Assembly (NCBI GenBank): GCA_027729805.1
Contig: JAQCEO010000013.1
Coordinates: forward strand, 1 to 40,412
DNA: 40,412 nt
Source of the DNA: Actinomycetota bacterium
Lineage (GTDB): Bacteria; Actinomycetota; Actinomycetes; S36-B12
Direction of reading: 5' to 3'
The notes beneath the pieces are model-generated. The model searched no databases, was not told the origin of the DNA, and saw nothing but the letters and a program-made list of their open reading frames with translations. Positions 1 through 40,412 of the stretch are shown piece by piece (the stretch's first letter is position 1; each line of letters starts with the position of its first letter). The position numbers and the translations under genes are program-made.

Positions 1-617
1 GCAAGTGCCTGGCTAACCAAAAGATCAATAGCGGTGCCGTTTTCGGCATGCATCATGATCATGGCGCCGCTGTTTGCCGCAGATTGCATTGCGCGCACGA
101 TTTGGCCGTCATCACTTAAGAAGACTCCCGGATAAGCCATGAACAATTTGAAGCTCGTGATGCCCTCATCGACAAGTTCATCCATGGCCTTAAGGGAGTC
201 ATCATCAACACCGCCGATAATCTGGTGGAACGCGTAGTCAATATGACAGTTACCGGCGGCTTTTTCGAACCACGCTTGTAGTGAATCTTGGACGCGGGAT
301 CCGTAGGTCTGCACCGAGAAATCGATAATGGTGGTGGTGCCTCCCCACGCGGCTGCACGGGTACCGGTTTCGAAGGTATCTGAAGCGGCAGTGCCGCCGA
401 ATGGCATTTCCATGTGCGTGTGGCAATCGACGCCACCGGGGATTACGTACTTCCTGGCAGCATCAATTACGCGGTCAACGCTGCCCACTAGTCCGGCGCC
501 AAGGGAATTGTCATCAGGAGCCAGTACAGCAACAATTCGCTCACCATCGATGAGTACATCGGCGGTAGTGATGCCAAGGGGCGAAACCACGCTGCCATTC
601 TTGATCAAAATCGTCAT
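1..617 (-). CDS. Dihydropyrimidinase / D-hydantoinase, N-terminal part (runs off the window start)
   Basis: This cyclic amidohydrolase opens dihydropyrimidine or hydantoin rings to N-carbamoyl acids in the cytoplasm. The first 205 codons are present and the frame is still open at base 1. Visible features are the metal-binding H-T-H at residues 66-68 (DCHTHMEM), the lysine that becomes carboxylated at residue 157 (FKLFMAYPG), and a later M-M-H-A-E-N histidine motif, all typical of the family. The ATG at 617 follows a GGAG SD. The gene lies 17 bp after the beta-ureidopropionase gene on the same strand, which points to the reductive pyrimidine pathway: dihydrouracil to N-carbamoyl-beta-alanine to beta-alanine. 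Substrate is inferred from family and context; a hydantoin or allantoin-like substrate is possible. Confidence 0.9.
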   Translation of the reverse strand, partial: MTILIKNGSVVSPLGITTADVLIDGERIVAVLAPDDNSLGAGLVGSVDRVIDAARKYVIPGGVDCHTHMEMPFGGTAASDTFETGTRAAAWGGTTTIIDFSVQTYGSRVQDSLQAWFEKAAGNCHIDYAFHQIIGGVDDDSLKAMDELVDEGITSFKLFMAYPGVFLSDDGQIVRAMQSAANSGAMIMMHAENGTAIDLLVSQAL

Positions 618-634
618 GGGATCTCCTAGCGGTT

Positions 635-1471
635 TTATGGCCGGACTAAGTCGTCGTAGGCCTCCGGGCGGCGGTCGCGGTAGAAAGCCCACCGGTTCCG
701 CACCGTAGCGATCAGGTCCAGATCCAAATCTCGCACAATCAACTCGGGCAGATAGGGGTCACCCTTTTCGCCGACATACTGACCTTCTGGGTCGATGAAA
801 TACGACTGGCCGTAGAAGTCATCATCGCCAAGGTCTTCGATGCCGACCCGGTTGATTGCACCCACGTAGTATTCGTTCGCGACCGCGGCTGCTGGCTGCT
901 CGATACTCCACAGATACTGGGACAGTCCGCGGGAGGTGGCCGACGGGTTAAAGACGATCTGCGCACCATTTAAGCCAAGTGCGCGCCATCCTTCGGGGAA
1001 ATGTCGGTCATAGCAAATGTAGACGCCGATCTTCCCGACGGCGGTATCAAATACTGGATAGCCGCCATTCCCCGGGCGGAAGTAGAACTTCTCCCAGAAG
1101 CCACCAACGTGCGGAATGTGCTGCTTGCGATACTTGCCAAGATAAGTGCCGTCAGCATCGACAACTGCCGCGGTGTTATAGAGAACGCCGGGCTGCTCTT
1201 CTTCATACATTGGTAGCACCATGACCATTTTTAGCTCCTTGGCCAACTTCTGAAACCGCTCGGTGGTAGGCCCGGGTATGGACTCGGCGTATTCATAGAA
1301 CTTCACGTCTTGGACCTGGCAAAAGTACGGGCCGTAAAACAGTTCCTGGAAGCAGATCACCTGCGTACCCTGCGCCGCGGCTTGGCGGGCGTAGTCCTCA
1401 TGGGCCGCTATCATTGAGTCTTTGTTCCCGGTCCAATTGGTTTGGACTAAAGCCGCTCTAATGGTTGTCAT
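635..1471 (-). CDS. Nitrilase-family N-carbamoyl amidohydrolase, probable beta-ureidopropionase
   Basis: This enzyme hydrolyses N-carbamoyl-beta-alanine (or a similar carbamoyl compound) to the free amine, CO2 and ammonia. The 278-residue protein has the nitrilase triad: Glu43 (FQELF), Lys116 (KYRKQHIP) and Cys153 (YICYDRHFPE). The R-H-F-P-E that follows the cysteine is usual in beta-ureidopropionase and N-carbamoylputrescine amidase. I placed the start at the ATG at 1471 because it follows a strong AGGAGG; an in-frame start 18 bp upstream would lie ahead of that SD. It is the first gene of a minus-strand unit with the dihydropyrimidinase. The alternative, N-carbamoylputrescine amidase, deserves weight because the plus-strand neighbours handle putrescine, but the hydantoinase partner favours the pyrimidine role. 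Confidence 0.88.
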   Translation of the reverse strand: MTTIRAALVQTNWTGNKDSMIAAHEDYARQAAAQGTQVICFQELFYGPYFCQVQDVKFYEYAESIPGPTTERFQKLAKELKMVMVLPMYEEEQPGVLYNTAAVVDADGTYLGKYRKQHIPHVGGFWEKFYFRPGNGGYPVFDTAVGKIGVYICYDRHFPEGWRALGLNGAQIVFNPSATSRGLSQYLWSIEQPAAAVANEYYVGAINRVGIEDLGDDDFYGQSYFIDPEGQYVGEKGDPYLPELIVRDLDLDLIATVRNRWAFYRDRRPEAYDDLVRP

Positions 1472-1588
1472 TGACCCCTCCTTCTGCACGTGACCGCCAA
1501 GTTTATGCCTACACGAACTGCGGCTTTACTGGGTGACGGGTTAATTCTTTAACTGGTTTAATTGTGTTTCCCAGACTGTAACAGTTTC

Positions 1589-1601
1589 GATTATGATAAT
1601 C
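1589..1601. promoter_or_regulatory. Perfect 13-bp palindrome (operator candidate) in the divergent intergenic region
   Basis: GATTAT-G-ATAATC is a perfect inverted repeat, with -10-like hexamers on both strands. A second short inverted repeat, CTGT-A-ACAG, lies at 1576-1584. Both sit in the 191-bp gap between the minus-strand pyrimidine genes and the plus-strand MocR-type regulator, where such a regulator would be expected to act. Binding is inferred. Confidence 0.45.
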
Positions 1602-1662
1602 TCCGGCCGAATCTATTTTTATTGTGTTGAATATTTCTCTCCGAGAAACTGGAGGCCAAGCA

Positions 1663-3069
1663 TTGACAAGGAAGGGAGAGGGTCAAGTCGAGGAATGCCG
1701 CGACGTGGAGGAAGTGGTGCTGGAGGCGATCACAGACTCGTCGCCGCGGGGGATTGCTGCTGCGGTTCATCGTCTAATTCGTGCGGGACGGTTGGTAACG
1801 GGGGATCGATTACCGACGGTCCGTGGATTGGGGCTCAAACTTGACGTCAGCCCGGCAACTGTAAGCGAGGCTTGGCAGGCGCTTTCGGCAGTGGGCGCAA
1901 TCAAATCACGTGGGCGGGCAGGCACTTTTGTTCAAGACACCCGAGAACCTAGTCGACCGGTCAGGTATTTGGGGATAGGTGTGCAGGGTGGCGCCTGGGC
2001 TGCCTTAGACCTTTCCACCAGTATGCCTGACCCAGCACTACTGCCGCCGATGAATGCCGCCTTAGCTGAAGTCGCTGGCCCATCGCTTAGATGGACCACT
2101 AGTTATCTAGATAATCCCCTATTAACCAGCCTTGAAGAGATTCTCAGAGAAGATTGGCCGTTTGAGCCTCAGCGAATGGGGTTGGTCGATGGTGCACTTG
2201 ATGGATTAGCGCGGGTTGTGGAGCAAGTGGTTCATCTCGGCGACCGGGTGGCAATCGAAAACCCTGGGTTCCCTGCGCTTATGGATCTGTTGGAATCAAA
2301 TGGGGCTGAAGTGATTCCCCTTGACATGGACGAGTTAGGGGTCACGGTCGACTCCTTGGAGAGCGCGGTGCGGCAGCAGCCGGTCGCTGTCTTTACACAC
2401 CCACGGGCTCAGAACCCAACTGGAGCTAGCATGTCGGAGGCACGAGTGCGAGACCTTGCCGAGGTCATGCGATCGAGTTCTGCGTGGATTGTCGAAGCAG
2501 ATCATTCGGGTGCCATAGCAAGTGGTGCGGATCTAAGTCTTGGTACTTATCTGCCGAACCGTACCCTTAGGATTCGAAGTTATTCCAAGTCGCACGGGCC
2601 AGATTTGCGCATCGCTGCAATTGGTGGAGCTGCCGATTTGATCGACCCCTTAATGGCCCGCAGAGTGCTTGGTCCGGGCTGGACTAGTCGGATCCTGCAA
2701 GGGGTGCTGGTGAAACTGTTGACTTCGCCGGAAGCCATATCTTCCGTTAAGCTAGCTCGTGAGACTTATCAGAGAAGAAGCCTAGACTTCCGCATGGCTA
2801 TGAAAGCCAGTGGCATTCAGGTCAGTCCGGGGGACGGAATAAACGTTTGGATTCGGGTGAGAGATGAGAGAAGCGCCCTAATAACGTTAGCTGCGGCCGG
2901 GATCCAGGTCGCGCCCGGAGGGCCATTCATGGTCACCGCTTCAGCGTCTAGTCACTTGCGTGTGACCGTGGGGCTCCTTCCCGACGAGGACAGTGAGAAG
3001 GCTCGAATCTTTGCGATTTTTGCTGTTGCAGCGCAGGCTCAACCAAGTGTTAGGGGTGGGATTTCCTAG
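1663..3069 (+). CDS. MocR-type transcriptional regulator (GntR winged helix fused to class I aminotransferase domain)
   Basis: MocR/PdxR/GabR-type regulators bind DNA through an N-terminal winged helix and sense an amine, amino acid or PLP adduct through a degenerate aminotransferase domain. The 468-residue protein has a GntR helix-turn-helix near residues 20-90 (GDRLPTVRGLGLKLDVSPATV) and a fold-type-I domain with A-Q-N-P-T-G and the PLP lysine in R-S-Y-S-K-S-H-G-P-D. I chose the TTG at 1663 because GGAGG at 1651-1655 is correctly spaced before it; a GTG at 1624 has no such support. It diverges from the pyrimidine genes and lies 52 bp before the aldehyde dehydrogenase, so it may control either or both. 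GabR-like regulation by GABA is plausible but not shown. Confidence 0.85.
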   Translation: MTRKGEGQVEECRDVEEVVLEAITDSSPRGIAAAVHRLIRAGRLVTGDRLPTVRGLGLKLDVSPATVSEAWQALSAVGAIKSRGRAGTFVQDTREPSRPVRYLGIGVQGGAWAALDLSTSMPDPALLPPMNAALAEVAGPSLRWTTSYLDNPLLTSLEEILREDWPFEPQRMGLVDGALDGLARVVEQVVHLGDRVAIENPGFPALMDLLESNGAEVIPLDMDELGVTVDSLESAVRQQPVAVFTHPRAQNPTGASMSEARVRDLAEVMRSSSAWIVEADHSGAIASGADLSLGTYLPNRTLRIRSYSKSHGPDLRIAAIGGAADLIDPLMARRVLGPGWTSRILQGVLVKLLTSPEAISSVKLARETYQRRSLDFRMAMKASGIQVSPGDGINVWIRVRDERSALITLAAAGIQVAPGGPFMVTASASSHLRVTVGLLPDEDSEKARIFAIFAVAAQAQPSVRGGIS

Positions 3070-3109
3070 TTTCCGCGAACCTCAGAGGTGTGCTTGTAGC
3101 TAGTTGAGG

Positions 3110-3115
3110 TTAGAT
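3110..3115 (+). promoter_or_regulatory. Weak leaderless -10-like hexamer before the aminobutyraldehyde dehydrogenase
   Basis: TTAGAT ends exactly 6 nt before the ATG at 3122, the same spacing as the clearer leaderless promoters in this window. Its second base departs from TAnnnT. A GAGG at 3106-3109 is a poor, distant SD alternative. Confidence 0.3.
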
Positions 3116-3121
3116 GGGGCC

Positions 3122-4624
3122 ATGGCAGTAGACGGCGTGGTTGTGGGAGTGGTTGCTGGTGGGGCCAGTCGCCCCGGTACCTCCGGTGAGATCGGCACGG
3201 TAACCAACCCGGCCGATAACTCGGTGGTGGCCATCATGGAGTTTGCCGGTGCGAGTGATGTCGATAACGCAGTGCAGGCAGCCAAGGCGGCTTTTCCTGA
3301 TTGGTCGAGCGCGCCGCCGGCTACCCGAAGTGCGGCATTGGTGCGGCTGGCGGCCCGACTGGAGGTCCGGGCCGAGGAGTACGCGCAGGTCGAAAGCGCG
3401 CAGAGCGGTAAACCCATTCGCCTGACCCGTGAGTTTGATGTGCCGGGGTCAATTGACAATGTTGCCTTCTTCGCGGGTGCGGCGCGCAATCTCGAAGGCA
3501 AGGCGGCAACCGAGTGGGATGGCGTACACACCTCATACATTCGCCGGGAAGCGGTTGGCATTGTTGGCTCAATTGCCCCCTGGAACTACCCGCTGCAGAT
3601 GGCAATGTGGAAGATCCTGCCGGCGATTGCTGCAGGTAACACGATTGTGTTGAAACCCGCGGCGCTCACCCCATTGACCTCCTTGATGCTGGCCGAGGAT
3701 GCGCTGGCGGCTGACATACCGGCCGGGGTGGTAAATGTGGTGGTTGGCTCAGGGGCGATCGCGGGGGAGGCACTCATTAGCCACCCGGATATTTCGATGG
3801 TCTCCTTTACCGGTTCGACCCCAATTGGCCAGCGGGTGATGGAACTTGCTACCGCAACCGTCAAGCGGGTGCACCTAGAACTCGGTGGTAAGGCACCATT
3901 TGTGGTTTTCGACGATGCAGACTTGGAGGCGGCGATCCACGGTGCGGTCGCCGGGTCCTTGATCAATACGGGGCAGGATTGCACCGCGGCGACCCGCGCT
4001 TATGTGCAGCGCCCGCTTTTTGAGGCATTTGTTGCCGGGGTGGCAGATTTATTCGCCGGGGTGGTAATTGGCGACCCGGCCGACCCAGCAACCGATATGG
4101 GCCCACTTGTTGCCAAGCGCCAACAATTAAGTGTCGCTGGATTTGTGGATCGGGCCCGGGTAGGTGGTGCCACCGTGGTGACCGGGGGCCAGATCCCGCA
4201 AGGGGCGTTAGCCGCGGGGGCGTATTACCCACCGACTTTGGTCACCGGGGCCGACCAGCGCTCAGAAATCGTCCAAGATGAGATTTTTGGGCCGGTTTTG
4301 GTGGTGCTGCCCTTCGACAGCGATGACGAAGGCCTCGCATTGGCCAATGACACCCCGTTCGGCTTGGCGGCCTCGGCCTGGACCACCAGTTTGCTCCGGG
4401 CCCTGCGGGCCTCGCGGGAAATTCAGGCTGGGTGCGTCTGGATTAACGATCACATACCGATTGTCAGCGAAATGCCCCATGGTGGCTTTAAACGGTCCGG
4501 TTTCGGCAAGGATATGTCCACTTATTCATTTGAGGAGTACACGCAGGTAAAACATGTTTCGATAGATATCACCGGCGCTGCCCGTAAACCGTGGCACCGG
4601 ACAATCTTTACCGACAACAGTTAA
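3122..4624 (+). CDS. patD: Gamma-aminobutyraldehyde dehydrogenase (ALDH superfamily)
   Basis: This NAD-dependent enzyme oxidises 4-aminobutanal to GABA, the second step of putrescine breakdown. The 500-residue protein has the ALDH catalytic set: Asn155 (APWNYP), Glu253 (LELGGK) and nucleophile Cys287 in N-T-G-Q-D-C-T. The Q-D-C motif and the C-terminal V-S-E-M-P-H-G-G-F-K-R-S-G-F-G-K-D-M-S resemble the PatD/YdcW type rather than betaine aldehyde dehydrogenase. The ATG at 3122 is preferred over an in-frame TTG at 3104. It leads a plus-strand run (PotDABC, amine oxidase, agmatinase) that supplies its substrate. Acting on 3-aminopropanal from spermidine is a reasonable extra activity. Confidence 0.87.
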   Translation: MAVDGVVVGVVAGGASRPGTSGEIGTVTNPADNSVVAIMEFAGASDVDNAVQAAKAAFPDWSSAPPATRSAALVRLAARLEVRAEEYAQVESAQSGKPIRLTREFDVPGSIDNVAFFAGAARNLEGKAATEWDGVHTSYIRREAVGIVGSIAPWNYPLQMAMWKILPAIAAGNTIVLKPAALTPLTSLMLAEDALAADIPAGVVNVVVGSGAIAGEALISHPDISMVSFTGSTPIGQRVMELATATVKRVHLELGGKAPFVVFDDADLEAAIHGAVAGSLINTGQDCTAATRAYVQRPLFEAFVAGVADLFAGVVIGDPADPATDMGPLVAKRQQLSVAGFVDRARVGGATVVTGGQIPQGALAAGAYYPPTLVTGADQRSEIVQDEIFGPVLVVLPFDSDDEGLALANDTPFGLAASAWTTSLLRALRASREIQAGCVWINDHIPIVSEMPHGGFKRSGFGKDMSTYSFEEYTQVKHVSIDITGAARKPWHRTIFTDNS

Positions 4625-4652
4625 TCATTTCTAGCAACCGAAAGGGAATCTA

Positions 4653-5876
4653 ATGTCGAACCAAATATCTGAGGCCGCTGCGGGGATCGCAGAGTTGGCC
4701 AAGGGCTCATTATCGCGTCGCCGGGTGCTTCAGGCAGCTGGTATCGGCGGGGTTGCGATGGTGGCCACCGCATGTGGTGCATCAGGCAGTGATGCCGGTA
4801 CGGCTACCGGTGCGCCAGTTGCCGCGACGGCTGCGGATCTATCGGATACCGAAAAAACGGCTAATTGGTCTAACTGGCCCCTGTACTTGGATATCAACGA
4901 CGACACCGGTGAGTACCCAACCCTTAAGGCTTTCCAAGACGCTAACGGAATAGCGGTCACCTATACCGAAGACGTTAACGACAACAATGAGTTCTACGCC
5001 AAAGTGCGTACGCAACTAGAACAAGGCCAAGACATCGGTCGCGACCTCGTGGTCCTCACCGACTGGATGGCTGCGCTGTGGATTCAAAATGGCTACGCAC
5101 AAAAACTTGATAAGGCAAATATCCCAAATTCCAAGAACCTAATCCCGAGGTTGGCGGATGTAGCGTTCGACAAGCCCCGTGACTACTCACTTCCGTGGCA
5201 GTCAGGTTTTGGCGGCCTAGGCTTCAACAAGTCTGCGGTCAAAGAGGCTTTGGGTAGCGATAAAATCACCACCCTTGATCAACTATTCGATCCCAAACTA
5301 AAGGGCCGCATCACGGTACTATCCGAAATGCGCGACACCATGGGCTGCATAATTGCTTGGCAGGGTAATGATCCGGGGAACTTCACCGATGACCAGTTCA
5401 GTCAGGCGATTGAGGCACTTGCCAAACAGATCGACAGCGGCCAGATTCGCCAGGTGACCGGTAACGACTACATAGCGGCCCTAGAATCTGGCGACGTTGT
5501 CGCGGTAATTGGTTGGTCCGGTGATCTATTCGCCCTCGGCGATGACTTCGGATTTGAAATCCCCGAGTCTGGCGGCATGCTCTGGACCGACAATATGCTC
5601 ATTCCGGCGCTCGCAGCACATAAGAAGAATGCCGAACTGATCATGAACTACTACTACGACCCGAAGGTTGCGGCCGAGGTGGCCGCATATGTGAACTACA
5701 TCTGCCCGGTTGAAGGTGCGCAGGCTGAAATGGAGAAAATTGATCCGGCGCTAGCGGCCAGTGAGTTCATTTTCCCGTCGGCGGCAACCCTTGATCGCAC
5801 TTATGTATTCAAGGCACTGACTCCCGAAGAGGGTGACAAGTACGAGCGCGAATTCCAGACCGCGATCGGCAACTAG
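4653..5876 (+). CDS. potD: Spermidine/putrescine ABC transporter, substrate-binding lipoprotein
   Basis: This is the extracytoplasmic receptor that captures polyamines for the PotABC importer. The 407-residue precursor carries a twin-arginine-like S-R-R-R-V-L-Q followed by a hydrophobic stretch and a lipobox ending at Cys41 (VATAC), so it should be exported (perhaps by Tat) and lipid-anchored outside the membrane. The mature part is a PotD/PotF-type fold with acidic and aromatic residues typical of amine pockets (Y-T-E-D-V-N-D-N-N-E-F-Y, W-Q-S-G-F-G-G-L-G-F-N, Y-Y-Y-D-P-K). The SD is AAAGGGA. It starts 28 bp after the aldehyde dehydrogenase and 4 bp before potA. Whether putrescine or spermidine is preferred cannot be read from the sequence. 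Confidence 0.92.
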   Translation: MSNQISEAAAGIAELAKGSLSRRRVLQAAGIGGVAMVATACGASGSDAGTATGAPVAATAADLSDTEKTANWSNWPLYLDINDDTGEYPTLKAFQDANGIAVTYTEDVNDNNEFYAKVRTQLEQGQDIGRDLVVLTDWMAALWIQNGYAQKLDKANIPNSKNLIPRLADVAFDKPRDYSLPWQSGFGGLGFNKSAVKEALGSDKITTLDQLFDPKLKGRITVLSEMRDTMGCIIAWQGNDPGNFTDDQFSQAIEALAKQIDSGQIRQVTGNDYIAALESGDVVAVIGWSGDLFALGDDFGFEIPESGGMLWTDNMLIPALAAHKKNAELIMNYYYDPKVAAEVAAYVNYICPVEGAQAEMEKIDPALAASEFIFPSAATLDRTYVFKALTPEEGDKYEREFQTAIGN

Positions 5877-5880
5877 GAAC

Positions 5881-7062
5881 GTGGCTGGGGCTCTTCGGCA
5901 GGTTGAGGACCTGCACCTGGTAAATCTCACCAAGAAGTTCGGGGATGCTGCCGCGGTTGATGACCTCACGTTGACCATCGCAGCAGGCTCGTTTTTCGCA
6001 CTACTCGGTGCATCCGGGTGCGGCAAGACAACCACCTTGCGAATGGTCGCCGGGTTGGAGGATCCAACCGCTGGCACTATTAGTATCGGTGCAAAAGACA
6101 TCACGAACCTTCGGGCCTTCCAGCGTCCGGTCAACACGGTGTTTCAGTCCTATGCGCTGTTCCCGCATTTAGATATTTTTGAAAATGTGGCTTTTGGGCT
6201 GCGCCGCCGCGGGATTAAGGATGTTAAGACTCCGGTCAACCAAATGCTGGAATTGGTTGAGCTGAGTGCCATGGCCAGGCGGAAGCCAACTCAACTATCA
6301 GGTGGCCAGCAGCAGCGGGTCGCGGTTGCTCGCGCCTTGATAAATGAGCCAGATGTCTTACTTTTGGATGAACCCCTTGGTGCCTTGGACCTTAAATTGC
6401 GGCGGCAGATGCAAATTGAACTCAAGCGCATTCAAAATGAGGTTGGCACAACTTTTGTGCATGTGACGCACGACCAAGAAGAGGCCATGACGATGGCCGA
6501 TACCGTCGCCATCATGAACGCCGGGCGAATCGAGCAGATGGGTAACCCAGCCACAATTTATGAACTGCCGAAGACGGTGTTTGTGGCTAATTTTTTGGGG
6601 CAGTCCAATCTGATCACCGGTGCTGCGCAAGGGCGAAGTGGTGACGACATCTTGGTGTCAGCGCACGGGCAGACCTATGTAGTGCCGGCGGCGCGATCAA
6701 CGGCACCGGGGGTGGCGGTCATCGTGGGCGTGCGACCCGAGAAAATTACTGTTCTTGACGCCGTGGATGGCCACCGAGCCCCTGATGCGCACAATAAGAT
6801 CGCCGGTCGAGTAACTGACGTTTCATACGCCGGGGTGTCAACCCAATACCTTGTGCGCACACCATGGGATCAAGAACTCACGGTATTCGAACAAAATGTC
6901 ATCGTGGGGGATCGTTGCTCGGTGGGCGATGAGGTGCTATTACATTGGGCAACCGAGCACACCTTTGGCCTAGACGGTGCGCAAGATGTCCACGCGGGGG
7001 TCTTGCCGGAGGTGCTGGACCTCGAGGCGACGGCCAGTGCACTTGAAAGTCGCGGCGCCTAA
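5881..7062 (+). CDS. potA: Polyamine ABC transporter ATPase
   Basis: This ATP-hydrolysing subunit powers polyamine uptake through PotBC. The 393-residue protein has Walker A at residues 43-51 (GASGCGKTT), the Q-loop in T-V-F-Q-S-Y, the signature L-S-G-G-Q-Q-Q-R, Walker B V-L-L-L-D-E-P and the switch histidine V-T-H-D-Q-E-E-A. A C-terminal TOBE-like region follows (R-P-E-K-I-T-V, V-S-Y-A-G-V-S-T-Q-Y). The GTG at 5881, 4 bp after the potD stop, is preferred; an in-frame GTG at 5833 would overlap potD by 44 nt. The SD is poor, so translation is probably coupled to potD. Spacing of 2 bp to potB indicates one transcript. Confidence 0.92.
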   Translation: MAGALRQVEDLHLVNLTKKFGDAAAVDDLTLTIAAGSFFALLGASGCGKTTTLRMVAGLEDPTAGTISIGAKDITNLRAFQRPVNTVFQSYALFPHLDIFENVAFGLRRRGIKDVKTPVNQMLELVELSAMARRKPTQLSGGQQQRVAVARALINEPDVLLLDEPLGALDLKLRRQMQIELKRIQNEVGTTFVHVTHDQEEAMTMADTVAIMNAGRIEQMGNPATIYELPKTVFVANFLGQSNLITGAAQGRSGDDILVSAHGQTYVVPAARSTAPGVAVIVGVRPEKITVLDAVDGHRAPDAHNKIAGRVTDVSYAGVSTQYLVRTPWDQELTVFEQNVIVGDRCSVGDEVLLHWATEHTFGLDGAQDVHAGVLPEVLDLEATASALESRGA

Positions 7063-7064
7063 TC

Positions 7065-7955
7065 GTGTCACCGATACTTGTTGCGGAGCCGGCAAAGCCG
7101 GTTGTTGTGGCCCAGCGTCGCTCCCGAACCGGATACATTTTGCTGTTCCCCGGCATGACTTGGCTGGCAATCTTCTTCGCGATTCCGTTCATCACCTTGT
7201 TCATGACGAGTTTGCAACAACCTGTGCCGGGCAAGATTGGCAAATATCAGGCGGGGTTTGAGCTTAGTAACTACGCGAACGCAATGGTCGAGTATTGGCC
7301 GCAATTCCTTAGATCTTTCGTCTACGCTGGGATCGCCACCCTGCTCGCGTTGATTATCGCCTACCCACTTGCGTATTTCATTGCGATGAAGGGCGGTAGA
7401 TGGCGACCACTGTTGCTGGTGCTGGTGATCGCACCATCCTTCGCATCATTCCTGCTTCGCACCTATGCCTGGCGCACTATCTTGTCTGATGAAGGCCCGA
7501 TCACCTCCTTTTTCAATGCCCTACACCTACTGCCAGATGATCGAATCCTGAATACCGGAATCGCGGTGGTTGCGGGCCTGACGTATAACTTCCTGCCCTT
7601 CATGATTTTGCCGCTTTATGCGGCCCTCGAAAAGATTGACCCGCGGTTGATTGAGGCCGCAAGCGACCTCTACGCCTCGGCAACGACGACCTTCCGCAAA
7701 GTTACCTGGCCGCTCTCGCTGCCGGGGGTGGTTGCCGGAACATTGCTGACGTTCATTCCGGCAGCCGGTGACTACATCAATGCCGAACTATTGGGGTCAA
7801 CCAAGGACCGCATGATCGGCAACGTGATCCAGACCAACTTCATTGAATTTCGTGACTACCCAACGGCAAGTGCACTCTCCTTTGTCCTGATGGCCGTGAT
7901 CTTGGTGATGGTGTTCACCTATATTCGAAGAGCCGGGACGGAGGAACTGGTCTGA
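7065..7955 (+). CDS. potB: Polyamine ABC transporter permease 1
   Basis: This inner-membrane subunit forms half of the polyamine channel. The 296-residue protein has about six membrane segments, beginning near residues 23-45 (YILLFPGMTWLAIFFAIPF). The EAA loop that docks on PotA is seen as E-A-A-S-D-L-Y-A-S-A-T-T-T-F-R-K-V-T-W-P-L-S-L-P-G. The start is a GTG 2 bp after potA without an SD, consistent with coupling. The stop overlaps the potC start (TGATG arrangement at 7953-7957). Assignment to the PotB/PotC pair rests on family resemblance and on the full DABC order. Confidence 0.92.
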   Translation: MSPILVAEPAKPVVVAQRRSRTGYILLFPGMTWLAIFFAIPFITLFMTSLQQPVPGKIGKYQAGFELSNYANAMVEYWPQFLRSFVYAGIATLLALIIAYPLAYFIAMKGGRWRPLLLVLVIAPSFASFLLRTYAWRTILSDEGPITSFFNALHLLPDDRILNTGIAVVAGLTYNFLPFMILPLYAALEKIDPRLIEAASDLYASATTTFRKVTWPLSLPGVVAGTLLTFIPAAGDYINAELLGSTKDRMIGNVIQTNFIEFRDYPTASALSFVLMAVILVMVFTYIRRAGTEELV

Positions 7956-8752
7956 TGCGCTTTATTCGCCGCAACCTCCTTGGCCTCATCGCTATTCTCG
8001 TTCTAGTTTATCTATTCATCCCGATCGCTGTCGTGGCAATATTGAGCTTCAATAATCCCACTGGCAAATTCAATCTCGCCTGGACCCAGTTCTCGACGGA
8101 TGCCTGGACGAATCTGTGTGGCGTACCCGGGGTCTGCTCATCATTTGTCACCAGTATTCAAATTGGCATTATCGCAACCATCGTTGCTACGGCACTTGGA
8201 ACCATGATCGCCTTCGCCTTGGTCCGCTACCGTTTTCGTGGCCGAAGTACCACCAATTTGTTGATCTTCTTGCCGATGGCAACCCCGGAAGTTGTTATGG
8301 GTTCGAGTTTGCTCGCCCTGTTCTTGAACCTGCGATTCCCGCTGGGTCAGTGGACGGTGGTTATCGCGCACATCATGTTCATCATTTCTTTCGTGGTAGT
8401 CACGGTTAAAGCCAGATTGCAGGGCCTTGATCCTAGGCTTGAGGAAGCGGCGCGCGATCTGTACGCCAATCCACGGGCAACATTTCGATACGTCACTTTA
8501 CCGCTGGTCACGCCGGGGATCGCCGGTGCTGCACTACTTGGTTTTTCGTTGTCATTCGATGACTTCATCATCAGCTATTTCAACGCGGGCACCTTGGTGA
8601 CATTCCCGATCTTCATTTGGGGCGCGGCGCAACGTGGTATCCCGGTGCAGGTCAATGCGCTGGCAACACTTGTTTTCATTATCGCACTACTTATTGTGCT
8701 CGGTAGTCAATTGGTAAATTACCGGCGCCGGAGAAAGCTAATGTCGGTCTGA
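7955..8752 (+). CDS. potC: Polyamine ABC transporter permease 2
   Basis: This is the second channel subunit of the polyamine importer. The 265-residue protein has six predicted membrane segments, starting at residues 8-30 (LLGLIAILVLVYLFIPIAVV). Its EAA loop reads E-E-A-A-R-D-L-Y-A-N-P-R-A-T-F-R-Y-V-T-L-P-L-V-T-P-G. S-F-D-D-F-I-I-S-Y-F just after is a common PotC feature. Its ATG overlaps the potB stop by one base. It ends the transporter block; the next gene follows after a 134-bp gap that holds a structured leader. Confidence 0.92.
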   Translation: MRFIRRNLLGLIAILVLVYLFIPIAVVAILSFNNPTGKFNLAWTQFSTDAWTNLCGVPGVCSSFVTSIQIGIIATIVATALGTMIAFALVRYRFRGRSTTNLLIFLPMATPEVVMGSSLLALFLNLRFPLGQWTVVIAHIMFIISFVVVTVKARLQGLDPRLEEAARDLYANPRATFRYVTLPLVTPGIAGAALLGFSLSFDDFIISYFNAGTLVTFPIFIWGAAQRGIPVQVNALATLVFIIALLIVLGSQLVNYRRRRKLMSV

Positions 8753-8786
8753 GTTTTGTCGTGGTAGCCTTAGTTAGGGAGTTTGA

Positions 8787-8894
8787 ATGAGGCTGGAAAC
8801 AGCCGCGATTTGGTTGAAGGGACTGGTGGGATCCCCGGAGCGTCGGCCCCGGTATCCGAGAGTCCTTCTACCGAAAGGTCAAACCCGTGTTTGA
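8787..8894 (+). CDS. Candidate 35-codon upstream ORF before the amine oxidase
   Basis: An ATG at 8787 follows AGGGAG (8776-8781) with good spacing and opens a 35-codon frame rich in Arg and Pro in its second half. It overlaps the first bases of the PuuB-like gene in another frame and stops at 8894. A GAAA-capped hairpin lies inside it. It could be a leader peptide or a coupling device, or an accident of base composition; no homologue is recognised. Confidence 0.35.
   Translation: MRLETAAIWLKGLVGSPERRPRYPRVLLPKGQTRV
8791..8804 (+). promoter_or_regulatory. GAAA-tetraloop hairpin in the leader of the amine oxidase
   Basis: GGCTG at 8791-8795 pairs exactly with CAGCC at 8800-8804 around the tetraloop GAAA. 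This tight RNA element lies in the potC-amine oxidase gap. Confidence 0.45.
8818..8867 (+). promoter_or_regulatory. Longer nested hairpin in the leader of the amine oxidase
   Basis: The outer stem pairs the segment ending in GGACT (8820-8824) with AGTCC (8861-8865). Inside it GGAT (8829-8832) pairs with ATCC (8854-8857) and CCGG (8835-8838) with CCGG (8849-8852). It ends 6 bp before the SD GAAAGG (8873-8878). No T-run follows, so it is not an obvious terminator; a regulatory or mRNA-stabilising role is possible. Confidence 0.4.
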
Positions 8895-10302
8895 TGAGAC
8901 GCAAACCGAAGCCTCGACTAAGTCACTCGTAAATGTTCGTCATAACATTTTTTGGCTCGATGACCCGAGTCGACCCGCAGCGCGGCCACAATTACAGGCG
9001 CATATCAATGCCGACTTTTGTGTAGTTGGCGGTGGGTTCAGTGGCCTTTGGACCGCGGTACTTGCTAAACAGCAGCATCCGGACTGGAGCGTGGTCCTAC
9101 TCGAAGGTGATCGGATCGCGAGTGGGGCAACCGGCCGCAATGGTGGGTTCTGCGCGGCCTCGCTAACCCATGGGCTCGCAAATGGCATGAGCAGGTGGCC
9201 AAGTGAGATGCCGACCCTGCTGCAGTTGGGCAAGGAGAACTTGGATGCGATTGAAGTGTTCGTAGCCGACCACGGGATCGACTGCGAGTTCATTCGCTCG
9301 GGGGATTTAGCGGTTGCGACGGAGCCTTATCAAGTCACCGATTTAATTGAGCTGTGCGAGGTGGGTAAAGCACTCGGCATTTCATATAAATTTCTCGATG
9401 ATGCGAACCTACGAAGTAGAGTCGATTCACCCACTTATCTTGCTGGACTATTCGATGGCTCAGGGACCGCAATGCTGAACCCGGCGCGGCTGGCTTGGGG
9501 CTTGGCACGGGTCGCGGCCGATTTGGGCGTCGATATTTATGAGCAGTCGCCGGTATTAACCAGCAAAGACAAAGGGGCAACTGTCAGCATCTTCACGCAC
9601 TCAGGGAGTGTGGCTGCAGCAAGAGTGGCGCTTGCGACAAGTGCTTATCCACCGTTACTTCGTCGCATCCGCAACTACGTGGTGCCGGTTTACGACTGCG
9701 TGTTGGTGTCGGAGCCGCTATCCCACCAGCAACGTGCGTTGGTGCGATGGGATGGCCGTGAGGGCTTGTCCGATTGTGGGAATCAGTTCCACTACTACCG
9801 AATTACCGCCGATGGCCGAATCCTGTGGGGTGGCTATGACGCGGTGTACCACCGCGGAAACGGCTTTGGTCCGCAGTACGAATTTGATGAGGAATCCTTT
9901 GGGAGATTGGCAGCGCACTTCTTCCAGACCTTCCCACAATTAGCCGGGCTGGAGTTTTCCCATGCGTGGGGCGGGGCGATTGATACGTGTTCACGCTTTA
10001 GCGCCTTTTGGGGTAAGGCACACGGCGGTAAGACCGTCTACGTATCCGGGTTTACCGGATTAGGTGTCGGCGCCTCGAGGTTTGGCGCGCAGGTCATGCT
10101 GGATCTATTGGCTGGGCATAACACGATGCGTACGCAATTACAGATGGTAAGGAAGAAGCCGAAACCGTTTCCGCCCGAGCCACTGCGGTCCATCGGTATT
10201 GATTGGACAACTAGATCCTTACAGGCGGCCGACCGAAATTCTGGGCGCCGCAATTTGTGGTTGCGCACATTGGATCGGTTCGGGTTGGGGTTTGACTCCT
10301 AA
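8887..10302 (+). CDS. FAD-dependent amine oxidase, PuuB-like (DAO family)
   Basis: DAO-family flavoenzymes of this type oxidise an amine to an aldehyde with release of ammonia and hydrogen peroxide; PuuB acts on gamma-glutamylputrescine. The 471-residue protein has an N-terminal Rossmann FAD motif (D-F-C-V-V-G-G-G-F-S-G-L), the S-G-A-T-G-R-N-G-G-F segment common to PuuB-like oxidases, and the C-terminal nucleotide-contact motif Y-V-S-G-F-T-G-L-G-V-G-A-S-R. The GTG at 8887 follows GAAAGG with 8-nt spacing. It lies between the polyamine importer and the agmatinase, so an amine from the putrescine route is the likely substrate. No gamma-glutamylputrescine synthetase or hydrolase is in the window; direct oxidation of putrescine, or partners elsewhere, are both open. 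Confidence 0.83.
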   Translation: MFDETQTEASTKSLVNVRHNIFWLDDPSRPAARPQLQAHINADFCVVGGGFSGLWTAVLAKQQHPDWSVVLLEGDRIASGATGRNGGFCAASLTHGLANGMSRWPSEMPTLLQLGKENLDAIEVFVADHGIDCEFIRSGDLAVATEPYQVTDLIELCEVGKALGISYKFLDDANLRSRVDSPTYLAGLFDGSGTAMLNPARLAWGLARVAADLGVDIYEQSPVLTSKDKGATVSIFTHSGSVAAARVALATSAYPPLLRRIRNYVVPVYDCVLVSEPLSHQQRALVRWDGREGLSDCGNQFHYYRITADGRILWGGYDAVYHRGNGFGPQYEFDEESFGRLAAHFFQTFPQLAGLEFSHAWGGAIDTCSRFSAFWGKAHGGKTVYVSGFTGLGVGASRFGAQVMLDLLAGHNTMRTQLQMVRKKPKPFPPEPLRSIGIDWTTRSLQAADRNSGRRNLWLRTLDRFGLGFDS

Positions 10303-10325
10303 TTGCCTAGCATTAAGGTCAGGAT
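10292..10325 (+). promoter_or_regulatory. Promoter of the agmatinase unit (leaderless)
   Basis: TTGACT (10292-10297), a 16-bp spacer and TAAGGT (10314-10319) form a good -35/-10 pair. The -10 ends exactly 6 nt before the ATG at 10326, so transcription should begin at or next to the start codon. This is the only leaderless promoter in the window with a clear -35. Confidence 0.6.
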
Positions 10326-11351
10326 ATGACGCGGTACGGGGCACAATTTGGGCCGGATATCACCTTTCTCGGAGTGGATCGCTGTGATCTAGACGTACCT
10401 AGTACGTATGAGGACGCCGATATTGTGATTCTGGGTGCGCCATTTGATGGCGGTACCTCCTTTCGAAGTGGTGCCCGTTTCGGCCCGCAGGCGATTCGAG
10501 CAACCTGCTACCTACCGCATGACGGTAGCCGGCCATCACTGGCGATGCGAGTAGATGGCTTGGCCGATATCCGAGTTGTCGATGCCGGTGACGTCGAGAT
10601 GTATAGCGGGGACGCGGCTACCGCATGCGCTTCCTTGGAGGCGGTGGTTGAGAAGGTTGCCAGGACCGGAGCTATCCCAATTATTTTGGGTGGTGATCAC
10701 ACCATTACCTGGCCAGATGTCACCGGGGTGGCGCGCGCATGCGGGTGGGGCAAGGTTGCAATCATCCATTTCGATGCGCACGCTGACACTGGTGACACCT
10801 GCTTTGGTTCACTAATCGGTCACGGCCAACCAATGCGCCGACTGATCGAGTCCGGGGCGGCTCGCGGTGACCGTTTCCTGCAGATTGGGCTGCGTGGTTA
10901 TTGGCCCGAGCCGCAAACCCTGCAATGGATGGCCGAGCAGGGCATGCGCTCATACGAGATGACTGAGATTGTCGAACGTGGTCTAAGTGAAGTTTTGACC
11001 GAAGTATTTAAGATTGCTTTGGATGAATGCGACGGGGTGTTCCTGAGTGTAGATATAGATGTCTGCGACCCGGGCCACGCACCAGGCACCGGTACTCCAG
11101 AACCCGGTGGCCTTACCGCGCGGGAGTTACTTGATGCGGTGCGACGTATCTGCTACGAGTTGCCCGTCGTCGGCATGGATATTGTCGAAGTTGCTCCACC
11201 CTTTGATCATGCTGACATCACGGTGATGCTAGGTAACCGCGTGGTGCTGGAAGCACTATCAGCAATCGCTCGACGCCGGCAAGATGATCGCGATGGCACG
11301 ACTTGGGATCCGCGACAGCCACTGCTCGCTGACCGCACCCCGGGGGAGTAG
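10326..11351 (+). CDS. speB: Agmatinase-family ureohydrolase
   Basis: Ureohydrolases of this family remove urea from a guanidino compound; agmatinase gives putrescine. The 341-residue protein keeps the binuclear manganese site: His125 in G-G-D-H-T, Asp150/His152/Asp154 in D-A-H-A-D, and Asp243/Asp245 in S-V-D-I-D-V-C-D-P. V-G-M-D-I-V-E-V-A-P-P near the end is typical of agmatinases. It has its own promoter and is followed after 2 bp by the saccharopine-dehydrogenase-like gene. Its position beside polyamine import and oxidation fits agmatine to putrescine. Guanidinobutyrase, which would give GABA directly, or another guanidino hydrolase are realistic alternatives, since substrate residues cannot be decided by eye. 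Confidence 0.85.
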   Translation: MTRYGAQFGPDITFLGVDRCDLDVPSTYEDADIVILGAPFDGGTSFRSGARFGPQAIRATCYLPHDGSRPSLAMRVDGLADIRVVDAGDVEMYSGDAATACASLEAVVEKVARTGAIPIILGGDHTITWPDVTGVARACGWGKVAIIHFDAHADTGDTCFGSLIGHGQPMRRLIESGAARGDRFLQIGLRGYWPEPQTLQWMAEQGMRSYEMTEIVERGLSEVLTEVFKIALDECDGVFLSVDIDVCDPGHAPGTGTPEPGGLTARELLDAVRRICYELPVVGMDIVEVAPPFDHADITVMLGNRVVLEALSAIARRRQDDRDGTTWDPRQPLLADRTPGE

Positions 11352-11353
11352 CA

Positions 11354-12565
11354 ATGCGAGTACTCGCAATTGGCTCAGGAGGGGTGGGCACTTCTGCCGC
11401 ACTGATAGCAAAGCGCCGAGACTTCTTCGAGGTTTGGGTTTGCGCGGACTATGAGCTGAGCCGGGCCCAGGGTTTAGTGGACCGAGTGGGTGACGCACGT
11501 TTTTTGGCCGCTCAAATTGATGCGGCGAATACCGCCGAGATCACCAGACTATGTCAGGCTCATGGCATAACCCACGTGCTGAATGTAATTGATCCGCGCT
11601 ACGTGATGCCAATTTTTGACGGCGCATTTGCGGCCCGCGCCAACTACCTCGACACCGCAATGAGCCTTTCGCGGCCCCACCCGACCCTGCCACATGAACA
11701 AGTGGGTGTCATGCTCGGTGCTGAGCAGTTTGCAAAGGAGCCGCAGTGGCAAGAGGCTGGCCTCTTGGCCTTGTGCGGAGTTGGCGTGGAGCCCGGACTC
11801 TCGGATGTTTTCGCCAGGTATGCCGCAGATCACCTATTTACTGAAATCGATGAGATCGGCATCCGCGATGGCGCCAATTTATCGGTTGCGGGCTACGACT
11901 TCGCTCCGTCATTTTCAATCTGGACCACGATCGAGGAGTGCCTTAACCCACCGGTGATCTGGGAGGAGGGCAGAGGCTGGTTCACGACCGCGCCATTTAG
12001 TGAACCTGAGGTGTTCGATTTCCCCGAAGGAATCGGACCGGTTGAATGTGTCAATGTTGAGCACGAGGAAGTCCTTTTAGTTCCACGCTGGATCAAATGC
12101 AAGCGAGTTACCTTCAAATACGGACTAGGCGATGAGTTCATTGAAGTGCTAAAGACCTTACATAAACTCGGGCTCGACAGCACGACGCCGGTAAGTGTCA
12201 GAGGGGTGATGGTAAGTCCGCGGGATTTAGTGGCGGCTGCATTGCCGGACCCAGCGACTCTCGGTGACAAAATGACCGGCAAGACTTGCGCGGGTACTTG
12301 GGTTACTGGCATCGGAAATGCGGGTGAACCAAAGTCGGTTTATCTTTATCACGTGCTCGATAATGCATGGTCCATGCGTGAATACGGTGTGCAGGCGGTG
12401 GTTTGGCAAGCGGCCATGAATCCGGTAATCGCCCTTGAGTTGCTAGCAACAAATGCGTGGCAGGGTACCGGGGTATTAGGCCCGGAAGCGTTTGACGCCG
12501 TCCAGTTCTTAGAGTTAATGGAATCTGGTTACGGTCAAAAATTCGGGCTCAGGGTCGACAGTTAG
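11354..12565 (+). CDS. Saccharopine dehydrogenase-like oxidoreductase of unknown substrate
   Basis: The 403-residue protein starts with a Rossmann nucleotide-binding motif (V-L-A-I-G-S-G-G-V-G at residues 3-12), continues with T-H-V-L-N-V-I-D-P-R-Y, and has a large C-terminal domain of the saccharopine dehydrogenase/carboxy(nor)spermidine dehydrogenase superfamily. These enzymes make or split C-N bonds between an aldehyde or keto acid and an amine with NAD(P)H. The ATG follows GGGGGAG, 2 bp after the agmatinase, so the two are co-transcribed. No carboxynorspermidine decarboxylase is nearby, so classical spermidine synthesis is not supported. A role in handling aminoaldehydes, lysine or polyamine adducts is possible but unproven. 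It converges on the GABA aminotransferase with a 3-bp gap. Confidence 0.75.
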   Translation: MRVLAIGSGGVGTSAALIAKRRDFFEVWVCADYELSRAQGLVDRVGDARFLAAQIDAANTAEITRLCQAHGITHVLNVIDPRYVMPIFDGAFAARANYLDTAMSLSRPHPTLPHEQVGVMLGAEQFAKEPQWQEAGLLALCGVGVEPGLSDVFARYAADHLFTEIDEIGIRDGANLSVAGYDFAPSFSIWTTIEECLNPPVIWEEGRGWFTTAPFSEPEVFDFPEGIGPVECVNVEHEEVLLVPRWIKCKRVTFKYGLGDEFIEVLKTLHKLGLDSTTPVSVRGVMVSPRDLVAAALPDPATLGDKMTGKTCAGTWVTGIGNAGEPKSVYLYHVLDNAWSMREYGVQAVVWQAAMNPVIALELLATNAWQGTGVLGPEAFDAVQFLELMESGYGQKFGLRVDS

Positions 12566-12568
12566 TAC

Positions 12569-13918
12569 TTAACCGGTGGCTTCGAAGCCGCGTTCGACAA
12601 TGCTCAACGCCTCTTCGAGCAGGTGCATTGGCATGGTCAGTGGCGGTAGGAAACGCATGACATTGGAGTAGGTGCCGGTGGTGAGCACCATCACCCCTTC
12701 GCCGTGGCAATACTTCGCGACCGCGCTGGTGCGCTCAGGGTCTGGCTCCATAGTGCCCGGGCGAATGAGCTCAATTGCGAGCATCGCCCCGCGACCACGG
12801 ATCTCGCCGATGGTGGGGTGATTGACTTTCATCGCGGCCAAGGCGGGCAGCATTACCGACTCAATTGCTTTAGCCCGACCGCAGGCATCCTCTTCTTCCA
12901 TCCACCTGATTGCCCCTAGGGCGGCCGCGCAGGCAACCGGGCTGCCCCCGTAGGTGCCACCGAGGCCCCCGGCGTGCACCGAATCCATTATCTCGGCTCG
13001 CCCGGTAACTCCGGCCAGGGGCAGGCCGCCAGCGATCCCCTTGGCGGTAGTTACTAGGTCAGGGATAACACCTTCGTAACTGCTGGCGAACCAGTCGCCG
13101 GTGCGGCAAAAACCGCTTTGGATTTCATCAGCCACGAACACGATGCCGTTCGCCTTTGCGAACGCTGCTATCGCGGCAAAGTAACCGGCGCCTGGGACGA
13201 TGAAGCCGCCCTCACCTTGAATCGGCTCGATGACGATCGCGGCCACCTTGGTGCCACCGATCTCCTTCTCGATGCGGCTAATGGCTCGCTTGGCGATATC
13301 TAGTCCTGACAATGGTGCATCGCGGAAGGGATATGAGGTGGGGACGCGGTAAACCTCCGACGCGAATGGGCCAAAGCCATCCTTGTAGGGCATGTTCTTC
13401 GCTGTCATCGCCATAGTGAGGTTGGTGCGGCCGTGATAGCCGTGTTCGACAACGACGACCGCGGCTCGATTGGTGTAAGACCGAGCAATCTTGACGGCAT
13501 TTTCGATGGCCTCAGCACCGGAGTTGAAAAGTGCCGATCTCTTGGCATGGTCCCCGGGGGTTAAGCGATTAAGTGCCTCACAGACTTCGACATAACCTGA
13601 GTAGGGATTCACCATGAAGCAGGTATGGGTAAATGCCGCCACTTGACGCTGCACATTTTCGACCACATAAGGGTTGGCGTTGCCGACCGTGGTGACCGCA
13701 ATACCTGAACCCATATCAATGATGGAGTTACCGTCAACGTCTACCAGGACACCGCCACCGGCTTTGGCCACGAAAACCGGCAAGGTCACGCCGACCCCGT
13801 TTGATACCGCCTCGGTTTTACGTGCCAGCAGAGCCATTGATTTTGGCCCGGGGATAGCAGTAACGAGCCGGCGCTCTTGGGCCAGTTCGTTGTCGGTGCG
13901 CTCAGGGGTAAGAGTCAT
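12569..13918 (-). CDS. gabT: 4-aminobutyrate aminotransferase
   Basis: This PLP enzyme moves the amino group of GABA to 2-oxoglutarate, giving succinate semialdehyde. The 449-residue protein has the class III signature: N-S-G-A-E-A for phosphate binding, the Y-H-G-R-T-N motif, V-A-D-E-I-Q-S-G-F, and the PLP lysine at residue 293 (TTAKGIAGGLPL). It closely follows actinobacterial GabT, with the N-terminal R-R-L-V-T-A-I-P-G-P and G-G-L-G-G-T-Y-G-G-S-P. The start at 13918 is chosen because GGAG lies 6 nt before it and the leader length fits the family; ATGs at 13930 and 13990 are in frame. It diverges from the aldehyde dehydrogenase that would use its product. It may also accept beta-alanine from the pyrimidine arm. 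Confidence 0.92.
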   Translation of the reverse strand: MTLTPERTDNELAQERRLVTAIPGPKSMALLARKTEAVSNGVGVTLPVFVAKAGGGVLVDVDGNSIIDMGSGIAVTTVGNANPYVVENVQRQVAAFTHTCFMVNPYSGYVEVCEALNRLTPGDHAKRSALFNSGAEAIENAVKIARSYTNRAAVVVVEHGYHGRTNLTMAMTAKNMPYKDGFGPFASEVYRVPTSYPFRDAPLSGLDIAKRAISRIEKEIGGTKVAAIVIEPIQGEGGFIVPGAGYFAAIAAFAKANGIVFVADEIQSGFCRTGDWFASSYEGVIPDLVTTAKGIAGGLPLAGVTGRAEIMDSVHAGGLGGTYGGSPVACAAALGAIRWMEEEDACGRAKAIESVMLPALAAMKVNHPTIGEIRGRGAMLAIELIRPGTMEPDPERTSAVAKYCHGEGVMVLTTGTYSNVMRFLPPLTMPMHLLEEALSIVERGFEATG

Positions 13919-13989
13919 TAGGGTCTCCATGTTTGGTCCTAGGTGGGAGTCTAAGTCAAGGCGCGTAATCTCGCCGTAGAAGGGTGACA

Positions 13990-13995
13990 TAGATT
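13990..13995 (+). promoter_or_regulatory. Leaderless -10 hexamer (TAGATT) of the GabD-like gene
   Basis: TAGATT ends exactly 6 nt before the ATG at 14002, and no SD precedes that ATG. The site is part of a mirrored CATAG...CTATG inverted repeat (13988-13992 and 14000-14004). Confidence 0.5.
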
Positions 13996-14001
13996 TTGCC
14001 T

Positions 14002-15465
14002 ATGGCCAGGCAAGAGTTGCACACCCCTCGGCATTGGCCAGCATGGATCGCGGGCACCGCTTCAGACGCGGGTGAACTAGCTGAGGTAACCCACCCAGGT
14101 GATGGGTCGGTGGTCGGCACCTACCCGGTGCCCGATGCGGCCAGCGTGGAAGCCGCCATCGAAGGGGCCTGGCAGGTGCGTAGGGTCGCCCAGCGCACTT
14201 CGGCCGCCCAGCGGGCCGCCGCGCTAACCCATGTCTCGCGCCGGTTGGAAGAGCGTCTTGACGAAGTAGCCGCGCTCATTACCGCCGAAAACGGCAAACC
14301 GATAACCTGGTCGCGGGCCGAGGCCACACGCGCGGTGTCGACATTTCGATGGGCGGCGGAAGAAGCCCGTCGGTTCAACGGCGAGTTCCAGCGACTGGAC
14401 ACCGAGGCTGCTACCGAGGGCCGCGCTGCAATTATTCGTCGTTTCCCGCATGGACCGGTCCTTGGGATTTCGCCATTTAACTTCCCGGTCAACCTGGTCG
14501 CCCACAAGATTGCGCCCGCACTCGCCGTTGGCGCACCGATTGTGGTCAAACCCGCCCCTGCCACCCCACTGGGTGCGCTCCTTCTTGGCGAGTTGCTCGG
14601 TGAAACCGACCTGCCGGCCGGCATGTTCTCGGTTATCCCGGTCGGTAACGAGGTAGCGCCAGCATTGGTAGCCGACCCGCGACTACCGGTCATTTCGTTC
14701 ACGGGATCAGAGCCTGTCGGGTTCGCAATTCAGCGCGAGGTACCAAATAAGCACATAGTTCTTGAACTGGGTGGCAATGCTGCTGCGATCGTCCTGGGCG
14801 ACTACAGCAGCGATAAGGATCTGCAGTGGGCAGCTCGACGCATTGCCATGTATGGCAACGCGCAGGCTGGGCAGACCTGCGTGTCGGTGCAGCGCATCTT
14901 TGTAGCAGAGTCAGTTGCCGAAGCATTCACCGATCGACTAATTGAGCATGTGCATGCGCTTGTCAAGGGTTCACCTTGGGATGCGGCTACTGAAGTCGGC
15001 CCCATGATCAGCGAGGCTGCTGCGGTGCGAGTGGCCGAGTGGGTGCGAGAGGCGGTTGCGGCCGGAGCCAAAGTGCTGGCCGGGGGTTCGCGTAATGGCA
15101 CCTCTATCGAGCCAACCCTGCTCGCCAATGTCGATCCATCGGTTCGGGTCTCATGTGAAGAGGTCTTTGGCCCGGTGATGTCAATCCAGGTCATCAAAGA
15201 TTTAGACGAGGGCATTGACCTAGTAAACAATTCGAGGTTCGGCTTGCAGACCGGCCTGTTTACTCACGATATTCACGAGATTTTTCGCGCACACCGTGAA
15301 CTTGAGGTGGGCGGTGTCATCATTGGCGATGCTCCGACCTTCCGTGCTGACCAGATGCCGTACGGCGGAATCAAGGCTTCGGGGGTGGGCCGTGAAGGAT
15401 TGCGGTCAGCGATGACCGATTTAACCCATGAGCGCGTGTTGGTCCTGACCGATCTCGCGCTTTAG
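14002..15465 (+). CDS. Aldehyde dehydrogenase, probable succinate-semialdehyde dehydrogenase
   Basis: The likely reaction is NAD(P)-dependent oxidation of succinate semialdehyde to succinate, ending the GABA route. The 487-residue protein has Asn160 (SPFNFP), Glu255 (LELGGN) and the nucleophile Cys293 (QAGQTC). The start at 14002 is supported by the leaderless promoter; an in-frame TTG lies 6 bp upstream. The A-Q-A-G-Q-T-C-V-S-V-Q-R motif is closer to a broad group including lactaldehyde and phosphonoacetaldehyde dehydrogenases than to enterobacterial GabD, so the function rests on the divergent gabT. Malonate-semialdehyde or another short aldehyde is an alternative substrate. Confidence 0.75.
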   Translation: MARQELHTPRHWPAWIAGTASDAGELAEVTHPGDGSVVGTYPVPDAASVEAAIEGAWQVRRVAQRTSAAQRAAALTHVSRRLEERLDEVAALITAENGKPITWSRAEATRAVSTFRWAAEEARRFNGEFQRLDTEAATEGRAAIIRRFPHGPVLGISPFNFPVNLVAHKIAPALAVGAPIVVKPAPATPLGALLLGELLGETDLPAGMFSVIPVGNEVAPALVADPRLPVISFTGSEPVGFAIQREVPNKHIVLELGGNAAAIVLGDYSSDKDLQWAARRIAMYGNAQAGQTCVSVQRIFVAESVAEAFTDRLIEHVHALVKGSPWDAATEVGPMISEAAAVRVAEWVREAVAAGAKVLAGGSRNGTSIEPTLLANVDPSVRVSCEEVFGPVMSIQVIKDLDEGIDLVNNSRFGLQTGLFTHDIHEIFRAHRELEVGGVIIGDAPTFRADQMPYGGIKASGVGREGLRSAMTDLTHERVLVLTDLAL

Positions 15466-15479
15466 GCGTTGCTTGAGTC

Positions 15480-15485
15480 TAGGAT
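15480..15485 (+). promoter_or_regulatory. Leaderless -10 hexamer (TAGGAT) before the HicA-like gene
   Basis: TAGGAT is followed by exactly 6 nt and the GTG at 15492, with no SD. It may drive the small gene together with dxr and the protease. Confidence 0.5.
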
Positions 15486-15491
15486 CATGCT

Positions 15492-15857
15492 GTGACCGTT
15501 CATTTAAATATCCATCATCTAAATAACCATCACCGCGGTACTCTGGCCGCGATATTCGCCCACCCGACCAGCCACAACATCCGCTGGGTTGATGTCATCA
15601 GCCTGCTAGAGGCGCTTGGCAGTGTGGAAGTGAAACACGACGGTCGCCTCCGCATAACGGTAGGCCCTGAAATTGAGGTTTTTGACCGCTCGCACAACAA
15701 GGACATTTCAATCGAACAGGTAACTGATTTTCGTCGCATGCTCAAGCACGCCGGATACGGGCCGACCCCGCCCGATACCGTAAAGATAGCAGTAGAGAAA
15801 GACTACTTGGGAACCGAGCCCGATCTCAATTTAGGGGATAGCCGCCGCGGCGAATAA
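15492..15857 (+). CDS. Small conserved-looking protein resembling the HicA/dsRBD-like fold
   Basis: I do not recognise a named family. The 121-residue protein begins with a His/Asn-rich stretch. A compact domain follows at about residues 27-98: a helix (W-V-D-V-I-S-L-L-E-A-L-G), strands (V-E-V-K-H-D-G-R-L-R-I-T-V), then a helix (V-T-D-F-R-R-M-L-K-H-A-G). This helix-strand-helix order and the closing R-x-x-L-K-x-A-G are what HicA mRNA-interferase toxins show. The usual G-S-H-H active-site histidine is not obvious and no HicB-like antitoxin is adjacent, so a toxin role is doubtful. It lies 1 bp before dxr and shares its promoter. It may be a domesticated RNA-binding relative. Confidence 0.6.
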   Translation: MTVHLNIHHLNNHHRGTLAAIFAHPTSHNIRWVDVISLLEALGSVEVKHDGRLRITVGPEIEVFDRSHNKDISIEQVTDFRRMLKHAGYGPTPPDTVKIAVEKDYLGTEPDLNLGDSRRGE

Positions 15858-15858
15858 C

Positions 15859-17088
15859 GTGATCAGGCGCATCGTAATCTTAGGAAGTACTGGGTCTATT
15901 GGTACCCAGGCACTTGACGTTGCTGCCCGCAACCAGAATCTCTTTAAGATTGTGGGGTTATCGTCAACCGGTGCGGATATCCCGATGCTGGTCAAGCAGG
16001 TACTTGATTTTGCGGTCGAAGCCGTTGCGGTTGCCCGCGCCACCACGGCGCAGGAGTTGCAGCTGGCCCTCTACGCAGAGGCGAAGTCACGTGGTTACGG
16101 GGTCGGGGCGTTCAAGTTGCCCGCAATTTTTGCCGGCCCCGCCGCGGCAACCGAGCTAGCGCAGTGGCCCTGTGATGTGGTGCTCAATGGCATAGCAGGT
16201 GCGGCCGGGCTCGAACCGACATTGGCGGCACTTGCTACCGGTCACGTCTTGGCCCTGGCGAATAAGGAGTCGTTGATAATTGGCGGTGCTCTGGTCAAGA
16301 ATCTAGCGGCACCTGGTCAGATCGTGCCGGTTGATTCAGAGCACTCTGCAATCGCGCAAGCATTACGGGGTGGCGCCCCACATGAAGTCCGCCGGTTAGT
16401 GCTGACGGCAAGTGGTGGGCCATTTCGTGGCCGCACGCGAGCTGAGTTGCTGGAAGTTACACCGGCCGAGGCACTGGCGCACCCAACTTGGACGATGGGT
16501 CCACTTGTCAGTATCAATTCAGCGACCTTGATGAATAAGGGCCTTGAACTCATCGAGGCGCACCTACTTTTCGATCTGCCACTTGATGCCATTGAGGTAG
16601 TAGTGCACCCGCAGTCGGTGGTGCACTCGATGGTGGAGTTCATCGACGGTTCGACGCTGGCCCAGGCGAGCCCCCCGGATATGCGGCTGCCGATCGCGCT
16701 GGGGATGTCATGGCCGGACCGGGTGGCAGGTGCTGGCCCAAGTTGTGACTGGTCGAGTGCAACCACCTGGGAGTTTTTCCCACTCGATGAGGAAGCCTTC
16801 CCGGCCATCGGGTTGGCCCGATTGGCCGGTGCCCAAGGGGGTACCGCGCCGGCGGTATTCAATGGGGCCGATGAAGCCTGCGTAGCGGCCTTCTTGGCCG
16901 GGGAGATCGGCTTCTTGGATATCGTGGATTATGTGTCACAGGTACTCGACGAGCACCTCAGCGGCAAATTCGCTGCTACGGGTGGCGGTTGGGTACCGGG
17001 GAACGAAGTGAGCCTAGAAAACGTCATAGCGGCAGACACTTGGGCGCGCGAGCGCTCCCGTGAAATAGCGGGGGAGGGTAGACGCTGA
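15859..17088 (+). CDS. dxr: 1-deoxy-D-xylulose 5-phosphate reductoisomerase
   Basis: This enzyme makes 2-C-methyl-D-erythritol 4-phosphate from deoxyxylulose phosphate with NADPH, the committed step of the MEP isoprenoid pathway. The 409-residue protein has the NADPH-binding G-S-T-G-S-I-G at residues 9-15, N-K-E-S-L-I, the metal/substrate segment D-S-E-H-S-A-I, T-A-S-G-G-P-F-R, and M-N-K-G-L-E-L-I-E-A, all canonical. The start is a GTG 1 bp after the small upstream gene, without an SD. Its stop overlaps the protease ATG by one base. A second pathway enzyme, ispG, follows two genes later, the usual actinobacterial grouping. Confidence 0.97.
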   Translation: MIRRIVILGSTGSIGTQALDVAARNQNLFKIVGLSSTGADIPMLVKQVLDFAVEAVAVARATTAQELQLALYAEAKSRGYGVGAFKLPAIFAGPAAATELAQWPCDVVLNGIAGAAGLEPTLAALATGHVLALANKESLIIGGALVKNLAAPGQIVPVDSEHSAIAQALRGGAPHEVRRLVLTASGGPFRGRTRAELLEVTPAEALAHPTWTMGPLVSINSATLMNKGLELIEAHLLFDLPLDAIEVVVHPQSVVHSMVEFIDGSTLAQASPPDMRLPIALGMSWPDRVAGAGPSCDWSSATTWEFFPLDEEAFPAIGLARLAGAQGGTAPAVFNGADEACVAAFLAGEIGFLDIVDYVSQVLDEHLSGKFAATGGGWVPGNEVSLENVIAADTWARERSREIAGEGRR

Positions 17089-18410
17089 TGTTGGAGGCAC
17101 TTGGCATCATTGTTTTCGTGCTCCTAATCGGGGCCTCTATCGCACTGCATGAACTCGGCCACCTATTGCCGGCCAAGAAGTTCGGCGTCAAGGTCACCGA
17201 TTACATGATCGGCTTTGGCCCCACGCTTTGGTCTAAAGTCAAAGGTGAAACTAGGTACGGCCTCAAAGCAATACCCGTCGGTGGCTATATCCGAATGATC
17301 GGCATGATTCCGCCGGCCAAGGACGATCCGACGGGTGCGCCGCGCAGTATGACCACCGGCAAATTCGGCGCCATGATCGATGATGCACGGCGCCAGTCAC
17401 TTGGTGAAGTTGGCCCAAGTGATGCCGGTCGAGTTTTCTATAAACTGCCGGTACGCAAGAAGGTCGTAATCATGCTCGGGGGCCCGACCATGAACCTGAT
17501 ATTCGCCTTCGTGCTTTTCACCATCATGCTTGTTGGCATTGGTCTGCCGCAGCCAACCCTGCAGGTTGCGGGAGTCGTGCCCTGTACCCCGACCGTCGCA
17601 AGGCCAACGGGTGAACCACTGCCGTCAGGTCTTTGCCCGACCGGGACCGTCCTCGCACCAGCGGCGGCGGCGGGCTTAGTCGACGGTGACTTGATCACGG
17701 CAATCGACGGTGTACCGGTGACCTCCTGGGACGATGCCACGGCGTGGATCCGAGCCCACGGTGACACCACGGTGGCCTTGTCCTTGGTTCGAGCGGGCTC
17801 GGCGATCGAGGTACCGATCACGATAGCCACCATTGATCGGCCGGTCTATGACGACCGGGGCAATCCAACCGGTGAAACAACTGCTTCTGGTTACCTTGGA
17901 ATGCGTCCCGCATTTGAGTTCGTCGCCCAGCCGTGGTCAAGTGTGCCCGCTTTCATGTGGGATATCACCGCGCAATCGGTTAAGGCATTGATCTCACTAC
18001 CGGTTCGCCTTTATGAACTAGTCAAGGACACCTTGATCGGCGGCGGTGAACGCGCCATCGACAGCCCGGTAAGTGTGGTTGGAGTTAGCCGCTTAGGCGG
18101 TGAAATCGCCGCAATGGACCAGCCCCTTATGGCTAAAGCTGCGACCTTCTTGGGGCTGGCCGCGTCATTGAATCTATTCCTGTTCCTGTTCAACCTGCTG
18201 CCGGTGCTGCCACTTGATGGCGGCCATGTGGCCGGCGCCCTCTACGAAGGGCTACGCCGGTGGCTTGCCAAAGTTCGCCATCGCCCCGATCCTGGCCATG
18301 TTGATATTGCGCGGCTGCTGCCGGTGGCATATGTGGTAGCCGCCTGTTTGGTCGGCATGGGAGTAATTGTGATTTGGGCGGATCTGATTAAACCCATCAG
18401 CTTGGGCTGA
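17088..18410 (+). CDS. rseP: Site-2 intramembrane zinc protease (RseP/Rip1-type, peptidase M50)
   Basis: This membrane protease cuts anti-sigma factors and other transmembrane substrates. The 440-residue protein has a first membrane segment carrying H-E-L-G-H at residues 21-25 and the third zinc ligand in L-P-L-D-G-G-H (Asp377). A PDZ domain lies at roughly residues 185-245 (A-A-A-G-L-V-D-G-D-L-I-T-A-I-D-G). Further membrane segments lie near residues 125-150, 345-365 and at the C-terminus. It starts inside the dxr stop and is the equivalent of mycobacterial Rip1, which also sits between dxr and ispG. Substrates cannot be inferred here; no anti-sigma gene is in the window. Confidence 0.94.
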   Translation: MLEALGIIVFVLLIGASIALHELGHLLPAKKFGVKVTDYMIGFGPTLWSKVKGETRYGLKAIPVGGYIRMIGMIPPAKDDPTGAPRSMTTGKFGAMIDDARRQSLGEVGPSDAGRVFYKLPVRKKVVIMLGGPTMNLIFAFVLFTIMLVGIGLPQPTLQVAGVVPCTPTVARPTGEPLPSGLCPTGTVLAPAAAAGLVDGDLITAIDGVPVTSWDDATAWIRAHGDTTVALSLVRAGSAIEVPITIATIDRPVYDDRGNPTGETTASGYLGMRPAFEFVAQPWSSVPAFMWDITAQSVKALISLPVRLYELVKDTLIGGGERAIDSPVSVVGVSRLGGEIAAMDQPLMAKAATFLGLAASLNLFLFLFNLLPVLPLDGGHVAGALYEGLRRWLAKVRHRPDPGHVDIARLLPVAYVVAACLVGMGVIVIWADLIKPISLG

Positions 18411-18421
18411 ATACCGCCCAA
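18402..18421 (+). terminator. Hairpin at the end of the site-2 protease gene
   Basis: TTGGGC (18402-18407) pairs with GCCCAA (18416-18421) across the stop codon. No T-run follows, so it is at best a weak or factor-dependent terminator. Two more hairpins follow in the 152-bp gap (GCACCC/GGGTGC at 18441-18471 and CCGCC/GGCGG at 18480-18498). Confidence 0.3.
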
Positions 18422-18550
18422 CGTCAAAGAGCAATACCTCGCACCCAGCGATGAAGTGCGTCGGTGGGTGCCGAGCCGGCCGCCACCAAGTCCGGCGGAA
18501 ACCCTGCCGTTTTCAGACGAAAGCATCCCAGGTTACTAGGTGGCAGCGAG

Positions 18551-18556
18551 TAGTAT
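18551..18556 (+). promoter_or_regulatory. Leaderless -10 hexamer (TAGTAT) of the small membrane protein gene
   Basis: TAGTAT is followed by exactly 6 nt and the ATG at 18563; no SD is present. Confidence 0.55.
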
Positions 18557-18562
18557 GCGGCC

Positions 18563-19033
18563 ATGGGCGTACTCATGTTACCGATTGTGCTGGCGCTGGC
18601 ATGGGTTTTTGCACTCCTTGGTTGGTCGCCCATCGGGGGCCAGCCAACCGATGATTTTGCGGATTCGGCAATGCGCTGGATGCTGTTCATGCCGGTGGGC
18701 ATTCAGTTCATCGTGAGCGGGTTCATGCACACGGTCTTTGCCAAGAGCACCGCCAAGGGGATCGGTTGGGTGACCAACGGGTTCCAGTATGAAATTGGGT
18801 TTGTATCTTGGGGCCTTGGTATCGCAGGCTTGCTGGCGGTGACCCGCGGGCCTGAGGCTTGGCTGGTGATCAGTGTGCCGGTGATCGTCTTCTTGCTACT
18901 TGCCGGTGTGCAGCACATCAGGCAGATGGCGGTCGAGAAGAACTTCAAGCCGGGTAATTCTCTGATTTTGCTAGTTGACTTCGGCTTACCTATTTCACTT
19001 ATTGCCTTGCTCTTCGCGACCCAATCGGTGTAG
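18563..19033 (+). CDS. Small integral membrane protein (DUF6790-like)
   Basis: The 156-residue protein has four likely membrane segments: about residues 1-23, 36-56 (MRWMLFMPVGIQFIVSG), 73-95 and 103-120, with a last one at 135-155. Between segments lies G-F-M-H-T-V-F-A-K-S-T-A-K-G-I-G-W, whose histidine and polar residues in or near the membrane recall DUF6790-type proteins. The family match is from memory and uncertain. The gene has its own leaderless promoter and ends 51 bp before the ispG start. No function can be assigned; a link to isoprenoid metabolism is only positional. Confidence 0.65.
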   Translation: MGVLMLPIVLALAWVFALLGWSPIGGQPTDDFADSAMRWMLFMPVGIQFIVSGFMHTVFAKSTAKGIGWVTNGFQYEIGFVSWGLGIAGLLAVTRGPEAWLVISVPVIVFLLLAGVQHIRQMAVEKNFKPGNSLILLVDFGLPISLIALLFATQSV

Positions 19034-19072
19034 TTGTCCTGGTGGCGGCATGCGCCCCGGGGGGCGGTCAGG

Positions 19073-19078
19073 GATACT
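19073..19078 (+). promoter_or_regulatory. Leaderless -10-like hexamer (GATACT) of ispG
   Basis: GATACT ends exactly 6 nt before the GTG at 19085. The first base differs from TAnnnT, but the spacing matches the other sites and no SD is present. Confidence 0.4.
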
Positions 19079-19084
19079 GGTGCC

Positions 19085-20242
19085 GTGAGTATTGATTTAG
19101 GGATCCCGCTGCCACCGCCTGCGGTCTTGGCGCCTCGGCGTAAGACCCGGCAGATCTTGCTGAAGCATCCGACCCACCCGGTGCCGGTGGGTGGCGACGC
19201 ACCGATCAGTGTGCAATCGATGTGCACGACCTTGACTGCGGACGTAGATGCCACCTTGCAGCAGATCGCCGAGCTCACCGCCTCGGGCTGTCAGGTGGTG
19301 CGAGTTGCGGTGCCCAGCCAAGATGATGCCGATGCGCTACCGGAGATTGCCCGCAAATCTGGCATCCCGGTGATTGCCGATATTCACTTCCAGCCGAAAT
19401 ATGTTTTCGCCGCCCTTGATGCGGGCTGTGCGGGGGTGCGCGTGAACCCTGGCAATATAAAGGCCTTTGACGACAAAGTCGCTGAGATCGCCAAGGCCGC
19501 CGGTGACCTTGGTACTCCGATCCGGATCGGGGTAAATGCCGGCTCACTCGATCCGCGACTGCTTAAGAAGTACGGCAAGGCCACCCCGGAGGCACTTGTT
19601 GAGTCCGCACTTTGGGAAGCCTCACTTTTTGAGGAGCACGGATTCGGCGCCATCAAGATCTCGGTGAAGCATCACGACCCGGTGATCATGGTCGAGGCCT
19701 ATACCCAATTGGCGGCGCAGTGCGACTACCCACTGCACCTAGGTGTCACCGAAGCCGGCCCAACTTTTCAAGGCACTATCAAATCTTCGGTGGCCTTTGG
19801 TGCGCTTTTAAGCCGCGGGATCGGCGACACCATCCGAGTGTCACTTTCAGCGCCACCGGTTGAAGAAGTAAAGGTTGGTAATCAGATTTTGGAGTCGTTG
19901 AACCTGCGGCAGCGTGGGTTGGAGATTGTGTCGTGCCCATCGTGCGGTCGCGCCCAAGTTGACGTCTACACCTTGGCCGAACAGGTAACGGCCGGTCTTG
20001 AGGGCTTAGACGTGCCACTGCGGGTCGCGGTCATGGGTTGCGTAGTCAACGGACCGGGTGAGGCCCGTGAGGCTGACCTCGGGGTGGCCTCCGGTAACGG
20101 CAAGGGCCAGATTTTTGTTCGTGGTGAAGTCATCAAGACGGTGCCCGAGGCGCAGATTGTCGAGACCTTGATCGAAGAAGCCCTTAAGTTGGCTGAGCTA
20201 ATGGGTGATGTTTCTGGCGACCCGATTGTTACGACGGCCTAA
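19085..20242 (+). CDS. ispG: 4-hydroxy-3-methylbut-2-enyl diphosphate synthase
   Basis: IspG (GcpE) reduces the cyclic diphosphate MEcPP to HMBPP, the next-to-last step of the MEP pathway, using a [4Fe-4S] cluster. The 385-residue protein has the TIM-barrel part (S-V-Q-S-M-C, V-I-A-D-I-H-F, R-V-N-P-G-N-I) and the C-terminal cluster ligands Cys284 and Cys287 (SCPSCGR) and Cys319 ([11 protein letters not shown]). The frame is open upstream to 19034, but the GTG at 19085 gives the usual length and has a -10-like hexamer at leaderless spacing. It completes the dxr-protease-ispG block conserved in Actinomycetota. The acetyltransferase gene follows after 13 bp. Confidence 0.97.
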
Positions 20243-20255
20243 CAGATATCCGGAC

Positions 20256-21110
20256 ATGACAATCGACAACCTGCTGACCGGTGTAGTCCGGGGGATTGGG
20301 TCAGGTGACCTCGCCCAGGTGCAGGCCCTCCTCGCGGCGGACCCGGTTGTTAATTGCTTTGTCGATGCCCGGGTGCAAATTGCGGGAACCGATCCATGGC
20401 GCCTCGGCGGCGACCTATGGGGCTATTTCACCGATGACCGGCTGCACTCAATGGTCTACGTGGGGGCCAACCTCGTCCCGATTGCAACCACTGCGTCATC
20501 GCGTGCCGCATTCGCCGATCGACTGCGCCCACTGCCGCGGCGATGTTCCTCATTTGTCGGGCCCGCCGAGGAGGTGCAAGACCTCTGGCGATTACTCGAG
20601 CCCGCATGGGGGCCGGCCCGCGAGGTCCGATCAAATCAGCCATTCTTGACCATTAGCTCGCCTCCGCTGGCCACCGCCGATGATCGCGTTCGGTTGGTGG
20701 AAATGCATGAACTCGACCTCTTGGTTCCGGCCTGCGTGGAAATGTTCACCGATGAAGTCGGGGTCTCGCCGGTATCGGGTGGGGCGGGCGGTGGCTACCG
20801 CACTCGCATCGCAGAAATTATCCGATCCGGATATGCGCTGGCGCGGATCGAAAACGGCGAGGTGATCTTCAAGGCCGAGATTGGCTCAGCCACCTCGGCA
20901 GCCTGCCAGATGCAGGGGGTTTGGGTAGCGCCGGCATATCGCGGTCGCGGGTTGTCGGCGCCTGGGCTGGCGGCGGCCGTAAATATCGCCCAAGCCACTA
21001 TCGCGCCAACTATTTCACTATATGTAAATAACTTTAATTACTCGGCGCGCAAGGCCTATACCCGGGTTGGATTCGCCCAATCGGAGATCTTCGCGACCGT
21101 GCTCTTCTGA
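20256..21110 (+). CDS. DUF4081 plus GNAT N-acetyltransferase
   Basis: The 284-residue protein combines an N-terminal DUF4081-like region (about residues 1-140, with C-F-V-D-A-R-V) and a C-terminal GNAT domain. The acetyl-CoA loop is seen as G-V-W-V-A-P-A-Y-R-G-R-G-L-S at about residues 225-238, with the closing G-F strand (Y-T-R-V-G-F). The ATG at 20256 is chosen since the upstream open frame overlaps ispG. Actinobacteria commonly carry this gene just after ispG, which supports orthology, but the substrate is unknown in the family as far as I know. No SD is visible, so coupling to ispG is likely. Confidence 0.85.
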   Translation: MTIDNLLTGVVRGIGSGDLAQVQALLAADPVVNCFVDARVQIAGTDPWRLGGDLWGYFTDDRLHSMVYVGANLVPIATTASSRAAFADRLRPLPRRCSSFVGPAEEVQDLWRLLEPAWGPAREVRSNQPFLTISSPPLATADDRVRLVEMHELDLLVPACVEMFTDEVGVSPVSGGAGGGYRTRIAEIIRSGYALARIENGEVIFKAEIGSATSAACQMQGVWVAPAYRGRGLSAPGLAAAVNIAQATIAPTISLYVNNFNYSARKAYTRVGFAQSEIFATVLF

Positions 21111-21130
21111 GGCGCGCGGGGCGCGGCCGA

Positions 21131-21136
21131 TAGGGT
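21131..21136 (+). promoter_or_regulatory. Leaderless -10 hexamer (TAGGGT) of proS
   Basis: TAGGGT is followed by exactly 6 nt and the ATG at 21143. This supports the 587-residue start over the in-frame TTG at 21137 and ATG at 21152. Confidence 0.5.
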
Positions 21137-21142
21137 TTGGCG

Positions 21143-22906
21143 ATGCTGCGAATGTCGACCCTGTTTCTAAGGACCCTGCGCGAGGATCCGGCCGATGCCG
21201 AGGTGCCGAGCCACCGGTTACTGGTGCGAGCAGGGTATGTGCGAAGGATCGCCCCAGGCGTCTTCTCGTGGCTACCACTTGGATATTTGGTTTACCGCAA
21301 TATCGAGAACATTATTCGGGCCGAGATGGATCGGGCAGGATTCCAAGAGGTGCACTTTCCCTCATTACTCCCACGCGAGCCGTATGAATTGACCGGCCGC
21401 TGGACCGAATATGGCGATAACTTGTTTCGGCTTCAAGATCGACGCAAAGGCGACTACCTGCTTGGGCCAACCCACGAGGAGATGTTCACCCTGCTCGTTA
21501 AAGGTGAGTACTCATCGTACAAAGACTTACCGCTGGTGCTTTATCAGATTCAGACCAAGTTTCGTGATGAGGCGCGCCCGCGCGCCGGGATTTTGCGCGG
21601 CCGGGAGTTTGTCATGAAGGATTCGTACTCCTTCGATATTGACGACGCCGGCCTTGAGAAGTCATATCAACGCCATCGCGATGCCTATATCGACACCTTC
21701 ACCCGGCTCGGCATGGAGTTCGTCATCGTGTCAGCAATGTCCGGAGCCATGGGCGGATCGGCGAGTGAGGAGTTCTTGGCGCCAACCGAAGTCGGTGAAG
21801 ACACCTTCGTTCGGTGCTCGGCATGTGATTACGCCGCTAATGTCGAAGCGGTAGTTACGCCCGCACCGGCGTCACTCGATTACTCATCGGTATCACCGGC
21901 CCATGCCGAGCAAACACCTGACACCCCGACGATCGCGTCACTTGTGGATCTGGCAAATGAGCGGGCCGATTTGGTAAGGGCTGATCGCGCCTGGACCGCG
22001 GCTGATACGTTAAAAAATGTTGTTTTCATGGTTAGCAGTCCAGACGGCACCGAGGCCCCGTTGGCGATCGGTCTGCCCGGTGATCGCGAAGTAGATATGA
22101 CTCGCCTGGAGGCGGTACTGCAACCCCGTCAGTCAAGACCATTCGAAGATTCGGACTTCACCAAGTACCCGACTTTGATGAAGGGATATATCGGCCCGGG
22201 AGCTTTGGGCAGTGCCAATTCTTCGGGGATCAACTACCTGGTTGACCCACGGATCGTAACCGGCACGCGATGGATCACCGGCGCTGATATCAGCGGGTCA
22301 CATGTCTTTGACCTGGTGGCCGGGCGCGACTTCACCCCGGATGGATTTATCGAGGTCGCTGAAGTCCTTCCCGGAGACAGTTGCGCCAAGTGTGGGAGTG
22401 GCCTTCAGCTTGCGCGCGGCATTGAGATCGGCCATATTTTCCAGCTGGGACGCAAGTACGCACAAGCCTTAGGACTAAAGGTTCTCGACGAAAATGGTCA
22501 ACTTGTAACCGTCACGATGGGTTCATATGGCATCGGGGTGTCACGCGCGGTAGCCGCGGTTGCCGAGCAGTCACATGATGATAGGGGCCTGATTTGGCCA
22601 CGTGAGGTGGCGCCAGCTGATATTCACCTGATCGCGACCGGTAAGGAGGACGCGCCATTTGACGCTGCCGAGTCGCTGTCAGGGCAACTTGAGGCAGCAG
22701 GTCTTAGAGTGCTTTATGACGACCGCCGCGGGGTCTCACCCGGGGTGAAATTCAATGATTCGGAACTCATCGGGGTACCCACGATCGTGGTAGTCGGAAA
22801 GCGTCTTGTTGACGGATTCATCGAGGTAAAGGATCGTCGCACGGGTGAGCGAACTGATATTGCCATCACCGATGCGGTGCCGGCGCTGTTGGCAGTTTGC
22901 GGGTAA
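21143..22906 (+). CDS. proS: Prolyl-tRNA synthetase, bacterial type
   Basis: This enzyme charges tRNA-Pro in the cytoplasm. The 587-residue protein is the long bacterial form with class II motifs: motif 2 ([17 protein letters not shown]) and motif 3 (G-S-Y-G-I-G-V-S-R). An editing insertion domain lies between them, at about residues 225-400 ([21 protein letters not shown]). A C-terminal anticodon-binding domain ends with [15 protein letters not shown]. The start M-L-R-M-S-T-L-F aligns with the known actinobacterial N-terminus. The HAD-like gene starts 3 bp after the stop. Confidence 0.97.
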
Positions 22907-22909
22907 CCC

Positions 22910-23629
22910 TTGACAATCGAAGCGATAATTTTCGATTGGGGCGGCACGCTGACACCATGGCATGACATTGATCTCTTCGCGCAGTGGTACGCCTACGCCG
23001 AGATTTATGATCCGACCCATGCGGCAGTGCTGGCCCAGCAACTTTTCGACGCTGAGAGTAACCGCTGGCGATTGCAGCGAGAGTCAGGTGGCGCGACTAG
23101 CACCGGGGCACTCGAAAGTTTATTCATAAGCCTAGGGATCGATACGGGATCAGCCGCACACTTCGGTGCGTTATCAAAATACCTAGACTTTTGGGCACCG
23201 CATACCTTGGCTGATCCGCAGGCAGCCGAGGTGCTTATGCAATTGCGGTCAGATGGATTAGCAATCGGAGTCTTGAGTAATACTTTGTGGCCGCGCGCAC
23301 ATCACCAAGAGGTTTTTGAGCGCGATAATCTGGCACACCTAATTGATGAGTCTTGCTATACGAGTGAAATGGATGTCGCTAAGCCGCACCGTGAAGCATT
23401 TTTGTCGATAGCAGCTCAACTTGATGTTGCACCTGAGCAATGCGTTTTTGTCGGGGATCGCATCTGGGATGACGTTTACGGGGCCCAGCAAGTTGGTATG
23501 CGGGCCGTCTGGATACCGCATCCCCAGGTTACTAGTGAACATATCCCAGATGGTGATGCGGTGCCTGATGCAATTGCCAGTGAACTTATCGAGGTGTTGG
23601 ATATTGTGCGCCTATGGCGTTCAGTTTGA
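22910..23629 (+). CDS. HAD-superfamily hydrolase-like protein with altered motif I
   Basis: The 239-residue protein has the HAD fold: motif I F-D-W-G-G-T at residues 8-13 with nucleophile Asp9, motif II serine in V-L-S-N-T, motif III lysine in D-V-A-K-P-H-R-E-A-F, and motif IV V-F-V-G-D-R-I-W-D-D. A helical cap domain fills about residues 20-105. The second Asp of the usual DxDGT is Gly11, so the general acid/base of phosphatases is missing. It might be a slow or non-phosphatase member, or a regulatory protein. The TTG start 3 bp after proS lacks an SD, so it is probably translated by coupling. Substrate unknown. Confidence 0.8.
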   Translation: MTIEAIIFDWGGTLTPWHDIDLFAQWYAYAEIYDPTHAAVLAQQLFDAESNRWRLQRESGGATSTGALESLFISLGIDTGSAAHFGALSKYLDFWAPHTLADPQAAEVLMQLRSDGLAIGVLSNTLWPRAHHQEVFERDNLAHLIDESCYTSEMDVAKPHREAFLSIAAQLDVAPEQCVFVGDRIWDDVYGAQQVGMRAVWIPHPQVTSEHIPDGDAVPDAIASELIEVLDIVRLWRSV

Positions 23630-23638
23630 TCACTTGAA

Positions 23639-24445
23639 GTGGATATCCTCGCCTTCGAAATAGCCGGGCTTGACCTGACCACAATCATCTTGCTGTGCGT
23701 CGCGGCCGCTGCCGCCGGTTGGGTCGATGCCATTAGTGGCGGCGGTGGGTTACTTCAACTACCGGCATTGTTGGTCGCGATGCCGGCCGCCGAGCCAGCA
23801 CTTGCCTTGGGCACGAACAAGTTATCGGGCATCATTGGCACCAGCGGTGCTGCATGGACTTATTTGAAGCAAGTCAAACCCGATCTGCGGACCGCCCTGC
23901 CTATGGCGGTGGCCGCATTCATCGGATCGGCGATCGGTGCGTCATTTGCAAGTCGAATCCCGGCGGGGACTATCCGTCCGGTGATCCTTTCTCTGTTGGT
24001 GTTCATCTGGTTTTGGACACTGCTCCAGCCCCAACTTGGACAAGTGCAAGCACTACGTTGGCACGGTAGGCGCCGCCATTATGTGATCGCTATCTTCGCC
24101 GGGTTCGTCATCGGTGGTTATGACGGGCTATTTGGCCCGGGCACCGGCTCGTTCCTATTGATGTTACTGGTGGCGATTCTCGGATATTCATTTTTACAGG
24201 CTTCTGCTACGGCGAAGATCGTCAATGTCGGTACCAACGCTGCTGCGCTAATTGTGTTTGGTCTCACCGGTTCGGTGATCTGGTTGCTCGGCCTGCTGAT
24301 GGGCCTATGTAATTTGATTGGCGCCCTAATAGGTGCACACACCGCAATCAAGCGCGGCAGCGGTTTCGTGAGAATAGTGTTTCTAGTTGTGGTGGCGGTA
24401 CTAATTATTCGACTCGGCTGGGACATCTTTAGCCCTTCGAGTTGA
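23639..24445 (+). CDS. TauE/SafE-family membrane permease
   Basis: Members of this family export or import sulfite, sulfonates and related organic anions. The 268-residue protein has about eight membrane segments and the two diagnostic repeats: A-A-A-G-W-V-D-A-I-S-G-G-G-G-L-L-Q-L-P at residues 24-42 and G-F-V-I-G-G-Y-D-G-L-F-G-P-G-T-G at about 154-169. The GTG start lies 9 bp after the HAD-like gene, suggesting one transcript from proS. No sulfur-metabolism gene is near, so the substrate is open. It converges on the ferritin-like gene with a 5-bp gap. Confidence 0.85.
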   Translation: MDILAFEIAGLDLTTIILLCVAAAAAGWVDAISGGGGLLQLPALLVAMPAAEPALALGTNKLSGIIGTSGAAWTYLKQVKPDLRTALPMAVAAFIGSAIGASFASRIPAGTIRPVILSLLVFIWFWTLLQPQLGQVQALRWHGRRRHYVIAIFAGFVIGGYDGLFGPGTGSFLLMLLVAILGYSFLQASATAKIVNVGTNAAALIVFGLTGSVIWLLGLLMGLCNLIGALIGAHTAIKRGSGFVRIVFLVVVAVLIIRLGWDIFSPSS

Positions 24446-24450
24446 TGCAA

Positions 24451-24852
24451 TTAGGAGCCGTGCGGAAATGCCTGTGATGGAGCTCCCCAGACAACAGCTC
24501 GAGTGGCGCATTCGCTCGCAGCCAGAACCGCGTCAGCCCGCCCATCGCCGCTGGCAGCCGCAGCGAGATCGGCGTAAACCACCACGAGGCGATTCTCAAC
24601 GAGTTGAGCCAGTAGATCCGCCTCTTCGTCGTTGGTCACTTGGAAGGGGAAGTCGTAGGCGATAGCGGGAGTAGGTGCAGTGCCCGCAGGCAAAAGCGCC
24701 GCTACTCGGTCACGCCAAGATTGGTGGGCGCGCAATGCCAGGAGGGCCCTGCGACGCTCAGTGTTACCGAGCATGGCGCTAATCACCCCGTACGCATAAA
24801 TCGCTGCGTCCTCGCCGGCGACGGCGGCTGCCCTGGCTTCCTCGACGTTCAT
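24451..24852 (-). CDS. DUF4439 ferritin-like protein
   Basis: The 133-residue alanine-rich, all-helical protein has the pattern of DUF4439 (ferritin-like four-helix bundle): A-V-A-G-E-D-A-A-I-Y-A-Y-G-V-I at residues 10-24 and A-L-R-A-H-Q-S-W-R-D-R-V at about 40-52. In classic ferritins the second motif is E-x-x-H; here an Arg occupies the Glu place, so metal binding may be lost or different. Its ATG overlaps the stop of the upstream lipoprotein gene (24849-24852), so the two are one unit. Actinobacteria carry such a pair, facing away from proS and rimP, at this locus. Function unknown. Confidence 0.75.
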   Translation of the reverse strand: MNVEEARAAAVAGEDAAIYAYGVISAMLGNTERRRALLALRAHQSWRDRVAALLPAGTAPTPAIAYDFPFQVTNDEEADLLAQLVENRLVVVYADLAAAASGDGRADAVLAASECATRAVVWGAPSQAFPHGS

Positions 24853-25364
24853 TGGCCTTGGCCGATTGACCTCAGCGCAGCGATATGTGACGCCTCGGAG
24901 GCCGCGATGAAAGTCAAGGTGCGCACGAACTCGGGCTCATCGGCTAGCAGGCAGGATGCGCGACGCTCCACAGCGGCGGTGAGCTCGGCCTGCCGCAGTG
25001 CACCGAGTGCCGCCCTGAGTCCACTAGGTGGGGTTTGGGTCGGCGGGTCTGGTACCTGTACCCCGGTGGCGGCGAGGTGTTCTTCATGCTGGCGAAGTAG
25101 GGGTTCAAGGCTCGGTGCCAATTGCGCAAAAGCAGCGATGGTCTCGGTGTAACGCGCGATCAAGTGGCGTTCGGAGGTAGCGACGTCAAGATAAACAAGG
25201 TCATCGCCCGCTGGCATATTGGTTGTGGACGCCTCAGGGATTGAGGTATCAGCACCGCAGGCAGCCAAGGTGCCGGCGGCGGCAACTGCCAGAGTGGCGC
25301 CAGCACAGTGCTGGAGTAATCGCCGCCGATTAAGGGGCGGTGTTAGGTCCATCGGGGGCGGCAT
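24849..25364 (-). CDS. Ferritin-like-domain lipoprotein (paired with the DUF4439 protein)
   Basis: The 171-residue precursor has a twin-arginine-like N-R-R-R-L-L-Q, a hydrophobic stretch and a lipobox ending at Cys36 (T-L-A-A-C-G), so it should be exported and anchored in the membrane. The mature part is helical and alanine/glutamate rich, with E-R-H-L-I-A-R-Y-T-E-T-I-A-A-F, R-Q-H-E-E-H and A-S-E-A-S-H-I-A-A-L. His and Glu at helix positions hint at a metal-binding bundle. The start is the ATG at 25364 or the one at 25352; neither has an SD. It is divergent from rimP across 99 bp. A role in envelope iron or redox handling is a guess. Confidence 0.75.
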   Translation of the reverse strand: MPPPMDLTPPLNRRRLLQHCAGATLAVAAAGTLAACGADTSIPEASTTNMPAGDDLVYLDVATSERHLIARYTETIAAFAQLAPSLEPLLRQHEEHLAATGVQVPDPPTQTPPSGLRAALGALRQAELTAAVERRASCLLADEPEFVRTLTFIAASEASHIAALRSIGQGQ

Positions 25365-25429
25365 GGGGATAACTGTGTCAGGTGAGCAGGTAGAGTACCT
25401 TCAGCAACACAAATAACTGGTCCACCAAA

Positions 25430-25435
25430 TAGAAT
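25430..25435 (+). promoter_or_regulatory. Candidate -10 (TAGAAT) for the rimP-nusA-infB operon
   Basis: TAGAAT lies 28 nt before the rimP ATG, in the divergent gap with the ferritin-like lipoprotein. No convincing -35 is seen. A second TAGAGT is at 25391-25396. Unlike the leaderless genes, rimP has a proper SD (GGAGG). Confidence 0.35.
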
Positions 25436-25463
25436 CAGCATCAATGCTCGGGCAGGAGGCGCC

Positions 25464-25949
25464 ATGGTCGCGTCAGCGAGTGTGTTGCTGGAGGCAATCC
25501 GATCGGCATTGGCCGAAACCGGTGTGGATGTGGAAGGTGTACACGTTCAACAGGCCGGGCGCCGCGAAATTGTTCGGGTGATCGTGGATCGTGATGGCGG
25601 TGTTGACCTCGACCGAGTTGCTGAGGTGAGCTGCAAGATTTCTGAAATTCTCGACAGCCCGCCCCTTGCTGATCAATTCGCTGGCACTTTTGTTCTCGAA
25701 GTGTCTTCGCCGGGCGTTGATCGGCCATTAACTGAACCAAAGCACTGGCAGCGTGCGCTCAAACGCAACGTTGAAGTGCACCTGAACGATAAGTCGATGC
25801 TGTACGGACGCATTCTCGAAGTTACCGATACCGGTGTGGTCCTGCAGACTTCCGCAGTGGACCCAGTGTCGATTGCATTATCCGACATAACCAGAGGCTT
25901 GGTGCAAGTTGCGTTTACTTCGACGGCTGATGAATCGGATGCGGGGTAA
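25464..25949 (+). CDS. rimP: Ribosome maturation factor RimP
   Basis: RimP assists assembly of the 30S subunit. The 161-residue protein has the N-terminal domain with [13 protein letters not shown] and [12 protein letters not shown], the family's hallmark, followed by a C-terminal SH3-like domain (Y-G-R-I-L-E-V-T-D). The ATG follows a good GGAGG. It is first in the rimP-nusA-ylxR-infB-rbfA-truB operon, with nusA 2 bp after its stop. Confidence 0.95.
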
Positions 25950-25951
25950 TA

Positions 25952-26965
25952 ATGGACATTGACGTAAGTGCGCTCAAAGCATTGGTGCGCGAAAAGGATT
26001 TATCCCTTGATGTAGTTGTTGCGACTATCGAGCAAGCACTGCACGTTGCCTACATGCACACCGACGGTGCTGCAGGGTTCGCTAGAGTCACGGTAGATCG
26101 CAAGACCGGCCATGTAGTGGTGATGGCCAGCGAACGTGACGAAGAAGGCAATGTGATTCGCGAGTATGACGACACCCCGGAGGGTTTTGGACGCATCGCG
26201 GCAACCACAGCGCGGCAGGTGTTGCTAACTCGCTTACGTGAGGCCGAGGATGACGCCACCTTGATCGAATTCACCGGGCGCGAAGGCGATTTAGTCTCCG
26301 GAGTGGTGCAGCAGACCAGTAACCCGAAAATGGTGCGGGTAGATATTGGCAAAGTAGAGGCGAATCTGCCGCCAGAGGAGCAGTCACCGGGGGAGTCGTA
26401 TCCGCACGGCGCGCGTTTTAAGTGCTTGGTAACGGCCGTCCGAAAAGGCTTTAAAGGTCCGCAGGTCACGGTGTCGCGAACCCACCCGAATTTAGTTCGA
26501 GCACTTTTCGCCCTCGAGGTGCCAGAGATCGCAGATGGCACGGTGCAGATAGCGGCCGTGGCCCGCGAGGCCGGTCACCGGACCAAGATCGCGGTGTTTT
26601 CCACGGTGCCCGGGGTTAATGCGAAAGGCTCATGTATTGGGCCCTTGGGCCAGCGCGTACGCCAGGTGATGTCCGAACTGGGCGGCGAAAAGATGGATAT
26701 CGTCGATTTCAGCGAAGACCCGGCCGAAATGATCGCCCATGCGCTATCCCCGGCTCGGGTCTCCGGAGTGGTAATCGTGGATCCGGTGGCCCGGTCGGCC
26801 CGGGTCACGGTACCCGATTATCAGCTGTCCTTGGCAATAGGCCGGGAGGGGCAAAATGCCCGATTGGCGGCCCGACTCACCGGTTGGCGAATCGATATCC
26901 GATCAGATGGGGCCCCCGCGGATTCCGTTACCATGCACGAGGTGGGACCGATTGACCCCGAGTGA
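25952..26965 (+). CDS. nusA: Transcription termination/antitermination factor NusA
   Basis: NusA binds RNA polymerase and nascent RNA and tunes pausing, termination and antitermination. The 337-residue protein has the N-terminal polymerase-binding domain (about residues 1-110), an S1 domain ([10 protein letters not shown], about 110-180), and two KH domains ([10 protein letters not shown] and [20 protein letters not shown]). It lacks the C-terminal acidic repeats of enterobacterial NusA, as is normal in Actinomycetota. The ATG directly follows the rimP stop, indicating coupling. Confidence 0.97.
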
Positions 26966-26972
26966 ACCCGAG

Positions 26973-27263
26973 GTGGCTTCAGATCACCTTGGCAAGGCGG
27001 TAGACTCTGCAACTGGCGGCTCGCCCGGCCCGGTACGAACTTGTATTGGTTGCCGTGGTCGTGCTGTCTCGTCCGATCTCCTTAGGGTGGTCGCGGTGGG
27101 TGGGGAGTGTCATCCTGACCCGCGCGCTCACCTACCGGGTCGGGGCGCTTACATCCACCCAACGGTGGCCTGTTTTGACGCCGCGACTTCGCGACGAGCT
27201 TGGGTACGTGCACTACGGGTATCAGGTCCGTTGGACTGCGCCCCGGTGCGCACCAGGCTTTAG
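26973..27263 (+). CDS. ylxR: YlxR (DUF448) nucleic-acid-binding protein
   Basis: The 96-residue protein has the YlxR core: V-R-T-C-I-G-C-R-G-R at about residues 23-32, L-L-R-V-V-A, then D-P-R-A-H-L-P-G-R-G-A-Y-I-H-P. YlxR proteins bind RNA or DNA; in Bacillus YlxR affects transcription of many genes and in some bacteria it contacts RNase P. The GTG at 26973, 7 bp after the nusA stop, is chosen; an in-frame TTG at 26952 would overlap nusA. The nusA-ylxR-infB order is conserved widely. Here infB follows only after an unusual 214-bp spacer. Confidence 0.88.
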   Translation: MASDHLGKAVDSATGGSPGPVRTCIGCRGRAVSSDLLRVVAVGGECHPDPRAHLPGRGAYIHPTVACFDAATSRRAWVRALRVSGPLDCAPVRTRL

Positions 27264-27296
27264 CCCGGGTTGGGTTCGGCTTTAGGTGAACCACCA

Positions 27297-27368
27297 ATGT
27301 CCAAGGCACCCGCCGCGGATGTGCCACGAAGAGTTCGGGAGTTTGCTTTGAGGACTTTCACCAAATGA
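27297..27368 (+). CDS. Candidate 23-codon micro-ORF upstream of infB
   Basis: An ATG preceded by AGGTGA, a good SD with fitting spacing, opens a 23-codon frame beginning M-S-K-A-P-A-A-D-V and rich in Arg. Its TGA overlaps the ATG of the next micro-ORF (ATGA), a typical coupling geometry. IF-2 itself starts [10 protein letters not shown], so part of this peptide (R-R-V-R-E-F-A) may be a decayed copy, though this may be chance. Confidence 0.35.
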   Translation: MSKAPAADVPRRVREFALRTFTK

Positions 27369-27392
27369 ACGCGTTCGAAATGTCCGCGTTCG
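27363..27392 (+). repeat. Tandem 15-nt duplication in the infB leader
   Basis: Two adjacent copies (27363-27377 and 27378-27392) share the pattern AAATGnnCGCGTTCG, differing only at the two n positions. AAATG recurs at 27393 and again at 27407. The unit is a multiple of three and in frame with the second micro-ORF. Confidence 0.7.
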
Positions 27393-27412
27393 AAATGACT
27401 GTTAAGAAATGA
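27365..27412 (+). CDS. Candidate 15-codon micro-ORF with a repeated A-F-E-M unit
   Basis: The frame encodes MNAFEMSAFEMTVKK and stops at 27412. It is coupled through ATGA to the preceding micro-ORF and carries the 15-nt tandem repeat, giving two A-F-E-M units. Four AAATG motifs provide several possible initiation points in a row. A leader-peptide or ribosome-loading role ahead of infB is inferred. Confidence 0.35.
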   Translation: MNAFEMSAFEMTVKK

Positions 27413-27441
27413 CGCTGCAATGAGGCGTCCTACGCACTGAC

Positions 27442-27463
27442 GGTCCGGAGCAAGGCCCGGACC
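27442..27463 (+). promoter_or_regulatory. Hairpin just before the infB ribosome binding site
   Basis: GGTCCGG (27442-27448) pairs perfectly with CCGGACC (27457-27463) around an 8-nt loop, ending 5 bp before AGGAG. No T-run follows, so it is more likely an mRNA element than a terminator. Confidence 0.45.
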
Positions 27464-27477
27464 AAGACAGGAGAATC

Positions 27478-30216
27478 GTGTCGAAGGTTCGGGTACATGA
27501 GCTCGCAAAGGAGCTCGGGGTTGAGAGCAAGGTTGTTCTCGCCAAACTCCAAGAACTTGGGGAATTCGTAAAATCGGCCTCATCTACGGTCGAAGCTCCG
27601 GTGGTGCGAAAGCTCAAAGAGGCCATGCCAGCGGCCGCACCAAGTGATGCTCCCGCAGATAAGGCGGCGGCGAAGAAAGCGCCGAAGAAGACCACCGCCA
27701 AAAAGACCACCGCGCCGGACTCCGATGAGGCAACTGAGCCACCACGACTGCCGGCCGCACCGGCAGCGCCACCGGTCGCCGCCGCTATGGCAACCGAGGC
27801 CGCCACGGCTATTGCCCCGGTCCCACCAGATGTTCCGCGACCGGCTGGACCGCGACCGGCGGGACCGCGACCGGGCAACAATCCCTTTGGTGGCAGCACC
27901 GGCATGGGCCGGGCACCGGCTCCGCGGCCCGGTAACAACCCATTTGGCACCAGCACCGGGATGGGTCGACCGGCACCAACTGCCGGCGGGTCCACAACCA
28001 GCGCACCGGCGCCCAGCGTTGGTGGCGTACCAGGTGCCCCACGGCCACCCGCATACCCGAGTCGTCGGCCCACCGGTGCCGGTGGGCCCGGTGGCTTCGT
28101 CTCGCGCGGTCCCGGTGGCCCCGGTGGACCCGGTGGACCCGGTGGACCCGGTGGCCCTGGTGGATTTTCCGGTAGATCGGGTGCACCTGGTCGTGGCCCC
28201 GGTGGGCCCGGTGGACCCGGTGGCCCCGGTGGACCCGGTGGGCCTGGCGGTTTCCCCGGCAGGCCGGGTGCAGGTGGTCGAGGTACCACCGCCGGTGCAT
28301 TTGGCCGACCAGGTGGTCGACCATCGCGCGGGCGCAAATCCAAACGTGCCAAGCGGCAAGAGTTCGACAATATGCAGGCACCCTTACTTAGCGGGGTGCG
28401 AATCACGCGCGGTTCAGGTGAAACCGTCCGATTGCCGCGTGGCGCTAGCCTGACCGACTTCGCGGACAAAATCGATGCGATGCCGGCCGATTTAGTCAAG
28501 GTGCTCATTGATCTTGGCGAAATGGTAACCGCCACCCAGTCCATCGATGACGACACACTGCGCCTACTTGGTAGTGAACTTAACTACGACGTCGAGGTGG
28601 TTTCACCTGAGGATGAAGATCGTGAACTGCTCGGCTCCTTCCATCTTGAGTTCGGTGAGAATGCGGGTGTTGAAGCCGATTTAGTGATTCGCCCGCCGGT
28701 AGTAACTGTTATGGGACACGTGGACCACGGCAAGACCCGTTTGCTTGATGCCATTCGCAAGACCAATGTCTTCGGTGCCGAAGCTGGAGGCATCACCCAG
28801 CACATTGGCGCATACCAAGTTGCTACCCCAACGGCCAATGGTGAACGCAAGATAACTTTCATCGACACCCCGGGCCACGAGGCCTTCACCGCGATGCGGG
28901 CACGTGGTGCGCAGGTAACCGATATTTCCATTCTGGTTGTTGCGGCTGATGACGGTGTTAAGCCCCAAACGATTGAGGCACTAAATCACGCGCAAGCAGC
29001 CGGCGTGCCTATTGTGGTCGCGGTCAACAAGGTCGACAAGGAGGGCGCGGACCCGCTCAAGGTGCGAACCCAATTGACCGAATATGGCCTGATAGCGGAG
29101 GAATTTGGTGGCGGCACCATGTTCGTTGACGTTTCGGCTAAAGCCGGTACCGGGATCGAGGGTCTGCTAGATGCGGTGCTCTTGACCGCAGACGCGGCAT
29201 TGGATCTTCGGGCCAACCCGAACCAAGACGCACAAGGTGTCGCGATCGAGGCGCATCTTGACCGCGGCCGCGGCCCGGTCGCTACCGTCCTGGTTCAGCG
29301 CGGCACCTTACGTGCCGGTGATTCCATCGTCACCGGAGATGCATTCGGTCGCGTTCGAGCAATGCTTGATGACGAAGGTAATGTCGTCGAAGTGGCCGGG
29401 CCTTCGTTCCCGGTTCAGGTTCTTGGTCTGACTTCAGTGCCAGGGGCCGGCGACAGCTTCCTAGTGGTCTCCGAAGATCGCATCGCGCGTCAGATTGCCC
29501 AAACCCGGCAGGCCCGTGAACGCAACGCGATGCTGGCGAAGAATCGCGTCAAGCGCTCCCTCGAAGACTTCTTGGAGTCGATCGAGAAAGGTGAGATTGC
29601 TGAGCTCACTCTCATCATCAAGGGTGACGTTTCCGGCTCCGTTGAAGCCCTCGAAGACGCGTTACTCAAGATTGATGTCGGCGAAGAAGTCTCGCTGCGT
29701 GTTATTCATCGCGGTGTTGGCGCTATCACCAAGAACGATGTCACGCTCGCTAGCGCTTCTAAAGCCGTCATCATCGGCTTCAACGTGCGCCCGGAAGGCA
29801 AGGTTGCTGAGCAAGCTGTACAAGAGGGAGTTGATGTCCGTTACTACAGCATTATCTACCAGGCGATCGACGAAGTGGAATCAGCCCTTCGCGGCATGCT
29901 TAAGCCCGAGTACGAGGAGGCCCAACTTGGTACTGCGCAGGTGCGTGAGGTCTTCAAATCATCCAAGTTCGGCACTATCGCTGGTTGCATCGTGAATACC
30001 GGCGAAATCCGACGTAACTCGAAGGCGCGATTGGTCCGTGATGGATCAGTTGTTGCTGAGAATCTTTCGATCGCGACGCTGCGCAGGTTCAAAGATGACG
30101 TCACCGAAGTGCGTGAGGGCTTTGAGTGCGGCATCAACCTCGGGACATACCAAGACCTCAAGGCTGACGACATTATCGAGACCTTTGAGATGCGTGAGAT
30201 CCCGCGAAAGACCTAG
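27478..30216 (+). CDS. infB: Translation initiation factor IF-2
   Basis: IF-2 is the GTPase that places initiator tRNA on the ribosome and joins the subunits. The 912-residue protein has an IF2-N domain at residues 1-55 ([12 protein letters not shown]), a Lys/Ala/Pro-rich linker, a very Gly/Pro-rich segment at about 200-262, and a second IF2-N-like domain at about 315-385. The G domain follows with G1 G-H-V-D-H-G-K-T at 413-420, D-T-P-G-H and N-K-V-D, then domains II to IV. The GTG follows AGGAG. The Gly/Pro-rich segment is exaggerated but in line with long actinobacterial IF-2 linkers. Confidence 0.97.
28081..28263 (+). repeat. Tandem 9-nt GGTGGnCCC-type repeats inside infB
   Basis: Repeated units of GGT-GGn-CCC encode runs of Gly-Pro-Gly in the linker of IF-2 (about residues 202-262), in two blocks. 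The period of 9 nt keeps the frame, so unit number can change without frameshift. The repeats create long spurious open frames on the minus strand. Confidence 0.85.
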
Positions 30217-30240
30217 TCTTCGGGGTGAAAGGGTGGGCAA

Positions 30241-30681
30241 ATGAGTAGCGAGGCTCGGCAGCGCAAGATGGCTGATCGCATTAAAGTGATAGTCGCGGAG
30301 TGCCTAGAAAAGCGGGTTAAGGACCCGCGTCTGGGCTTCACGACGATTACCGATGTCCGGGTAACTACAGATCTGCGCGAGGCGTCAGTGTTTTACACGG
30401 TCTATGGAGACGATCAAGCGCGCACCGAAACTGCTGCTGCACTTGAGTCGTCTAAGGGCATTATTCGCTCTGAAGTGGGTCGCCAGACGGGCATCAAGTT
30501 CACGCCGACCTTGGCATTTTTTCCAGACGCGCTACCCGAGAACGCTCAGTATGTTGCCGAATTGCTGCAAAAGGCGGCCGAAGCCGATGCGCAGGTACAC
30601 GCACAAGCGGCTAACGCCACATATGCCGGTGATGCTGATCCATACCGAGCCCCTCGCGTGGACGATTCCGAACTCCGATGA
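30241..30681 (+). CDS. rbfA: Ribosome-binding factor A
   Basis: RbfA helps mature the 16S rRNA 5' end and cold adaptation of the 30S subunit. The 146-residue protein shows R-Q-R-K-M-A-D-R-I-K at the N-terminus, the K-D-P-R-L-G-F-T-T-I-T-D-V motif, and L-R-S-E-V-G-type I-R-S-E-V-G-R-Q with F-T-P-T-L-A-F-F-P-D. An acidic tail extends past the KH-like domain. The ATG follows GGGTGGG. Its stop overlaps truB (ATGA at 30678-30681). The DHH phosphoesterase gene often found between rbfA and truB in Actinomycetota is absent here. Confidence 0.95.
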   Translation: MSSEARQRKMADRIKVIVAECLEKRVKDPRLGFTTITDVRVTTDLREASVFYTVYGDDQARTETAAALESSKGIIRSEVGRQTGIKFTPTLAFFPDALPENAQYVAELLQKAAEADAQVHAQAANATYAGDADPYRAPRVDDSELR

Positions 30682-31553
30682 TCCCCGTCGGCGTCATCGT
30701 CGTCGATAAGCCAAGTGGCATTACGTCACATGATGTAGTTGCCAGAACGCGCAAGGTGTTGCAGACTCGAAAAGTCGGCCACGGGGGCACCCTAGATCCG
30801 ATGGCCACCGGGGTTTTGCTCATCGGGGTGGATCGCGCTACGCGGCTACTTGGGTATCTAGCCCAGCAAGACAAGGTCTACCAAGCAACAATTCGGCTGG
30901 GCTCTTCCACCCTAACCGATGATTCACAAGGTGAGACCTTGACTAGTGCAAGTGCTAGTCAACTGGCCGCAATCGACGAGGCAGCAATCATGCTGGGTAT
31001 CGCGAAATTGACGGGGGAGATCACCCAAGTACCTAGTTCGATCAGCGCGATCAAAGTCGATGGACGCAGGGCGCATTCATTGGTGCGTGCAGGTGCGAGC
31101 GTTGAACTCCAGGCACGTGCGGTGACCGTTGCGAGTTTCGCTGTACATCGCCTGACAGTCGATCCCAAATGGCTTGACCTTGATATTGAAGTCACGTGCT
31201 CAACTGGCACCTATATCCGGGCCCTTGCCCGCGATTTGGGTGCTGGGTTGGGCGTGGGCGGGCACTTAACGGCGCTTCGCCGTACCCGGGTCGGGCCGTT
31301 CTCGGCCGCCGAGGCGGTTGACCTCTCGGACTTGACTTCGAAGTCGGTGATTTCAATGGGCGAGGTTGCCAGCCGTGCGTTCTTGACGTGGGGAGTCGAT
31401 GAGAGGGCTTCCGATGCGGTGGCCCACGGTAGGCGCATCGAATGGGGCCCGGACGACTCGGGCCCACTTGCAATAACTACGGCGGCCGGCGACCTATTGG
31501 CAATCGCGGTGCGCCAAAACGGCCTTGCTCACTATCTTGCAGTTTTCGTCTGA
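30678..31553 (+). CDS. truB: tRNA pseudouridine(55) synthase
   Basis: TruB converts U55 in the T-loop of tRNAs to pseudouridine. The 291-residue protein has G-V-I-V-V-D-K-P-S-G-I-T-S-H at residues 4-17, the catalytic aspartate in K-V-G-H-G-G-T-L-D-P-M-A-T-G-V-L, S-A-I-K-V-D-G-R-R-A, and T-Y-I-R-A-L-A-R-D-L-G, followed by an actinobacterial-type C-terminal domain (about residues 230-291). It is coupled to rbfA by a 4-nt overlap and ends 14 bp before ribF. Confidence 0.96.
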   Translation: MIPVGVIVVDKPSGITSHDVVARTRKVLQTRKVGHGGTLDPMATGVLLIGVDRATRLLGYLAQQDKVYQATIRLGSSTLTDDSQGETLTSASASQLAAIDEAAIMLGIAKLTGEITQVPSSISAIKVDGRRAHSLVRAGASVELQARAVTVASFAVHRLTVDPKWLDLDIEVTCSTGTYIRALARDLGAGLGVGGHLTALRRTRVGPFSAAEAVDLSDLTSKSVISMGEVASRAFLTWGVDERASDAVAHGRRIEWGPDDSGPLAITTAAGDLLAIAVRQNGLAHYLAVFV

Positions 31554-31555
31554 CC

Positions 31556-31561
31556 TAGAGT
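31556..31561 (+). promoter_or_regulatory. Leaderless -10 hexamer (TAGAGT) of ribF
   Basis: TAGAGT is followed by exactly 6 nt and the GTG at 31568, with no SD. It favours the GTG over the ATG codon immediately after it. Confidence 0.5.
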
Positions 31562-31567
31562 GGTGCT

Positions 31568-32497
31568 GTGATGGCAGAGGCAACTAAGACAAGTGGAACT
31601 TTGGCACCAGCCGTGGTTTGCCTGGGTGTCTTCGATGGCGTGCACCGGGGCCATCGGGCACTAATTGACCAAGCGCGGATGATTGCAGGTGACCTCGGCA
31701 TCGATGTCGCCGTAATGACTTTTGATCCGCATCCAATGGCTGTGCTTCGCCCTGAATCAGCGCCGAAGATGCTAGCCGACATCGACGAGCGCAAAGATTT
31801 ACTCCTTGCTGCCGGGGTTGATGACGTCTACGTGCTGAATTTCACCGAAACCACCTCACGAATGACTCCGCGGGATTTTGTTGAACGCGTAGTTGTCAAC
31901 CGGTTGAATGCTCAGGCGGTTGTGGTTGGCAAGAACTTCTGGTTTGGCCATGAAGCTGCAGGTGATGCGCAGGTCCTTACGAACCTTGGAGCTGAGTATG
32001 GGTTCGAGGTTTATCCTGTTGATATTCAAGGGCATCAGGGCGAACAATGGTCATCTACCAATGCGCGCCGACTAATTGCTGCCGGTGAAGTGGCCCAGGC
32101 GGCCGCGATCTTGGATCGCTACTATCGCCTCAACGGCTTAGTTATGCACGGGGATGAGCGCGGCCGGGAACTGGGCTTTCCTACTGCGAACCTGCAAGTC
32201 GCGCAAAATCGTGCGATCCCGGCCGATGGTGTGTACGCGGGCTGGGTCACGGCGGCAGGACTAGGCCAATTGCCGGCCGCCATTTCAATCGGGACTAACC
32301 CGCAATTCGACGGGCAAGATCACCGGATCGAGGCTTATGTCTTAGACCGCGCGGACCTTGATCTATATGACCAAAAGCTGGGAATTGATTTTGTCGCTAG
32401 AGTCAGGGGACAGGCGGTGTTTTCGGGGTCAAAAGAGTTGGTGGCGGCAATGCAGAGAGATGTCGCCCAGACCCGAAAATTACTGACTATCGCCTGA
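31568..32497 (+). CDS. ribF: Bifunctional riboflavin kinase / FAD synthetase
   Basis: RibF phosphorylates riboflavin to FMN and adenylates FMN to FAD. The 309-residue protein has an N-terminal nucleotidyltransferase domain with G-V-F-D-G-V-H-R-G-H-R-A-L at about residues 19-31 and S-S-T-N-A-R-R-L-I, and a C-terminal kinase domain with R-G-R-E-L-G-F-P-T-A-N-L and D-G-V-Y-A-G-W. The GTG at 31568 lies 6 nt from a -10 hexamer; the ATG at 31571 is the alternative. It sits between truB and rpsO, the usual place in Actinomycetota. Confidence 0.95.
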   Translation: MMAEATKTSGTLAPAVVCLGVFDGVHRGHRALIDQARMIAGDLGIDVAVMTFDPHPMAVLRPESAPKMLADIDERKDLLLAAGVDDVYVLNFTETTSRMTPRDFVERVVVNRLNAQAVVVGKNFWFGHEAAGDAQVLTNLGAEYGFEVYPVDIQGHQGEQWSSTNARRLIAAGEVAQAAAILDRYYRLNGLVMHGDERGRELGFPTANLQVAQNRAIPADGVYAGWVTAAGLGQLPAAISIGTNPQFDGQDHRIEAYVLDRADLDLYDQKLGIDFVARVRGQAVFSGSKELVAAMQRDVAQTRKLLTIA

Positions 32498-32812
32498 ACT
32501 CACCACTGGCCGAGGAAGAATAGTGACGAGTAACTACTGTTCATGATCCGCAAAGCAACTGCCCTTGGGAGTACCCGGGTACCGGGCGGGGTTTATGGTG
32601 CCGCCGATACTGCCCGCACCGACCCTGACATTGCGCACAATCGGGCCAACCAGAGGGTTTGGCGCCTAGTGCCCATTTTCGGGCAATTTCGCCGAATAGG
32701 GCACAACTGGTAGCCTGTGCGATAAGACGGTCGTGAAGCGGGCGCTTTGCGATACGTGTCGAATACGAAAGTGCCAACCGGTGCTGCCGGGAAGCGCGCC
32801 CGAGAGGAAGAA
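32498..32812 (+). promoter_or_regulatory. 315-bp ribF-rpsO intergenic region, probable rpsO leader
   Basis: No convincing gene is seen. The main structure is a hairpin pairing GTGCCC (32669-32674) with GGGCAC (32699-32704), with an inner CGG/CCG stem. S15 autoregulatory leaders are known in several phyla including Actinobacteria, so a translational operator for rpsO is plausible. The rpsO SD (AGAGGAAG) lies about 100 nt downstream of this hairpin. Confidence 0.4.
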
Positions 32813-33082
32813 ATGCCATTAGATACTGCCACTAAGGCAGCAATTATCGCTGAGTACGGCTCTAAGCCCGGCGACACCGGATCACCCGAGGTTCAGATCG
32901 CGATGCTCACACGTCGCATTTCAGACCTCACCGAGCACTTGAAGTCGCACAAGCACGACCACCACAGCCGTCGCGGACTGTTGCTCCTTGTCGGGCAACG
33001 CCGCCGGTTGCTGCAGTACTTGGCCAAGACCGAAATCGCCCGTTACCGGACGATCATCGAACGCCTTGGTATTCGTCGCTAG
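32813..33082 (+). CDS. rpsO: 30S ribosomal protein S15
   Basis: S15 binds the central domain of 16S rRNA and forms an intersubunit bridge. The 89-residue protein has the full family pattern: [11 protein letters not shown] at residues 23-33, [18 protein letters not shown] at 40-57, then [12 protein letters not shown]. The ATG at 32813 follows AGAGGAAG; the open frame extends 66 bp upstream but the conserved protein begins here (M-P-L-D). It lies upstream of pnp as in most bacteria. Confidence 0.97.
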
Positions 33083-33296
33083 CAGCAACGGCTATTAAAC
33101 GCCGGTTACCTAATGCCGGCGACAACTAAAGAACGGCACACCAGTACACACATCCGGGGCGCTCGCGCACGCGTAACGCCTGGAGTCGGTCCTCGGTAGT
33201 GACCTCCGGGAGTTTGCTCCCGTGGGCCTCGATCGAAGACCGCGTCTCCCGGAAACAATGCCGCGCGCGCCCCTGTAACAGAAACAGGAGGCACCC
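33083..33296 (+). promoter_or_regulatory. Structured pnp leader, candidate Actino-pnp RNA
   Basis: The 214-bp gap holds three clear hairpins: CGCCGG/CCGGCG (33100-33105 with 33116-33121), CGGGAG/CTCCCG around TTTG (33207-33212 with 33217-33222), and CCTGT/ACAGG (33272-33276 with 33284-33288). The last covers the start of the GGAGG SD (33287-33291). The Actino-pnp motif is a known conserved RNA upstream of PNPase genes in Actinobacteria; position and structure fit, but I did not align it to the consensus. Confidence 0.5.
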
Positions 33297-35504
33297 GTGG
33301 AGGGTTCCCAGATTGCAACAGCTAAGGCCGTTATCGATAACGGCTCGTTCGGTACACGCACGATAACTTTCGAAACCGGTCGCTTGGCCCGCCAAGCCGC
33401 CGGCTCAGTAGCTATCTATCTCGATGAAGAGACGATGCTGCTCAGCGCTACGACTGCCGGTAAGTCACCGAAGGATCAATTTGATTTCTTCCCACTCACC
33501 GTTGACGTTGAAGAGCGCATGTATTCCCTTGGGCGAATCCCAGGCTCGTTCTTCCGCCGCGAGGGTCGCCCGAGTGAAGACGCTATTTTGACCTGCCGGT
33601 TGATTGACCGCCCGCTGCGTCCAACCTTTATTAAGGGTTTGCGCAATGAGGTTCAGGTCGTAATCACCGTAATGGCGCTTAACCCAAATGATCTTTATGA
33701 CGTTGTCGCTATCAATGGTGCTTCAGCGTCAACCCAACTATCCGGTCTGCCGTTCAGCGGGCCGATCGGTGGTGTCCGCGTAGCACTTATCAGCGGGCAG
33801 TGGGTTGGGTTCCCGACACATGAGCAGTTAACTGACGCGGTCTTCGACATGGTCGTAGCCGGTCGTATTGCCGGTGATGATGTCGCGATAATGATGGTCG
33901 AGGCCGAGGCAACCGATCGCACTATCGAACTTATCGCGGGTGGGGCCACCGCACCCACCGAGGCCGTAGTGGCCCAAGGTCTGGAAGCGGCCAAGCCGTT
34001 CATCCGTGCCCTTTGTGAAGCGCAGATCACCCTCGCCAAAGCGGCCGCCAAGCCCACGGCGGATTTCCCGATCTTCCTGGAGTATCAAAGTGATGCCTAT
34101 GAGGCGGTCGATAAGAGTGCCAACGAATCAGTCCGCAAGGCGTTGACCATAGTCAGCAAGGCCGAGCGGGAAGATCGCCTTGACGAGATTAAGGGCGAGG
34201 TACTTGCCGAGTGCGGGGGCGCCTTTGTCGGGCGCGAAAAGGAGTTGTCGGCGGCACTGCGTTCGGTTACCAAGTCATGTGTTCGCGACCGCGTACTTCG
34301 TGACAAGATTCGAATTGATGGTCGCGGATTGACCGATATCCGTACGCTGTCGGCCGAAGTTCAGGTGTTACCTCGAGTTCATGGCTCAGCGTTGTTCGAG
34401 CGGGGTGAGACCCAGATCCTTGGTGTTACCACCTTGAACATGTTGCGCATGGAGCAGCAACTGGACACGTTAAATCCGGAGAACCGCAAGCGTTATATGC
34501 ACAACTACAACTTCCCGCCTTACTCAACAGGTGAGACCGGTCGGGTGGGTTCCCCCAAGCGGCGCGAAATTGGTCATGGTGCACTCGCTGAACGGGCTTT
34601 GATCCCGGTACTCCCGTCGCGTTCGGAGTTCCCGTACGCAATCCGCCAGGTGTCTGAGGCGCTGGGCTCTAATGGATCCACTTCGATGGGTTCGGTATGC
34701 GCCTCGACGATGTCGCTGCTGAACGCCGGGGTGCCGCTCCGTGCTCCGGTCGCTGGTATCGCAATGGGATTGATATCCGGTGAAGTTGATGGTAAGACGG
34801 AGTACGTTGCGTTGACCGACATCTTGGGAGCCGAGGATGCCTTCGGCGACATGGACTTCAAAGTCGCTGGTACCAAGGATTTCGTGACCGCACTGCAACT
34901 TGATACCAAACTTGACGGCATCCCAGCATCGGTTCTTGCCGGCGCGTTAACCCAGGCGCACAATGCGCGATTGGCAATTCTTGAGGTAATGAATGAGGCC
35001 ATTGACGCTCCGGATGAGATGGCTGCCACCGCACCACGTGTGATTTCTATCAAGATCCCGGTAGACAAGATCGGTGAGGTGATCGGTCCGAAGGGCAAAA
35101 TCATCAATCAGATCCAAGAGGAAACCGGCGCTGATATCTCGATCGAAGACGACGGCACGATCTACATCGGCGCGACCGATGGCCCATCAGCCGAAGCCGC
35201 ACGCTCGCAGATCAATCAAATCGCCAATCCGACAATGCCTGAAGTTGGTGAGCGGTATCTGGGTACAGTCGTAAAGACCGCAGCCTTTGGCGCTTTCGTC
35301 TCCTTGGTACCCGGAAAAGATGGGCTCTTGCACATCTCGGAAGTCAAGAAGCTCGCCGGTGGCAAGCGCATCGACAGCGTTGATGACGTACTAAAGATCG
35401 GTGACAAAATCCAGGTCGAGATCAAGGAGATTGATCCACGCGGCAAGTTGTCCCTCATTCCGGTAATTGAAGCTGGTGCCGCGAACGCGGGTAATGAGGG
35501 CTAG
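33297..35504 (+). CDS. pnp: Polyribonucleotide nucleotidyltransferase (PNPase / GPSI)
   Basis: PNPase degrades RNA from the 3' end by phosphorolysis and can also add nucleotides. The 735-residue protein has two RNase PH domains (the second with [13 protein letters not shown] and [13 protein letters not shown]), a helical linker, a KH domain ([20 protein letters not shown]) and an S1 domain ([18 protein letters not shown]) near the C-terminus. The GTG follows GGAGG by 5 nt. The M16 peptidase gene starts 11 nt inside its 3' end. Confidence 0.97.
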
Positions 35505-36792
35505 TACTCGCACCCTGCTCCGGGAGGGCGACGGCAGCACCGTTCGCCGCACCGTCCTCCCGGGCGGATTGCGAATCATTACCGAACAAGTACCTGGTGT
35601 CAGGTCAGTCGCATTTGGTATTTGGGTGGCCGTTGGATCACGTGATGAGACCGCTGCCCAGATGGGATCGGCCCATTACCTCGAGCATCTGCTTTTCAAG
35701 GGCACCTCGACTCGGTCCGCACTTGAGATTTCGGCATCGATAGAGGCGGTCGGCGGCGACCTGAATGCCTTCACCACTAAGGAGTACACCTGCTATTACG
35801 CACGGGTACTTGATGTGGATTTACCGCTAGCTATCGAGGTGGTAAGCGACGTAGTAAATGACGCCTTGATTCTGCCGGACGATGTTGAAGCCGAGCGCGG
35901 GGTCATTCTCGAAGAGATTGCGATGCACGACGATGACCCAAGTGATGTGGTGCACGATGAGTTTTCATCGGTACTATTCGAAGGTAGTGCACTTGGACGG
36001 CCGGTGCTGGGCACGATCGAGACCATTGAAGCTATTCCTCGCACGGCGATAAATCGGTTCTATCGGGGTAGGTACCAACCACAGGCCATGGTGATCGCCG
36101 CCGCGGGCAATCTTGAGCACGATGCTGTCGTGAAATTGGTTAGGAAAGCCTTCTCCGATTATTTGGATGAAACCGCGAGCGTGCAGCCAGCGCGTAAGCG
36201 CGGCCAAAAACTAAAACACGGAACAGGTGTGAAAGTAAATAACCGGCCCACGGAGCAGGCGCATCTGGTTCTTGGGGTGCCGGGCCTGCCTCGAAGTGAT
36301 GAGCGCCGCTATGCATTGGCGGTGCTGACGACCGCATTCGGTGGCGGAATGAGCAGCCGACTGTTCCAGGAGATCCGGGAGAAACGTGGTCTGGCGTATT
36401 CGGTCTATGCATTTTCACAAGGCTTCGCCGATGATGGCATGTTCGGAATTTACGTGGGTTGCCTGCCAAATAAAGTCACGACAGTGCTCGAAGTCTGTAA
36501 AAGCCAGATGCAGTCCCTAATCGACGGTGGCCTTTCGAAGGATGAAATCGACCGCGGCAAAGGCCAGGTTCGCGGGTCGACCGTGCTTGGTCAAGAGGAC
36601 ACCGGTGCGCGCATGACACGAATAGCGCGCTCCGAACTCCACGACGAGCCATTACTTAGTATCGATCAGCTGCTGGCCAAGGTGGATGCTGTTACTCCAG
36701 ATGAGATCAATGCAGTGGCTCGCAATTTGCTAGATGCGCAATTGTGCCTCGCGGTAATCGGCCCTTTCGCGGATGAATCAGTGTTTACCGGA

Positions 36793-36795
<3 letters not shown>
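35494..36795 (+). CDS. M16 zinc peptidase (PepR-type, processing-peptidase-like)
   Basis: M16 peptidases are inverted-motif zinc proteases of the mitochondrial processing peptidase type. The 433-residue protein has the H-x-x-E-H zinc motif at residues 61-65 (HYLEH), the downstream acidic ligand region ([10 protein letters not shown]) and the C-terminal half with the R-G-L-A-Y-S-V motif that forms the substrate site. The ATG at 35494 overlaps pnp by 11 nt, implying coupling; the frame is open further upstream inside pnp. The pnp-M16-dapB order is typical for Actinomycetota. The physiological substrate is unknown. Confidence 0.92.
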
Positions 36796-37557
<762 letters not shown>

Positions 37558-37560
37558 CAC

Positions 37561-38064
37561 CTAGTGCTGTGCCGACCAGTTTTCAATCGAGATGGTGGCG
37601 GCGTCGTAGGCACTAGGTCGGAGCCAGGTGTCTAGGGAGTTGCGTGCGATGTGGGTGCTAACTGTTGATCCGTCAACTAGGTGAAGGACTACTTGACCGT
37701 CGGTGCGGTCGGTGTTAACTACACTGGACCAGGATCCAATAGTCGAGGTAAACATTCGTCGAATGGCAAATCCAGCGTCATTGACGTAGGTTCCGATTGA
37801 CCACCCGCGTAATAGAACCAAGAGCGCGCTGGCCAGTACGGCGCCGGTAAGGAGCACCGGAAATAGGCCGGCACCGGCGGACCCCATAATCGCCACGCCA
37901 CCTAGCATGACCAGGAGCAAGGTGGCCGCGACTAGCAAAATTAGGCGCCACGGTCCGCGGGCTGGGATTCGAAGCATCCTAATTTGCCGAAAGTCACCGT
38001 CGACAGCAGTTTTTTCTTGCGGCCAAAGAAACCAGAAGATTGGGCGGTTCGGCGCGGTGCTCAT
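37561..38064 (-). CDS. Small membrane protein, possibly PH-like (unknown function)
   Basis: The 167-residue protein has two adjacent membrane segments at about residues 38-60 (W-R-L-I-L-L-V-A-A-T-L-L-L-V-M) and 68-86, followed by a soluble C-terminal domain. There the pattern R-G-W-S-I-G-T-Y-V-N-D-A-G-F-A-I-R-R and W-S-S-V-V-N-T-D recalls bacterial PH-like proteins in which a strand-rich domain follows two helices. The family match is tentative. The ATG overlaps the azlD stop by 4 nt, so it is the last gene of the glpD-azlCD unit. Function unknown. Confidence 0.65.
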   Translation of the reverse strand: MSTAPNRPIFWFLWPQEKTAVDGDFRQIRMLRIPARGPWRLILLVAATLLLVMLGGVAIMGSAGAGLFPVLLTGAVLASALLVLLRGWSIGTYVNDAGFAIRRMFTSTIGSWSSVVNTDRTDGQVVLHLVDGSTVSTHIARNSLDTWLRPSAYDAATISIENWSAQH

Positions 38065-38372
38065 GTGGCTAGCCCCGACGCACGGAGCAGCGCGGCCGTG
38101 ATCGCGGCTGCGAGTACGACAGCCAGGAATGGTGCGCGCAATAACAGCGCGACCACCGCCACGGCAACACCCGCTAGGCGAGCATCGATTACCAGCGATT
38201 GCCCAGATCCAAATGTCTGCACCGCAACCAAAGCCGCGAGCATGGCAATTGGTAGTAGTGCCGCGACACTTCTAATCATCGGGCGATCAAGAAGTGCTGG
38301 AGGCAAGATGAAACCGAATAGCTTTTCGAGGTAGCACCCGAGTGACCCAATTAACACCGCGGCCCAGATCAT
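38061..38372 (-). CDS. azlD: AzlD-family branched-chain amino acid transport subunit
   Basis: AzlD is the small partner of AzlC in exporting branched-chain amino acids. The 103-residue protein has about four hydrophobic segments, including M-I-W-A-A-V-L-I-G-S-L-G-C-Y-L-E-K at the start and R-S-V-A-A-L-L-P-I-A-M-L-A-A-L, the typical AzlD layout. The ATG at 38372 overlaps the azlC stop (ATGA at 38369-38372); the upstream extension of the frame is a shadow inside azlC. Confidence 0.85.
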   Translation of the reverse strand: MIWAAVLIGSLGCYLEKLFGFILPPALLDRPMIRSVAALLPIAMLAALVAVQTFGSGQSLVIDARLAGVAVAVVALLLRAPFLAVVLAAAITAALLRASGLAT

Positions 38373-39052
38373 GTGCGATCCCGTAAGCGGTAGCCAGCAA
38401 GGATGGCGATCAGTGCGGAAGCGAGCACCGGCACGCCCGAGCTCGTGAGTGGCGTTAGCAGCAGTGCGATGGTCGCGCCGCCGGCAGCGATAGCCCAGGC
38501 TGTGCGATCGCGTAGCCGCGGCCAAAGAAGGGCAAGAAATCCGGCGGGGATTGCAGCATCAAGCCCAAGTGATGCCGGGTCGCCAATTGCGGAGGCACCA
38601 AGTGCGCCAAGTAGCGTCCCGATATTCCAAAGGACATAGACGCTGATGCCGGTCGCCCAGAACGCGTGCCTGCTGTGGTCAGCAATTTGCTCGTGGGAAA
38701 TTGACATCGCCGTGGACTCGTCGATGGTCAATTGTGCAGCCACCGGCTTTCGTATGCCGCGGAGGTTCAATGTTGGTGCAATATGCAGGGCATATAGCCC
38801 GTTGCGGACTCCAAGTAACCAGGCGGTGAGCACCGCGGCGATGACCCCACCCCCAGCGCCGAGGACTCCGACGAGTGCAAATTGCGAGGCGCCGGTGAAC
38901 ATCAGTAGTGAAAGAGTCTGGGTCTGCAGGGCGGTAAGACCGCTGGCAACGCTAATTGCACCAAAGGAAAGACCGTAGGCTCCGGTGGCTAACCCGATAC
39001 CTATCGCACTTGAGTAAATTGGCCGCTTACCGCCATTAGGTGATTGCGTCAA
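38369..39052 (-). CDS. azlC: AzlC-family branched-chain amino acid exporter
   Basis: AzlC forms the main membrane body of the AzlCD (BrnFE-like) exporter. The 227-residue protein has about seven membrane segments and the family motifs G-L-S-F-G-A-I-S-V-A-S-G-L at residues 28-40, M-F-T-G-A-S-Q-F-A at 51-59 and the N-G-L-Y-A-L-H-I-A-P loop. The start is a TTG at 39052, supported by GAGGAG 5 nt before it. Both the SD and the start lie inside the end of glpD, giving a 17-nt overlap. A functional tie to glycerol metabolism is not evident. Confidence 0.9.
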   Translation of the reverse strand: MTQSPNGGKRPIYSSAIGIGLATGAYGLSFGAISVASGLTALQTQTLSLLMFTGASQFALVGVLGAGGGVIAAVLTAWLLGVRNGLYALHIAPTLNLRGIRKPVAAQLTIDESTAMSISHEQIADHSRHAFWATGISVYVLWNIGTLLGALGASAIGDPASLGLDAAIPAGFLALLWPRLRDRTAWAIAAGGATIALLLTPLTSSGVPVLASALIAILAGYRLRDRT

Positions 39053-40412
39053 GGATCTCCTCGGCGCGTGGCAGGGCGGCCGCTAAATCCGTCGTTACCA
39101 ATGAAAGTCGGGTCCGCCGTTCGAGGACATCCGCCACCGTGCGGGCACCTTCGCAGCGGACCGCGAACACTAGTTCAACTCCCCGCACCCCAACGCCGGG
39201 GGCAAGTGGCTCAAGGAGTTCGGGGCACCCGTTGGCAAATGCGGCAACCCGTGCTGCTTCAGCGCCATACCGGCGGATCAATCGGGCGGGTAAAGCCTGC
39301 ACTGGGGCGGCGGGGCCCGCACCAACGAGGGCGATTTTCGTGGTGCGGCAGGGCTTATCGCTGAGTAAATCGACGGCATCTTGGGCCATCCGCCGATAAG
39401 TGGTGAGCTTGCCACCGGTTACCGTGATGACCCCATTAGCACCGCGGCGCACCAAGTGCCGGCGCGAAATATCAGCAGTCTCGCCAGCTGGCGCTTCGGG
39501 TTGGGCAACCAATGGGCGAAGGCCGGTGAATGCACCAACTACGTCACCGGCGCGAAGTGGGGTTTGAAGTACCCGGGAAACTTGCGAAAGGATCCAGTCG
39601 ATGTCTTCAAGCGGTGTGCTAGGAACATCGGGAATCAGACCAGATTCGTCGACATCGGTGATGCCGGCGAGCAAAAGACCATCGGGGCGCGGCAGGACAA
39701 AGCAGTAACGCCCGTGCATTTCCGGAACTGGGATTGTCATAGCGGCACGTGGTCGCTGCAGGGTTTCTGCACGCAGCACCACATGGGTGCCACGTGATGG
39801 GGTGATTACCACCTGGTCGTCAAAAGTCTCGGCCCAAACTCCGGTAGCACTGATTACGTTTTTCGCACGCACCTCGATCTGCTCATCGCCTTGATTGACT
39901 ACTCGGACCCCGGTGCCATCAGCCGATAGGACGCGGTAACCGGTAAGAATGCGAGCGCCGTAGGCGGCTGCTGTTCGTGCTACGGCAACAACGAGGCGGG
40001 CATCATCTTCCAATAGGCCATCCCAAGCCAAGAGGCCACCACGTAGGTGAGCACCGTCAATAGCCGGCAGTAACCTTCGGGTTTTCGCTGGGCCGATGAC
40101 CCGGGCCCCGGGCAAGACATGTCTACTGGTTCGCGTTAGCGCTCGCAGCGCATCGCCAGCGGCAAAACCAGCACGCGTTAGCACCGCTGAGCCGAAGCTG
40201 GTGTCGTTCATGATGGGTACTACTTGGGCGAGGGGGCGCACCAGATGCGGTGCGATGACCGTCATCAAGTGGCCGCGTTCGACCGCACTTTCCCAAGCGA
40301 CGTCAACTTGACCGCTGGCCAAATACCGCAGGCCCCCGTGTGCCAACTTGCTGGACCACCTTGAGGTACCAAAGGCGAGATCCTGCGCTTCGAGGAGTAA
40401 AACGGAAAGTCC
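39036..40412 (-). CDS. glpD: FAD-dependent glycerol-3-phosphate dehydrogenase (N-terminus beyond the window)
   Basis: GlpD oxidises sn-glycerol 3-phosphate to dihydroxyacetone phosphate at the membrane and feeds electrons to quinones. The visible 458 residues begin within the FAD domain (L-L-L-E-A-Q-D-L-A-F-G-T-S) and include S-S-K-L-A-H-G-G-L-R-Y-L, the family's signature. N-V-I-S-A-T-G-V-W-A, T-D-V-D-E, a V-T-G-G-K-L-T-T-Y-R motif and a C-terminal domain follow (R-T-R-L-S). The frame is open to base 40412; only the first FAD-binding glycines are missing. It is upstream of azlC with overlapping ends. Confidence 0.95.
   Translation of the reverse strand, partial: GLSVLLLEAQDLAFGTSRWSSKLAHGGLRYLASGQVDVAWESAVERGHLMTVIAPHLVRPLAQVVPIMNDTSFGSAVLTRAGFAAGDALRALTRTSRHVLPGARVIGPAKTRRLLPAIDGAHLRGGLLAWDGLLEDDARLVVAVARTAAAYGARILTGYRVLSADGTGVRVVNQGDEQIEVRAKNVISATGVWAETFDDQVVITPSRGTHVVLRAETLQRPRAAMTIPVPEMHGRYCFVLPRPDGLLLAGITDVDESGLIPDVPSTPLEDIDWILSQVSRVLQTPLRAGDVVGAFTGLRPLVAQPEAPAGETADISRRHLVRRGANGVITVTGGKLTTYRRMAQDAVDLLSDKPCRTTKIALVGAGPAAPVQALPARLIRRYGAEAARVAAFANGCPELLEPLAPGVGVRGVELVFAVRCEGARTVADVLERRTRLSLVTTDLAAALPRAEEILDAIT

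Follow-up and report, generated by a model that had tools for sequence, protein, structure and literature searches.

An uncharacterised actinobacterial sister family of CASDH located among polyamine uptake and degradation genes

The saccharopine-dehydrogenase fold is shared by several described enzymes that act on amines. In BfCASDH, the carboxyspermidine dehydrogenase (CASDH) of B. fragilis, the catalytic residues are E188, H228, E229 and E230. NADP+ is touched at its adenosine part by Ser34, Arg35 and Thr36, of which Ser34 and Thr36 lie at the 2'-phosphate, and there is no turnover with NADH; the authors of that study also argued that the structures 4INA and 4RL6 are CASDHs (PMC10413350). 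The His-Glu-Glu set of these enzymes is absent from lysine 6-dehydrogenase, and the active site of saccharopine reductase/dehydrogenase is arranged differently (PMC10413350). Bacterial homospermidine synthase (HSS), an NAD-dependent enzyme with a Glu-His-Glu triad, acts on polyamines; it oxidises putrescine, and formation of homospermidine from spermidine as the sole substrate is possible (PMC4725965). Polyamine catabolism in Streptomyces has been described as proceeding by aminotransferase, glutamylation, oxidation, acetylation and spermidine dehydrogenase routes, and the S. coelicolor system (SCO5655-SCO5679, GlnA2/GlnA3) comprises an importer, an oxidoreductase, aldehyde dehydrogenases and a GABA transaminase (PMC5403932, PMC8998196). 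None of these routes includes an enzyme of the family described here, and no saccharopine dehydrogenase-like enzyme is mentioned in these two papers. Nor did full-text searches of the literature open to readers without subscription, on saccharopine dehydrogenase together with polyamine catabolism, find a description of the family.

The gene studied here lies at 11354-12565 in a window of 40,412 nucleotides, the whole stretch of DNA that was analysed, from an actinobacterial genome assembly of 2.0 Mb that is 96% complete. The first-pass annotation had called it saccharopine-dehydrogenase-like, and the call holds: the reading frame is open and full length, encodes 403 amino acids from an ATG start, and matches both Sacchrp_dh_NADP (2e-15) and Sacchrp_dh_C (4e-22). 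Its ATG follows the end of the ureohydrolase gene by 2 bp, as that annotation had also stated, and the ureohydrolase passes the NCBIfam agmatinase cut-off. The motif GGGGGAG, which resembles a ribosome-binding site, directly precedes the ATG, and in a consensus scan no terminator-like site separated the ureohydrolase gene from the 11354 gene. The surrounding genes are collected in Table 1, in their order on the DNA. From the MocR-type regulator to the last aldehyde dehydrogenase only the GABA transaminase runs on the opposite strand, and the cluster is one of polyamine uptake and degradation, with a set of genes similar to that of S. coelicolor. Elsewhere in the window, at 27402-30216, a 912-aa reading frame on the forward strand overlaps a 384-aa reading frame on the reverse strand across about 1 kb.

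Table 1. Position, strand and supporting matches of the 11354 gene and its neighbours in the window.
Feature	Coordinates	Strand	Evidence
N-carbamoylputrescine amidase-like hydrolase, cluster edge	635..1489	-	TIGR03381 244 bits, below cut-off 410
MocR-type GntR/aminotransferase regulator	1624..3069	+	PF00392 + PF00155
Aminobutyraldehyde dehydrogenase	3104..4624	+	NF010000 678.6 bits, cut-off 615
Polyamine-binding protein, PotD/PotF-like	4653..5876	+	PotF and PotD the best NCBIfam matches, below cut-offs
Polyamine ABC ATPase, PotA-like	5833..7062	+	TIGR01187 353.7 bits, cut-off 355.6
Polyamine ABC permease, PotB-like	7065..7955	+	best match NF007044 PotB, below cut-off
Polyamine ABC permease, PotC-like	7955..8752	+	best NCBIfam match NF007047 PotC, below cut-off
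FAD-dependent DAO-family oxidase, likely polyamine or gamma-glutamylpolyamine oxidase	8887..10302	+	PF01266
Ureohydrolase (agmatinase by NCBIfam)	10326..11351	+	PF00491; TIGR01230 201 bits, cut-off 174
NAD-type (predicted) saccharopine-dehydrogenase-fold oxidoreductase, sister family of CASDH	11354..12565	+	PF03435 + PF16653
4-aminobutyrate transaminase (GabT-like), convergent with the 11354 gene	12569..13990	-	TIGR00700 556 bits, cut-off 507
Aldehyde dehydrogenase, possibly succinate-semialdehyde dehydrogenase	13996..15465	+	PF00171; SSADH model 307 bits, below cut-off

An AlphaFold model of the 11354 protein (pLDDT 88) was compared with solved structures. The nearest were CASDHs (8DEB, 8H4Z, 4INA/4RL6), the best match being 8DEB with Z 50.4 and 2.0 A across 388 residues. 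Carboxynorspermidine dehydrogenase had been named in the first-pass annotation as one member of the superfamily, and CASDH is indeed the nearest characterised enzyme (~28% identity). The CASDH/CANSDH group (8DEB, 8H52, 4INA, 4RL6; NF043000) shares with the 11354 protein its length of ~400 aa, the whole-length fold (Z 45-50) and the catalytic Glu and His-Glu-Glu; the identity is ~26-30%. More distant matches were L-lysine dehydrogenase 3ABI, an oxidative amine dehydrogenase (Z 35; 14% identity, profile E 8e-7), and bacterial HSS (Z ~29-30), which is longer (~475 aa), has ~15-17% identity by structure and gives a weak profile match to residues 2-164 only, the N-terminal half (E 3e-5). Saccharopine reductase/dehydrogenase (1FF9, 5L78) shares the fold (Z 29 for the reductase) and the Pfam domains but only 13-14% identity, with a profile comparison for 1FF9/1E5L of E 0.17 at 14% identity.

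The residue pattern in 174 close relatives both joins the family to CASDH and separates it. The BfCASDH catalytic residues are kept as E195, H237, E238 and E239 in 174/174, and D32, W190, E194, K255 and Q352 are likewise invariant. In a set of 13 CASDH-type proteins the cofactor loop reads Ser (13/13), Arg (13/13) and Thr (12/13), whereas in the 11354 protein it is Asp32-Tyr33-Glu34; the position of BfCASDH Ser34 is Asp32 in every relative, and 153/174 have Asp or Glu at that of Thr36. NAD enzymes are usually recognised by an acidic residue at the end of beta-2. The replacement of the CASDH Ser and Thr by Asp32 and, usually, a second acid thus points to NAD rather than NADPH. On the presumed substrate side, the Arg187 that precedes the catalytic Glu in CASDH (13/13) is Glu194 and the CASDH Trp (11/13) is Lys255. 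The E of the CASDH NPE motif is Trp190 and CASDH Thr343 is Gln352. Each of these four changes is present in all 174 relatives. Trp190 lies five residues before the catalytic Glu; the corresponding spacing for Trp229, the cation-pi residue of HSS, is eight. The family can be told from CASDH by a signature consisting of D32 in the cofactor loop, S-I-W-T-T-I-E-E-C, V-E-H-E-E-V and F-K.

Of 246 actinobacterial genomes drawn evenly, 41, or about one in six, carried a relative with at least 58% identity. Below this group the identity falls to 46, 35 and 31% for the next matches, leaving a clear gap. Among the matches listed for GTDB contigs, more than 570 loci match the family, and the nearest relatives come from metagenome assemblies that bear the label Actinomycetota or Candidatus Nanopelagicales. 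Streptomyces, Mycobacterium, Micromonospora and freshwater Nanopelagicales are among the carriers on record. A FastTree phylogeny was built from 40 family members and the 13 CASDH-type proteins, which include the S. meliloti pSymB protein encoded beside nspC. On this tree the family is a clade separate from CASDH and its sister (support 0.957 for the family and 1.0 for CASDH), so no clear orthology to a characterised enzyme emerged. We reject orthology with CASDH on the grounds of the clade, the cofactor loop, the absence of NspC (see below) and the score against the NCBIfam equivalog of these dehydrogenases, NF043000, which gives 162.6 bits against a cut-off of 800.

Three kinds of more distant or unusual homologue were seen. 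An outgroup pair, L208 and L209, from two distant actinobacterial genomes is 33% identical and joins the family with support 0.999; it shares Asp32, Glu194, Lys255 and Gln352 with the family, has Ser at position 190, and lies (L208 4378-11755, and L209) in a cluster of Lrp, dehydrogenase and DAO oxidase genes with a class III aminotransferase, an aldehyde dehydrogenase and an EamA transporter. The pair is possibly a second branch with another substrate. At L056, L057 and L059, in related genomes, another saccharopine-dehydrogenase-like gene of a different family, ~27-31% identical, is divergent from a PotABCD-type operon. One homologue (L086 9638-11350, MAG JADGOZ010000076.1) aligns as two segments separated by a gap, which suggests a frameshift, a partial duplication or an assembly error.

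Unlike the CASDH systems, the 11354 gene has no NspC partner and sits in a catabolic cluster, as the first-pass annotation had recognised. The source assembly contains a single gene of the Orn/DAP/Arg decarboxylase fold, no NspC-type decarboxylase and no SpeD-type AdoMet decarboxylase (PF02675). Since the latter is missing, the cell probably takes up its spermidine instead of making it by the common routes. No family carrier in the 246-genome phylum sample has a strong NspC match. The one strong match in the sample (383 bits, genome G208) adjoins a CASDH-type gene ~31% identical to the 11354 protein, and so serves as a positive control for the search; the remaining matches scored 18-45 bits. 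The source genome also has eight or nine glutamine synthetase catalytic-domain matches, one of them short, on contigs C21, C43, C42, C69, C57 and C7, a number that seems high for a 2-Mb genome. Several of these genes resemble gamma-glutamylamine ligases, and one adjoins an aldehyde dehydrogenase.

Marker genes within 7 kb of the family gene were counted in 97 dereplicated carriers. A polyamine uptake or degradation gene was found in 59, and no marker in 38. The individual counts were 29 for GABA transaminase, 29 for aldehyde dehydrogenase, 27 for Pot, 23 for the oxidase, 22 for APC, 17 for agmatinase, 11 for aminotransferase and 0 for NspC. The gene had been described as having no known partner, but these importers, oxidases, aldehyde dehydrogenases and GABA transaminases recur beside it. 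At the genome level, the FAD oxidase was present in 22/40 carriers against 15/205 non-carriers (Fisher p 2.5e-11, with our own genome excluded and kinship ignored). In a sampled genus that matches the Streptomyces TetR-gene pattern (g37), all carriers have the oxidase and some genomes with the oxidase lack the family gene, a distribution that would fit an optional extension of the pathway, for example one by which spermidine is handled besides putrescine.

The pairing with agmatinase, taken at first as the key clue, proved largely unconserved, although it is kept in Nanopelagicales, Micromonospora and a few others; as the partner of a minority of carriers, agmatinase was rejected as the defining one. 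In order-level relatives the gene is mostly found with PotDABC and the FAD oxidase, with agmatinase present or not, and the clusters L034, L053 and L055 lack it. In L012 and L035 an agmatine deiminase (PF04371; 422-1498 in L012) occupies the agmatinase slot between the FAD oxidase and the family gene, with an N-carbamoylputrescine amidase at the opposite end of the cluster, as in the cluster of Table 1. This is a non-homologous swap of the agmatine-to-putrescine step. The Micromonospora order is PotDABC, oxidase, family gene, agmatinase; in Nocardioidaceae and on an M. ulcerans plasmid the gene follows an aminobutyraldehyde dehydrogenase with an aminotransferase adjoining, and in Micrococcales it follows an APC permease. 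It stands alone in Streptomyces, Mycolicibacterium and several MAG lineages. The neighbours of such lone copies, in Mycolicibacterium, in MAGs labelled Chloroflexi and in further lineages (P450, TGT, EfeO/DyP, DABA-decarboxylase-like, alkyl sulfatase and AMP-ligase genes), showed no recurrent partner.

A catabolic role for the family is probable. We infer NAD+ use, an oxidative direction and a polyamine-type substrate, and tentatively favour, at a little short of an even chance, an NAD+-dependent dehydrogenase that would oxidatively split an imported polyamine. Spermidine is the most likely substrate, and is itself put forward with just under even confidence; next in line would be an N-substituted derivative that the oxidase or transaminase encoded nearby could make. 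The polyamine would bind in a putative acidic pocket, the Glu195-His237-Glu239 set would take up protons, and hydride would pass from the carbon beside the secondary nitrogen to NAD+. Hydrolysis of the resulting imine by water would then give an aminoaldehyde (4-aminobutanal or 3-aminopropanal) and a diamine, so that, if the hydrolytic mode is right, the net reaction would be polyamine + NAD+ + H2O -> aminoaldehyde + diamine + NADH. The pieces could be carried to succinate by the adjacent aldehyde dehydrogenase, GABA transaminase and succinate-semialdehyde dehydrogenase, with putrescine fed in from the side by agmatinase, or by agmatine deiminase and N-carbamoylputrescine amidase. HSS, with the same fold, NAD and use of spermidine alone, sets a precedent for an NAD-dependent opening of polyamine C-N bonds in such proteins. 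The change from Arg to Glu194, at the proposed aspartate semialdehyde site of CASDH, would favour a fully cationic substrate. Of the two directions first suggested, reductive joining and oxidative splitting, it is the splitting of a polyamine-type amine that is best supported, and joining is disfavoured. Against polyamine splitting stand the 38 carriers with no marker gene nearby; the neighbouring enzymes would also be accounted for by putrescine alone, with no need to split a polyamine.

In a rival reading the enzyme would split not the polyamine itself but a carboxylated or glutamylated derivative, such as putreanine, N-(3-aminopropyl)-GABA or a gamma-glutamyl intermediate, supplied by the FAD oxidase or by transaminase and aldehyde dehydrogenase. 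This would be a saccharopine-like cleavage, in which a carboxylate-bearing secondary amine yields an amino acid and an aldehyde. We consider this unlikely, though several features agree with it. The family gene often follows the FAD oxidase (median gap 82 bp) or an aminotransferase/aldehyde dehydrogenase pair, the invariant Lys255 could bind a carboxylate, and the gamma-glutamylamine-ligase-like genes of the source genome mean that the substrate could be a glutamylated intermediate. However, Glu194 in place of the CASDH Arg would suit a cation better than a carboxylate, and in Micrococcales the gene follows only the APC importer. No bacterial enzyme was found in the literature on putreanine.

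In a third reading, to which we give a similarly low probability, the enzyme would use NAD+ to dehydrogenate a primary amine (putrescine, agmatine, cadaverine, or an amino acid such as lysine or ornithine), releasing NH3 in the manner of lysine 6-dehydrogenase. In its favour, only CASDH matches the model more closely than L-lysine dehydrogenase 3ABI, and the adjoining genes handle putrescine-derived aldehydes. Against it, this step already falls to the FAD oxidase or aminotransferase of the same clusters, and the His-Glu-Glu kept here is the set that lysine 6-dehydrogenase lacks. Very unlikely is a biosynthetic synthase of the carboxyspermidine or homospermidine type, joining an aminoaldehyde reductively to a diamine or amino acid: the nearest named family is carboxynorspermidine synthase and agmatinase also occurs in CASDH operons elsewhere, but the source genome has neither NspC nor the PF02675 SpeD family, carriers in the phylum sample have no strong NspC, the cofactor loop points to NAD, and the cluster is one of uptake and degradation.

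Oxidative splitting of an imported polyamine remains the reading we prefer. In its most specific form, the enzyme would be a spermidine (polyamine) dehydrogenase of an undescribed type, dependent on NAD+ but not on oxygen, and would cut an internal C-N bond by CASDH/HSS-type chemistry run in reverse, which we regard as a real possibility but somewhat doubtful. As a whole the family forms a genuine and coherent subfamily, as yet uncharacterised, within a known kind of enzyme; it does not make up a new class of chemistry. If the specific form is true, it would give actinobacteria a route of spermidine breakdown distinct from flavin and haem oxidases, acetylation and gamma-glutamylation. The family is widespread in actinobacteria, and appears to have been remade from polyamine building to NAD+-linked breakdown.
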